DNA of 52,597 bases from Acidithiobacillus sp. (GTDB lineage: Bacteria; Pseudomonadota; Gammaproteobacteria; Acidithiobacillales; Acidithiobacillaceae). Below are positions 1 to 52,597 of the stretch, one piece after another; position 1 is the first letter of the stretch, and every line of letters starts with the position of its first letter. Made by a program: the position numbers and the translations under genes. Where the stretch lies: contig NZ_DAHVHY010000007.1 of the NCBI RefSeq assembly GCF_027322205.1, positions 1 to 52,597 of the forward strand. Reading direction: 5' to 3'. The notes beneath the pieces are model-generated. The model did not search any database. It was not told the DNA's origin and saw nothing but the letters and a program-made list of their open reading frames with translations.

Positions 1-558
1 AGTACCATCGGCCCGCCTCTCTATCACTTCCAAAGCTGCCAGCAATCGAGTTTCTTCACCGGGGAGCAGTCGTCGTTCACGGCCCGGGGCGTTCCTCGGG
101 CGCCTGACCATACTTAACGGATTCACCGGAATACCGACGCCCCACTCCTTCCTCGCCACCTCAAAAACATGATGAAGCAAACTCAACTCACGATTTATAG
201 TGTCCGGTTTTACTGTTTTGAGGCGCTCATCCCGATAACGAACCATTACCATGCCAGAAATGGCCGCCACTTTCAGGGCCGCGATGGGGTGCCGCCGCAT
301 AGCCAGCAAACGGTTACGCTCCGAAGCCTCGCCTTTCTTGGTAGGGGTGATTTTGACCAGATACTGGTCTATCAGGTCGGCCAAGCTGACCCGTTCAGCC
401 TCGGAGCGATCCTGGTAGACACCCCTGACCAGCTCGGACTCAATGATCGAAGCCCACGCTTGGGCTTCGATTTTGGTGGGGAATGTCTTGGACGTTTCCT
501 GCCCGTCTCGCCGTACTCGTGCCAGCCAGCGCTTACCACGTTTGCAAAATGTTGCCAT
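1..558 (-). CDS. Tyrosine site-specific integrase, N-terminal part (runs off the left edge)
   Basis: The minus-strand frame is open from the ATG at 556-558 to the edge of the window: 186 codons, with the 3' end missing. The start follows a GGAGAC ribosome binding site. The protein begins with an Arm-type DNA-binding region (FCKRGKRWLARVRRDG), then SLADLIDQYL and a helical core-binding domain with DTINRELSLLHHVFEVA, then PLSMVRRP and the GEETRLLAAL segment where the catalytic domain of phage and island integrases begins. The catalytic Arg/His/Tyr residues would lie beyond the edge. The gene points away from the tRNA-Val gene 115 bp to its right, the usual layout at an attachment site. Family assignment is firm; the type of element (prophage or island) cannot be seen. 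Confidence 0.85.
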   Translation of the reverse strand, partial: MATFCKRGKRWLARVRRDGQETSKTFPTKIEAQAWASIIESELVRGVYQDRSEAERVSLADLIDQYLVKITPTKKGEASERNRLLAMRRHPIAALKVAAISGMVMVRYRDERLKTVKPDTINRELSLLHHVFEVARKEWGVGIPVNPLSMVRRPRNAPGRERRLLPGEETRLLAALEVIERRADGT

Positions 559-672
559 ATCGGTCTCCAGTACAGGGGACCATGTATAGCAACTGCTGTT
601 GCAAGCATTGGCACAGAAATGGCACAACACGTATGGCGAACTCAAGCCACACGCGTAACCATTTGTTTTAAT

Positions 673-747
673 TGGTGGGCGGTAGTGGTTTCGAACCACT
701 GACCCCTGCCGTGTGAAGGCAGTGCTCTACCACTGAGCTAACCGCCC
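673..747 (-). tRNA. tRNA-Val (anticodon CAC)
   Basis: The reverse strand folds as a full cloverleaf. The acceptor stem GGGCGGT pairs with ACCGCCC, the D-arm is AGCTCAGTGGTAGAGC, and the anticodon stem CTGCC/GGCAG encloses TTCACAC, giving anticodon CAC. The T-arm is built on GTGG-TTCGAAA-CCAC. The CCA end is encoded (673-675). The 3' end faces the integrase gene, so the gene probably serves as the attachment site of the element to the left while remaining intact. Confidence 0.9.
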
Positions 748-777
748 AAAATGAGCAACCTCATCTGGAGAGGGCAT

Positions 778-806
778 AAAATATCAAGCATAGGCTTCAA
801 GGTCAA
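778..806 (-). promoter_or_regulatory. Sigma-70 promoter of tRNA-Val
   Basis: On the minus strand TTGACC (801-806) is followed after 17 bp by TATTTT (778-783), a near-consensus -35/-10 pair about 30 bp upstream of the tRNA. The sequence after the -10 box is GC-rich (GCCCTC), like stringently controlled stable-RNA promoters. Confidence 0.65.
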
Positions 807-908
807 TCATTTTTCGACCTTCTCACACCCGGTTTTTCACGTTACACTGCCCGCCGTTGTCACCCCACAGGTACCTTAGATGTCCCATCAGCGACAGTCA
901 CTCTATCC

Positions 909-1562
909 ATGATGTTCCTGAGACACCTGCCGACGGTTCAAGAACCTCGGCTGTACATGGCCTTGGAGCGCACCTATCTAGGTTATTTCAAACTCCTCTT
1001 CGTCGCCATCGGCACCGGCCTGGTTTCCGCGCGCCTGGCTGTGCTATTTAAGGCACTGCATTACGCTACGTTGGCGCATTTCTTTACCGAACTTTTCAAC
1101 TGGCTGACCTGGCCCGCCATCGCCCTAATTTTTGTGATAGGATTTCGCTTTATGTCAGACTTGAAGCACATCGAAAAAGGACCCCCCGTGGCTGCAAAAG
1201 AAATCATTGATCCGCGCATTTACATGGCCGCCGAACGCACTTTCCTAGCTTGGGTGCGAACGGGTATTGGCCTGATTGCCTTTGGTTTTGTCATTGAGAA
1301 GTTCGACTTCTTTCTGGAGCAGCTATCCATCATGCTGCACACCAAGCTGGTCATGGGAGCAGGCTTTTCCGGGATGGGTATCATCTTTATTCTCCTCGGT
1401 ATCACCAATCTGGTGATCGGTGGTATCAACTTCATTCGCACGGTCAAAAAAGTGGACGAAGGTTGTTATCATGTCCACAAATTTCTCTACGGTCTCTATG
1501 GTGCCATTCTGCTGAGCATCACACTCGTTCTGGCAGTTATGATCATCCATGTGTCGCCCTGA
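909..1562 (+). CDS. DUF202-type inner-membrane protein
   Basis: A 217-residue protein with about five to six hydrophobic segments. The N-terminal part has a stretch LPTVQEPRLYMALERTYL and a later one reads IDPRIYMAAERTFLAWVRTG. The second is the hallmark of the DUF202/YidH family (small membrane proteins with an AERT.LAW.RT signature), and the first looks like a partial repeat of it. The function of the family is not known. A paralogue lies at 51226-51894 at the other end of the window, also near a tRNA sequence. Two adjacent ATGs are possible starts (909 or 912). Confidence 0.8.
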   Translation: MMFLRHLPTVQEPRLYMALERTYLGYFKLLFVAIGTGLVSARLAVLFKALHYATLAHFFTELFNWLTWPAIALIFVIGFRFMSDLKHIEKGPPVAAKEIIDPRIYMAAERTFLAWVRTGIGLIAFGFVIEKFDFFLEQLSIMLHTKLVMGAGFSGMGIIFILLGITNLVIGGINFIRTVKKVDEGCYHVHKFLYGLYGAILLSITLVLAVMIIHVSP

Positions 1563-2108
1563 TGCCTATGTCATAAGGTATCCGTCTACGGGCGCCAGGC
1601 ATACTCCGAGGCAGCGCATACAATCCTGAATCGTCCCGGCAGTACCGCCGATGTGCTGATCTGGTACTGCCAGCGGGACGAACACTCCGAAAATGGCATC
1701 AAGGAGCTCAAAATCGGCTTCGACATGGAACGGATACCTTGTGGTCAGGAAAGCGCCAATGACGCCTTCTTCCGGATCGGGGCCATCGCCCAAACCTGTT
1801 TGTCCTGTTCAAGCTTCAAGCACTCCACCCTTGGCGAAGGCTGGCAGCGGCATCGCATCGTGTACTACACATTCAGCCCTTGCAGGTGCAACGCTCGCAA
1901 CGATCATTATGTTGGCGCGCTGACTCGCGAGGGAGGCATCCGGCAAATTGGTGCAGCCCCGGCATAAAGTCAGAGTGCATGCCGTAGATTCCAGCGACGA
2001 GGTATAGCAACAGGTTTTCAGAAGCTCTCCTGCACACCGGTTGGGTGTGTTCTCCGACCCCGCGTCGCAGATGGCCCTTTCTCCTTTTACCGTCGGTGGC
2101 CCTTTGTC
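1563..2108. other. Stretch without a convincing gene
   Basis: This lies between the rightward DUF202 gene and the leftward cbbR. The longest plausible frame is on the minus strand, 1566-1793: 75 codons with a TTG start and a stop a few codons upstream. It reads like real protein (HVEADFELLDAIFGVFV) but matches no family I recognise, so it may be the tail of a decayed gene. A plus-strand frame at 1653-1967 has no coding character. No terminator was seen. Confidence 0.4.
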
Positions 2109-3026
2109 CTATCGCTGTCCACTTTCACCATGAGCCGATGCAGCGAACAGGTACTCCATAAAGGCCTTGACGATTGGAGAAAGCTGCTTTCCAGCCGGAT
2201 AGACTGCATACCACTTGCGCTCCAGCGGAAAACCACGCACGTCGAGTATCGCCAGTTTTCCGCTGGCGAGTTCCGCACGTATCGTACTGGCAGAGATCAC
2301 GGCAATGCCTAAACCGCCGGCCACGGACTGTTTGACGGCCTCATTACTACCAAACTCCATACGCGTTTTGAGAGCGACGCCATGTTGCTCGAAAAACTTT
2401 TCTGCGGCCAGGCGCGTTCCCGAACCGGGCTCGCGCAAAATAAATGGCACGTCCCGCAGACGGGATGGCTCGATATCCTTTTCCTGCATCAGGGGATGGT
2501 CCGATCGGGCCACCACCACCAAGGGATTGTCAGCAAAAGTTTCCGCAATAACATTCATGTGTTCCGGCGGCTGACCCAGGATGTAAAGATCGTCCTGATT
2601 ATGCACGAGCCGCTCCAGCAAGGCTTCCCGATTACCAATAAACAGGGCGGTATCGACACCAGGATGCTCCGTGCAGAACCCCCCCAACAGACGTGGGATA
2701 AAATATTTCGCCGTGGAGAGCGTGGCCACCTTCAAACTGCCCTTCTCCAGCCCCTGGAGGGCGGCCAACTCCTGGGTGAAATATTCCAGTCGGTCCAGAA
2801 CATCCTGGCAAGCCGACGTCAGCGCTTCCCCGGCCGCTGTCAGATAGATTTTCTTACCAATCTGATCGAAGAGAGGCTGACCCAAGGCCTCGGCGAGTTG
2901 CCTGACCTGAATAGACAGAGCGGGTGGCGTCAAATGCAATTCTTCAGCGGCACGGGCGAAGCTCATATGCCGAGCTACGGCGGCGAAGATCCTGAGTTGG
3001 TGCAAGGTTGCGTGACGAATGGACAT
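2109..3026 (-). CDS. cbbR: LysR-type transcriptional activator of the RuBisCO/carboxysome operon
   Basis: A 305-residue LysR-family regulator. Residues about 7-65 form the winged helix-turn-helix (LHQLRIFAAVARHMSFARAA followed by LTPPALSIQVRQL). The rest is the periplasmic-binding-protein-like effector domain, with the GSGTR..AE..F motif typical of CbbR. CbbR proteins activate cbb genes in response to metabolites of the Calvin cycle or redox state. The gene is divergent from cbbL with 144 bp between the two starts, the classical arrangement. The start was chosen because the HTH begins a few residues in and the length is usual for the family (about 300). The identity as CbbR rests on both sequence and context. 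Confidence 0.93.
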   Translation of the reverse strand: MSIRHATLHQLRIFAAVARHMSFARAAEELHLTPPALSIQVRQLAEALGQPLFDQIGKKIYLTAAGEALTSACQDVLDRLEYFTQELAALQGLEKGSLKVATLSTAKYFIPRLLGGFCTEHPGVDTALFIGNREALLERLVHNQDDLYILGQPPEHMNVIAETFADNPLVVVARSDHPLMQEKDIEPSRLRDVPFILREPGSGTRLAAEKFFEQHGVALKTRMEFGSNEAVKQSVAGGLGIAVISASTIRAELASGKLAILDVRGFPLERKWYAVYPAGKQLSPIVKAFMEYLFAASAHGESGQR

Positions 3027-3170
3027 ACCAATAGTAAACCATAGTAAATTATAATAGTAAATATATTTAACTTTTATGAATTAACAGATCGTCCACAATG
3101 CCACTCAAGCATTGGAACCTAACCAGTGGTTCCAATCATCGTTGCCTACCATGACACAAGGAGAGCAAGC
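3027..3170. promoter_or_regulatory. cbbR-cbbL divergent control region
   Basis: The region is strongly AT-rich against a GC-rich background. It contains TAA-N7-TAA at 3058-3070 and several further TNA triplets, matching the TNA-N7/8-TNA pattern reported for CbbR operators. Promoters for both genes should lie here. I could not place -10/-35 boxes with confidence. The cbbL ribosome binding site AAGGAG is at 3158-3163. Confidence 0.65.
3112..3135 (+). promoter_or_regulatory. Perfect inverted repeat in the cbbL leader
   Basis: TTGGAACC (3112-3119) and GGTTCCAA (3128-3135) form an 8-bp stem with an 8-nt loop about 22 nt ahead of the cbbL ribosome binding site. It could be a 5' UTR stabilising hairpin or a protein-binding dyad; no U-tract follows, so it is not a terminator. 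Confidence 0.5.
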
Positions 3171-4592
3171 ATGGCCGTAAAAAAGTATGAGGCCGGTGTA
3201 AAGGACTACCGGCAGACCTATTGGGCCCCCGAGTACGTGCCTTTGGATTCCGATATCCTAGCTTGTTTCAAGATTACGCCGCAACCAGGCGTGGATCGAG
3301 AAGAAGCCGCCGCCGCAGTAGCCGCCGAGTCTTCTACCGGCACCTGGACCACGGTGTGGACCGATTTGCTGACTGACATGGATTACTATAAGGGCCGCGC
3401 CTATCGCATTGAAGATGTGCCAGGCGATGACACCTGCTTTTACGCTTTTGTTGCCTATCCCATAGATTTGTTTGAAGAGGGGTCTGTGGTTAACGTCTTC
3501 ACCTCTTTGGTGGGTAACGTGTTCGGCTTCAAGGCCGTGCGTGCGCTGCGCCTGGAGGATGTGCGATTTCCGCTCGCCTACGTCAAGACTTGCAACGGAC
3601 CGCCCCACGGCATCCAGGTCGAGCGCGACAAAATGAACAAATATGGCCGACCGATGCTCGGCTGTACCATCAAGCCCAAGCTCGGCCTGTCCGCCAAGAA
3701 TTATGGTCGTGCGGTCTACGAGTGTCTGCGCGGTGGTCTGGATTTCACCAAGGACGATGAGAACGTCAACTCGCAGCCCTTCATGCGCTGGCGCGATCGG
3801 TTTCTGTTCGTGGCCGACGCGATCCACACAGCCGAAGCTGAAACTGGCGAGCGCAAAGGACATTATTTAAATGTTACAGCGCCGTCGCCCGAGGAAATGT
3901 ATGAGCGTGCCGAGTTCGCCAAGGAACTCAATATGCCCATCATCATGCACGACTTCCTCACCGGCGGTTTCTGTGCCAATACCGGCCTGGCGCGTTGGTG
4001 CCGGAAGAACGGCATCTTGCTGCACATTCATCGTGCCATGCATGCGGTGGTGGACCGTAATCCGCATCACGGCATCCACTTCCGTGTGTTGGCCAAGGCG
4101 CTCCGTTTGTCGGGTGGTGATCACCTGCATACCGGCACAGTGGTTGGCAAGCTGGAAGGTGACCGCGGCGCCACTCAGGGCTGGGTCGACCTGCTGCGCG
4201 AGTCATTCGTCCCCGAGGACCGCAGTCGCGGCATCTTCTTTGACCAGGACTGGGGTTCCATGCCAGGCGTGTTCGCCGTGGCTTCTGGTGGCATCCACGT
4301 CTGGCACATGCCAGCGCTGTTAGCGATCTTCGGCGACGATGCGGTATTCCAGTTTGGTGGCGGTACGCTGGGGCATCCATGGGGCAACGCTGCCGGAGCA
4401 GCTGCCAATCGCGTTGCGCTGGAGGCCTGTGTAGAAGCGCGCAATGAAGGGCGTGATCTGGAGCGCGAGGGCAAGGACGTCCTCACCAACGCCGCAAAAG
4501 ACAGCCCGGAGTTGAAGATTGCTCTGGAAACCTGGAAAGAGATCAAGTTCGAGTTCGACACCGTAGACAAGCTGGACGTAGTGAACCGCTGA
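3171..4592 (+). CDS. cbbL: RuBisCO large subunit, form IA
   Basis: Ribulose-1,5-bisphosphate carboxylase/oxygenase large chain, 473 residues, the normal size for carboxysomal form IA. The start at 3171 gives MAVKKYEAG and sits 7 nt after AAGGAG; an upstream in-frame start at 3126 has no support. Active-site landmarks are present: TIKPKLG with catalytic Lys at about 168, [17 protein letters not shown] with the carbamylated Lys at about 194, HIHRAMH, the flexible loop GKLEGDR, and SGGIH. It is the first gene of the carboxysome operon and is packaged in the shell through CsoS2. No key residue is missing. Confidence 0.99.
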
Positions 4593-4629
4593 TTCCGGGA
4601 CCGTAATCGCAAAGGCACAAACGAAAACC

Positions 4630-4664
4630 CGCGCGGCGTGTGGCTTGACGGCTCGCTCCGCGCG
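4630..4664 (+). promoter_or_regulatory. GC-rich hairpin between cbbL and cbbS
   Basis: CGCGCGG (4630-4636) pairs with CCGCGCG (4658-4664) in the 91-bp gap between cbbL and cbbS. There is no U-tract, so it is more likely an mRNA-stability or processing element than a terminator. Confidence 0.4.
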
Positions 4665-4683
4665 CCAAAGAAAGGGATAGAAA

Positions 4684-5016
4684 ATGGCTGACATTCAAGA
4701 CTACAACTCCACACCCAAGTACGAAACCTTCTCCTATTTGCCGGCAATGGGACCGGAAAAGATGCGCCGTCAGATCGCCTATCTCGTAAGTCAGGGCTGG
4801 AATCCCGGCATCGAGCATGTGGAGCCTGAACGCGCCTCGAAATACTACTGGTACATGTGGAAGCTGCCCATGTTCGGCGAGCAGTCGGTGGACACCGTTA
4901 TTGCCGAACTGGAGGCGTGCCATCGCGCCCATCCCGACCACCATGTGCGTCTGATCGGGTATGACAACTACTCGCAGAGCCAGGGCAGCTCCTTTGTGGT
5001 GTTTCGCGGGCGATAA
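4684..5016 (+). CDS. cbbS: RuBisCO small subunit, form IA
   Basis: A 110-residue small chain, typical of carboxysomal form IA. The start follows GAAAGGGA. The family signature KYETFSYLP is at residues 13-21, followed by [24 protein letters not shown] and the C-terminal [14 protein letters not shown]. It assembles as L8S8 with CbbL. In alpha-carboxysomes the L/S interface is the binding site for the N-terminal repeats of CsoS2, encoded next. The TAA stop is 69 bp before csoS2. Confidence 0.98.
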
Positions 5017-5085
5017 GCAAGATGGGTGCGGGCTATCCGGCAGTTAGCCTGCGCAGGGGTTTGATGGATACGGAAGGATCAAGGC

Positions 5086-7386
5086 ATGAGCGACTCTATG
5101 GCAAACAATATGGCATCTCCGCGCTCGACACGTGCCGCTGCGTTGGAGCGGCGGCGGGCGCTGTCACACAACGGTGCCGCCGCGCTGGGGGCAAAACCGT
5201 CCGCACCAGTGCGGACAGCGAGCAATATGGCCGCCATGGAGGCGACAGGGGCTACCGGCAAGTCGCTTTCCCGTGCGCGCCGTGAGGCATTGTCGCAGGG
5301 TGGCGCCATAGGGCTTGCGCAGGCCAACTCTACGGCGCATACGGGGATTCGTGTAATTGCCTCGGATATACCGACTGTCACCGTCGCGCCTGTAGAAGCG
5401 GCGGCGGCGGCTGCCGCGCAAAGCTTAACCGCCCCGAATGGTTGTGGCTGCAAAAAAGGTAAGGACGCAACGGAAATCGCCGAGCGGGAGCAGTTGCTTG
5501 AGGCGGCATGCGCGCTGGTAGACGAAGACCCGGCATCAGTGGCCGGGCCGAGCGCCTCTGCGGTGCGCAAGCTCTGCCAGGAGCGCCGCCGCGCGCTTTC
5601 CAGTCAAGGAAAGATGGCGGCGGAGCCGTCTCGGACTCATGTTTCGCGTACATCGCACAATAATAGGCCGTCCTGCGCCGTAGCAGGATTGAGTGGGCGC
5701 GACGCGGCCCAGGCGCGCCGTGAGGTGCTGTGTCAGCAAGGGCGCGGCGACCACCCCGCGTGTCGGCCCAGCGGCCGGACCCGTCAGAAGCCTGCAGCAC
5801 CTGCCAAAGTGGAGCAAGGGACTACCCTGAGTGGCACATCCGTGACCGGCACCCAGGTGGAGCGTAGCGCCAGGGTCACAGGCGCCGAACCGGGCAGTTG
5901 CCGGGCCATCACCGGCACTGAATATATCGGCACCGAGCAATACGGCGCATTGTGCACCGCCATCCCAGAGCCGGCTCCGGCTAAGGTTGGCGTAGGCCGG
6001 ACCACCAGAGGCCAGCGTGTGAGTGGCGTCGAGCTTGGACACAGCGTGAAGGTCACCGGAGATGAACATGGCACCTGTAAGGCCGTGACCGGCACCGAAT
6101 ATCTCAGCGCCGACAAATTTGAATCCTTTTGCGCAACCCGGCCAGTGCTGACGCCGGCCAAGGTCAGCGTAGCCGCCACCGAGGCTGGTCAGCGCGTGAG
6201 TGGAACCGAAGTCGGGCGCAGCGCCAGAGTGACCGGGGATGAGCCCGGATCCTGCCGCAAGCTTACCGGCAGCCAATATTACCAGCCGGAGTCGTTCGGC
6301 AGCCTGTGTCGCGACGGCGGCAGCGCTCCACACAAGGTGAGCGTGATGAGTACGCTGCGCGAGCATGCTTTGACGGGTACGGAGACCGCCACGGGAAACC
6401 GCGTGACGGGTACGGAACGTGGAGTGTGCGCCAGTGTGACGGGCACAGAATCTGCCGGACTGGCGCAGTATCAGGCCTGCAACCGCAAGCCCGTTTCTGT
6501 ACCGGAAAAAGTCGGCGTGATGCGCACCTGGCACGAGCAGCCGGTATCCGGCACGTCGGTGGAACGCAGTTCCAAGGTGACCGGCGATGAATATGGCGGT
6601 TGCCAGCCGGTCACGGGCACGGAATATGCCGGTCCCGATCAGTACGCGGCATTTTGCACAGCGGACCATCAGGCCACGGCACGGGCTCTGATGGCGAGCC
6701 AAAGTGGCGTCGCCGATGCGATGATGACCGGTATCCGGCTGGGACCGGACAGCAAGGTGACCGGTTCCGCTCGTGGTGAAGGGCAGGTTTTGAGTGGCGC
6801 CCCTTATGCGAGTACTGATCAGCGGGCACTGCAGAAGAGTGGAGATGGGACGCGGATGCATCCACTCACCCGTGGCCCGGTCGATGCACCGCATACGGCA
6901 GTCGCTGCCCCGGAGGTGGCAGCAGTCCGCGGAAATTTTAGCGTCACGACCCCCGCGCGCAGCGCGCAGGAGAGACCGCTCAGCCGCGTTACCGGTACCG
7001 CCTATGGCGCGGTGGGACGCATTACCGGTCCGGTGAATCTGGCGGCTGGTCTGGTCTCCGGTACGCCCGAGTTCCGTTATCGGGAAGAGGCCCATGGTGC
7101 TGCACCGGTGGAAGCGCCGCGCAGCCGCCTCACCGGGGATGGACGTGAAGGGGGTTTTGCCATCACGGGGGCGGCATGGAGGCGCAATGAAAGCATTACC
7201 GGCACCGAAGGCACCTCTACGCGCCGCAACCCAACCTTGCGTGGAGATCAACGCGGTACGGTGCTTGGGGCTTCCCAGATGAAAGACCGCGAGCGGCCGG
7301 CGTTGCCCATCAGCCGAGTGACTGGCAGCAGCGGCAACGATGCCAAAGGCTCTTCTATTACCTATTCCGGCGGCGCACGAGGTTGA
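5086..7386 (+). CDS. csoS2: Carboxysome scaffold protein CsoS2
   Basis: A 766-residue repetitive, low-complexity protein that links RuBisCO to the shell. The N-terminal region carries four RuBisCO-binding repeats (LERRRALSHNG, RARREALSQGG, QERRRALSSQG, QARREVLCQQG), in this family short helices that bind CbbLS. The middle region has about six M-repeats with the VTGxExGxCxxVTGTEY pattern and paired cysteines. The C-terminal region has more divergent ITG/VSG repeats and ends in ITYSGGARG, the conserved shell-anchoring terminal peptide. The start at 5086 follows GGAAGGA. In Halothiobacillus the gene undergoes programmed frameshifting to give a short form; I did not identify a slippery site here. 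An uninterrupted 637-codon frame on the opposite strand is a composition artefact. Confidence 0.96.
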   Translation: MSDSMANNMASPRSTRAAALERRRALSHNGAAALGAKPSAPVRTASNMAAMEATGATGKSLSRARREALSQGGAIGLAQANSTAHTGIRVIASDIPTVTVAPVEAAAAAAAQSLTAPNGCGCKKGKDATEIAEREQLLEAACALVDEDPASVAGPSASAVRKLCQERRRALSSQGKMAAEPSRTHVSRTSHNNRPSCAVAGLSGRDAAQARREVLCQQGRGDHPACRPSGRTRQKPAAPAKVEQGTTLSGTSVTGTQVERSARVTGAEPGSCRAITGTEYIGTEQYGALCTAIPEPAPAKVGVGRTTRGQRVSGVELGHSVKVTGDEHGTCKAVTGTEYLSADKFESFCATRPVLTPAKVSVAATEAGQRVSGTEVGRSARVTGDEPGSCRKLTGSQYYQPESFGSLCRDGGSAPHKVSVMSTLREHALTGTETATGNRVTGTERGVCASVTGTESAGLAQYQACNRKPVSVPEKVGVMRTWHEQPVSGTSVERSSKVTGDEYGGCQPVTGTEYAGPDQYAAFCTADHQATARALMASQSGVADAMMTGIRLGPDSKVTGSARGEGQVLSGAPYASTDQRALQKSGDGTRMHPLTRGPVDAPHTAVAAPEVAAVRGNFSVTTPARSAQERPLSRVTGTAYGAVGRITGPVNLAAGLVSGTPEFRYREEAHGAAPVEAPRSRLTGDGREGGFAITGAAWRRNESITGTEGTSTRRNPTLRGDQRGTVLGASQMKDRERPALPISRVTGSSGNDAKGSSITYSGGARG

Positions 7387-7441
7387 TGTGATACCGACGG
7401 CGACTGTACGCCCACCCACGCAACACGGACCAGAGATTGCG

Positions 7442-9049
7442 ATGAACACGAGAAACCGTCCCGGGCGGCATCTGAGCCCTCAGCCAGGAGCAAACCGACC
7501 CCCTTATGGTCTGGGTACGCCAGCCAGTGCGTTACAAGCACGGCCGCCGTCGCGGGCATTCGCATCACACGAACTGCTGCACAGTCCGATGCGTGCAGCT
7601 AACCCGGCTTGCGCTATGGACCAGGGACGACCTTGTCGGCACCCGCTCAGCAATGAGTCGGAGAACCGCCGCCTGCTGGCCCACGAGCAGGCGATAAAGG
7701 GGCACTTCGCGGCCATCATTCCGGCGTTGAAGCGGCTTGCCGCCCAGCAGCATGAGGCCGATTTTCCTGAGCGCGCACAGCGCGTTGCCGACGCGGATCT
7801 GGGCTTCACGTTGCCCGCCAGCATTCTGGAGGATGCCTGGATAGCCAAGCTGGATATGCGCGCGCTGTATGGAGCGTGCGTCATGCACACCATTCGCCTC
7901 ATGGCAGAGCAAACGCAGGTCGCGCCGCCGCTGCAGAACTCGGACGAGATGAGCTCCTTCTTGCTCGACTGTGGCTACCACGCGGTGGATATCACGCCGT
8001 GCTCGGACGGGCGTCTGAAGGGGCTGATACGCTACATACTGCGTCTGCCCGATGACGCGGTGCGCAGCCGCAAGGCTTACGCCGGTGCCATGTTCGACGT
8101 GGAAGCCAACGTCAAACGCTGGATCGAGACCGAACTGATGCGCTATCGCGAAGGCCGTCCGGTGCCTGCCGACGCGGGTACGCGGTACTTGAAAATAGTG
8201 GTGTACCACTGGAGTAGTTCCGATCCCACCCACGAGGGTTGTGCGGCGCATCACAGCAACGAAAGGGATGCAGCAGAAGCCGGCCTGGGGCGATTGCGTG
8301 AATTCCGTCAGGCCATCGAAAACAGCTTCTGCTGCGGGGCCTCGGTAGACACCTTGCTGATTGGGGTCGATACGGATACCGATGGCATCAAGGTGCATGT
8401 GCCCGATGCCGATGGCGAAATGAGTTTGTATCGTTGGGTCAGCAACCTGACCTTATATAAGGAAACACTCAACGATGACGCCAGCACTGCACGCCTCAAG
8501 GTGTATCAGGCGATTCAAGCCGCTAGTGCTACGGACGGCTGGGGCATGGGCAACGGCGAACCACACGAGGGTATGCGTCGGCTCATCGCCACGCTACTGA
8601 TCAACAACCTGTCGCAGATTGAGTATGTATGCGGCAACTGGGAGGGACGCTACCCGGACATTGGTCACAACGAACGCTTCATCAGCGTGGGGGATGGATT
8701 CGAAGAATTTCAGGTACGGAACCTGGCGTATTTCGTTTACTTGCACACGGTGGAGGAAGGGGGGCCGGATCTCGATGTGGGCATTCAGATTTTTAGCCGG
8801 ATCAATGTGCTACACGGATTACCCGTGCCGGTGGCGATTCATTTCCGCTATGACCGGCGCGTGCCCGGCAGTCGCGAACGCACGGTAGAACACTGCCAGA
8901 GGGTCAGGGCCGCGATCGAGGCGCGCTATGCAGAGTTGCATCGGCAGGGTTTGCTGGTATGCGGCATGACCGTGCAGGACAAGCCCTCGGGCAGCCCGAT
9001 CGAAGCGCTCGAGGCGGATGGCGCCTCGGTATTGCGGAACGCGCGATGA
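7442..9049 (+). CDS. csoSCA: Carboxysomal carbonic anhydrase CsoSCA
   Basis: The shell-associated beta-type (formerly epsilon) carbonic anhydrase that makes CO2 from bicarbonate inside the carboxysome. From the ATG at 7442 it has 535 residues, slightly longer than the Halothiobacillus protein (about 514). Zinc ligands and catalytic dyad are recognisable: C187, D189 and R191 in TPCSDGR, then H256 and C267 in YHWSSSDPTHEGCAAH. The H-to-C spacing of 11 equals that of the Halothiobacillus enzyme. The N-terminal tail (about 60-80 residues) is basic and disordered-looking, as in homologues where it binds RuBisCO. The frame is open upstream to 7340 inside csoS2; I prefer 7442, which does not overlap, although its ribosome binding site is weak. 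Also called csoS3. Confidence 0.93.
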   Translation: MNTRNRPGRHLSPQPGANRPPYGLGTPASALQARPPSRAFASHELLHSPMRAANPACAMDQGRPCRHPLSNESENRRLLAHEQAIKGHFAAIIPALKRLAAQQHEADFPERAQRVADADLGFTLPASILEDAWIAKLDMRALYGACVMHTIRLMAEQTQVAPPLQNSDEMSSFLLDCGYHAVDITPCSDGRLKGLIRYILRLPDDAVRSRKAYAGAMFDVEANVKRWIETELMRYREGRPVPADAGTRYLKIVVYHWSSSDPTHEGCAAHHSNERDAAEAGLGRLREFRQAIENSFCCGASVDTLLIGVDTDTDGIKVHVPDADGEMSLYRWVSNLTLYKETLNDDASTARLKVYQAIQAASATDGWGMGNGEPHEGMRRLIATLLINNLSQIEYVCGNWEGRYPDIGHNERFISVGDGFEEFQVRNLAYFVYLHTVEEGGPDLDVGIQIFSRINVLHGLPVPVAIHFRYDRRVPGSRERTVEHCQRVRAAIEARYAELHRQGLLVCGMTVQDKPSGSPIEALEADGASVLRNAR

Positions 9050-9294
9050 AGATTTGTCAGGTGGAAAAAACCCTGGTTTCGACCAACCGGATCAAGGAAA
9101 TGGGGCACCGCCCACTGCTGGTGGTCAAGGAAAAAGGCGGTGCAAGAAGCATCGCCGTGGATGCGGTGGGGTGTGTCGCTGGCGACTGGGTGATTTGCGT
9201 GGGTTCGTCCGCAGCGCGCGAAGCGGCGGGCAGTAAAGACTTTCCGAGCGATCTTACCATCGTCGGCATCATCGACCATTGGTCGGAAGATTAA
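9046..9294 (+). CDS. csoS4A: Carboxysome vertex protein CsoS4A
   Basis: An 82-residue BMV (bacterial microcompartment vertex) protein that forms pentamers capping the shell corners. The start ATG overlaps the csoSCA stop in an ATGA (4 bp), implying translational coupling. Family features: MKICQVEKTLVSTNRI at the start, the RPLLVV strand, GDWVICVGSSAAREA, and the terminal TIVGIIDHW. The length is usual for the family. Confidence 0.96.
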   Translation: MKICQVEKTLVSTNRIKEMGHRPLLVVKEKGGARSIAVDAVGCVAGDWVICVGSSAAREAAGSKDFPSDLTIVGIIDHWSED

Positions 9295-9304
9295 GGGGGC
9301 CGAT

Positions 9305-9571
9305 ATGGACATCATGCGCGTCGTCTCTGATCTCGTGGCCACCCGACGTATACCGGGCCTGCAGAATGCATCGCTTCGGGTGCTCACCGATGCGAAGGGC
9401 CGGCTCAGCGTGGCCGCTGACCCGGTCGGTGCGCCACCAGGCAAATGGGTGATTGCCGTGAGCGGTTCGGCCGCCCGTTACGCTGCGGGGGATTATCGGA
9501 TACTGACTGACCTGACCATCGCCGGGATCATCGATCACTGGGATCCCAGCGGTAGCCAGACAGGGAACTAA
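9305..9571 (+). CDS. csoS4B: Carboxysome vertex protein CsoS4B
   Basis: The second vertex pentamer protein, 88 residues, paralogous to CsoS4A. It starts [15 protein letters not shown] and keeps [18 protein letters not shown] and [12 protein letters not shown]. It lies 10 bp after csoS4A; a ribosome binding site-like GGGGGC precedes it. Two different pentamer genes per operon are standard for alpha-carboxysomes. Confidence 0.96.
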
Positions 9572-9602
9572 CCATTTTTTTAACCGAAAAGGAGTAGTTG
9601 AA

Positions 9603-9899
9603 GTGGCAAACGTCAGCGGAGTGGCACTGGGTATGATCGAGACGCGCGGCCTGGTGCCGGCGATTGAGGCGGCGGACGCGATGACCAAGGCGGCGGAAGT
9701 GCGCCTGGTGGGTCGCCAGTTCGTAGGCGGTGGTTATGTCACCGTGCTGGTGCGCGGTGAGACCGGCGCGGTGAATGCGGCGGTGCGGGCCGGGGCGGAT
9801 GCGTGTGAGCGTGTCGGCGACGGTCTGGTGGCCGCCCACATCATCGCCCGCGTACACAGTGAAGTGGAGAATATTCTGCCCAGCAGCCCGGTGGAATGA
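9603..9899 (+). CDS. csoS1A: Carboxysome hexameric shell protein CsoS1 (A/C type)
   Basis: A 98-residue BMC-domain protein, the main facet hexamer. It starts with GTG at 9603, about 7 nt after AAAAGGAG. Landmarks: [21 protein letters not shown], the KAAEVRLVG strand, [16 protein letters not shown] and [15 protein letters not shown]. The numbering A or C cannot be fixed from sequence alone. It is almost identical at DNA level to the next gene. Confidence 0.95.
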
Positions 9900-10200
9900 A
9901 CAGTATTACTTGAGTCAACCGAACCGGAACTATGGAGCGATGAACATGACAAACGTCAGCGGAGTGGCACTGGGTATGATCGAGACACGCGGCCTGGTGC
10001 CGGCGATTGAGGCGGCGGACGCGATGACCAAGGCGGCGGAAGTGCGCCTGGTGGGTCGCCAGTTCGTAGGCGGTGGTTATGTCACCGTGCTGGTGCGCGG
10101 TGAGACCGGCGCGGTAAATGCGGCAGTGCGGGCCGGGGCGGATGCGTGTGAGCGTGTCGGCGACGGTCTGGTGGCCGCCCATATCATCGCCCGCGTGCAC
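9607..10200 (+). repeat. Near-identical tandem csoS1 copies (9607-9857 and 9950-10200)
   Basis: The two 251-bp segments line up without gaps at an offset of 343 bp and differ at five positions by my count, all silent. Identity drops sharply after 9857/10200, where the C-termini diverge. This fits recent duplication or ongoing gene conversion. Confidence 0.9.
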
Positions 10201-10284
10201 TCAGAGGTAGAAAACATACTACCGAAGACGCCCGATGCCAGTGACAGCGGGCTGGATGGCGTGGTCAGCCAGTCACTCAGCTAG
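9940..10284 (+). CDS. csoS1B: Carboxysome hexameric shell protein with C-terminal extension (CsoS1B-like)
   Basis: A second BMC-domain shell protein, 114 residues from the ATG at 9940 (112 from the ATG at 9946). The first 86 or so residues of the BMC core match the preceding protein; a C-terminal extension [20 protein letters not shown] then follows. CsoS1B of Halothiobacillus also differs from CsoS1A/C by a short C-terminal tail, so I assign it there. GGAGCGATG-type ribosome binding sequence precedes the start. Confidence 0.9.
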
Positions 10285-10297
10285 CGCCGGCGTGGCC

Positions 10298-10741
10298 ATG
10301 GCGAACGATCCGCGAATGACGGGCTACCTGATGCGCGCGCTCAGTGCCGAGATGGCCGCCGTGCAACAGTATCTCACCCAGGCCAGCCTGACCGCGATGT
10401 GGCAGTTGAAGGAATACAGTAGCCGTTTCCGCCGTGATGCGGAAGAAGAGCTCGGACATGCACAGCAGTTGATTGAGCGCATGTTGATATTGGGTATTGC
10501 TTCCAATGGCACGCAACTGCCGCCCATTCGTCCGGGTCGATCCCTGGAGGAGATGCTACTGATCGATCGCGGGCTGGAGATCGACGTGATCCGCCTGTAC
10601 GAAGAAGCGGCCAACTACTGCGCCCGGGTGCGTGCAGCAGAGACGCAAACTTTATTCGCCGACCTGCTGCAAGAGGAACTGGGTCACTTGCGTGATCTGG
10701 ATGGCATGTTGACCGGGATGCATCAAGGAGAGACGTCATGA
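10298..10741 (+). CDS. Carboxysome-operon ferritin-like (bacterioferritin-type) protein
   Basis: A 147-residue four-helix-bundle protein. Di-iron ligands are visible in the bacterioferritin pattern: E18 (AEMAAVQQY), E50/E51 with H54 (EEELGH), E94 (LEIDVIRLYEEA) and E126/E127 with H130 (EELGH). Genes of this kind are common in alpha-carboxysome operons; the role (iron or redox handling, or an assembly part) is not settled. I chose the ATG at 10298, 13 nt after the csoS1B stop, although the frame is open into that gene. It overlaps the following gene by ATGA. Confidence 0.88.
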   Translation: MANDPRMTGYLMRALSAEMAAVQQYLTQASLTAMWQLKEYSSRFRRDAEEELGHAQQLIERMLILGIASNGTQLPPIRPGRSLEEMLLIDRGLEIDVIRLYEEAANYCARVRAAETQTLFADLLQEELGHLRDLDGMLTGMHQGETS

Positions 10742-11016
10742 ATGCTGGAACTCATCCAAGTGCGGCAGCATCAGGGCCACAGGAACGTTTGTCCACGTTG
10801 AACTGGCGATTTGAGTTTGGAAGCTACGCTGCGACGCGGCATTTTCTGGATCAAATGGCCGATCTGTCCAAACGCGAGGATTACTATCCAAATGTGAGCT
10901 TCGGAAAAACCTACGTCAACATCAGTATCGATGCCGAAGGTCAGGCTGCGCTGGCCGAGCGCAACTCCAGCTTCATGGGCGAGATGGAAGCGCTGGCCAC
11001 GGCGGACAGGGCCTAA
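10738..11016 (+). CDS. acRAF: Alpha-carboxysome RuBisCO assembly factor (pterin carbinolamine dehydratase-like)
   Basis: A 92-residue protein of the PCD-like fold: LNWRFEFGSYAATRHFLDQM, then YYPNVSFGKTYVNISIDAEG. The canonical PCD active-site motif (E-HHP) is replaced by EDYYPN, as in the carboxysomal branch known as acRAF, which acts as a chaperone for form IA RuBisCO rather than as an enzyme. The start overlaps the ferritin-like stop by 4 bp (ATGA). Assignment to acRAF is from context and the lost active-site histidines. Confidence 0.88.
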   Translation: MNAGTHPSAAASGPQERLSTLNWRFEFGSYAATRHFLDQMADLSKREDYYPNVSFGKTYVNISIDAEGQAALAERNSSFMGEMEALATADRA

Positions 11017-11052
11017 AGCGGCGGACCGCCAGCAGCGGCAGCAGGGGCAAAC

Positions 11053-11688
11053 ATGGCGGACAGGGTCATCGCGGTAATCAACCAAAAGGGCGGTACCGGC
11101 AAAACCACGTTGGCATTGAATCTTGCGGCGGGTCTGGCACAACGCGCTGCCACCCACCTGGTGGATGCCGATCCTCAGGGTTCGATCAGTCAGTGGGTCG
11201 CCATGGCCGCGACCCACACGGGCCTGCCGCCAGTGGCACAGCCTGGCGATGATCCCTTCGCCACCATTGCGCAACTGGCATGTACCCACCGCTACGTGGT
11301 GGTGGACTGCCCGCCAGCTATTCAGGGTGACCTGGTCGCTGCGGTGATGCGCTCGGTTCAGGTGATATTGATTCCGGTGTTGCCCTCCCCGATTGATCTG
11401 TGGGCCAGTGTGGGGATGGCGGCAGCGCTGGGCGAGGCCCGGCGCTTGAATCCAGGCCTGCGTGCAGGCTTGGTGTTGAATCAACTGGAAACGCGTAATG
11501 CCCTGTCCCGCGCCATGCGCGAGGCCCTGGCGGAGTTCGATATACCGATATTGCAGGCCGGCATGCAGCGGCGTGCGGCTTATCGTAGCGCCGCGGTCGA
11601 GGGGACAAGCGTCTACGGACTGGGCAAACGCGCCCAAGCAGCCGTGGCGGATATGGAAGCGATCATTGAGGAGGTCTTATGCCTGTGA
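11053..11688 (+). CDS. mcdA: ParA-type ATPase positioning carboxysomes (McdA)
   Basis: A 211-residue ParA/MinD-family ATPase with the deviant Walker A KGGTGKTT at residues 12-19, Walker A' VDADPQGS and Walker [11 protein letters not shown]. In alpha-carboxysome operons this gene with the small downstream partner forms the McdAB system that distributes carboxysomes over the nucleoid. The start follows GCAGGGGC. It overlaps the next gene by 10 bp. Confidence 0.9.
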
Positions 11689-11933
11689 AGAAGTTGGGAT
11701 CCAAACTGGCGCAAGGGGTACGCCAGGTTCAAGCGCAGCAAGTCGATACCCCGTCGCCGACGACAGAGGCGTGCGTGTCTGTGGCGCCGGATGACCAAGC
11801 GAAAGGCAGCAGTACGGCCCATCCGGACGAGAAGCCGCCGCTATCACCGCGCGCATCGGGGGACGAACGGTCCTCCACACGGCGCTCAGAGGGGCACAAG
11901 CACCTGCACCCGCGGCGGGTGTGGCCCGATTAA
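11679..11933 (+). CDS. mcdB: Carboxysome positioning adaptor (alpha-type McdB)
   Basis: An 84-residue, proline-, serine- and charge-rich, probably disordered protein. It starts with ATG at 11679 inside the end of mcdA after TTGAGGAGG, a strong ribosome binding site. The C-terminus HPRRVWPD contains the single near-terminal tryptophan that is conserved in alpha-McdB proteins. It would bind the carboxysome shell and stimulate McdA. The sequence is otherwise poorly conserved, so the call depends on position, size, composition and the WPD end. Confidence 0.8.
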
Positions 11934-11963
11934 ATGCCTTATTTTTGGCTTCAGGAGTGAAGA

Positions 11964-12767
11964 ATGTCACCCGAAATTGATCCATATCTCGTTCAAGATA
12001 TGCCTTACTACCGTGCGGTAGCCGACGAAGTGGAACTATACGAAGCCGCCTATTCGGTACGCATGCCCATGATGCTGAAAGGACCTACCGGTTGCGGGAA
12101 AACACGCTTTGTTGAATACATGGCGTGGAAGCTGGGCAAGCCGCTGATTACCGTGGCGTGTAACGAGGATATGACGGCATCCGATCTGGTCGGCCGTTTT
12201 CTGCTCGACGCTTCCGGCACCCGCTGGCAGGACGGCCCACTGGCCATTGCCGCGCGATTTGGGGCCATCTGCTATCTCGACGAAGTGGTAGAAGCTCGTC
12301 AGGACACGACTGTAGTGATCCACCCACTTACCGACGCGCGACGTGTGCTGCCGCTGGAAAAGAAGGGCGAACTGGTACAGGCCCATCCCGATTTCCAAAT
12401 GGTAATTTCCTACAACCCGGGCTACCAGAGCTTAATGAAAGACTTGAAGCAGTCGACGAAGCAGCGTTTCGGTGCACTGGATTTCAGCTATCCCGCCCAC
12501 GCTATTGAAGCCGAGATCGTTGCCCACGAAACCAGTGTCGGTGTTGAAATCGCCGGCAAACTGGTGTCCATCGCCGAACGTGCGCGCAATCTCAAGGGGC
12601 ATGGCCTCGACGAGGGGATCTCCACACGTATGCTGATTTACGCGGGCAGCCTTATTACCCGGGGTGTGGAGCCATTGGCGGCATGCCGTATGACGCTGGT
12701 TCGACCGATCACCGATGACCCTGATATGCGTGATGCACTCGACGCTGCGGTGAGTACATTCTTCTGA
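11964..12767 (+). CDS. cbbQ: RuBisCO activase AAA+ subunit CbbQ
   Basis: A 267-residue MoxR/NorQ-type AAA+ ATPase. Walker A GPTGCGKT is at residues 40-47, Walker B CYLDEV at about 103-108, sensor-1 VISYNPGYQ at about 136-144. A CbbQ hexamer with one CbbO forms the activase that removes inhibitory sugar phosphates from RuBisCO. The start follows AGGAGTGAAG. It is 15 bp ahead of cbbO. Confidence 0.95.
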
Positions 12768-12782
12768 TATCCGGAGCCAAAG

Positions 12783-15134
12783 ATGGCGGTCGAACTCGAA
12801 AAATACCAGGACATATTGGCCGAACTCGGGGAGCACGCTAGCGAAGTACTGCGTGCCTCTTGGGACGAGGCAGCGCGGGTGTTCACCCCGCGTGGACTGG
12901 AGAATGACTATTTGAATGGCGCGACCAGCCTGAAGTCCCTGGGACGCGGCACCGATCTGGTGGTGTCGTTCATTCAGAGCGCACCGGCGGTGGCGCGCGA
13001 ACTGGGCGAAGATGCCGTCCACGAAATGCTGGCCGCCGCTATCAAGATGTATTCCAAGACCAGCGCTACCGTCATTGCCGCGATGTTTTCCACCAGCCCC
13101 GTGGCGGCTGCGCGACTGGGTGATCCGGAGTTGTTCCGTGGCTATTTGCGCTTGCTCGATACCCTGCTCGCGCAAGCGCCGCGCGGGGTGCGTCCGATGC
13201 TGGATCACCTCAGCACACTCCTGGGCCAACTCACCCTGGGCGGGTTGCGGCGCTGGGCGCTGTGGGGTGCGCAGGCGCACAAGACCGATTTTGATGGCCA
13301 GGCAAAATATTTCGCGTTGGAAAGCCCAGAATCTATGGGCGTTTTGCAAAAGGAACGCAAAGGCACGCTGTTCATCGACGTGCAGCGCCGCATCGGCATG
13401 TATTTGCGCGCCTTGTGGGCGCGCGATTTCTTCTTGCGCCCCACCAGCGGCGACTTCGAGCAGCGCGAAGGCTACCGACCCTCCATCGAGGGATACATTA
13501 TCCATCTCCCCGATGCGTATGATGATCTGGTGTGGCAGGTACCGTCGGGTGAGGAAATGCGCATTTCCGGCATTGAACTATACCGTGCCAGTGCCGCTCA
13601 CGCAGCCTGCCATCAGGTATACACCACAGATCAATTCGACAGCACCGGGCTGAGTGCATTGCAGAGAGTGCTCATTGGTCTGATCGAGGATGCCCGCGTG
13701 GAAGCCATCGCCCTCAAGCAGTTTCCTGGCCTCAGGCAAATCTGGTTGCCGCTACACACGGCAACACCCGCATCCGGCAACGATGCCGCGTCCTTAATGG
13801 CGCGCTTGGCACGTGCTCTGCTGGACCCGGAATATTCCGATGATCATCCTTGGGTGGCGATGGGTCGCCAGATGTTCGACGGGCAGCAGGATCGTCTGGG
13901 TTCCACCGAATGGGCGCGTGAGGTCGGTTTGCATCTTGCTGCGGAAATGCAGCAACTTGGCATGGTCTATTCAGGCAGCGTGGGCCTGCCGGATATCCCC
14001 TATCGCGACGACAACCAATATATTTGGGAGTTCGAGGATGTCCGCGAAGTCGGGCAGGTGATCGCCGGCGTCACTACGCAGCAAATCCGCAAGTACGTCA
14101 GCGTGATGGAAATGGTCAATGCCATCGACGTGCCCGGCGCCGGCGATGATGCCAACGAAATATGGGTACTCTCCAGCGAATTCTTCCGCGATGAGGAAGC
14201 CACCAGTCTCAATCAGCAAGAAGGCCGCGAGCCACCGCCGGAGCCCTATCATTACCCGGAGTGGGATTACCAGATGCAACTGGAGCGACCAGACTGGTGC
14301 ACCGTGCTGGAAAAGCGGGCCAAAAGTGGCGCTTTGGAGATCATTGATGAAATTGTGGCCAAGCACAAGCCTGTCATCGGTCGACTCAAATATCTGATCG
14401 AAGCGTTGCAACCGCAAGGTGTGCAGCGCCTGCGCAAGCAAGAGGATGGCGATGAAATAGACCTGAACGCCGCGGTGCGTGCCATGATTGAGATGCGTAT
14501 GGGCGAGCAGCCCGATTTGCGCATCATGATGCGCAACGTGCGTAAGGTGCGTGATCTCTCAGTACTGCTGCTGATCGATCTGTCCGAATCCACCAATGAT
14601 CCGGTGCAGGGTTCGGAAAGCACCGTACTACAACTGGCACGTGAGGCTACGGTGCTGCTCGCCGATGCCCTCAACAAAATAGGCGACCCCTTCGCCATTC
14701 ACGGATTCGATTCAAACGGCCGTCACGATGTGGAATATTTTCGCTACAAAGATTTCGGCGCAGCCTACAACGACCATGCCAAATCTCGCCTGGCGGGGAT
14801 GAGCGGCCAACTATCCACACGCATGGGTGCGGCGATCCGTCATGCCGGCTCGATTTTGAAACGTCAGCCCAGCAACAAAAAACTCTTGCTGGTGATCACC
14901 GACGGTGAGCCGGCGGATAACGATGTGCGCGATCCCCAATACCTGCGATATGACGCCAAGAAAGCCGTCGAAGAACTGACCCAAATCGGCATCTCTCCCT
15001 ACTGCCTGAGCCTCGATCCCCGGGCTGACCAGTACGTATCCCGCATTTTTGGCGCGAACAACTATGTGGTTCTGGATCATGTGCAGAGATTGCCCGAAAA
15101 ATTGCCGATCCTCTACATGGGTCTCACCCGATGA
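12783..15134 (+). CDS. cbbO: RuBisCO activase adaptor CbbO (von Willebrand A domain)
   Basis: A 783-residue NorD-like protein. The long N-terminal part is alpha-helical and unique to the family. The C-terminal von Willebrand A domain has the MIDAS motif D599-L-S-E-S603, followed by the TDGEPADNDVRDPQYLRYD segment. The MIDAS site is used to bind RuBisCO, and CbbO tethers it to the CbbQ ring. The gene ends 125 bp before the aldolase-like gene. A degraded copy of the C-terminal region lies at 16623-17342. Confidence 0.95.
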   Translation: MAVELEKYQDILAELGEHASEVLRASWDEAARVFTPRGLENDYLNGATSLKSLGRGTDLVVSFIQSAPAVARELGEDAVHEMLAAAIKMYSKTSATVIAAMFSTSPVAAARLGDPELFRGYLRLLDTLLAQAPRGVRPMLDHLSTLLGQLTLGGLRRWALWGAQAHKTDFDGQAKYFALESPESMGVLQKERKGTLFIDVQRRIGMYLRALWARDFFLRPTSGDFEQREGYRPSIEGYIIHLPDAYDDLVWQVPSGEEMRISGIELYRASAAHAACHQVYTTDQFDSTGLSALQRVLIGLIEDARVEAIALKQFPGLRQIWLPLHTATPASGNDAASLMARLARALLDPEYSDDHPWVAMGRQMFDGQQDRLGSTEWAREVGLHLAAEMQQLGMVYSGSVGLPDIPYRDDNQYIWEFEDVREVGQVIAGVTTQQIRKYVSVMEMVNAIDVPGAGDDANEIWVLSSEFFRDEEATSLNQQEGREPPPEPYHYPEWDYQMQLERPDWCTVLEKRAKSGALEIIDEIVAKHKPVIGRLKYLIEALQPQGVQRLRKQEDGDEIDLNAAVRAMIEMRMGEQPDLRIMMRNVRKVRDLSVLLLIDLSESTNDPVQGSESTVLQLAREATVLLADALNKIGDPFAIHGFDSNGRHDVEYFRYKDFGAAYNDHAKSRLAGMSGQLSTRMGAAIRHAGSILKRQPSNKKLLLVITDGEPADNDVRDPQYLRYDAKKAVEELTQIGISPYCLSLDPRADQYVSRIFGANNYVVLDHVQRLPEKLPILYMGLTR

Positions 15135-15259
15135 AACACCAGCCGAACGATGATGGGTGAGCGCTTTGATCAGGGTCAGGAATTACCGGAGCTGGTGCCG
15201 GTGATGCGGCGCTGGGAACGGAAATATTTCCGTACAGGATTCATTCGGGGGATAGCGTT

Positions 15260-16441
15260 ATGCCTTTGGTGCACATGAAAGATCTGCTGAACCATGCCTA
15301 TGCGCACGGATACGCGGTAGGTGCTTTCGACGTCGTGAGTCTGGAGTTCGTCGAGGGCGTCATGGCCGCTGCCGAGCGGTCTCGCGCCCCCGTAATCCTC
15401 TCTCTGTCCGAATCGCACCTGGAGCACTACGATTTCGAGCTGCTGATGTCAGGGGTAGAGGCAGCGGCACGCCGTAGCGCGGTGCCGGTAGCCCTCCATT
15501 TTGACCGTGGAGCGAACCTGGAAGCGGCGGTGCGGGCTATCCGCCTGGGTTGCAACGGCGTGATGGTGGACGCCTCACAGTCGACTTTCTCCGATAACCT
15601 GACGCATACGAAGACCGCGGTCGAGATGGCCCATGCCTGCGGTGTGCCGGTCGAAGGGGATTTGGGTTATGTCCCCGACGCAGAGGACATAGACGCCCAA
15701 CGGCGTCCTGCCACGTTACCCTACACCACTGTGGCCGAGGCGAAAGGCTTTGTCGAGCGCACGGGGGTAGACTTCCTCGTGGTGTCCATTCGGGCGGAAC
15801 AAATCTGTCCAAATGGTAAAACCAAGCTGGATATTCAGCGCCTGCGCAGCATCAACCAGGCACTGGGTATTCCGCTGGCAATCCACTGCAGAACCCGGCT
15901 CGACGATGACCAATTTCGGCGACTCATTGCCCATGGCGTGGCCAAGATCAACTACTTTACCGCGCTGGCTGAAGCCGCGAACGCAGCGGTCAGCGCCCGG
16001 GCAAAATCGGCGCCGGGCGCTGGCTACCTGGACTTGGTTCAAGATGTTGGTGCAGCGATCAGCGCCGAGGCTGAGCGCTGTATGCGCGTGTGGGGTGCTG
16101 CTGGGAGGGCCGCAGAGGTATTGGCATGCTGTCGACCGTGGGCATTCGTGGAACACCTGATCATCCACAATGTTATGGGCATTTCTGAAAAGGAAGTGAC
16201 CGCGATGATGATCGAGGGGCAGCAGACGCTGAGCACCATTCCGGGAGTGCGGTCAGTGATTACGGGTAAGGCGATGAGAGAACGCGCTCAATACCGTTAC
16301 TGCTGGCGGGTGCGCTTTGCGGCACCGGAAGTAATCGATTCCTATCATGAGCACCCTGACTATGTGGCCTTCACCAACCGGCGTTTCCGGCCCGTGGCCG
16401 ACCGGGAAATCAGCATCGACTACGCCATGGAATGCCTATGA
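15260..16441 (+). CDS. Degenerate class II fructose-bisphosphate aldolase fused to a Dabb (stress-responsive alpha/beta barrel) domain
   Basis: A 393-residue protein. Residues 1 to about 290 align by motif with class II aldolases: VALHFDRGANLEAAVRAIRLG (80-100 region), EGDLG (132-136), FLVVSIRAEQ (172-181), LAIHCRTRL (206-214) and KINYFTAL (229-236). However, the canonical HxDH is H80-F-D82-R83, ELG is D134-L-G, the GTxH(G) position is Q181, and the phosphate-binding HGGSG is H209-C-R-T-R. Three of the four zinc ligands are therefore changed. Residues about 297-391 form a Dabb domain ([22 protein letters not shown]). The gene is last in the carboxysome operon, 125 bp after cbbO. Normal aldolase activity seems unlikely. 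Dabb is unrelated to the transporter subunit DabB. Confidence 0.85.
   Translation: MPLVHMKDLLNHAYAHGYAVGAFDVVSLEFVEGVMAAAERSRAPVILSLSESHLEHYDFELLMSGVEAAARRSAVPVALHFDRGANLEAAVRAIRLGCNGVMVDASQSTFSDNLTHTKTAVEMAHACGVPVEGDLGYVPDAEDIDAQRRPATLPYTTVAEAKGFVERTGVDFLVVSIRAEQICPNGKTKLDIQRLRSINQALGIPLAIHCRTRLDDDQFRRLIAHGVAKINYFTALAEAANAAVSARAKSAPGAGYLDLVQDVGAAISAEAERCMRVWGAAGRAAEVLACCRPWAFVEHLIIHNVMGISEKEVTAMMIEGQQTLSTIPGVRSVITGKAMRERAQYRYCWRVRFAAPEVIDSYHEHPDYVAFTNRRFRPVADREISIDYAMECL
16284..16441 (+). repeat. 158-bp direct repeat, left copy (3' end of the aldolase/Dabb gene)
   Basis: This segment, coding for the last 52 residues of the fusion protein and its stop, recurs at 23317-23474 with the same length and about six substitutions by my count. 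The two copies bracket the whole first DAB module. Confidence 0.92.
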
Positions 16442-16610
16442 AAACCATTAGCGACGTTGTTATCTCAGATACTGCAGGCCTCACCGGGCTCTTTGTTATT
16501 GGCACTGACACGGGCGTCGGCAAGACCTGAGTGGCGGCGGCACTGACCCGTCTCCAGGTGCAGCGGGGTTTATTGGTGCGTCCGCGCAAACCAGTGGAAT
16601 CCGGGTGTCC
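16438..16610 (+). pseudogene. bioD: Dethiobiotin synthetase fragment
   Basis: The ATG at 16438 overlaps the aldolase stop (ATGA). The frame reads GLFVIGTDTGVGKT, the P-loop of BioD, then an in-frame TGA where Trp or Val is expected, and resumes VAAALTRLQVQRGLLVRPRKPVESG, matching the following BioD segment. It stops matching near 16610, so only about 57 of some 225 codons remain. It is a relic: interrupted, truncated and followed by an unrelated fragment. Confidence 0.8.
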
Positions 16611-16622
16611 ATAATGTTTTGA

Positions 16623-17342
16623 TCAAATACGGCTGAAAAACTTGCGGAAAAAAGTGAAAAATCATCGTGGACGTATTCTGTGCAAAAAGATCAATCAGCA
16701 GGCCTTTATCGTTCTGATCCGCGCATTAGTATTCGTACCCAACGGAACATCCACGATCTTTCAGTCATGCTGTTGATGGATCTTTCAGAATCCACCAATG
16801 ATCTCCTGAGAACGCGCAGTGAAGGCGATGTGGGCGTGTTACAACTTGCTCGGGAAGCTACGGCGTTACTTGCTGAGGCGCTTGGGCGTATCGGTGATCC
16901 ATATATGCTTTGCGGCTTCGATTACAACGGACGCCACGATGTAGAATTCTGTAAGTTCAAAGATTTCGGCACGTCCTACGATGATAAGGTGAAAGGACGT
17001 CTTGCCGACATGACGGGACAGCTTTCCACGCGCATGGGTGCCACTTTACGTCATGCGGGACATTTGCTAGATCAGCATCCAAGCCAGAAAACACTCATTC
17101 TTTTCTGACAGATGGTGAACCCGCCGATAATGATGTGCGCGATCCCCAATATTTGCGTTTCGATACAAAAAACGGTGGAATATATTAATCGTAAGGGTAT
17201 CCGCACGTTCTTTTTGTTATTAGATCTTTATGCCGACAAATATGTATTTATGATTTTCTGTCAACGTAATTATTTGATTCTGGATCATGTCGATAAAATG
17301 CCAGGAAAATTACCACAACTCTATATTTCCATGACCAAATAG
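16623..17342 (+). pseudogene. Degraded C-terminal fragment of a second cbbO/norD-like gene
   Basis: The fragment carries the von Willebrand A domain with MIDAS MDLSESTND, then NGRHDVEF, TGQLSTRMGATLRHAGHLLDQ, and LILF before a stop at 17106. A frameshift there, and a second near 17165, are needed to continue as TDGEPA and DVRDPQYLRF, then NYLILDHVDKMPGKLPQLYI. The order is the same as in the intact cbbO at 12783-15134, but at DNA level it is well diverged, so it is not a recent copy. It probably came in with the DAB module from another cbbQO cluster. No upstream cbbQ is left. Confidence 0.8.
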
Positions 17343-17369
17343 CTTTATAGGGAGGCGTAAGAGGACGAG

Positions 17370-19058
17370 ATGGAAATTCTGACAATAATCACACCATTTC
17401 TGCTGGTGTTGTCGGCAATCATTATATTTCTTTTCCTGCGTTCAAAACGCAGAATATCTGCACGGGTCAGCGTGATAGCCACATTGGTCACTTTTTTTCT
17501 GTCACTGGTCATGCTCGGCTACTATGTGGTCGCTGGCCATTCGCAGGTGGTACATATCGGTATCCATTGGGGCAGCATCTGGTTAGATCCCCTCAGTTTG
17601 ATCATGTGGGTATTTGTCAGTGGAATTAGTTTGCTTGTACACATGTACTCGGTACGGTACATGGTTGAAGAACCGAACTATACACGGTTCTTTGCCTTAT
17701 TGGATCTAATGACTGCGATCATTTTGTTCATGGTTTCTGCGGCAGATTTGGTTACCCTGCTGGTGACCTGGTTCCTCGTCGGTGTGGTTCTTTATTTTCT
17801 CCTCGGCCATGATACCAACCGCCCCGCAGCGGGGCGCTACGCCTTCTGGACACAAATCACTTACCGGGCAGGCGACTTGCCGCTTTGGTTCGCCGCATTT
17901 GTGTTGATCAAAACCTACCATTCCATATCCCTGCCAGTTATTTTTACGCAGATACAGATAAATCCGCATCTTCATGCTTTTTGGGGATTATCTATTCCGG
18001 AGCTGGTGGGTTTTCTTCTGGCTTTTGCGGCTTTCGCCCGCTCTGCACAGTTTTTACTCCATGGATGGTTGCCTTATACCATGGACGGACCGACCCCGGT
18101 TTCCGCATTGATGCACGCAGGCATCGTCAATGCCGGTGGATTTCTTTTTAATCGTTTCGCACCGGTTTTCGAGTATGCGGGAGGCGCTCTGCACATGGCT
18201 TTCATAGTGGGCTTGGTCACGGCGATTATCGGCTCGGCCATGATGTTGATTCAAAATGATGTGAAACGCTCTCTGGGCTATTCCACCATGGGGCAGATGG
18301 GTTTCATGGTCATGGAGTGCGGCGTGGGCGCTTTTCCCCTCGCCATTTTCCATTTGATAGCCCATGGTTTTTTCAAGGGCTCGATGTTTCTGAGTGCGGG
18401 AAATGTCATCGGTGAAGCACGTGCTCACGATGGTGTACCCCCCGATTCCATTTACACCGCCATTGTTGAGCGGCGACCGGCGAAGCCTTCCCGCTTGCCT
18501 TGGCTCGCGGCGGCGGCTCTAACCATTCTAGTGCCGGTGGCGGTTTTGACCTTGTCCCATTTCTTTGTGTCTTCGGAATTGCTTTACGAGCAGGGCGTCA
18601 TCATTCTTCTGTTTTTCGGCTGGGTAACTGGAGCGCAGGCACTATTTGCAACCCATAAGATGACGCACACTAATCCGTGGCGGCTTATGGGTGGGATATT
18701 AGAATCATTCGTACTCGTTGTGATTGGTTACACTCTGATCAGTCATTATTTTAGTAATTTTCTCTACCCGCATGGCGTCAGCCAAAAGCTTTATGCTGCC
18801 GCCAGTATTAATGCATTCGCTTTCGATGCGCTGGTCATTTTTCTTGCCTTTTTATTCGTTGGCGGCTGGGTACTGACCTTCTTTGCCGATTCCTCCGGCT
18901 GGTGGGATCATGTCGATAAGGGACGCTGGCGCGGAGCTTATCTTTCGATGTATGCCCTGCTCTCCAGGGAATTATATGTGAACGATATTTATGCAAGGCT
19001 GACGCAGCTTCTCTTGGTTTTTTCGCATCGCTTGAATATTTTGTTACGGTGGTGCTGA
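17370..19058 (+). CDS. dabB1: DAB inorganic carbon accumulation complex, membrane subunit DabB (NuoL/MrpA-like)
   Basis: A 562-residue polytopic protein of the proton-conducting membrane transporter family (NuoL, MrpA). It has about 14-16 hydrophobic segments and the signature PTPVSALMHAGIVNAGG, where the conserved Lys/His-lined channel helix lies, plus LGYSTMGQMGFM. In DAB complexes DabB is thought to couple the cation gradient to the cytoplasmic DabA, giving one-way hydration of CO2 to bicarbonate. The start follows GGGAGGCG. It ends 1 bp before the next gene. It is not part of a nuo operon, which supports the DabB call. Confidence 0.9.
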   Translation: MEILTIITPFLLVLSAIIIFLFLRSKRRISARVSVIATLVTFFLSLVMLGYYVVAGHSQVVHIGIHWGSIWLDPLSLIMWVFVSGISLLVHMYSVRYMVEEPNYTRFFALLDLMTAIILFMVSAADLVTLLVTWFLVGVVLYFLLGHDTNRPAAGRYAFWTQITYRAGDLPLWFAAFVLIKTYHSISLPVIFTQIQINPHLHAFWGLSIPELVGFLLAFAAFARSAQFLLHGWLPYTMDGPTPVSALMHAGIVNAGGFLFNRFAPVFEYAGGALHMAFIVGLVTAIIGSAMMLIQNDVKRSLGYSTMGQMGFMVMECGVGAFPLAIFHLIAHGFFKGSMFLSAGNVIGEARAHDGVPPDSIYTAIVERRPAKPSRLPWLAAAALTILVPVAVLTLSHFFVSSELLYEQGVIILLFFGWVTGAQALFATHKMTHTNPWRLMGGILESFVLVVIGYTLISHYFSNFLYPHGVSQKLYAAASINAFAFDALVIFLAFLFVGGWVLTFFADSSGWWDHVDKGRWRGAYLSMYALLSRELYVNDIYARLTQLLLVFSHRLNILLRWC

Positions 19059-19059
19059 T

Positions 19060-19824
19060 ATGGATATCTTGATCTGGATCATGGCTGGGACATTGCTTCC
19101 GTGGTTTCCGTTAAGCTGGATTTTTAACAAGCTGCTTGCCAGCGCTCCGGGATTCTGGGCTCAGGCTCTGGCTATTCTGGTGTTTCCACAGTTGGGTTTG
19201 CTGCTTTTGATACATTCTGGAGCATGGCAGGCATTACCGGTTGGGCTGGATCCCAACTTGCGCGTCATAGCGCTTTTTACGGCAGTGTTCTACGCCTTTC
19301 GTGCGGCTAGTACCCGTGAAGTGCAGGTCTGGGCACGGCTGATGACGACGTCTGGGCTCGCACTAACCTGGTTGCTACATGGGCAGAACCTAGATCCCCT
19401 TATTCTACAGTCAGTTGCGCTGTCTTGGTCGATCCCCGGCGCGCTGATGCTGGTCTGGGCAGGACTTCTCAAGCAACGGATGGGGGGGGCCTACCTGGGG
19501 CTGACGGGTGGACTGGCGACGGTCTTGCCCCGTCTTTCCGCGCTGGTCACGCTCACCGCCCTCGCAGCTTCGGCGACGCCGATTTTTCCCAATTTTTTCA
19601 TCCTATTCTACGTGGTAAAGGCTCTGCCGTTGCTATGGATCCCAGGGGGCCTTCTGGTTTTGTTGCTTTGGGGCTGGGCCGTAGGACGGTTTTTGCAGGA
19701 TTTACTCTTCGGTATCTACCGGGGTGAGTTACTTGAGGATCTGACAGTGGGCGGCACCTGGTTGGGCGGCCTCGTGCTGGGACTATTTGCGGTTGGAGGC
19801 ATTTTTTGGGGGGCGCATGGATAA
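19060..19824 (+). CDS. Unnamed polytopic membrane protein between dabB and dabA
   Basis: A 254-residue, very hydrophobic protein with about seven predicted membrane segments (for example AQALAILVFPQLGLLLLIH and GGLLVLLLWGWAVGRFL). I do not recognise a named family. It is tightly packed: 1 bp after dabB1 and overlapping dabA1 by 8 bp, so it is co-translated with them. Some DAB operons of chemoautotrophs are reported to carry an extra gene of unknown function between the two subunits, and this fits that place. The second DAB locus in this window lacks it. A role as accessory membrane subunit is inference. Confidence 0.75.
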   Translation: MDILIWIMAGTLLPWFPLSWIFNKLLASAPGFWAQALAILVFPQLGLLLLIHSGAWQALPVGLDPNLRVIALFTAVFYAFRAASTREVQVWARLMTTSGLALTWLLHGQNLDPLILQSVALSWSIPGALMLVWAGLLKQRMGGAYLGLTGGLATVLPRLSALVTLTALAASATPIFPNFFILFYVVKALPLLWIPGGLLVLLLWGWAVGRFLQDLLFGIYRGELLEDLTVGGTWLGGLVLGLFAVGGIFWGAHG

Positions 19825-22800
19825 TAAATTAACCTTGGGCGACCGGCTCAATGTTCGTTCGATGATTTATGTGGCCAGTGAACCGATTCCACGGTTCTGG
19901 CCGATGCGTACCTTCATTCATCACAATCCGCTTTTTGGTCTTGAGCATCTGTCTTTTGATGCAGCGATAGAAGAAGCCAACACACTTTTCCATGGTCGTG
20001 GATATCTTTCAAGAAGTCAGTACCAAGAATATCGCCTTGCCGGAAAAGTGGATGATGCCAAGCTTGAAAAGTATCTTGACGATTTCTTGAGTGCGCTTCC
20101 CGGGGTATTGCCCGGTGTGGCGCTCCGGAAATGGCTCTGGTCTTTACTGACGGTTTGTCAGAGTGAGCAGGTGGTACCGAAAACGGACTGGCTCAACGGA
20201 CAGCTTCTTCATGACGTTCTGCATGGTCAATCAACGGCCATGAATAGGGACACGCAGCAGCTTCAGCTTGGTGTGATACTCGCTCATAAAATTGCTCCGG
20301 ATGGCCCGGTTTACGCCAACATTGATCGTCTATTTGGAACGGATATCGGCCAAACCTTGGACGAACTTCTCATCAAGAGTTGTCTGGATTTTTTTGATGA
20401 GGGGCAATCCGCCTGGCAGGCACCGGGACGTGACCAGGGATTTTTTGCTGCCTGGAAGGAGGTAGCACAGCACAATGTGCGTTTTTTCTTGCGTGGCTTG
20501 CAGTTGCGACAGCTGCTGGAGTCTGAAGAGACTCCCGAGGGAATGGTCGCGCACATCCTGAAACGGCTCAAAGTGCCTGAGGAATCCTGGCAGAGATATA
20601 TCACTCGACAATTGACTCGCCTGCATGGGTGGGCCGGGTTTATTCGCTTTCGGAGCTCGGCAAGATATTACTATTGGGCGGAGCAGTTTCCGGCGGATCT
20701 AACGGACTTTCTGGCGGTGCGCATGGTTCTGGGGATGGCGCTTCTGCAGGAGGCGGTCCGGCATCATGACTGTCCGGCGAACGCCGAGGCGGTGCAGGCA
20801 TTTGTTCACGCCGATCCCCTGGGGGCTTATCTGCGTCTTGAACTGCATACCGGATCCATCCTCCCGGCGTGGGCCCATCGTGTCGAGGATGTTCTGGCTC
20901 GCCGCCGTCGTCCCAGTTTTGAAAAACTCGCCCATGCGTACATGGATAACAAATCCCGTTGGGAGGGCGAGCGTCAGGCGTCCCATCTGCGTCGACTGGC
21001 CGCGACCATGGGTGGAGATGCGGAGGCAGAGCTGATGGCGATGACTCCTGCGCAATTGCACGAATTTATGGAGGTTGTGCGTAATTGGGAGAAGGGAGAG
21101 GGCTTTGTCTGGCTGCGTTCCATGGAAACGCATTACATCAAGGCGTTGATCAATCGGGTCAATATTCCCAAAGCCTCGGCTCCGCCAGTAGATAAACGCC
21201 CCTTTGCTCAGGCCATGTTATGTATTGATGTGCGCTCCGAACCTATGCGTCGGCATCTGGAGGCTATTGGTGATTATGAGACATTTGGCATCGGTGGCTT
21301 TTTTGGCGTTCCGATCAGTTTTTTGGGATACGGCAAAGGCACTGAGGTGCACCTTTGCCCTGCGATTCAAACTCCAAAAAACCTGATTCTCGAGATTCCT
21401 GCAGCACTGGAGCTCGAAGAGGAGCCACTTTATGGCGCTCTGGAACATGTGCTGCATGACCTCAAGGGATCGGTGCTTTCACCATTTGTGGCCGTTGAAG
21501 CCGTCGGTTTGATATTTAGTCTCGGATTGATCGGTAAGACTGTGGCACCACTTACTTATCACCAGCTGCACGACCGTCTGCATGCGGATAAACCCGTTAC
21601 GCGCCTGCTACTGGATAAGCTGAGTCATGACCAGGCGAACTCTATTTTGCGTGCGGTACAACGTGCCATGATTGTTCGTGCCTTGATCAAGGAGTGGAAC
21701 ATACCTCGTGATCAGGTGACCGATGATGATGTCCGGCAATTGCGGGAAATTGCCCTCGAAAATGCACAGGGCCCCAGCGACTTGGCGCAGAGGCGAGATA
21801 TTAGTGATCAGGATGAAATGGCATTTATCCAGAAGCTTCGTGATATCTATCGGGTAGAGCGTCATGAAATGAGTTTGCAAATGGAGCGACTCGGACGCAT
21901 CGGCTTTAGTGTGGATGAACAGGTTCGTTATATTTCTCAATCGCTTCTTTTGGTTGGACTGAATCGTAATTTCTCCCGTTTTGTACTGATGGTGGCGCAT
22001 GAAAGTCAGACCCAAAACAATCCTTATGAATCAGCTTTGGATTGTGGTGCCTGTGGTGGTGGTAAGGGCCTCCCCAATGCGCGTGTTTTTGCCGCCATGG
22101 CCAACAAGCCGGAAGTCAGACGACGTCTACGTGACTTAGGTATAGTCATTCCGGAGGATTCCTGGTTCATGCCCGCCGTTCACAACACCACGACGGACGC
22201 GGTCGAGCTCATGGATATCGATTTGTTACCGGCCCGGCATCTGCTCTATCTGGAACGTTTGCGTAATGGACTTTCTGCTGCCTCCCGACGCTCGGCAGCA
22301 GAACGTATGCCCACCCTGGGTGGTCCTGGACGCTTGGCTGAGGAACCTTACGCGGCGGTAATGATGGCTCGGCGGCAGGCGCATGACTGGTCTCAGGTGC
22401 GTCCGGAGTGGGGGCTGGCCCGGAATGTCTATGCGATTGTGGGCAAACGCGAACTGACAGAAGGGCTGGATCTGGAAAGTCGGGCTTTTCTGCATTCGTA
22501 CGACTATCGCCTCGATCCCAAGGGACGTCTTCTGGAGACGATTCTGTCCAGTCCTATGGTGGTCGGCGAATGGATCAACTTGGAACACTATTTTTCGGTA
22601 GTGGATACCGAGCACTATGGTAGTGGTAGCAAAGCGTATCATAATGTGGCCGGCAGATTTGCGGTGATGACCGGTAATCAGAGTGACTTACGTACCGGCT
22701 TGCCTACCCAGACTGTTCTCAAGGACGGTAAACCTTATCATGAACCGGTACGTCTGATCGTGCTCGTGGAGGCGCCGCTGTCCTTTGTGCAGAAAGCGGT

Positions 22801-22969
22801 CGGTAATTTGGTGAAAATTAAGGCGCTGGTGGGCGGTGCCTGGGTGCGAGTCATTATTATGGACCCGGAAGACGCGTATCGTGCCTATGTGCTGGATGAT
22901 GGTGCGTTCCGCTTGCAGGAACGATCCGAGTTATCAATGAGTCAGCCCCTTATGGAGGATATTGCATGA
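19817..22969 (+). CDS. dabA1: DAB inorganic carbon accumulation complex, catalytic subunit DabA (DUF2309)
   Basis: From the ATG at 19817 it has 1050 residues and belongs to the large DUF2309/UPF0753 type. The carbonic-anhydrase-like zinc site is visible: C469 and D471 in AMLCIDVRSEP, H728 in MVAHESQTQNNP and C743 in LDCGACGGGKG. The C-x-D spacing and the 15-residue H-to-C spacing agree with characterised DabA. The predicted start is inside the preceding gene after GGGGGGCG; the frame is open further up, to 19787, but the HNPLFGLEHL segment at about 35-44 marks the conserved N-terminus. It is longer than DabA2 of Halothiobacillus (about 830). The stop overlaps the PII gene by ATGA. Confidence 0.93.
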   Translation: MDNKLTLGDRLNVRSMIYVASEPIPRFWPMRTFIHHNPLFGLEHLSFDAAIEEANTLFHGRGYLSRSQYQEYRLAGKVDDAKLEKYLDDFLSALPGVLPGVALRKWLWSLLTVCQSEQVVPKTDWLNGQLLHDVLHGQSTAMNRDTQQLQLGVILAHKIAPDGPVYANIDRLFGTDIGQTLDELLIKSCLDFFDEGQSAWQAPGRDQGFFAAWKEVAQHNVRFFLRGLQLRQLLESEETPEGMVAHILKRLKVPEESWQRYITRQLTRLHGWAGFIRFRSSARYYYWAEQFPADLTDFLAVRMVLGMALLQEAVRHHDCPANAEAVQAFVHADPLGAYLRLELHTGSILPAWAHRVEDVLARRRRPSFEKLAHAYMDNKSRWEGERQASHLRRLAATMGGDAEAELMAMTPAQLHEFMEVVRNWEKGEGFVWLRSMETHYIKALINRVNIPKASAPPVDKRPFAQAMLCIDVRSEPMRRHLEAIGDYETFGIGGFFGVPISFLGYGKGTEVHLCPAIQTPKNLILEIPAALELEEEPLYGALEHVLHDLKGSVLSPFVAVEAVGLIFSLGLIGKTVAPLTYHQLHDRLHADKPVTRLLLDKLSHDQANSILRAVQRAMIVRALIKEWNIPRDQVTDDDVRQLREIALENAQGPSDLAQRRDISDQDEMAFIQKLRDIYRVERHEMSLQMERLGRIGFSVDEQVRYISQSLLLVGLNRNFSRFVLMVAHESQTQNNPYESALDCGACGGGKGLPNARVFAAMANKPEVRRRLRDLGIVIPEDSWFMPAVHNTTTDAVELMDIDLLPARHLLYLERLRNGLSAASRRSAAERMPTLGGPGRLAEEPYAAVMMARRQAHDWSQVRPEWGLARNVYAIVGKRELTEGLDLESRAFLHSYDYRLDPKGRLLETILSSPMVVGEWINLEHYFSVVDTEHYGSGSKAYHNVAGRFAVMTGNQSDLRTGLPTQTVLKDGKPYHEPVRLIVLVEAPLSFVQKAVGNLVKIKALVGGAWVRVIIMDPEDAYRAYVLDDGAFRLQERSELSMSQPLMEDIA

Positions 22970-23292
22970 AAACCCTGAATCTGAGTCCACTGAAGAAGTT
23001 GGAGATCATCATGGAAGGTGTCCACAAAGACTTCGCTACGGATCTCCTAGATCGTTCTGGTGTAAAGGGATACACCATTGTCGGAAATCTTTCCGGAAAG
23101 GGCAGTCACGGTATTCATAATGGGCATGTCATGTTTAACGAAGATGATGTGTTGATCATGATCATTGTGGCTGTTCCAGAGGAGTTGGTGCCTCCCATCC
23201 TGGAAGGTTTCGCCCCTTTTTTTGAGAAGCACACTGGAGTGGTTTTCGTGACCGATATTCAGGTCAGCCGTCTGGTGAAGTTCAAGAACTAA
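22966..23292 (+). CDS. cpII: Carboxysome-associated PII-like signalling protein
   Basis: A 108-residue PII-fold protein: LKKLEIIMEG strand, GVKGYTIVGNLSGKGSHG in the T-loop/GYT region, then EDDVLIMIIVAVPEELV and a C-terminal VTDIQVSRLV. The loop differs from classical GlnB/GlnK: there is no uridylylation Tyr motif. Such proteins (CPII) next to bicarbonate transporters in autotrophs bind ADP/AMP and bicarbonate in the studied case. The overlap with dabA1 (ATGA) suggests it directly regulates the DAB complex. The symbol is descriptive. Confidence 0.85.
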   Translation: MKTLNLSPLKKLEIIMEGVHKDFATDLLDRSGVKGYTIVGNLSGKGSHGIHNGHVMFNEDDVLIMIIVAVPEELVPPILEGFAPFFEKHTGVVFVTDIQVSRLVKFKN

Positions 23293-23309
23293 CTTTGCAA
23301 GGTATTTTT

Positions 23310-23474
23310 GTGAATAGCGCTCAATACCGCTACTGCTGGCGGGTGCGTTTTGCGGCACCGGAAGTAATCAATTCCTATCACGAGCACCCTGACTATGTGG
23401 CCTTCACCAACCGGCGTTTCCGGCCCGTGGCCGACCGGGAAATCAGCATCGACTACGCCATGGAATGTTTATGA
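23310..23474 (+). CDS. Stand-alone half Dabb domain (copy of aldolase-fusion C-terminus)
   Basis: From a GTG at 23310, preceded by AAGG, an open frame of 54 residues encodes the last 51 residues of the aldolase/Dabb fusion with one amino-acid change (Asp to Asn). It lies 17 bp after the PII gene. It contains only the second half of the domain, so it is probably a relic of the duplication; expression through read-through of the DAB operon is possible. Confidence 0.5.
23317..23474 (+). repeat. 158-bp direct repeat, right copy
   Basis: This is the partner of 16284-16441. Homology begins and ends at equivalent points: GCGCTCAATACCG on the left and the TGA stop on the right. Beyond the right end the flanks differ: bioD at the left copy, ilvD at the right copy. 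Confidence 0.92.
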
Positions 23475-23674
23475 GGGCGGCAGCACCCCGCACACGCGGC
23501 AAGCGCGCCGATGCCGATATTGCAAGGCGTGATGCTACTGTGCGCATTCGCCACGCCGACGATAGGTTTGTCGAAGTCCTGATCACCAAACCCCACCGCA
23601 CGCAGCAGGGTCCGGTTGGGGGAGCGCTGCACGCCCTGCGTGACGGTCTTGCTTCTGCGGTTGTCAGGCATCAT
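23475..23674 (-). pseudogene. ilvD: Truncated dihydroxy-acid dehydratase, N-terminal fragment
   Basis: On the minus strand, after a perfect AGGAGGG site, ATGATG opens a frame whose first 50 or so residues are typical of IlvD ([48 protein letters not shown]). The match fails near 23500, and by 23474 the sequence is the 158-bp repeat. Only about 10% of a 550-residue enzyme is left, without its Fe-S ligands beyond the first Cys. A full copy must exist elsewhere if the organism is prototrophic. Confidence 0.82.
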
Positions 23675-23752
23675 TACCCTCCTGAGTATGTGTAAGCCGC
23701 GGCAAAATGCAGCGGAAATTTACGGAATCCTGGGGGCCGACACACTGCCGGC

Positions 23753-24790
23753 TCATGTCAGCACTGTCCACGCCATTGTTTTGCCGGCGCGCAGCGGCAC
23801 CACCGTGTCCTGCCCGAAATGCAGTTCTTCGGGCACCGTCCAGATCCGCTGCTCCAGGGTGAGGGTGTCCCGGTTGCGCGGCAGTCGGTAGAAATCGGGT
23901 CCGTGGAAGCTCGCGAAGGCCTCCAGGCGGTCGAGCGCACCGGCGCGCTCGAAAATTTCGGTATACAGTTCCACTGCGGCGTGTGCGCTATAGATGCCGG
24001 CACAGCCGCAGGCGGACTCCTTGGCGTGTCGCGGATGCGGCGCGCTGTCGGTGCCGAGAAAAAACTTCGGGTTGCCGCTTGTGGCGGCGGCGACAAGCGC
24101 TGCGCGCTGCGTCTCCCGCTTCAGGAGCGGCAGGCAGTAATAATGTGGCCGTAACCCGCCCTCGAATAGCGCGTTGCGGTTGAGCAGCAAATGGTGTGCG
24201 GTAATCGTCGCGGCCACGTTGTCGGGGGCCTGCCGGACGAAGTCGACCGCCGCGCGCGTGGTAATGTGCTCCAGCACCATGCGCAGGCCGGGAAAATCGC
24301 GCGTCAACGGCATGAGGTGCCGGTCGATGAACACCGCCTCACGGTCAAACACGTCCACGGTCGGATCGGTCACTTCGCCGTGCAGCAACAACGGCAGATC
24401 CTGCTTTTCCATCGCCGCGAGCACTGAATAGACACGCTTCAGATCGGTCACGCCATGCTCGGAATGGGTGGTTGCGCCGGTCGGGTAGTACTTGACCGCC
24501 TGCACAAAACCACTGTTTTTTGCCTTCTCAATTTCTGCTGCCGGCATATTGCCTGTGAGATAAAGGGTCATGAGCGGCTCGAAGCGCATATCCGCTGGGA
24601 GTGCCGCGAGGATGCGGTCGCGATAGGCCTGCGCCAAATCGACGGTCGTGATGGGAGGTTGAAGATTGGGCATGACAATGGCGCGCGCAAAGCACCTCGC
24701 GGTGTCGGGGAGTGCCGCGGCCATCATCGCGCCATCCCGAAGATGGAGATGCCAATCGTCGGGGCGTATGAGCGTCAGTCGCTTCACCAT
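23753..24790 (-). CDS. pyrC: Dihydroorotase
   Basis: A 345-residue class II dihydroorotase of pyrimidine biosynthesis, as in E. coli PyrC. Binuclear zinc site features: H14 and H16 in DDWHLHLRDG, the carbamylated lysine K100 in QAVKYYPTGATTHSEHG, and the late Asp in GTDSAPH. The length is as in E. coli (348). It is transcribed towards the ilvD fragment and the DAB module; no operon partner is seen. Confidence 0.95.
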   Translation of the reverse strand: MVKRLTLIRPDDWHLHLRDGAMMAAALPDTARCFARAIVMPNLQPPITTVDLAQAYRDRILAALPADMRFEPLMTLYLTGNMPAAEIEKAKNSGFVQAVKYYPTGATTHSEHGVTDLKRVYSVLAAMEKQDLPLLLHGEVTDPTVDVFDREAVFIDRHLMPLTRDFPGLRMVLEHITTRAAVDFVRQAPDNVAATITAHHLLLNRNALFEGGLRPHYYCLPLLKRETQRAALVAAATSGNPKFFLGTDSAPHPRHAKESACGCAGIYSAHAAVELYTEIFERAGALDRLEAFASFHGPDFYRLPRNRDTLTLEQRIWTVPEELHFGQDTVVPLRAGKTMAWTVLT

Positions 24791-24856
24791 GGGTACCTTC
24801 CTGGCGCATAAAGTCAGAGTATAACCATCCGGGTCGATTCTACCGTGTTCATTTTT

Positions 24857-25414
24857 TCAATGGCATGACAGTTCGTCCTGTAAGGACAAAGCACCCGTAT
24901 CCGGGTCGCAATAAATTGGGTCGGCAATCCGAAGCGGGTAGCTAAGACTCAGTTGCGTGATCTCGGCATGCACTTGTTCCATGGGGGTGCCACGCGCGAA
25001 GACCGGTGAATAAGCGCCAACGGTCCCGGTGTCTCCCTGCGTAAGCGCAATCAGCGCATCAAGCAGTAGGTTATGGGAAAGCGCCATCCCCTCATTGGTC
25101 TCCCGGCATACTGCCTCGATCGAGGCGACTGACCAGATACCCCACAAGGCAAAAATTTCCCGCATCGTGAGAAGAAGTGTCTGCGTGGCTGACAATGGCC
25201 GTACCCATTCTTGAGGAAGGCTAGTGACTGTGTGCTTATCCACCCAGGCGCCCAAGAAACGTTCATTGGCAAAGGAATCGCTTTGGCGACTGCGACAAAA
25301 CGCAAGAAACGCCTCGACCTGCTGGCAGGCACTGGCAAGGTCGTCTGTTCTCCGCACGAAAAGAAACAAACGTGCTATTGGAACATCCCGCACTTCCTCG
25401 GTAGTCGTTGTCAT
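24857..25414 (-). CDS. Protein of unknown function (185 aa)
   Basis: The start at 25414 is set by GAGGAG about 10 nt upstream; the frame continues further up inside the next gene but without support. The protein is soluble and mostly helical (LASACQQVEAFLAFCRSRQS, VASIEAVCRETNEGMALSHNLLLDALIALTQ split by turns), ending in LSLQDELSCH. No family was recognised. It is 56 bp downstream of the DUF6671-like gene and probably in one transcript with it. Confidence 0.65.
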   Translation of the reverse strand: MTTTTEEVRDVPIARLFLFVRRTDDLASACQQVEAFLAFCRSRQSDSFANERFLGAWVDKHTVTSLPQEWVRPLSATQTLLLTMREIFALWGIWSVASIEAVCRETNEGMALSHNLLLDALIALTQGDTGTVGAYSPVFARGTPMEQVHAEITQLSLSYPLRIADPIYCDPDTGALSLQDELSCH

Positions 25415-25470
25415 GATGGGATACTCCTCAATTCGGGCTGCCGACACATGGCTGTCATGCCGTTTCGGAT

Positions 25471-26349
25471 TCACGGATTGCACCAGTCGCAGTGGCCCGC
25501 TGGAGCGGCCTTCTCCGGGCGTTCCAGCGTGACCTGGTGGCCACACCTGGCACAATGGTGGATTTCCGCCCGGGTGTCCCGTGTCGGGGCGCCGCAATCC
25601 TCGCAAGGCAGTCCGGAGACGCGCTCCACGATCTGAAAGCCGGGCGTGTTGCAGATCGGGCATGGGGTGCAAAGCTTGTGTGCGAGATCCCGTGTGGCCG
25701 AAGCAATGATCTCCATGCGCATGGGGTTCATATGGGCACGCACGTCGCTTTCCAGGAAGGCGCAGCCGTTGTCCGCCTCACCACAGGCCCAGAAAAAGGC
25801 CTCGCGCAGCGATGCCCAGTCGGCAATCCCTTTGCGGACGCGGGAGTCGCTCTCATGGTGCGGACGTACTACCATCCCGTGTTCGGGAAAATCTGTCGCA
25901 CGGGCGAATGCCTCGGCCTGCTCCCAGTTGGCAGCGAGCAGATGAGAGAAGTTGGTTCTACCCGAGGCAACACCCACCACTTCGATCCCGAGCGTATCGT
26001 CGATCCAGACGATCATTTCTACGTTTAAGGGAAACATCCCGGTAAATGGGTCTAGCCCAAAACTGCCCTCGCTAGCGAGTCCCAGGGGTAAATGCGCCAG
26101 ATCCATACCGATGCGCGCCTTTTTCCGCGCCGCCTCGATTTGGGTGCCAGCACGGGGGATGTCGCGGGTAAAGGTACCTAGCTGGTCCGTGTCAAAGCCT
26201 GTCACCAGGACAACATCGCAACCAATGGCGGCGGCCAGTATAGGAGTAATGACTTTCTCCTTGCCGTGCTGGGTAAGGAGGGCCACGCTTGAATCTTTGT
26301 AGATGGCGTTTTTCAAACGCGAATGTTTTGCATGCTCTAGCTCAGGCAT
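25471..26349 (-). CDS. DUF6671-like protein with C-terminal zinc ribbons
   Basis: A 292-residue protein. The N-terminal domain (LLTQHGKEKVITPIL, FDTDQLGTFTRDI, ARKKARIGMDL, LASEGSFG) resembles the family I know as DUF6671; its function is unknown. The C-terminal third has CPICNTPGF, CEDCGAP, HHCARCGHQ and CDWCNP, which would make two zinc-ribbon knuckles. The start is uncertain: the first ATG is used, but a downstream GTG just ahead of LLTQHGKE is also possible. It lies in a leftward group of three unknown genes divergent from dabB2. Confidence 0.7.
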   Translation of the reverse strand: MPELEHAKHSRLKNAIYKDSSVALLTQHGKEKVITPILAAAIGCDVVLVTGFDTDQLGTFTRDIPRAGTQIEAARKKARIGMDLAHLPLGLASEGSFGLDPFTGMFPLNVEMIVWIDDTLGIEVVGVASGRTNFSHLLAANWEQAEAFARATDFPEHGMVVRPHHESDSRVRKGIADWASLREAFFWACGEADNGCAFLESDVRAHMNPMRMEIIASATRDLAHKLCTPCPICNTPGFQIVERVSGLPCEDCGAPTRDTRAEIHHCARCGHQVTLERPEKAAPAGHCDWCNP

Positions 26350-26415
26350 TTACTGGCATGACTCCCCAAAAAGCACAGGCCATGGGGTTGCCAGGGCAAC
26401 CCCGACTTCATTTGG

Positions 26416-26685
26416 TCAATCCGCCACATTCCAGTGGGTTCCAACGTGACCGGCACGGAGCCATGCCAAGTAACGGCGCGCTTCATGGATACTAAGAAAA
26501 GACGGCTCTTGATCGTGGTGATAACGCACGCAGACATAATGCCCTGCCGCCCGGGCGTGGGCGCCGTTGAATTCTTCAGGGGACAGTGCCCCCTTTGACG
26601 AAATGGCATCAATGTCCTGAGCAAGCTCGAAAGCCGAAAGCCTCAAATCTGCTGCAGGTCTTGCTATTTGCCTGAAAAACGACAT
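26416..26685 (-). CDS. Small protein of unknown function (89 aa)
   Basis: The ATG at 26685 follows GGGAGG with good spacing. The protein starts with an amphipathic MSFFRQIARPAADLRL, is rich in Ala, Glu and His (HARAAGHYVCVRYHHD) and ends with THWNVAD. There is no recognised family. It is the first gene of the leftward group and would be driven from the AT-rich region before dabB2. Confidence 0.6.
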   Translation of the reverse strand: MSFFRQIARPAADLRLSAFELAQDIDAISSKGALSPEEFNGAHARAAGHYVCVRYHHDQEPSFLSIHEARRYLAWLRAGHVGTHWNVAD

Positions 26686-26808
26686 AAAACCTCCCGTTGC
26701 TCCATTCAAGACAGACATCGTCTGGAACACTCTTGCGTTTATCACGAGACCTCATGGCCCGCACCCGATATCACATGGGCAAAATACTCTACTCTCCATC
26801 GGGTTCTG

Positions 26809-26830
26809 TCGGCGCGCACAGAGGGGCGAT
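26809..26830 (+). repeat. 22-bp dispersed repeat, copy 1
   Basis: TCGGCGCGCACAGAG then GGGCGAT recurs at 36481-36502 with one mismatch. Both copies are flanked by partly complementary C/T- and G/A-rich arms, suggesting an imperfect hairpin. Confidence 0.55.
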
Positions 26831-26859
26831 GACTGGAGAAGAGTGTGGGGGTGGCTCTG

Positions 26860-27146
26860 TTTTAACAAAAGTTAAATATTTTTACGATTATATTTAACAT
26901 TAACTAAATATAATTGGGTGTGCCCGTCGGCGAACTTCTCAAGCGGGAAAGGCCAAAAAGTTAGTTTTTCGAAGTGCTCTGGATTTGTCCACAGTTTTAG
27001 GCATGGGCCAATACATTTAGATAAGTAAAACATCAATGTTATAAATCTTAACTTATTATTTATCGATATACAGGTTACTGTTCACTTCGCAAAGCTGTAG
27101 CAAGCGGTCACCGGGTTACATTTCAGACTTCACGCAGGAGCTGCGC
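26860..27146 (+). promoter_or_regulatory. AT-rich control region upstream of dabB2 with CbbR-like sites
   Basis: A very AT-rich region holds TTA-N7-TTA (26872-26884), further TTA/TAA triplets to about 26910 and a second AT cluster at 27015-27070. The pattern and composition resemble the cbbR-cbbL control region. Regulation of this locus by CbbR or another LysR protein is therefore plausible. There is no gene in 26750-27146. Confidence 0.45.
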
Positions 27147-28796
27147 ATGATTGCGAATATTGCATCCTCTCTTCTTATGTTGGTTGCGCCATGGCCGTTG
27201 CTATTGGTGGGTTTACTTGTCGGAATCCGTGCGGACCATCATGCGCGCTGGGTCAAGTCGCTGAGCGGCGGTGCCAATTGGTTTGCGCTACTTTGTAGCA
27301 TTTCTGCCACGGTAATGTATGTGACGATGGCACAGCATTCACAGACCTATCTGTCGATGCATCTGCCTTGGGAATTAGGCTCATTTGCCATCCGAACGCT
27401 GGTCAATCCATTGACTCTCATTATGTTCCTGTTGGTCTCCTTCATGGGAATGATTGTCTCTCGATTCTCCGCCACGTATATGGTAGGGGACGCTCATGAG
27501 GGACGGTTCCACCGATGGCTGAGTCTGACGGTTGGCGCATTTCTAGTGTTGATTGTGACAGATAATATCTGGGGATTCTGGATTTCATTTGTCGCCGCCA
27601 GTCTGTTTTTACATCAGTTATTGATATTCTATCGCGAACGTCCACTCGCCGTGATGGCCGCACGCAAAAAATATTTGTTTTCGCGTGTCGCCGACGTGAG
27701 CCTTTTCACTGCTTTTCTGCTGATAGCACGGACCACTGGAAGGGCAGAGTTTTCAGGAATCGCACAGTGGATGCACGCGTGGCACGGAAGTCTTCCTGCC
27801 AGCTTGCAGATCGCAACAGGCCTGATTGTGCTCTGTGCTATTTTAAAGAGCGGGACATTCCCTCTGCGTGGTTGGCTTATTCAGGTTATGGAGGCCCCCA
27901 CGCAGGTTTCGGCGCTATTACATGCGGGACTCATTTATACCGGGGCATTTCTGCTCTTGCGTGTCAGTCCCATGGTCACCCACGTAAGTTGGGCCTGGAC
28001 CGTACTCATCATTGCGGGGCTTTTATCTGCAACGGTGTCATCTCTCATGATGATGACGGAAACCAATATCAAAGAATCACTGGCGTATTCCACTTCTGCG
28101 CAACTGGGTTTCATGCTCATGGAATGTGGCTTGGGTTTGTACAGTATTGCGGTACTCCATATTGTCGCTCACTCCGTCTATAAGGCGCATGCATTCCTGT
28201 CTTCCGGGAGCGTGGTAGACAATTTCCGTGGACCGATGATCCAGAAGCTCAATATTAAGCAAACGCTCGGACGCGCGGAATTGGCAATTGTTATATCAGG
28301 GCTGGTCACCTTTGGCGTTGCCATGGCATTTGGCATTGATTTGCAAAAGCAACCCACTTTGCTGACGATTGGCGCCATCGTCGCCATTGCGATGGGCCAG
28401 CTCCTGCTGCAAGCCCTCAATAGGTCTGGAGTCGGAGCCGGCACCTTGCTTTCCCGAGTGGCTCTGTTAAGCATCATTGTCTGTTCAGCCTATTTTGGGC
28501 TGCATGATCTGTCTTCCGACTTGCTGGGCACCAGCATTCCCAGTGATACCCTACAGGCTGATCATATTCCAATCTGGTTACTGGCGCTTATCGTCGTGGC
28601 TTTTCTTTCCTTGTTGCACATTCAGCAACTTTTGCCCCGTCTGCAGAAGTCGCCTTTTTGGCAGGCCGTGTATGTGGACCTATACAATGGACTATATGTT
28701 GATCTGGTTTTTAGCCAGATGGCCTTTCTTCACGCATCGAAGAGAGGGAAAACACTGGATGCGGCAAATCCACAATTTCAGTTCCCGAAGGAGTAG
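27147..28796 (+). CDS. dabB2: Second DAB membrane subunit DabB (NuoL/MrpA-like)
   Basis: A 549-residue polytopic protein of the same family as dabB1, with the signature APTQVSALLHAGLIYTGA and LAYSTSAQLGFMLMECG. The reading frame is intact. The start follows CAGGAG. The gene directly precedes dabA2 (2 bp between stop and start), as in standard DAB operons, but dabA2 is destroyed, so this subunit is left without its local partner. It might pair with DabA1 or be on its way to decay. Confidence 0.9.
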   Translation: MIANIASSLLMLVAPWPLLLVGLLVGIRADHHARWVKSLSGGANWFALLCSISATVMYVTMAQHSQTYLSMHLPWELGSFAIRTLVNPLTLIMFLLVSFMGMIVSRFSATYMVGDAHEGRFHRWLSLTVGAFLVLIVTDNIWGFWISFVAASLFLHQLLIFYRERPLAVMAARKKYLFSRVADVSLFTAFLLIARTTGRAEFSGIAQWMHAWHGSLPASLQIATGLIVLCAILKSGTFPLRGWLIQVMEAPTQVSALLHAGLIYTGAFLLLRVSPMVTHVSWAWTVLIIAGLLSATVSSLMMMTETNIKESLAYSTSAQLGFMLMECGLGLYSIAVLHIVAHSVYKAHAFLSSGSVVDNFRGPMIQKLNIKQTLGRAELAIVISGLVTFGVAMAFGIDLQKQPTLLTIGAIVAIAMGQLLLQALNRSGVGAGTLLSRVALLSIIVCSAYFGLHDLSSDLLGTSIPSDTLQADHIPIWLLALIVVAFLSLLHIQQLLPRLQKSPFWQAVYVDLYNGLYVDLVFSQMAFLHASKRGKTLDAANPQFQFPKE

Positions 28797-28798
28797 AC

Positions 28799-29131
28799 AT
28801 GAAAGCACCAGCGACATCCGCCCCGCATCAGGACATCAAAGCGAACATTGAAGGAGCATGCCAGAGAATTGCTCCCCTCTGGCCGCTCAAGCACTTTGTT
28901 GCGGTAAATCCATACTTTGGCTTGCGCGATCAACCTTTCTGGCAAGCGGATCAGACGCTTCGCAAGATCACCGGCGAGGGTCTGACAATGCCACGGCCAT
29001 ATTACGAAGAACAGATCACCAACGGACGGATCACCCAAGAGGATTTGGACGAAGCACTGAAGGAGATGCACAGCACTTGGAATGTGGCCCAGCTCGAGCC
29101 GGCGATGAAACAGCGTGCGCATTCCGGCGAT
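28799..29131 (+). pseudogene. dabA2: DabA2 (DUF2309), 5' part, cut by an IS element
   Basis: The first 111 codons of a DabA protein, with PLWPLKHFVAVNPYFGL, the counterpart of the conserved RTFIHHNPLFGLEHL of dabA1. The frame is cut at 29131 by the IS21-type element and stops artificially inside it. The start at 28799 follows GAAGGAG inside the end of dabB2, so the original gene was translationally coupled. The 3' part continues at 31692. Confidence 0.9.
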
Positions 29132-29209
29132 CGTGGGCAGTGATTCCGCTGATCGTGGGCACCCCCGAAAAGCGTACATTCCGGTCACCGCCATTTTATG
29201 CTCAGGTGG

Positions 29210-29967
29210 TCACGATGGGTCAACTTTTGGTATTTCGTGAGCGTCACGATGACGACGCAGGGAGTCTCCCTTCAAATCCAATCGGTGGGCACTTTGCAGC
29301 AGCCGGTCCAGTACCGCATCGGCCACGGTGGGTTCTCCCAAGTATTCATGCCAATGATCCACCGGGAGTTGGCTGGTAATCAGTGTGGCTCGTTGGTTCA
29401 CCCGGTCATCAATGATCTCCAATAAATCTCGAACGTCTTCCCTATTCATGGGGGCAAGCCCCCAGTCGTCTAAGATAAGCAAATCCACCTTGGCGAGCGT
29501 ATTCAGATAACGCCCGAAGCTGCCGTCACCATGACGAATGCGGAGTTCTTCAAACAGGCGGGGCAAGCGCAGATACCGCACGCTCAATCTCTGACGGCAG
29601 GCCTGATGCCCCAGGGCACAGCCCAGCCAGGTTTTGCCGGTGCCGGTGGCGCCAGTAATTAGCAGATTATGGCCTTGCCGAATCCAGGTGTTCTGGATTA
29701 GTGCCATCACCTTGGATCGGTCCAGTCCACGGGAGCCGCGATAGTCGATATCCTCCACACAGGCATTCTGCTTGAGATGGGCGAGCTTCAGCAGGCGCGT
29801 CAGACGGCGTTGATCCCGGGCACAGAGTTCCCGGTCCAGGAGCGTCCCAGACGCTCTTCGAAGGAGAGATCCTGGATCTGGGGGAGGCGGGACTGTTCGT
29901 CGAGCGCATCGGCCATGGCGTGCAGATTGAGTTGCCGCAGCGCATTCAGAGTGGGTTGTTGTAACAT
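29210..29967 (-). pseudogene. istB: IS21 helper ATPase IstB, frameshifted
   Basis: The ATG at 29967 follows AGGAAGG. The N-terminal part ([20 protein letters not shown] to SFEERLG) is in one frame and the rest ([11 protein letters not shown] onwards) in another; one base seems to be missing near 29845. The AAA+ features are otherwise intact: Walker A GATGTGKT, Walker B LLILDDWG, and the C-terminal [17 protein letters not shown]. IstB helps IstA in target choice and strand transfer. With the frameshift this copy is probably immobile on its own, unless the shift is programmed or a sequencing error. Confidence 0.82.
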
Positions 29968-29984
29968 GCGATTTTCCTTCCTGC

Positions 29985-31526
29985 TCAATGGTAGTAGCGG
30001 GGTCCGCGGATGTTGTCGTGAGTGGGCAGTGGGGCCGCCTTTTGAGGTGCCTCCGGTATCTGGTCCAGTCCCTGTTGCAGGATGGATTTGACGCTGTTGG
30101 TGGTGGGGGACCCCACCTTCATCGCCCGGAGACAAGCAGCATTCAGGCGGGTTTTGTCATAGCTGCGGGAGAGGCTGAGCAAACCCAGGCAGGAGCGGTA
30201 ACCCTGCTCGGGATGGGGCTTGCTCTCCAGTTGCCAGCGCACCACATCCCGAGTCGCAGGACCGATGGAGAGCGCCCAGTTCAACAACCGTCCCGGAGTC
30301 CATTCGCTATGCCGCTGATGGGCCTTGGGCATGTGCTCCGTCAGGGTGCTGTAGCGGCCCCGGCTGTCCTCGCGCAGGTGGCTGGCCACCCGTTGCTGCT
30401 GATGGAATATTTCTACGGTTCGGGCACTGACCAGCAGATCGACCCGCTCATGGGCCAGACGGTAAGGGACCGAGTAACGATGCCGGTTATACTCCATGTG
30501 GTAGTCGATGCTGACCTTGGCGGTTTTCCAGACGGCAAAGACATAATCCTGCGCTGGCAGGGGTTTTAGGGCGGGTCGATCCAAAGCCTCGAAGGTGCTT
30601 TTACGGCTGCCGGGTAGCTGCTTGAAGGGGCGCTGATTCAGATCCTCCAGCAGGCGGCGGATCTCCATGTTGAGATCCATCAGCGAGAAGAACTGGAAGT
30701 GGCGTAGACGCGCCAGAATCCAGCGCTCCACCACTTGCACGCCGACCTCGACCTTCGCCTTGTCTTTGGGTTTATAGGGGCGTGTCGGAAGCACTACGGC
30801 CCCGTAATGGGTGGCCAGATCCTGATAGCTGCGATTGATCTGCGGCTCATAGCGGGACGCCTTGGTGACGGCCGCCTTGAGGTTGTCGGGGACCAACAGT
30901 ACGGGGGCTCCGCCAAAATACCGGAGCGCCCGCACATGAGAGCCCAGGAAGTCGCCGAGGCTCTGACTCCAGGTGGCCTCGCAATAGGTATAGCTGGAAG
31001 CCCCCAGCACCGCTACAAATATTTGGGCCTGGCGAATCTCTCCGGTGCCAGGGTCAATGACCGGCACCGTGGGACCGGCATAATCGATGAAGAGTTTCTC
31101 ACCGGCCACATGGTTCTGGCGCATGCTGCGCTTGAGGCGGCCTTTCCAGGCCCGATAGTGAGTGCAGAACTGGGAATACTGATAGACGCGCTGCCCGCTC
31201 TGCGCCGCCACGTACTCCTCCCACAACAACTGCAGAATCATGCCATTGCGCCGCATCTCCGTATGAATCGCCCCAAAATCCGGCATTACCGGCGCCGTCA
31301 CAGTGGCGGATCGATGGCTGGGGAAAAGCAGTGCTTCCAGTTTTTCCGGGTCCATTTCGGCGGGCAAAGGCCAAGAGACATTGGCCTGTTCGGCCTTCTG
31401 CAAATATTTGCCAACCGCTCCCTTAGAAAGTCGGCAGACCTGCGCAATTTGCCGCTGGCTGAGGCCCGCAGCATGTAAACGGATCACTTCTTGAATTGCT
31501 CTCATGGTCATCCTCGGTGTGGGCAT
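29985..31526 (-). CDS. istA: IS21 transposase IstA
   Basis: A 513-residue DDE transposase. The start at 31526 is chosen because CAGGAGATC lies just upstream; the longer frame to 31652 runs into the terminal repeats. The N-terminal helix-turn-helix is [19 protein letters not shown]. The DDE core shows LFIDYAGP (Asp), [10 protein letters not shown] (Asp) and [11 protein letters not shown] (Glu). The C-terminal region is the usual IS21 tail with [10 protein letters not shown]. The frame is intact. It ends 17 bp before istB. Confidence 0.93.
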
Positions 31527-31691
31527 CCCTGATCTCCTGTAAAAAGAGCCAAGGATGCCGTTTAAGTCAATGAATGACCAAAATGTTTTCTTTTCGCCAA
31601 GGGGAAACCGGGGCACCGGTTCCGGAAAATCCGCAAAAGTGCCCACCATCAATCGGAATCACTGCCCACGATCAAACGGAATAGGTGCCCA

Positions 31692-33875
31692 CGATGCCCC
31701 GGAATACGCAACAGCGATCGGCCAGTCGCAATGTGCCCTTCCCAGCCTTCGCGGATGCCATGTTCGCCGATGATCGTCGGAATTGGCCGGGCTTCGTTGT
31801 GGAAAGGATTAGCCAATATTGCGCGGCTTACTTTGACGAGGGGCAGGCCGCATGGAGCATGCCGTGGCGCGATGGCCCGATGTATCAGGGTTGGTTAAAG
31901 TTCATGCATTTCGACAAGAGCCCGCGAATGATCGGTTTGCGCGGGATTGGAGAAGCGGCCGCTGCACTCCCGGCAGCCGCAGAAACGGCTATTGCCTGGG
32001 CTCTGAAGGAACTCTCCGTCCCGTTCGATCTGACTGATGATTATCTCTTTGCAGCACTCCTGAGTATCGGAGGCTGGGCGGGTTGGGCTAGATATTTGCG
32101 TTGGCAGGCCGAATTGAAGGGTGAGACCGATCAATCCTTGCGTGATCTTCTCGCCATCCGCGTGTGTTGGGATGCCATTCTTCACACAAGCTGTGTTGAT
32201 ATCGCCGCACGAAAGCAATGGCACCTGATGTTGCACACCCAAAAAAATAGGGCGATAGAACAACCGTCGGAGCACGTTGATGCCATTTTACAGACCGCGC
32301 TGGAAATCGGCTATCAGCGTTCATTGATCAAATCACTAAATGCCTCGAAGTCAAGCAATGCAGTCACTGAGCGACCCGTGGCGCAGGCTGCGTTTTGCAT
32401 AGACGTGCGCTCCGAAATCATCCGCCGGGCGCTGGAAACAGTGGCGCCAGGCATTCAAACCTTGGGATTCGCGGGCTTCTTTGGCGTACTCATGGAATAC
32501 GTTCCATTCGCTGCGAATATGCCTAAAGGGCATCTCCCCGTCATTTTCAATCCGCCTTATCGGGTGTGCGAGGACCTGAGTCATGCGAGCGAGGATGAAA
32601 AGCAACGGCATGCCGCAAAAAGGCAATTACGCCTACGGGTAGCCACCGCCTGGAAGAGTTTCAAAACATCAGCAGTGTCGACGTTCACCTTTGTGGAAGC
32701 CACCGGATTGATATATGCCCCGAAGCTTTTCGGTGACAGCATGGGTTGGACCCGCACCGTACCCCATCCGGACGAAAGGGGCCTTAATAGTGAGACGAAA
32801 CAGAGACTGCGCCCACGCTTGATCGCTAGCGGTAACGGTAAATCCAGTACAAAAAGTACCGGAATATCCGAAACTGAGCGGGCGGGGGTCGGGGAATTCA
32901 TCCTTAAAAACATGGGCCTGACGCAGACATTCGCACGCCTGATCTTATTGGCGGGCCATGGCAGTACTACGCGGTCAATAATCCGCAGGGGACTGGACTC
33001 GATTGCGGCGCTTGCGCCGGGCAGACGGGAGAAGCCAGTGCCCGGATTGCGGTAAGCTTGCTAAACGATCCGGTGACCCGCCGGGGCCTTGAGGAGAAAG
33101 GGCTTAAAATTCCGAAAGACACCTATTTCATCGCTGGATTGCATGACACCACAACAGATGAAGTGATGCTCTTCGATACGGAAGATCTGCCGGCAACACA
33201 CGCCAAAGATCTGGCGCAACTCCGCCAATGGCTGGCCGATGCGGGTGAACTTACGCGGATGGAGCGCGCCACCCTGCTGGGTACGGCCTCTCAAGCTCCT
33301 GATGTAGTCACGCGCGATATGCGGCGACGCACTCGGGACTGGGCCGAGGTCAGGCCTGAATGGGCACTAGCTGGCAACGCCGCTTTTATCGCGGCCCCCG
33401 CCAGAGGACAAGGGGCGTTGACTTGGGGGGTCGGGCTTTTTTGCATGATTATGACTGGCAAAAAGACGCGGGCTTCTCCACATTGGAATTGATTATGACT
33501 GCACCCATGGTGGTGGCAAACTGGATCAATATGCAATATTACGGCTCTATGGTAGACACTTTGCGTTTCGGTAGCGGCAATAAAGTGCTACATAATGTCG
33601 TTGGGGGATCTATCGGTGTTCTTGAGGGGAATGGAGGGGACTTGCGTGTCGGTTTTGCCATGCAGTCTCTGCACGACGGTAATCGTTGGATCCATGAGCC
33701 GGTCCGTCTCAACGTGTTGATTGAGGCCCCGCAGGCGGAGATGGAGAGTGTCATTTCCCGCCACGTTCTCGTCCGAGAACTGGTGGATAATGGTTGGCTT
33801 TATCTTTTCCAGATCGATGATGATGGCAGTGTTTACCGTCGCGTATGCGACAAGCAGTGGCAAAGGATGACGTGA
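31692..33875 (+). pseudogene. dabA2: DabA2 (DUF2309), 3' part, with frameshifts
   Basis: This continues dabA2 after the IS. The main frame runs to 33055 with the zinc-site motif FCIDVRSEIIRRALE and GFAGFFGV. An apparent 2-bp insertion near 32971 then moves the frame: TVNNPQGTGLDCGACAGQ and RIAVSLLNDPV are encoded in the next frame. A further shift near 33410 is needed to reach [18 protein letters not shown] and the true C-terminus ([16 protein letters not shown]). Joining the two halves at the CGAT target also leaves a one-base mismatch in register. With at least three lesions besides the IS, the gene is dead. The zinc ligands themselves are still encoded. Confidence 0.9.
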
Positions 33876-33932
33876 AATAATTTCTGCCGTATTGTGCAGC
33901 AAGACTCGCCCGAGATGGCTATTGGAGGAAAT

Positions 33933-34007
33933 ATGGAAGCTATGTGTGGGAGATCTGACCAACGTCGGCGGGAGAGACCAGCAACCATGGAGGGTTCTTT
34001 TTTATGA
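33933..34007 (+). CDS. Possible 24-codon leader ORF before the PDC-sensor gene
   Basis: The ATG at 33933 follows a strong GGAGGAAAT site and the stop overlaps the ATG of the next gene (ATGA). The peptide is basic and Arg-rich and matches nothing I know. The arrangement suggests translational coupling, but the frame is too short to judge by coding bias. Confidence 0.35.
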   Translation: MEAMCGRSDQRRRERPATMEGSFL

Positions 34008-35032
34008 GTACGCACGAAGACTCTTCTCTGCCCAGACGGGTATTTCAGCAACGTGCGTTGCTTACCGGGTTGCTGTACGACCCATTGCGCCACCTGGCGG
34101 ATGCATGCGGTCGGGTGTGGGGTGACCGCCCAAAAATGGAGGCTGCATTGAACGAGGCCTTCTCCACCGTGCCGCACTGTAAATTTCTATATGCGTTGGA
34201 CACCGGTGGAGTGCAGATAACGTCCAACATCAGCCGTGAAGGTCTGCTCGCCGAGCACTTTGGCCGGGATCGATCGGACCGGCCATACATCAGAGAAGCC
34301 TTGCTGGCCGCCGAATATTCTGACAAAAATCGCGAGGCGCAGTATCAGCAATGGCCCTATATCCGAGAGGGGGTCCAAGCCGTCGATTTTCTGTTGTGCG
34401 AAGCTTACATCAGTCTGCGGGCGCTACGGCCGTCATTAACCGCTGTCCAATTTGTACGTGACAGTGACGGAATACTTCTCGGTTTCATAGGTGCTGATTT
34501 TGCTTTGAGGGACTTGCCTCAGCCCAGCGAAATATACGAAGAGCCCCGGTATCCCCGGCGCTTCGAAGGAGACCCGTTCATTTCAGATACGGTCGTTACG
34601 AAGATGCGTTCGGAAAGCAAAATGGATCGGCATCTGGATACCGTGCTTAGTGTGGTGGAAGAATTGATACTCGTACATGGCGTGTATCATGTAATTCTGC
34701 ATTTCTCCAGCAGCCAGGCCATACTTTGGGTGATGGATGATCCGTATCGGTATCGTCTGCTGACCATGGAAGAACTAATTGACCCGAATATTTGCTTGGC
34801 GTATCCCAAGCGCTCCTATCCAGATGGAACTGTGGTAACCCACCAGGAGATTCGGGCTATATTGAGTAATTTGAGAACATTGAGACTCATGAAAGGAATG
34901 TTTTATCTTCGCTCTGGATCAATCAATATCTTTAACGGTACAGTAGGGTTGACATTTTCCTCCGATTGCTCTCACTATATTCCATATGACGAGCTCCTCA
35001 AAAGGGATCATTCTTTGTGGAATAATGGCTGA
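34004..35032 (+). CDS. PDC (Cache-like) sensor domain protein without output domain
   Basis: A 342-residue protein. The part around residues 50-150 (FLYALDTGGVQITSNISREG, HFGRDRSDRPYIREAL, FVRDSDGILLGFIGADF) is a PDC/Cache-type ligand-binding fold. The remainder (MDRHLDTVLSVVEELILVHG, TLRLMKGMFYLRSGSINIF) is unfamiliar. I see no membrane helix, signal peptide, GGDEF, EAL, kinase or methyl-accepting region. The family occurs in sulfur oxidisers; the ligand is unknown. It sits directly downstream of dabA2. Confidence 0.7.
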   Translation: MSTHEDSSLPRRVFQQRALLTGLLYDPLRHLADACGRVWGDRPKMEAALNEAFSTVPHCKFLYALDTGGVQITSNISREGLLAEHFGRDRSDRPYIREALLAAEYSDKNREAQYQQWPYIREGVQAVDFLLCEAYISLRALRPSLTAVQFVRDSDGILLGFIGADFALRDLPQPSEIYEEPRYPRRFEGDPFISDTVVTKMRSESKMDRHLDTVLSVVEELILVHGVYHVILHFSSSQAILWVMDDPYRYRLLTMEELIDPNICLAYPKRSYPDGTVVTHQEIRAILSNLRTLRLMKGMFYLRSGSINIFNGTVGLTFSSDCSHYIPYDELLKRDHSLWNNG

Positions 35033-35383
35033 CTTTCAAAGTAAGCCCCCGGAGGCTTCGTGGAGCATTTCAGTGTCGGAGTCAGCCAACAAGGCATGCT
35101 CGGAACCGGCGGATTCCAGGCAACAGGTAACTCAGCAGTATTATATTTCTGATTCTTAGAATATAGACAATTAGGTTCCCGATAGTGACCAAGGAGAGCC
35201 TTAGAAATGCAATCAGTCACAGGGAAGAATGCCGATGGCGCAGTGCGGAAGCCTGCACAGCAGGCGCTGTTGGATAAGCAGCCTGTCAGCGAATTGAGCG
35301 TTGGTGCCTTTTGCCGCAAGGTATCCGTGAGTGCTGCGAGTTTTTACCGCTAGTGGGGTTACAGCGATGAGAAACACACGAAT
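35033..35383. other. Intergenic stretch with a transposon relic
   Basis: After the PDC-sensor gene the sequence carries no full gene. A short frame at 35207-35353, listed separately, is the only coding-like part. No terminator with a clear U-tract was found. Confidence 0.5.
35207..35353 (+). pseudogene. Relic resembling the N-terminus of an IS66-type accessory protein
   Basis: After AAGGAG an ATG opens 48 codons ending in VGAFCRKVSVSAASFYR then a TAG followed by TGG. The segment resembles the S..AFC...GLS.STFYRW helix-turn-helix of IS66 TnpA-like proteins. The stop falls where a conserved Trp would be. The assignment is by motif only. Confidence 0.4.
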
Positions 35384-36233
35384 TTAGGTATTAGTCTGGT
35401 GAATTTTTGATGCAAGCTTGACAGTTTGTGCTTGTCTTTTTATATCATCAAATTTTGTGGCAAGATCAGTGATTATCTCATTATTCGATGTGATAGTCAC
35501 TTTTCCCAAAGAATCCTCCCTGTGTGATATTATCCCTGCTGTTTGTTCTTCTGATATGGCAAAGCTAGCATATGGCAACAGCTTGTCTAAATCGCTTCTA
35601 AAAGCGTACGATACGTTGATATTATTTTCTTCCTGTTCTTCCATGATTTCTTTTATTTCAGATAAATCATCTTTGTTGTTTAAAATAAATATACGTTCAG
35701 TGTGGATACCTCTTTTTGCCTGCCGGTAGTTTAGCTTTGCATGTTCAGACATGTCCTTTCCCGATTTCCAATAAAACCTTTTGGTAAGGTTGCTTACAAC
35801 TTTAAATGACTGTCCTGGCTCTAATGCCGCCAGCAAGATCATCGAAGCTGAATAAATATCATGAAAAACAAAGTCTCCATTTTTCTGCCTGACTTAATAC
35901 ATGATGTATTTTCTCGAAATCCGCAAGAGCTATTCTGGTAGAAACACCCGTGTTATTCTTTTTTAGTTTATTATATAGCTTTATGGCTTTATTGAGTGCA
36001 ATCTAATCCTTATGAGAAAGCTCCAATGACGGGAAATCATTTTTTAATCTTTTTTCTATATTATCGATAGCTATTATCACTTCTGTAAAAAATGTCGCCA
36101 ATGCAAAAGCCAAAATAATTACCAGTTTTATCGAAACATTAAAATTAAAGTATGCGCTCAACCAGAATGTTAGCACGATAAATACCATACCAAATAACCC
36201 AATAAATATTCGTAGAAACATAGCCTTTGACAT
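35384..36233 (-). pseudogene. Broken AT-rich gene: two-helix membrane anchor plus cytoplasmic domain
   Basis: Three adjacent minus-strand pieces look like one gene. From the ATG at 36233: two transmembrane helices (FLRIFIGLFGMVFIVLTFWL and IKLVIILAFALATFFTEVI) and a charged tail to a TAG at 36003. The same frame then continues as LNKAIKLYNKLKKNN, STRIALADFEKIHHVLSQAEK. A one-base shift near 35880 leads into GDFVFHDIYSASMILLAAL and the 35842-35384 frame with HTERIFILNNKDDLSEIKEI and QEENNINVSYAFR. The latter resembles the C-terminal PLD-like or effector domain seen in phage-defence and stress proteins, but this is weak. The low GC compared with its neighbours points to recent transfer. Confidence 0.55.
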
Positions 36234-36480
36234 CACGTAACCCCACTGTATTGGGTAAATATATTTATTGTCATTTTTTGCTATGGTTAGAATCCGTACA
36301 CCTCTCTCTTCCGATGCAGCAACACCGAACAGCAAAGGACGATTTTTTCTTCGTACCCATCGGCTGAATGTGATACTATCGTCGCAGATCGCTTTGGACG
36401 CAGAGCTAGCCCAGTTCGCGAATACTTATTGGATTTGCCACAAAAACTCATAGCTCGTCCCCTCTCCCCATAGAGGTTTA

Positions 36481-36502
36481 TCGGCGCGCACAGAGTGGCG
36501 AT
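36481..36502 (+). repeat. 22-bp dispersed repeat, copy 2
   Basis: This matches 26809-26830 with one mismatch. Here the unit lies within the inverted repeat TTTATCG (36477-36483)/CGATAAA (36499-36505). Confidence 0.55.
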
Positions 36503-36584
36503 AAATGAAGTGCAGTATAGGGGAGGCTTCATTCGCGAGAACACTTGAAGGCCAAGAGGACGATAGTGGAGAGAGACCCATGGG

Positions 36585-36717
36585 GTACGAGAGTTTTTGC
36601 TATAGTATAATTTAAGCACGTTTAGACAGGAGGCGCTCCCGGTGCCCACCACCCAAAACCAGCTTCCGCCCCTGCACTGGGCCAGCCAACAGACCCTCGA
36701 ATACTGACGGCACCCGG
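36585..36717 (+). promoter_or_regulatory. Promoter and leader of the FGGY kinase gene
   Basis: A -10-like TATAAT is at about 36606-36611. An AGGAGG at 36627-36635 precedes a GTG at 36641 opening a 21-codon frame that stops just before the kinase ATG at 36718, which itself lacks a good ribosome binding site. This may be a translated leader. Confidence 0.4.
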
Positions 36718-38136
36718 ATGCCCACCTACTTGGGGATTGATCTCGGCACCTCTGGCGTGCGCGGAGTGCTCATCGACGACGGCCTGCAGATCGTCGCACA
36801 CGCGGCACTCCCCTACCCTGGTCCCCTCATCGAAGCCACAGTCTGGCTCGAGAGCATCGAGCAGCTCGCCGCCACGCTAATACGGCAGTCCCCTGATGGC
36901 TGGCGGGCCTTGGCTGCCATCAGTATCGATGGCACCTCTGCGACCCTGTTGCCCTGTGACACCCGAGGTGCCTCCCTCGGCCCGGCTCTGCTCTACTCCG
37001 ATCAACGCGCCCAGGAAGAAGCGACCTGGCTGGCGCGAGAATGGCCCGCAGCTGACGCCGCGCAGGGTGCCGCCAGCTCGCTTAGCAAGCTCCTCTGGCT
37101 ACGCCGTCACGATCCGCACTATCCACACCTGCGTTACATCCATCATCAGGCTGACTGGGTGGCCGCCCAGCTGACTGGTCTCTTTGGCCAAGCAGATCGT
37201 GGCAATCTGCTCAAACTGGGGTTAGATGGGGCGCGGCTCAGTTACCCACCGGCGCTATTAGGGCTGCTTAAAATTGCCGATGTGGATCTCGCCCTGTTGC
37301 CGCACGCGCTACGCGAAGGAGAAGACTACGGAACCGTGCGGCCGGACTGGGCACGACGTTTACAGATACCGGCGCATACCGTAGTGCGCGCTGGCTGTAC
37401 CGACAGCGTCGCCGCCGCCATCGCCGCCGGACTTCATAGCCCCGGACAGGCACTCAGCAGTCTCGGCTCGACCCTCGCCATCAAGGTCGTCCATACGCGT
37501 CCCTATGCCGGGAAAGGTCTTTACAGCCATTATCTGGGTCGGCATACGCTGGTGGGCGCCGCCTCCAACAGCGGTGGCGCCGCGCTACTCCGCCACTTCA
37601 GCCGCCCACAAATGGTGGCACTGAGTGCCGCCCTCAAACCCGCGACGCCCAGCGGCCAGCTCTTGTATCCGCTGCCGACCACCGGCGAGCGTTATCCTCT
37701 CAACGCCCCCCAATGGCCCGGCAGCAGCATCCCCCCTCTCGCTATCGAGGTGCGCTTTCAAGCCTTGCTCGAAGGGCTCAGCTATATCGAAGCCTGGTGT
37801 TACGCCACGCTTGAGGAACAACAGATCGCCATCGTCGGTGCCATCCTCAGCACTGGTGGGGGTACAGCCAATTTGCCCTGGATGCAAATGCGCGCCAACA
37901 TTCTCGACAAGCCCGTGCAAGTCATCGCCCACGGTGATCCCGCCCTCGGCAGCGCGCTCCTCGCCGCCAGCACCGATCTCGGCGAACTGGAAACCCTGCA
38001 GACCCGCCAGCCCGCAACGGAGCAGGTGTTCCTGCCAGAGACCACAGCCGCCTCGCAGTACCGGGAATATTACCATCAGTTCCGCGAGCACTTTGAGGCG
38101 CTATCCACGCTCTTTTTCTCAACGGAGATCTACTAG
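36718..38136 (+). CDS. FGGY-family carbohydrate kinase (D-ribulose/xylulose kinase-like)
   Basis: A 472-residue sugar kinase of the FGGY family. ATP/phosphate motifs: YLGIDLGTSGVRGV at the N-terminus, AISIDGTSATLLPCD, GCTDSVAAAIAAG and LGSTLAIKV, then ILSTGGGTANLPWMQMRANIL near the C-terminus. It resembles the short kinases of cyanobacteria and plants shown to act on D-ribulose; xylulose is the alternative. In an autotroph it could return free ribulose to the Calvin cycle. The gene stands alone; its composition is GC-rich and like that of the chromosome, unlike the AT-rich stretch before it. Confidence 0.8.
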   Translation: MPTYLGIDLGTSGVRGVLIDDGLQIVAHAALPYPGPLIEATVWLESIEQLAATLIRQSPDGWRALAAISIDGTSATLLPCDTRGASLGPALLYSDQRAQEEATWLAREWPAADAAQGAASSLSKLLWLRRHDPHYPHLRYIHHQADWVAAQLTGLFGQADRGNLLKLGLDGARLSYPPALLGLLKIADVDLALLPHALREGEDYGTVRPDWARRLQIPAHTVVRAGCTDSVAAAIAAGLHSPGQALSSLGSTLAIKVVHTRPYAGKGLYSHYLGRHTLVGAASNSGGAALLRHFSRPQMVALSAALKPATPSGQLLYPLPTTGERYPLNAPQWPGSSIPPLAIEVRFQALLEGLSYIEAWCYATLEEQQIAIVGAILSTGGGTANLPWMQMRANILDKPVQVIAHGDPALGSALLAASTDLGELETLQTRQPATEQVFLPETTAASQYREYYHQFREHFEALSTLFFSTEIY

Positions 38137-38205
38137 TAGATGATCGTGCAACGCACAGAGCAATACGCACGGCGTGAATATCCAAATCATGTCAGAAAGG
38201 AGCCA

Positions 38206-38398
38206 ATGACGATTTTGATAAAAAGCGCCGTCATTGAAATTGACCAACGGTCTCGACACCGCATCCCTTGCGATCGGCGAACAAATCTGCGGAAAAGAGA
38301 CGGTTACCTTAGACGAGGCGGTGAGAACGATAGCGAATGTCCAGATATTGGACTATGCGACCTCCCTGTCTCTGTTCGTATACCAACGTCGCAGATGA
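38206..38398 (+). pseudogene. Small frameshifted gene (about 64 codons)
   Basis: After AAAGGAG an ATG at 38206 starts MTILIKSAVIEI. The protein-like continuation, LTNGLDTASLAIGEQICGKE and LDEAVRTIANVQILDYATSL, is one frame over and ends with TGA at 38398. A single missing base near 38238 would restore one frame. The family is unknown. Confidence 0.35.
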
Positions 38399-38433
38399 GT
38401 GATTCACAACACAGCTTGCGTTCCATCGCTCAC

Positions 38434-38476
38434 ATGTTATAATATTGTTATAATTTTATTGTGGAGGAGATATTGT
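38434..38476 (+). promoter_or_regulatory. mazEF promoter/operator with direct TTATAAT repeats
   Basis: The motif GTTATAAT occurs twice, 11 bp apart, overlapping -10-like TATAAT boxes, and is followed by GGAGGAG ahead of mazE. Autoregulation by the MazE-MazF complex at such repeats is usual for the family. Confidence 0.5.
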
Positions 38477-38713
38477 ATGCGATCCACCATACGGAAGATA
38501 GGTAATTCACGTGGCGTTCTCATTCCAGCACCATTTCTGGCGGCCTGCGGGATGGATGATGACGTAGATATTGCCGTGGAAGGTAACGCTTTGGTTATAA
38601 GGTCCCTGCGCGCGATGCGCGCAGGGTGGTTTGAGGGCTATCGGTCAGATATGGACGTGGAACCTCTAAACCAGATAGCTGTAGATGAAGGTGTTGAAGA
38701 GTGGGCATGGTAA
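38477..38713 (+). CDS. mazE: MazE-type antitoxin
   Basis: A 78-residue AbrB-fold antitoxin: STIRKIGNSRGVLIPAPFL is the swapped-hairpin DNA-binding domain. The acidic C-terminus (MDVEPLNQIAVDEGVEEWAW) would neutralise MazF. The start follows GGAGGAG. It overlaps the toxin gene. Confidence 0.9.
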   Translation: MRSTIRKIGNSRGVLIPAPFLAACGMDDDVDIAVEGNALVIRSLRAMRAGWFEGYRSDMDVEPLNQIAVDEGVEEWAW

Positions 38714-39018
38714 AGCGTGGCGAGGTGTACCGGGTGAATCTCGATCCCACCACTGTGGGCACTGAAATCAGAAAGACGCGACCAGCTTTGATTGTGTCTC
38801 CGGACGATCTCAATTCAGCATTACCGCGTGTCATCGTGGCCCCGCTGACCAGCGCAGGGCAGCCACTGGGTTGCAGGCCGGAATTGGTGTTTGCGGGTAA
38901 GCCAGCCCGCATATTGCTCGACCAGATTCGTGCAGTAGACAAGCACCGCCTGACTGGCAAAATGGGCGAGATAGCCCTTTCGGAGTGGCACTCCGTATTG
39001 CTTGAAATGCTGAGTTAG
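38707..39018 (+). CDS. mazF: MazF-type endoribonuclease toxin
   Basis: A 103-residue PemK/MazF mRNA interferase: KRGEVYRVNLDPTTVGTEIR with the conserved GE-V..LDP..G.E motif, KTRPALIVS, then RVIVAPLTS and LDQIRAVDKHRL. The ATG at 38707 overlaps mazE by 7 nt; an upstream GTG at 38701 would add two residues. Both partners are intact, so the system may be active. Confidence 0.92.
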   Translation: MVKRGEVYRVNLDPTTVGTEIRKTRPALIVSPDDLNSALPRVIVAPLTSAGQPLGCRPELVFAGKPARILLDQIRAVDKHRLTGKMGEIALSEWHSVLLEMLS

Positions 39019-39230
39019 ATAAGCGCTCATTATTCTTAGGGGGCCATTTTTTACGCATAAACACCTCGCTATCATTTTTCATTTTATAAGATTGCTTTTG
39101 GTACAGACCCACCCTTATGGGGCGGGCTCGATCTGATTCGATCCTGCTTCCGATCTTTTTTCAGGGTACCCCAAAAACCACTCTACTCCTCCCTGCCGAC
39201 AGCGCCGTTTTCCTTTCTGCGGTTAGCCCG

Positions 39231-39268
39231 AAAAAATAAAGGCACCTAGCAAGTTGCGCTAAGTGCCT
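39231..39268 (-). terminator. Rho-independent terminator after tRNA-Arg
   Basis: On the minus strand AGGCACTTAGC and GCTAGGTGCCT form an 11-bp stem (one G-T pair) with a 7-nt loop, followed by TTATTTTTT. Confidence 0.85.
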
Positions 39269-39276
39269 GTTTTACA

Positions 39277-39353
39277 TGGTGCGCTCGGACGGAGTCGAAC
39301 CGCCGACCTACTGGTTCGTAGCCAGTTGCTCTATCCAGCTGAGCTACGAGCGC
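39277..39353 (-). tRNA. tRNA-Arg (anticodon ACG)
   Basis: The reverse strand gives a complete cloverleaf: acceptor GCGCTCG/CGAGCGC, D-arm TAGCTCAGCTGGATAGAGCA, anticodon stem ACTGG/CCAGT with loop CTACGAA (anticodon ACG) and T-arm GGCGGTTCGACTCCG. The CCA end is encoded at 39277-39279. Confidence 0.95.
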
Positions 39354-39364
39354 GTGGAGGGCGT

Positions 39365-39393
39365 AATATACCTACAGACGGGGAGTCGGTCAA
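39365..39393 (-). promoter_or_regulatory. Sigma-70 promoter of tRNA-Arg
   Basis: TTGACC (39388-39393) is followed after 17 bp by TATATT (39365-39370) on the minus strand, with a GC-rich GCCCTCC discriminator next to the tRNA start, as at the tRNA-Val gene. Confidence 0.75.
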
Positions 39394-39422
39394 TCCTCTG
39401 CCCAAAGCACCTACCAGAGCCC

Positions 39423-40157
39423 TCAACTCCCGGTAATGCCGCTCCCCGATGTGCCCTTATCCTTCGCCATTTCCGCCTTGAGCTTAGCGAGATCATCATC
39501 CACACCACTCGTCGCACGCACTTTGTCGAGCTCTTTTTCAGTCTGGCTGCGGCTATCCAGGGGATCATTCAACGCACCGGACTCCATCAGACCATCCAAG
39601 GCCGACGCCTTGGATTCCATCTGCTGGGTACGATCCTCGGCGCGGCGCATGGCCTCACCGGCGTCGTTCATACCCTGGCCGATGCCCGTGAGCGACTCTC
39701 CAGCTTTAACTTCCGCCTGCGCCGCGGTCATCTCACTTTTGGTGACTTCCTTCTGGGTCCGGAACTGTTCGATATGATCCTGCAGCTTGCTCTCATAATC
39801 CGTCAGCTTCTGCACCTGTGCTGCCACCGTGTCATGCGCTTCCTTGAGAGAAGCGATTTTCTGCAATTCGGACTGCTTCTGGGCCAGTTCAGCGCGCGCC
39901 AGATCTTCCCGGTTGGCACCCAGCGCCATTCGCGCATCTGCATCCGCTTTGTCGGCGGCCTTCTGCGCCTGCGCCATCTGATTTTCCAGAGACACTCGCT
40001 CGGTCACCACATCAGCAAGATGTCTTTTGGTGTCCTGCAAATTCGTAATCATTTTCTCATAAGACAGGTCCAGGCTTTCTCCGGGATCCTCCGCGTTATC
40101 GAGAAAATGATTCACCTTACCTTCCAGTATTTCTGCAGCATGTTTAAATATCGACAT
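39423..40157 (-). CDS. pspA: PspA/IM30-family membrane stress protein
   Basis: A 244-residue, almost entirely helical, coiled-coil protein. The N-terminus (MSIFKHAAEILEGKVNHFLD) is the amphipathic membrane-binding helix, and PGESLDLSYEKM is family-typical. The long heptad region ends with a Gly/Ser-rich tail. PspA proteins form ESCRT-III-like polymers that protect or remodel the inner membrane under stress. It is the last gene of a leftward operon with two YbjQ-like proteins (40-bp gap), not with pspBC or pspF. Confidence 0.92.
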   Translation of the reverse strand: MSIFKHAAEILEGKVNHFLDNAEDPGESLDLSYEKMITNLQDTKRHLADVVTERVSLENQMAQAQKAADKADADARMALGANREDLARAELAQKQSELQKIASLKEAHDTVAAQVQKLTDYESKLQDHIEQFRTQKEVTKSEMTAAQAEVKAGESLTGIGQGMNDAGEAMRRAEDRTQQMESKASALDGLMESGALNDPLDSRSQTEKELDKVRATSGVDDDLAKLKAEMAKDKGTSGSGITGS

Positions 40158-40196
40158 CAGATCACTCCTTACGACAGCGTCGCGATGCTCATTGCA

Positions 40197-41021
40197 TCAA
40201 TCATTAACCGGAATCACCAGTTGTGGGCTCAAGGCATCGACCAGTGCGTCGGCGTTTTCCATGGCCTTCACTGCCGTACCCACAGCAAAAAACTCAATGA
40301 TATGCGGCTTCCAGTTGTGGCTACCTTCATGCAGTTGCACGCCGGTAATTCCATCCGCCTGGGCCTCCTGGGCCTCATGCTGCATACGCTCCATGGCCAG
40401 TTCACGCGCGTCGTACATGGCCTGCGTAAATTGCTCCATTTCTGTATTGCGCCCCACATTGCCCATGGATTTCAAAAGACCCTGGTGGGCCACATGATAT
40501 ACACAGGAGCCCATTACCATTTCCATCGGCCGATAACCCGCCTGCAGCAACATCCAGAAATCCTGCCCACTGAGATCGCTGGTAAAAGGTTTACCCCCTA
40601 CTCCCTTGAATCCAGAGGCGCCGCTGCGATGCGCAATAGCCGTACCAATCGCCATGAATTCGAGAATATCCTGATCCCATTCCATGCGTTTGACTTCTAG
40701 GCGCACACCGACAATACCGTCCGCCTGTAGCAAGGTAGCCTCCTGTTCCATGCGACTCATAGCCAGTTCGCGAGCCTGGTACATGGCCTGGGACAGTACA
40801 TCCATCTCCATATTCTGATTCCAGTTACCATACTGAATACCCATATGGTAAATGCAGGATCCTACCACCAGCCCTAAAGGCTCAAAATTGGCCTTACGAA
40901 CCATAACAAATTCATTGACGGAGAGATCGGAGGTAAATATGCCTTCGTGGCTGCCCTGCGAGCGCAAACCCTTCAGACGTTCGATGGCATGGGGAGCCAG
41001 TTGTTCAGCGGTATCGGTCAT
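40197..41021 (-). CDS. Protein with two YbjQ-like (heavy-metal-binding family) domains
   Basis: A 274-residue protein with two matching halves: [22 protein letters not shown] plus GSCIYHMG and later [20 protein letters not shown] plus GSCVYHVA. Each is followed by an ARELAM..M..EA...ADGI.GV helix-strand pattern and an EF.AIGTA end. This is the YbjQ/UPF0145 type fold, a pentamer-forming domain of unclear function with supposed metal binding. It overlaps the neighbouring 325-residue gene by 4 bp (ATGA), so the two are translated together. Confidence 0.78.
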
Positions 41022-41995
41022 ATGAGATCCTTTCGTGCCGTGGCGGCACTTTTCAATGGATGGTCAAGGAGTGAAATCATCGGAATCAATTCGTGCTGGG
41101 GGGCGTTTTTCGGCAAATAACTGATGGCTGTGCCAATACTAATGTGACGGCACAGAAAGCGTTCCGGGCTATCCTGATCGGCGGCAACCCGAAACATCTG
41201 GGTGGTGCTGGTATGCGCCAATACCGCGGCCGCCATACGCCGCCCATCTTCGCGCAAATCGTATAGAGCGCGACGACGGACATTTTCCTGGAATGTAGAC
41301 AGATCGGTGATTTCCATATTCCAGTAGCGCGCCGCAAAGGGAGAGGACTGCGCGGCCTGCTCAGCCATGGTACCCATCCACGGGCTGTACCAATCAAAGT
41401 TGGCACCGATAGCGATGCCCACAGGCACCACCCCATCTTCCAGCAACCGTACGAACTCCAGTGCCGAGACAGTAGCCACGACCGGCTCCGCAGACGGCGG
41501 CAAAGCGCGAATGCGGATAGCTGTGCCGGTAACGCCATAATCCATATCTTCGTGCTCACCATGATGCACTTTCATCCGCACATCGACGATCGCATTCGCA
41601 CCCAGGGCGAGTGCCTCCAGGCGCATACGTTCCACAGCCGTATGCCAGCCATCATAGTGCCCTTGCGTCCAGGAATAACCAAAATGGTACCAGCAATTAC
41701 CGGTCACCATACCAATGGGTTGTACGCCGTGACTGCGCTGCAACAGCAACTCAGACGCCCGCGCCGTACTAATCCAGGGCAATTGCCCCTGACTGGTCTG
41801 AAACATTCGGCTTTGTACAAAAGAAGGGAGGCGGTGTTGGCGCAGCGCCAGCTCCCATTCAGAGTAACGCTGCATTTCTTCGGGGGTTTGTGAGCGGATA
41901 CCTTTGCTGGCATTCTGACCAATATTTTCTGCAGCACGCTGGGCATCATGTGCGACTTCCCCGATACCCTGTTTGATCTTGTCCCAAATGGACAT
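41018..41995 (-). CDS. YbjQ-like protein, partner of the 274-residue paralogue
   Basis: A 325-residue protein. An N-terminal helical part ([20 protein letters not shown]) is followed by a first YbjQ-like unit with [13 protein letters not shown] and [20 protein letters not shown] ending in GVTGTAIR, and a second unit with [15 protein letters not shown] and [17 protein letters not shown] ending in SIGTAISYL. It is diverged from the next gene but of the same layout. The role may be scaffold or sensor at the membrane together with PspA (inference). Confidence 0.72.
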
Positions 41996-42010
41996 AAACC
42001 CTCCTTCAAA

Positions 42011-42391
42011 TTACCCCATAAGAAAGTCATGCAAGGTATTACTGGCGCCCTGCATTTCGCCGGAGAGATCAGCCAGATCAGCAACCAAGCTTTCCAGCCA
42101 GACGGCTAACGATAAATCTTCATGTTTCAGCACTACGCCGCGTACGGTTTTCGCGCGCACCGTGCTGATATGGGCGCCTTCTTTTTTGAGGATATAGTCG
42201 TTATTATTGGTGTGGATAATGATTGATTCGATGTGACTGCTTTTCGCGAAGAATCCATCCTTTTTGCGTTCCACTTCTACAAAACCCGGCACGTCCCCCT
42301 CCAGACGTGCCGCCAATCCTTCCACAAAAGCCTTCATGTCTGTTTGTGCCCGCCTGATCCAGGCCGTATTTTGCTCAAAATCCGTACTCAT
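42011..42391 (-). CDS. Small protein of unknown function heading the pspA operon
   Basis: A 126-residue soluble protein with a mixed alpha/beta pattern (FVEGLAARLEGDVPGFVEVE, SIIIHTNNNDYILKKEGA, TVRAKTVRGVVLKHEDLSL) and a C-terminal helix. No family was recognised. It lies 15 bp ahead of the 325-residue YbjQ-like gene and is the first gene of the operon; it starts after GGGAGGGAGGCC. Confidence 0.65.
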   Translation of the reverse strand: MSTDFEQNTAWIRRAQTDMKAFVEGLAARLEGDVPGFVEVERKKDGFFAKSSHIESIIIHTNNNDYILKKEGAHISTVRAKTVRGVVLKHEDLSLAVWLESLVADLADLSGEMQGASNTLHDFLMG

Positions 42392-42474
42392 ACGGGGCCT
42401 CCCTCCCTAGATTGCCACCAATATACCCGATATATGGCACCTCACTCGTGCTTATAAAAAACGCCCTGCTACCT

Positions 42475-42495
42475 AAAATGAGACTCTTCGTCTCA
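42475..42495 (-). terminator. Hairpin terminator after the ABC exporter gene
   Basis: TGAGAC-GAAGA-GTCTCA followed by TTTTA on the minus strand, just after the exporter stop. The stem is only 6 bp. Confidence 0.6.
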
Positions 42496-42516
42496 ACTTT
42501 AGTTCGCCAGGCCCGA

Positions 42517-44358
42517 TCACGCACGAATTTTTTGAAGTTCCGACCCAGCTTCCGCTCCCTCATACAAACGCTGCAATTGGGCGAACTGACGATAAATCTG
42601 ACAGGCATTCAGAAGCTCTCTGTGATTCCCCACAGCAATCAGCCTACCCTTATCCAACACCGCAATACGTGACGCATGAATAACCGTCGCCAACCGGTGT
42701 GCCGCAACGAGGGTGGTGCGTTGTGCGGTGAGATTGCCCAGCGCCTCCTGAATAATGCGTTCGTTTTCCGCATCCAGGGCACTGGTGGCCTCATCCAGAA
42801 TCAGCACGCGCGGATTACGCAAAATAGCGCGGGCAATGGCGATACGTTGGCGTTGCCCGCCCGACAAAGTAACGCCTTTCTCCCCCACATGGGTCTGCAG
42901 TCGCCCCTCCAGGCGATCAGAAAATTCATCCACCCGCGCCGCACGCACCGCTTCCTGAAGGGCAGCCTCGCTTGCGTCCGGACGGGCCATCATGATGTTT
43001 TCCGCAATGCTCATGGAGAAAATCACCGGATGCTGAGGCACCATCGCCAGTTGTTGACGTAACGAGCGGAGCGGTAAGGCATTGACATCCACACCATCCA
43101 GAAAAATGCGCCCCTGACTCGGCTGATAATGGCGCAGTAACAAGGAAAAAACCGTACTTTTACCAGCACCAGAGGGACCCACAAAAGCCACCGTTTCTCC
43201 TGCGGCAATGTCGAGCGTGATATTTTCAATCGCATTGAAATCGCGGCGTGACGGATAACTGAAAGATACTTTGTCCAGATACAGACTGGCGGGCCTTACC
43301 CACTGCGCCGGCAGTCCGCCGTCGACAAGCGTTGGCGCTGGATCCTGCACAGGGGAAACAGGAAAGCTTGCCTCCGGCATCTCATCCAGCAGCGCCAACA
43401 GTCGCTCCGTCGCTCCGGCCAGACGTGCCATACTACCCCACAACTCGCCGAGGGCGGCCAGAGAAGTCGCTGCCATCAGCGCGTAGAGCAGAAAAGCCGC
43501 CAGCACCCCGATCCCCACTTCGTGGTGCAACACGGCCAAACCACCCCAATAGAGCATCACACTGAGCGCCAGAAACACCAGCCCCCCAGTCAAAAAGGTG
43601 GACCACAATTGCACCATCACCCGGGACCAAACTTGCTCCAGCAAAAACCGGATATCGCGCCGATAATGTTCTTCCGTCTGCGGCTCCATGGTCAATGACT
43701 GAATCACCCGTATACCATTAACCGACTCTTCCGTATGCGCGCTCAGATCAGCCAGATAATCCTGTTCTTTACGACTATAGCGACGTTGCAGGCGCCCGGA
43801 TTTCAGGTTGATGAACACCAGCAAAGGTAAAACGACCATACCGGGTATGATCAGTCGTGGCATGGTGGCGGCCATGAGTACCAGCGCCCCGATCAGGGTA
43901 ATACCGCTTTGCAGGCTGCGCCCCAACACTCCCGTCAACCCAAAGCGCAGGATGGTCACATCGCTGCTGAGCCGGGAAATCACCTCTCCAGTGCGAAAAG
44001 CCTCATAAAAACCCGCTGGCAAACGTAAGGCATGACTGAACACTGCGGTACGGAGGTCCGCCACCACCCCTTGTCCGATCCAAGTGGCCAGGGCATCACG
44101 TAAGGCGCGCATGGCAACGGTGAACAGTCCCAGCCCCAGCAGGGCGATACTGATCCACATCAGCGCGGCGTAACTATGAAACCCTTTATCGAGAATCCAG
44201 CGCGCGCCTTGCGGCAGCATCAGCGAACTCGCGGCGCTGAGCAACAGAGCCAGCACATACAGGAGCAGCAAAGCACGATGTGCCTGCAAAAATGGCTTCA
44301 GTTTCCACAACACCCAGACATTCTTGTTGGCCGGACGTTGCCAGGGATTTTGCGCCAC
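42517..44358 (-). CDS. MsbA-like ABC exporter (fused membrane and ATPase domains)
   Basis: A 613-residue half-transporter. Residues about 25-320 hold six transmembrane helices. The C-terminal ATPase has Walker A VGPSGAGKST, signature LSGGQRQRIAIARA, Walker B VLILDEATSALD and the switch His in VAAHRL. It resembles lipid flippase or multidrug exporters of the MsbA/ABCB type; the substrate cannot be read from sequence. It is separated from the pspA operon downstream by a terminator. Confidence 0.9.
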   Translation of the reverse strand: MAQNPWQRPANKNVWVLWKLKPFLQAHRALLLLYVLALLLSAASSLMLPQGARWILDKGFHSYAALMWISIALLGLGLFTVAMRALRDALATWIGQGVVADLRTAVFSHALRLPAGFYEAFRTGEVISRLSSDVTILRFGLTGVLGRSLQSGITLIGALVLMAATMPRLIIPGMVVLPLLVFINLKSGRLQRRYSRKEQDYLADLSAHTEESVNGIRVIQSLTMEPQTEEHYRRDIRFLLEQVWSRVMVQLWSTFLTGGLVFLALSVMLYWGGLAVLHHEVGIGVLAAFLLYALMAATSLAALGELWGSMARLAGATERLLALLDEMPEASFPVSPVQDPAPTLVDGGLPAQWVRPASLYLDKVSFSYPSRRDFNAIENITLDIAAGETVAFVGPSGAGKSTVFSLLLRHYQPSQGRIFLDGVDVNALPLRSLRQQLAMVPQHPVIFSMSIAENIMMARPDASEAALQEAVRAARVDEFSDRLEGRLQTHVGEKGVTLSGGQRQRIAIARAILRNPRVLILDEATSALDAENERIIQEALGNLTAQRTTLVAAHRLATVIHASRIAVLDKGRLIAVGNHRELLNACQIYRQFAQLQRLYEGAEAGSELQKIRA

Positions 44359-44775
44359 AACTCACCTTCAATGCACCAAGAATGCCACAGCATACCCCAT
44401 TCACCCGCCTGGCGCTCAGGTTGCTCGCCCAAGTCAGCAGGGGCCTCGCATTCACCGTGCTGCCGACCAGCAGATCACGGTACTGATCGCCACCCACAAC
44501 TCCTCGCCGTCGCGCAGCACCTGCGCTTCCATTGCCTGCAAACCCAGCAATTGCTTGATGGCACGGAAGTCCTCCCCTTCGCCAGATCTTCCAGATAGTT
44601 ATGTGATGAAAATCGTACTCTTTTAGTCGGGGTGTAATACCAATCCTTCACACCCCACATCCCGTGAAATACCTGCCTTACGCAAAATAGTTGATTTTAG
44701 TCGAAGGATGCTTATCATTTGCGCTCTTGCGCGCATTTCCCGCGCCCGATGAGATTGCTCCTGGAGTTGATGATC
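44359..44775. other. Intergenic region with an unexplained minus-strand frame
   Basis: Between the exporter and the aminotransferase, a minus-strand frame from about 44594 to 44452 reads like protein (EDFRAIKQLLGLQAMEAQVL) but has no start codon and is followed by a frame change. It is probably the remains of a small gene. The aminotransferase promoter should be near 44690-44750. Confidence 0.4.
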
Positions 44776-45957
44776 GTGGATATCCGCCTTTCCCGCCGCG
44801 TGAATGCGGTGCGCCCCTCCCCCACGCTTGCGGTCACTGCCCGTGCCCAACAACTGCGCCGCGCAGGGAAGGATATTGTCAGTCTGGGTGCTGGCGAACC
44901 AGACTTCGACACCCCGGAGTACATCAAGGAAGCAGCCATCGCCGCCATCCGCCGGGGCTTCACCAAATACACCGCTGTCGGCGGCACGCCGGAGCTGAAA
45001 GCCGCGATCATCGGCAAATTCGCCCGCGACAATTATCTGTCATACCATCCCGACGAAATTCTCGTTTCCGTCGGCGGCAAGCAAAGCTTCTTCAATCTTT
45101 GTCAGGCTCTTCTGGATGCAGGCGACGAAGTTATCATTCCCGCACCCTACTGGGTATCTTATCCGGACATGGTGCTGCTGGCCGAAGCGCGGCCCGTCAT
45201 CATCGGCACCGACGCCAGCCAGCGTTTCAAGATCAACCCGGAGCAATTGGAAGAGGCGATTACCCCCAGTACCCGTCTGTTGGTCATCAACAGCCCATCC
45301 AACCCCTCTGGCGTGGTCTACAGCCGCACCGAACTGGAAGCCCTAGGTGAAGTACTTCGCCATCATCCGCATATCCTCATCGCCAGCGATGACATGTATG
45401 AGAAAATTCGTTTCTACGATGAAGACTTCGTCAACATCGCCAATGCCTGCCCGGATCTGATCCCGCGTTGCATCATCATGAATGGCGTGTCCAAAGCCTA
45501 TGCCATGACCGGATGGCGCATCGGCTACTGTGCTGGCCCCAAAGCGCTGATCACCGCGATGAATACGGTACAGTCCCAGAGCACCTCCAATCCCACCTCC
45601 ATCGCCCAGGTGGCCGCCCAGGCAGCACTGGAAGGTGGCGACAGCGCCATCCACGAAATGGTGCATGCCTTCAAGCGGCGCCACCAATACGTTTACAACC
45701 GCCTGAAAGCGCTGCCCGGTGTCGCCGCCATGCCCTCCGATGGTACCTTTTACAGCTTTCCGGGATTTCGCGAAGTCATGGCGGCGAAAGGCCTGCGTGA
45801 TGATCTTGCCCTCGCTGAAGCCTTGCTGGAGGCCGGAGTGGCAGTGGTACCGGGCTCAGCCTTTGGCACGCCTGACCATATCCGCCTGTCCTTCGCGACC
45901 AGCGATAAGAACCTGGAGATGGCCCTGGACCGCATCAGCGCTTTTATCAACGCCTAG
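44776..45957 (+). CDS. Class I aminotransferase (aspartate aminotransferase type Ib)
   Basis: A PLP enzyme of about 393 residues. Motifs: LGAGEPDFDTPEYIKEAA, YTAVGGTPELKAAI, INSPSNPSGVVY and SDDMYEKI. The PLP lysine is in MNGVSKAYAMTGWRIGY, and the C-terminal RLSFATS carries the substrate-carboxylate Arg. It transfers the amino group of aspartate (perhaps also prephenate) to 2-oxoglutarate. The frame is open from 44719; GTG at 44776 lies 9 nt after GGAG and gives the usual VDIRLSRRV start, whereas ATG at 44770 would be too close. This start is a judgement. Confidence 0.88.
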   Translation: MDIRLSRRVNAVRPSPTLAVTARAQQLRRAGKDIVSLGAGEPDFDTPEYIKEAAIAAIRRGFTKYTAVGGTPELKAAIIGKFARDNYLSYHPDEILVSVGGKQSFFNLCQALLDAGDEVIIPAPYWVSYPDMVLLAEARPVIIGTDASQRFKINPEQLEEAITPSTRLLVINSPSNPSGVVYSRTELEALGEVLRHHPHILIASDDMYEKIRFYDEDFVNIANACPDLIPRCIIMNGVSKAYAMTGWRIGYCAGPKALITAMNTVQSQSTSNPTSIAQVAAQAALEGGDSAIHEMVHAFKRRHQYVYNRLKALPGVAAMPSDGTFYSFPGFREVMAAKGLRDDLALAEALLEAGVAVVPGSAFGTPDHIRLSFATSDKNLEMALDRISAFINA

Positions 45958-46007
45958 ACCACCCTAAAAACTGAGATCGCATTGCGTTACCGCGGGATTA
46001 ACCTCGC

Positions 46008-47192
46008 TCAGGACGCGGGGCTGATCATTATCGCCGCAGCTATCCGGCAGGCGCGCTTCCGGGCTTCCTCCACATCATCGGCGCCAGCAATGCCCACCCC
46101 GAGGCGCCTGAGCTTGCTGGCCGTCGGCTTGCCAAAAAGCCGCAGATCGCTTTCCGGCACCGCCAGCGCCTCCTCCAATCCTGAATACACCGGCCCCCAA
46201 CCCAGATCCCTCCCGCGAATTACCGCAGAAGCCGCCGGGCGCCGAAAGCCCGGCTGCACCGGTAAACCCAAAATAGCACGCAAGTGCAGGTCAAACTCGT
46301 TCTGCCGCTGACTGACCAAAGTCACCAGACCCGTATCATGGGGCCGGGGTGAGAGCTCACTGAAGATGACCTCTTCGTCGCGCACAAAAAACTCCACCCC
46401 ATACAGCCCCCGCCCGCCCAAATCATCAGTCACCAATTGCGCCATTTTTTCCGCCTGTTGCAAAGCGGCCTCACTCATGGGCTGTGGCTGCCAGGACTCC
46501 ACATAATCACCGGCCTCTTGACGATGCCCGATAGGCGCACAAAATGTCGTCCCAAAGGCAGAACGCACCGCCAACAGGGTAATCTCGAAGTCGAAGTCGA
46601 CAAAGCCTTCAACAATGATCCGCTGGCCACCGACCCGTCCCGCCGTCTGTGCCTCCTGCCATGCCAGCGCCAGTTCCGCCGCGTCGCGTACTACGGACTG
46701 CCCCTTACCACTGGAGGACATGACGGGCTTGATCACACAGGGAAAGCCCAGCATTGCTGCCGCCTCTTCCAACTCTGCCAGTGTCCCGGCGAAGCGATAA
46801 GGCGACGTCAGCAAGCCCAATTCTTCCGCAGCAAGGCGGCGGATACCCTCGCGATCCATGGTCAACTGCACCGCGCGTGCCGAAGGCACCACCGTCGCCC
46901 AGCCTGCCGCCTCAATTTCCGCCAGCGCGGAGGTCGCAATGGCCTCAATCTCCGGCACCACAAAATGCGGGCGCTCGCGTTTGACAAGTGCCAGAATGGC
47001 CTCTGGATCGGTCATATCCAGTACATGGGCACGATGGGCTACCTGCATAGCCGGGGCATCGGCGTAACGATCTACCGCAATAGTCTCTACCCCCAAGCGT
47101 TGTGCAGCGATGAGGACTTCCTTGCCCAGTTCACCCGCACCGAGCATGAGTAGACGGGTAGCGGAAGCAGAGAGCGGTGTACCAAGTATCAT
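46008..47192 (-). CDS. purT: Phosphoribosylglycinamide formyltransferase 2 (formate-dependent)
   Basis: A 394-residue ATP-grasp enzyme making formyl-GAR from GAR, formate and ATP in purine synthesis. [19 protein letters not shown] at the N-terminus, [16 protein letters not shown] for ATP binding, and [16 protein letters not shown] near the end identify it. The length equals that of E. coli PurT (392). The start follows AAGGGGA. It is convergent with the aminotransferase gene. Confidence 0.95.
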
Positions 47193-47315
47193 TGGATCCC
47201 CTTGTCAAAACAGAAAATTTTCGCGCAAACCGCCGCAGGTTAGAGATGCCCGCCCTTTATGCGCCTATACTGATAGTAGCAGTTTCGGTCAGTCCTGTAC
47301 GCAGAGGAGTAAATA

Positions 47316-48236
47316 ATGAGCAGCAAAAGCATCGGGATAGTTGGTTTAGGTCGAATGGGTGCCAACATGGCACGGCGTCTGCATCTCAAGGGTTTGGATG
47401 TTACTATTTACAATCGCCATACCGAAAAAGCCACTGATCTGGCTAAAGAAACAGGCATGCACGCTGCCAATAGTCTGGAAGCCCTCGTTCAAGCCTTGCC
47501 CAGCCCCCGGATCATCTGGTTCATGCTCCCCGCTGGAGAAGCTACCCAGAGTCATATCGACTCCATTCTTCCCTTATTGAGCAAGGGCGACATACTGATT
47601 AACGGCGCGAATGCCCTTTATGAGGACTCCATCACCCAATCCAAAAAAGTGGAGGCGGCCGGAGTACATTACATAGACGCCGGTGTTTCGGGCGGTATCT
47701 GGGGCTTGCAAGAGGGTTATGCCTTGATGGTCGGTGGTAGCCAGGAAGCCGTAACTCAGGCAACCCCTTTTCTGGAGGCACTGGCACCGGGCACCAACAG
47801 GGGCTGGCTGCACTGCGGGCCGGTTGGTAGCGGTCACTTTGTTAAAATGGTCCACAACGGCATCGAATACGGCATGATGCAGGCCCTCGCCGAAGGTTTC
47901 GCCATCCTGCAGGGCAAAACCGAATTCGGGCTGGACCTCGCTAGGGTGGCCGAAATGTGGCGCTACGGCAGCGTCGTCCGCTCCTGGCTCCTCGACCTCA
48001 CCGCCGACACCCTCGCCAAAGATCAGGTGCTCGCCGATATCGCGCCCGTAGTGGCGGACTCCGGCGAAGGCTTGTGGACAGCTCAAGCCGCTCTCGCATT
48101 GAAAATTCCCGCACCGGTCATCACCCTTGCTCTGCAAATGCGTTGGGCCTCTCAGGGGCGCGACGACTACGCCGCCAAACTTCTGGCGATGATGCGTAAC
48201 CAGTTTGGTGGCCACACCGTGCAAAAGGAGGACTGA
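47316..48236 (+). CDS. gnd: 6-phosphogluconate dehydrogenase, short (decarboxylating) type
   Basis: A 306-residue protein of the short GndA/YqeC branch. The N-terminal Rossmann motif is IGIVGLGRMGANMARRL, followed by the substrate motif DAGVSGGIWGLQEGY, then GPVGSGHFVKMVHNGIEYG with the catalytic Lys. It makes ribulose-5-phosphate and CO2 from 6-phosphogluconate. The cofactor preference (NAD or NADP) is not decided from sequence. The gene is directly followed by zwf with no gap, forming the oxidative pentose phosphate pair. Confidence 0.93.
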   Translation: MSSKSIGIVGLGRMGANMARRLHLKGLDVTIYNRHTEKATDLAKETGMHAANSLEALVQALPSPRIIWFMLPAGEATQSHIDSILPLLSKGDILINGANALYEDSITQSKKVEAAGVHYIDAGVSGGIWGLQEGYALMVGGSQEAVTQATPFLEALAPGTNRGWLHCGPVGSGHFVKMVHNGIEYGMMQALAEGFAILQGKTEFGLDLARVAEMWRYGSVVRSWLLDLTADTLAKDQVLADIAPVVADSGEGLWTAQAALALKIPAPVITLALQMRWASQGRDDYAAKLLAMMRNQFGGHTVQKED

Positions 48237-49700
48237 ATGAGCAACTGTAATTGTCAGTTCGTCATCTTCGGGGCCACCGGTGATCTCGCCAGCAAGAAGT
48301 TGCTCCCCGCCCTGTACCACTTACAATGCGCGGGCATGATGCCTGATGAAATGCGTATTATCGCCTTTGGTCGTCGCCCTTGGGATGGTGAGGCTTGGCA
48401 AAACTTTCTTCAGGAACAACTGGAAACCTATGCCAGCAATTATCACGAGGACCACTTTGCCGATTTCTGCAGGCATTTTGAATATGTGCGCGGTGAAATC
48501 CATGAGCCGGAATCTTACGCCAAACTCCGCAACCTGCTGACCCCGGAGGGGGCCGAAAAGCCGGCAGGTACCATTTTTTATCTCGCCATTCGTCCGGCCG
48601 ATTTCGTCCCGGTAGTACAGCACCTTTCTGAGGCCGGATTTAATCAGGATGGCGACTACCGCATTGTGATTGAAAAGCCCTTCGGTGATGGTCTGGAAAG
48701 TGCCGTACAGCTCAATGAGCAGTTGCATCGTCACTTCCACGAAGACCAGATCTACCGTATCGATCATTATCTCGGCAAAGAAATTGTCCAGAACCTGCTG
48801 GTCTTCCGTTTCGCCAACCTAGCCATTGAATCGATCTGGAACCGCAATTACATCGACCACGTTCAGATAACCGTGGCCGAAGATATCGGCATTGAAAATC
48901 GGGCGGGGTATTATGATCAGGCCGGTGCTCTGCGCGATATGCTGCAAAATCACCTGATGCAGATTCTCACCCTGGTCGCCATGGAACCACCGCCTTCGCT
49001 GGAGGCAGATAGCCTGCGCGACGAAAAAGTCAAAGTCCTACGCTCAATCCGCCCTATTCCCAAATCGGCCGTTACCGCCTATGCCATGCGCGCGCAGTAT
49101 GGGCCTGGCGTTGTCCACGACAAACACGTCCCCGGCTATCAGGACGAGGCGGGTGTGGAGCCCAACTCGGTAACAGAAACCTTTGTCGCCACCAAGTTTT
49201 ACATCGATAACTGGCGCTGGCGCGGGGTGCCCTTTTATTTGCGTACCGGCAAGCGTCTTACCGCCAAAACCTCCAGCGTAGCCATCCGCTTCCGTCATAC
49301 ACCGCAACAACTCTTTCGCGAAACCAGTATCGAACGTATTGAGCCCAACTGGATACTGCTCTCCTTAGTACCGGAAAGTCTGAAAATTGAAATCCAGATC
49401 AAGGAACCAGGATTAGAGATGCGTGTTCGACCCGTACAACTCAACGCATCCTACCGCAAAGAAGGGGAGCAGGAACTGGATGCTTATGAAGCCCTGCTGC
49501 TGGATGTGATGGAGGGCGACAAAGCCCTGTTCATTCGTTTTGACGAGGTCGAGTGGGCTTGGCGCGTCGTCGACCCTATCATCAAGTCCTGGGGACGGGA
49601 GACCGACTATATCCTCACCTACCCCGCCGGCTCCTGGGGACCAGACGAAGCCACCCGGATCATGGACAAAGAAGACCATTACTGGCGTAATCAAACCTGA
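48237..49700 (+). CDS. zwf: Glucose-6-phosphate 1-dehydrogenase
   Basis: A 487-residue enzyme with the coenzyme motif FGATGDLASKKLLPALYHL near the N-terminus and the active-site motif YRIDHYLGKEIVQNL, plus NWRWRGVPFYLRTGKRL. It oxidises glucose-6-phosphate to 6-phosphogluconolactone. No lactonase gene (pgl) is present in the window. The start codon is immediately after the gnd stop, with AAAAGGAGGA as its ribosome binding site. In autotrophs the pair serves glycogen breakdown and NADPH supply. Confidence 0.97.
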   Translation: MSNCNCQFVIFGATGDLASKKLLPALYHLQCAGMMPDEMRIIAFGRRPWDGEAWQNFLQEQLETYASNYHEDHFADFCRHFEYVRGEIHEPESYAKLRNLLTPEGAEKPAGTIFYLAIRPADFVPVVQHLSEAGFNQDGDYRIVIEKPFGDGLESAVQLNEQLHRHFHEDQIYRIDHYLGKEIVQNLLVFRFANLAIESIWNRNYIDHVQITVAEDIGIENRAGYYDQAGALRDMLQNHLMQILTLVAMEPPPSLEADSLRDEKVKVLRSIRPIPKSAVTAYAMRAQYGPGVVHDKHVPGYQDEAGVEPNSVTETFVATKFYIDNWRWRGVPFYLRTGKRLTAKTSSVAIRFRHTPQQLFRETSIERIEPNWILLSLVPESLKIEIQIKEPGLEMRVRPVQLNASYRKEGEQELDAYEALLLDVMEGDKALFIRFDEVEWAWRVVDPIIKSWGRETDYILTYPAGSWGPDEATRIMDKEDHYWRNQT

Positions 49701-49963
49701 ATCGACTGGCGGAGGCCACATGTGCTCTGCCATCATCTGCCTGTCGCCCGTTGCAAACAGAAAAAACCACATAAAAATCAATAATTCTAATACGCCCCGC
49801 TGAAAAGCGTAGCCATCAGTCTACAGTCTGGCCCGATGTGGCGCCTCATTTTTCTGAATATTTTTTCACTTTCTATAATAATTTCAGGATACTAAAGCAA
49901 TATGGCATGATCCATGCTAATAGCTGAGAGCGAAGATCAAAACCTGATAATAGGAGCTTAACC

Positions 49964-50257
49964 ATGCAAAATCCCATTCTTCCCGAACGCGAAATTCAGC
50001 AGCTTTCCGGAGTGATCAAAGCCATGTCTCACCCCTTGCGCTACAAGATTATCTGCCTGCTGGGACGCGGCGAAATGAGCATGCAAAACCTCGTGAAAGC
50101 CATCAATACCAGCCACAGCAATGCATCGCAGCATCTTGCCCTATTGCAGGACAGCGGCCTGGTACTGGTACGACGGGTAGCCAGTCGTGTGTACTTTCGC
50201 ATCCGCGATCAGCGCACCCTGCGTCTGCTGGCCATGAGCCACCACGTCTTCGCCTGA
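49964..50257 (+). CDS. ArsR-family winged-helix regulator
   Basis: A 97-residue repressor-type protein: AMSHPLRYKIICLLGRGEMSM, then INTSHSNASQHLALLQDSGLV, the recognition helix, then VRRVASRVYFRI wing. There is no metal-binding Cys pair (only one Cys), so it is probably not a classical metal sensor; BigR-like redox or other signals are possible. The start follows AGGAG. It ends 3 bp before the convergent dusA stop. Confidence 0.88.
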   Translation: MQNPILPEREIQQLSGVIKAMSHPLRYKIICLLGRGEMSMQNLVKAINTSHSNASQHLALLQDSGLVLVRRVASRVYFRIRDQRTLRLLAMSHHVFA

Positions 50258-50260
50258 CTT

Positions 50261-51211
50261 TCAATCCAACAGCGACATACCGCGCCGCAGGAACTCTGCG
50301 GCGCTCTCACCGGTTTCAACGGTACCCAGAAAGCGACGCCATGCTCCCGCGCCATTTTGCCCAAAGCGCAACCCATGCAAATGGCGACTCAAACGCGGTG
50401 CAGGCAACGCCTCTCCCCATTGTTCCGCATATTCTATCAACCCCGACAAGATCACTTCGGGCACTGGCAGGGTCTCCCTGTGCCCCATGGCACGTTCAAT
50501 TTCCGCTAGCAGTAGGGGATGATGATAGGCAGCACGCCCGATCATGACCCCATCCACTGCGGAAAACTGCGCCGTCACCGCCTTCAAATCGTAAAAGCCT
50601 CCATTGATCTCGATGGTCAGATGTGGCAGCTCTTTTTTCAACTGATGCACCCAATCCCAGCGCAAGGGCGGCACGTCACGGTTTTCAGCCGGACTGAGAC
50701 CTTTCAGCCAGGCATTACGCGCATGAACAATAAAGTGTCGGCATCCCGCCATCGCGACGGTTTCGATGAAAGCACGCAACGTCGCGTAGTCCTCTTCCCG
50801 ATCCAGACCGAGACGGTGTTTCACGCTAACAGGCAAGCCACTTTCTCCCATCGCTGCCACCAACTCGGCGACCAGTTCAGGCGTCGTCATCAGACAGGCA
50901 CCAAAGCGGCCTTGCTGCACCCGCGGCGAGGGACAGCCCACATTCAAATTGAGGCCGTCATAGCCATAGGCATACCCCATCGCCGCGGCCGCACGCATTG
51001 CCACAGGATCATCCCCCCCTAACTGCAAAATCAGGGGGTGCTCTGCTGCAGAGAATTCGAGAAATCGCCCAGGGTCACGCCCCAGAAGCAGCGCACTGGT
51101 GGTGATCATCTCCGTATAAAGCACACAGGAAGGGCATACCAAGCGCAGAAAATGCCGACAATGGCGGTCTGTCCAGTCGAGCATGGGGGCCACGGATAGG
51201 ATTTTATCCAT
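50261..51211 (-). CDS. dusA: tRNA-dihydrouridine synthase A
   Basis: An FMN enzyme reducing uridines 20/20a of tRNA. From the ATG at 51211: MDKILSVAPMLDWTDRHCRH, LQLGGDDP, LNLNVGCPSPRVQQGRFGACLM with the catalytic Cys, HARNAWLKGLSPAENR and the IEINGGF strand. It has 316 residues, close to E. coli DusA. A longer frame starts at 51238 and would overlap the upstream DUF202 stop by 13 bp. It is probably co-transcribed with that gene. Confidence 0.93.
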   Translation of the reverse strand: MDKILSVAPMLDWTDRHCRHFLRLVCPSCVLYTEMITTSALLLGRDPGRFLEFSAAEHPLILQLGGDDPVAMRAAAAMGYAYGYDGLNLNVGCPSPRVQQGRFGACLMTTPELVAELVAAMGESGLPVSVKHRLGLDREEDYATLRAFIETVAMAGCRHFIVHARNAWLKGLSPAENRDVPPLRWDWVHQLKKELPHLTIEINGGFYDLKAVTAQFSAVDGVMIGRAAYHHPLLLAEIERAMGHRETLPVPEVILSGLIEYAEQWGEALPAPRLSRHLHGLRFGQNGAGAWRRFLGTVETGESAAEFLRRGMSLLD

Positions 51212-51225
51212 TGCGATATGCCTGT

Positions 51226-51894
51226 TTAACTCAGCCATGCACTACCCCCGACCTGGAAAAGCTGATAGCCCAAAATGGCCATGGCGACAAAAAAAGATAA
51301 GCCATACGCTGCATAGAGGGTGACATGCGGGCGATAGGCCCCATGATCTACCTGATGCAGCGTCAGAAAAAAACCTACGGTACCCATGCTGATACTGATC
51401 ACCCCCAACACGACGAACACCACATCCATACCAGCGAAGGTCATTTGCAACGTAATCTTGGTATGCAGTATCAGGGCAAGATTGCTCAGGAAGAAATTAA
51501 ACTTCGCAATGACAAACCCAAATATCACAATACTGATACCCGTGCGTATCCATGATAAAAAAGTCCTCTCCGCTGACAGATAAATGCGAGGGTCCTGAAT
51601 CTCGCGGGCCGTCACTGGGGCCCCTTTATTGACATAACGCAAGTCTGAAATGAACAAATAAAAGACAAGAAACAACAGCGCAAGAACAGGCCATGTCAGC
51701 AGATAATAAAGGTCCTGAAAAAACGGGACTAGCAAATCAAAGTGCAGGGTGCCCAGCAGCAGAGTGAGCTTCTTGGAAAGAATGCCCGTACCAAAAGCCA
51801 CAAAAAGAAATTTAATAGAGGCCAGATACGACCTCTCCATGCTCAGATAAAGTCTGGGCTCACGAACCGTCGGGAGAGATTTCATCAGCAGCAT
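51226..51894 (-). CDS. DUF202-type inner-membrane protein (paralogue of 909-1562)
   Basis: A 222-residue protein colinear with the protein at 909-1562: LPTVREPRLYLSMERSYL near the start and DPRIYLSAERTFLSWIRTG in the middle, with about five hydrophobic helices. The function is unknown. Possible starts are 51894 or 51885. The position, right before dusA and near the tRNA-Cys fragment, differs from the first copy. Confidence 0.8.
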   Translation of the reverse strand: MLLMKSLPTVREPRLYLSMERSYLASIKFLFVAFGTGILSKKLTLLLGTLHFDLLVPFFQDLYYLLTWPVLALLFLVFYLFISDLRYVNKGAPVTAREIQDPRIYLSAERTFLSWIRTGISIVIFGFVIAKFNFFLSNLALILHTKITLQMTFAGMDVVFVVLGVISISMGTVGFFLTLHQVDHGAYRPHVTLYAAYGLSFFVAMAILGYQLFQVGGSAWLS

Positions 51895-52103
51895 GGGCGA
51901 ATACCAAGGTTGTTCGCGGGGACAAGATGCTTCGGCATCGTTATACCACGCACCCGGAGAAAGTGGGAATATGATCTCTGGTGCCCCCTGAAACAGTTAG
52001 CCGACAGATGACCAGAACAATAAGAAATATCTCTAGGTCGCCTGTTGGCGACGTAGACACACAGGAACAGGGCGCTCACCGTGCAAAATATTTCAGCGAT
52101 ATT

Positions 52104-52157
52104 TGGAGGCTGGGGCCGGAATCGAACCGGCTTCCACGGCTTTGCAGGCCGCTGCAT
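52104..52157 (-). tRNA. 3' fragment of tRNA-Cys (GCA): probable attachment site
   Basis: The reverse strand reads ATGCAGCGGCCTGCAAAGCCG (anticodon arm with GCA), a short variable loop, GCCGG-TTCGATT-CCGGC (T-arm) and CCCAGCC-T-CCA (3' acceptor half with CCA). The D-arm and 5' acceptor half are missing: homology to a tRNA ends at 52157. A truncated tRNA 3' end is the classical mark left by an element that integrated into a tRNA gene. Confidence 0.85.
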
Positions 52158-52597
52158 CCTCTTTTTGCGCGCTTTTGAAATATAAGCACTTTTCATATTC
52201 TCGCATTTTCAGCCACTTACAGAATGTACTATCCCGCACTATACCACGTTATACCTGCCTATCCTATCCCGCAGTGCAGCGTAATTGCAGCGCCAGAACC
52301 ACTCCGAACCGTTTGTATGGCTTTTAGTATCTCTCTATAAACAATATATGAAACAATGAGTTACTCTTTACACGAGGGGCAGTCCCTGGTACCGTACAGA
52401 CACTGGGTTAGCTTCCCAGTGACCTTTTGTTCCTGTGATGATGGCTGCTGCTGGTGATTTTCGTCAGCAGCAACACCTATCAAGAAGCAAACGGTTTGGT
52501 TTTTCGTTCGGTTTTTCATCACGAAAGGAATTATGTCATGAAATCCACCAAAGCAGTCTCTCACTATTTAAATCAACGCTTGCGGAAGTTGACTCGT
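52158..52597. other. Right edge, probable inside of an integrated element
   Basis: The stretch is less GC-rich than the neighbouring chromosome, with short repeated CTATCCCGCA motifs at 52231-52275. A 67-codon minus-strand frame (52361-52564) has no ribosome binding site and is not convincing. A plus-strand gene may start at 52538. Confidence 0.4.
52538..52597 (+). CDS. Start of an unidentified gene (runs off the right edge)
   Basis: The ATG at 52538 follows GAAAGGA. The first 20 residues, with the basic stretch LNQRLRKLTR, are too few to identify. Confidence 0.35.
   Translation, partial: MKSTKAVSHYLNQRLRKLTR

Follow-up and report, generated by a model that had tools for sequence, protein, structure and literature searches.

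How the carboxysome and the inorganic-carbon uptake genes of chemoautotrophs sense the state of the Calvin cycle is, to our knowledge, poorly understood. The window, a 52,597-nucleotide stretch of an Acidithiobacillus contig, contains a carboxysome operon whose last gene, after cbbO, encodes an aldolase-like domain fused to a Dabb domain (Table 1), and the question is what such a protein does there. If it is a metal-less aldolase that is kept by selection and encoded together with Rubisco and the shell, it would offer a concrete candidate for a metabolite-binding part. We consider it likely that the protein is a pseudoenzyme derived from a zinc-dependent class II aldolase-Dabb fusion, with cleavage lost, the fold, Dabb domain and operon place kept, and a role in binding or output that we infer.

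Table 1. Coordinates in the window of the carboxysome operon, the aldolase-Dabb gene and its motifs
Feature	Coordinates	Strand
LysR regulator (CbbR-like), divergent from cbbL	2109..3026	-
Carboxysome operon: cbbL, cbbS, csoS2, csoSCA, two BMC-domain csoS1 copies, ferritin-like, ParA-like, cbbQ, cbbO	3126..15134	+
Zinc-less class II aldolase-Dabb fusion, 393 aa, counterpart of AFE_1676 'cbbA'	15260..16441	+
Aldolase (TIM-barrel) domain, residues 4-283	15269..16108	+
HFDR (80-83); zinc-ligand His replaced by Arg83; catalytic Asp82 retained	15497..15508	+
VEGDLG (131-136); zinc-ligand Glu replaced by Asp134	15650..15667	+
RAEQI (178-182) where GTxHG is expected; zinc-ligand His replaced by Gln181	15791..15805	+
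HCRTR (209-213) where HGGTG/HGSSG is expected; His209 retained	15884..15898	+
KINYFT (229-234); K229, N231 and T234 retained; Phe233 versus Asp in the canonical FBAs examined	15944..15961	+
Dabb domain, residues 309-388	16184..16423	+

Operon position and published counterpart

Gene order, domain content and a perfect primer match make the window protein the counterpart of Acidithiobacillus ferrooxidans CbbA (AFE_1676, ACK80290.1), which likewise sits after cbbO1 and carries the same two Pfam domains; the published cbbA primer has zero mismatches to the window and to three further loci (L003, L087 and L088). In the portions of the literature available to us, AFE_1676 is described as cbbA, an FBP aldolase and the final gene of the A. 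ferrooxidans cbb1 operon, with RT-PCR backing a single transcript that includes cbbA and a gene table that gives both of its Pfam domains (PMC2942843); as part of cbb1, whose gene RNA declines with rising CO2 (PMC6458275); and as one of three predicted FBP aldolases (PMC2621215). The majority of proteins of the operon AFE_1676-AFE_1691 are raised in iron-grown cells, AFE_1676 not being singled out in the available portion of that study (PMC6450195). Neither inactivity nor missing zinc ligands are mentioned in the available portions of PMC4207490, PMC2942843, PMC6458275, PMC7895386, PMC6450195, PMC2621215 and PMC12918739, and by term count the word aldolase is absent from the main text of the last of these, a 2026 review of the alpha-carboxysome. 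Searches of the open-licence literature returned nothing on a Dabb domain combined with an aldolase, nothing for H180Q or Arg259, and three matches on inactive or pseudo-aldolases, all unrelated. Our reading differs from the publication of CbbA as an FBP aldolase and bears on the annotation of AFE_1676 as given in the available part of PMC2621215; to the published picture it adds the loss of the zinc site and a widespread family that is mostly zinc-intact.

The window protein is not a core component of the alpha-carboxysome, in the sense of being present in all or most cso loci: CsoSCA was found in 29 of 57 relatives' genomes, and seven of these 29 had a full fusion, one more carrying a truncated copy.

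The zinc site and the fold

We take residues 83, 134, 181 and 209 to be the four zinc-holding positions of class II aldolases. The window protein has R83, D134, Q181 and H209 where His, Glu, His and His are expected, and its phosphate loop reads HCRTR instead of HGGSG, with both phosphate-loop glycines replaced. The alignment agrees with the original prediction both on these replacements and on His209 as the sole remaining ligand of the four. A misplaced alignment, with the zinc ligands lying elsewhere, was rejected: the four sites align without gaps both to PDB aldolases and to the canonical FBA of this genome. The protein lacks the zinc-ligand set and the glycine-rich loop of an active class II FBP aldolase (EC 4.1.2.13).

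What is left is recognizably an aldolase. By homology the protein belongs to PF01116, whose profile it matches over positions 1-277 of 277 at 224.6 bits (cut-off 25.5). Modelled by AlphaFold2 with 20 relatives (pLDDT 87.4), it is predicted to adopt the aldolase TIM-barrel fold; a structure search with the whole model found YdjI, SqiA and FBAs to be the closest PDB structures, the VIA-align structure comparison being well tested for residues 1-290 only. Structure prediction, one of the checks proposed for this gene, and the structure search both led to aldolases. When the window protein alone was run against the named aldolase models of NCBIfam, none of the 19 matches reached its cut-off, the highest scoring 218 of 406 bits. 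The complete Dabb domain noted earlier at the C-terminal side of the aldolase is borne out by a PF07876 match (37.2 bits; cut-off 25) and by predicted strands and helices at residues 297-389 in the order expected of such a domain. Compared with class II aldolases (PF01116; E. coli YdjI, SqiA and H. pylori FBA), then, the window protein shares the fold, the catalytic Asp and the Lys/Asn/Thr residues, but it has lost three of the four zinc ligands and the GGSG loop, carries an extra Dabb domain, and has Phe233 where 22 canonical FBAs have Asp.

The altered site is partly held in common within the genus. E180, Q181, C210 and R213 are common to all six zinc-less Acidithiobacillus rows, as is C183; the same rows differ at position 83 (R or H) and position 134 (D or S), the pattern expected from relaxed constraint. 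Homologues beside cbbO, proposed earlier as a check on whether the substitutions are conserved, gave a divided answer: E180, Q181, C210 and R213 recur in the six Acidithiobacillus proteins, but the fusions L006, L007 and L008, which lie downstream of cbbO with the same domain order and 62-78% identity over the full length, are zinc-intact, retaining HEHH and the glycine-rich loop. A model of L006 (pLDDT 88.9 overall) has its secondary structure in the same order as the window protein; pLDDT in loop 141-150 is 59 in L006 versus 36 in the window protein, and in loop 181-190 it is 74 versus 56.

The fusion family and repeated loss of the zinc site

We assembled the family by scanning genome contigs, which gave 80 loci (the best 80 of 145 relatives), and by searching 369 genomes drawn from the class, 48 of which, among the matches listed, had a match of at least 440 bits. 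Six duplicates or fragments were removed before the 86-row set was formed. In the 131-row set, identical proteins were collapsed, two canonical FBAs were removed and the window's protein was included; L205, whose match contains two stops, was left out, as were other pieces below 250 aa. The 131 rows include some with an incomplete Dabb domain (L150, L153 and L157) and the pieces, kept apart, of one split gene (L204).

Four zinc ligands are complete in 93 of these 131 unique fusion proteins and incomplete in 38, and D82, G178, G182, G210 and G213 are kept in every one of the 93. The canonical FBAs examined, this genome's own included, are all zinc-intact (22/22). Judged by match lengths, 44 of 50 genomes hold an additional class II FBA of canonical length, as do, within the same survey, 11 of the 14 genomes in which a zinc-less fusion was seen. 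Fusion genes lie near Rubisco genes in 62 of the 125 rows judged.

Even the zinc-intact fusions may be something other than FBP aldolases, since 91 of 93 carry Tyr or Phe at position 233, where the 22 canonical FBAs carry Asp (L006 has Asp). A further idea, that lack of the canonical Arg237 keeps the intact family from using FBP, was abandoned, as this Arg is missing from the Bacillus methanolicus aldolase 7ncc as well. HAD-type phosphatases, which we call CbbY-like (our own naming, with Pfam run on the L044 protein only), are encoded near zinc-intact fusions at L010 9185-9889, L044 2270-3031 and L031 5939-6796; these neighbours hint at Rubisco-related sugar phosphates as what the intact enzyme acts on. 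L018 (7573-7953) and 10 other loci encode a conserved protein of about 126 aa, whose gene in cbbLSQO loci frequently separates cbbO from that of the aldolase-Dabb fusion; a Pfam scan of one such protein gave no match.

Since the zinc-intact majority shares the Dabb domain, the fusion is older than the zinc loss, which is secondary and repeated; the earlier statement that this protein had gained a Dabb domain is not supported. We counted eight changes of zinc state on an 89-row tree, at least four of them forced by starred branches, and 10 on the best 134-row tree, built without nine active-site columns, the exact number being uncertain given long branches and quick support values. Such separate loss among relatives, taken with the preservation of the gene after its zinc site was lost, suggests a non-enzymatic function.

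The losses differ in kind. In a second zinc-less clade of 10 rows (HEQH), H181Q is the only ligand change, accompanied by H80Q and by replacement of E132 in all 10; other zinc-less lineages carry residues different from those of Acidithiobacillus. The HEQH clade is a natural counterpart of an engineered H. pylori FBA variant, H180Q, with the same single ligand change; we take H180 to be the ligand aligned with Q181 of the window protein, which likewise has Gln at this position but, unlike the engineered single change, has two further ligand changes. As far as the titles of structures 5ud1-5ud3 tell, H180Q was crystallised with FBP and with DHAP. By analogy, losing the aligned His at 181 need not abolish binding. 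Zinc loss did not, as a rule, leave the Dabb domain better preserved than the aldolase domain (Mann-Whitney p 0.20), although L191, L195 and L203 individually show that pattern. At L203, a cso/DAB locus, positions 5074-5916 on the minus strand encode another PF01116 protein, strongly diverged, which lies between cbbL and the zinc-less fusion.

Selection, linkage and possible roles

We compared dN/dS across zinc-less and zinc-intact copies. Five zinc-less Acidithiobacillus rows gave 0.105-0.164 over 10 pairs, the zinc-intact pair L006-L007 gave 0.185, and 14 zinc-intact pairs ranged over 0.043-0.196. Among other zinc-less pairs, seven of nine fell at 0.079-0.211 (the range of the four usable pairs of the HEQH clade), one near-identical pair gave 0.32 and one was saturated. 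For cbbO in the same Acidithiobacillus genomes the values were 0.085-0.117, below those of the fusion in nine of 10 pairs.

The changes are also unevenly placed. Of 90 family-conserved positions, the window protein has changed at 15, and 14 of these 15 lie among the 30 positions of active-site segments (p 1.9e-7), a count in which the ligand quartet itself is biased, as the conserved positions were defined on the intact set and the segments by us; with the quartet excluded, 11 of 12 changes still lie there (p 3.1e-6). The corresponding shares are 11/12, 15/17, 12/13, 17/21 and 17/21 in the other five zinc-less Acidithiobacillus rows, as against 1/3 and 1/2 in the zinc-intact sisters L006 and L007. 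Across the family, 21 of 38 zinc-less rows show this concentration at p < 0.05 (uncorrected); it was not seen in the remaining 17, the HEQH clade among them. Together, the best reading of these sequences is that the protein is maintained by selection as a pseudo-aldolase. The original prediction of a non-aldolase role finds support in the loss of the zinc site, purifying selection on a protein that keeps its fold and Dabb domain, the new common residues, the separate intact FBA and the repeated loss.

One alternative is a relic, a second aldolase beside Rubisco that is redundant given the canonical FBA and has been slowly decaying since its metal site was lost. Several observations lean this way: most carboxysome-bearing relatives lack the gene (7 full copies in 29), dN/dS exceeds that of cbbO in nine of 10 pairs, a canonical FBA is present alongside, the G006 copy (L153) is strongly diverged at 324 aa with a match that stops ahead of the Dabb domain, and the G230 copy has two stops. 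The first two also count against a pseudoenzyme under selection, as do the variation that persists at positions 83 and 134 and the 17 rows mentioned above that lack an active-site concentration. Yet the frame is open in all six zinc-less Acidithiobacillus rows, the changes cluster in active-site segments instead of being spread, new residues are held in common, and dN/dS lies inside the range of intact copies, so that a decaying relic is unlikely. We find improbable, too, a new enzyme with a rebuilt pocket, for example around His209 with Cys210 and Cys183, or metal-free, acting on a Rubisco by-product or a sugar phosphate. Purifying selection, the constancy of C183, E180, Q181, C210 and R213 in the six Acidithiobacillus rows, the retention of D82, K229, N231 and T234, the adjoining rubisco-activase genes and the HAD phosphatases near three intact relatives would all suit it; the variation between species at 83 and 134 and the different residues of other zinc-less lineages would not, and the site geometry cannot be claimed from a model whose pLDDT is below 50 at residues 180-185. 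That His209, Asp134, Gln181 and Asp82 keep enough residual metal binding for FBP to be cleaved normally, as the published annotation (in the portions available) and the retention of D82 and other substrate-site residues might suggest, is highly improbable: three zinc ligands out of four are replaced, as are the two glycines of the phosphate loop; the full ligand set is present in 93 relatives and in every one of the 22 canonical FBAs; and the genome has its own canonical FBA.

Returning to the pseudo-aldolase, we asked where zinc-less copies sit. If a row counts as linked when cso, DabA or Sbt genes lie no more than 8 kb away, zinc-less copies make up 19 of the 26 linked rows versus 16 of 95 unlinked (10 rows with too little flank excluded), and the p of 1.2e-7 is post hoc and uncorrected, because the class was widened from cso to cso, DabA or Sbt after zinc-less copies had been seen beside DabA and Sbt, and the window, L087 and L088 were set to linked by hand. 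When linkage is restricted to cso genes, the zinc-less share of linked rows is 12 of 15 (9/12 plus the window, L087 and L088). The linkage rows contain near copies (L087 and L088; L057 and L059), and an independent-pairs test on starred branches found six pairs, on average 2.0 with and 0.3 against, at a median p of 0.625. The idea that zinc loss is caused by carboxysome linkage was accordingly set aside: the raw counts favour it but the independent-pairs tests do not, most losses lying in one part of the tree. Zinc-intact copies occur in cso loci too (L006, L007 and L012), which counts against the pseudoenzyme reading. The link with Rubisco genes is less strong, zinc-less copies accounting for 25 of the 62 linked rows and 11 of the 63 others (p 0.006 uncorrected, six rows excluded), and is not significant in independent pairs. 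Among the neighbourhoods of zinc-less copies, that of L204 has csoS1 with sulfate-permease, Sbt and P-II genes, and those of L196, L198 and L207 have LysR with DabA.

A likely course of events is as follows. The ancestor would have been a zinc-dependent class II aldolase-Dabb fusion, often near Rubisco genes; in the carboxysome operon of the A. ferrooxidans group it would have lost zinc-dependent cleavage, retaining the fold, the Dabb domain and the place of last gene. The old pocket, with its new Arg and Cys residues, may still bind a negatively charged metabolite, either a sugar phosphate or a sugar bisphosphate, and the ligand state, or a purely structural contact, would be relayed via the Dabb domain to a partner in Rubisco or the CO2-concentrating system. 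Sensing of sugar phosphates is suggested because of the ancestry, the retained substrate-site residues and the operon context. More tentatively, and with considerable doubt, an aldolase of the Calvin-cycle neighbourhood might have given up catalysis several times over, in independent lineages, to serve the bacterial CO2-concentrating machinery of carboxysome, DAB and Sbt loci as an adaptor or as a sensor of sugar phosphates. Its ligand would sit in the former active site and its output would pass through the Dabb domain, the Acidithiobacillus pocket being rebuilt with conserved Cys and Arg.

The region downstream of the gene holds several further features. An inorganic-carbon uptake cassette at 17370-23292 encodes a DabB-like protein, a 254-aa protein without a Pfam match, DabA (1060 aa) and P-II. 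The final 158 bp of the aldolase-Dabb gene (16284-16441) are repeated at 96% beyond this cassette, at 23317-23474, so that the cassette is bracketed by a copy of the gene's 3' end; in G012, the 3' end of the aldolase-Dabb gene opens two contigs. Between the aldolase gene and DabB, at 16713-17339, lies a piece of the cbbO 3' end, which shares 52% identity with the resident CbbO and has one internal TGA, and comparable cbbO 3' fragments occur in L003 and L005. Finally, a bioD-like start (FVIGTDTGVGKT), read by eye at 16438-16530 and interrupted by a stop, overlaps the end of the aldolase gene.
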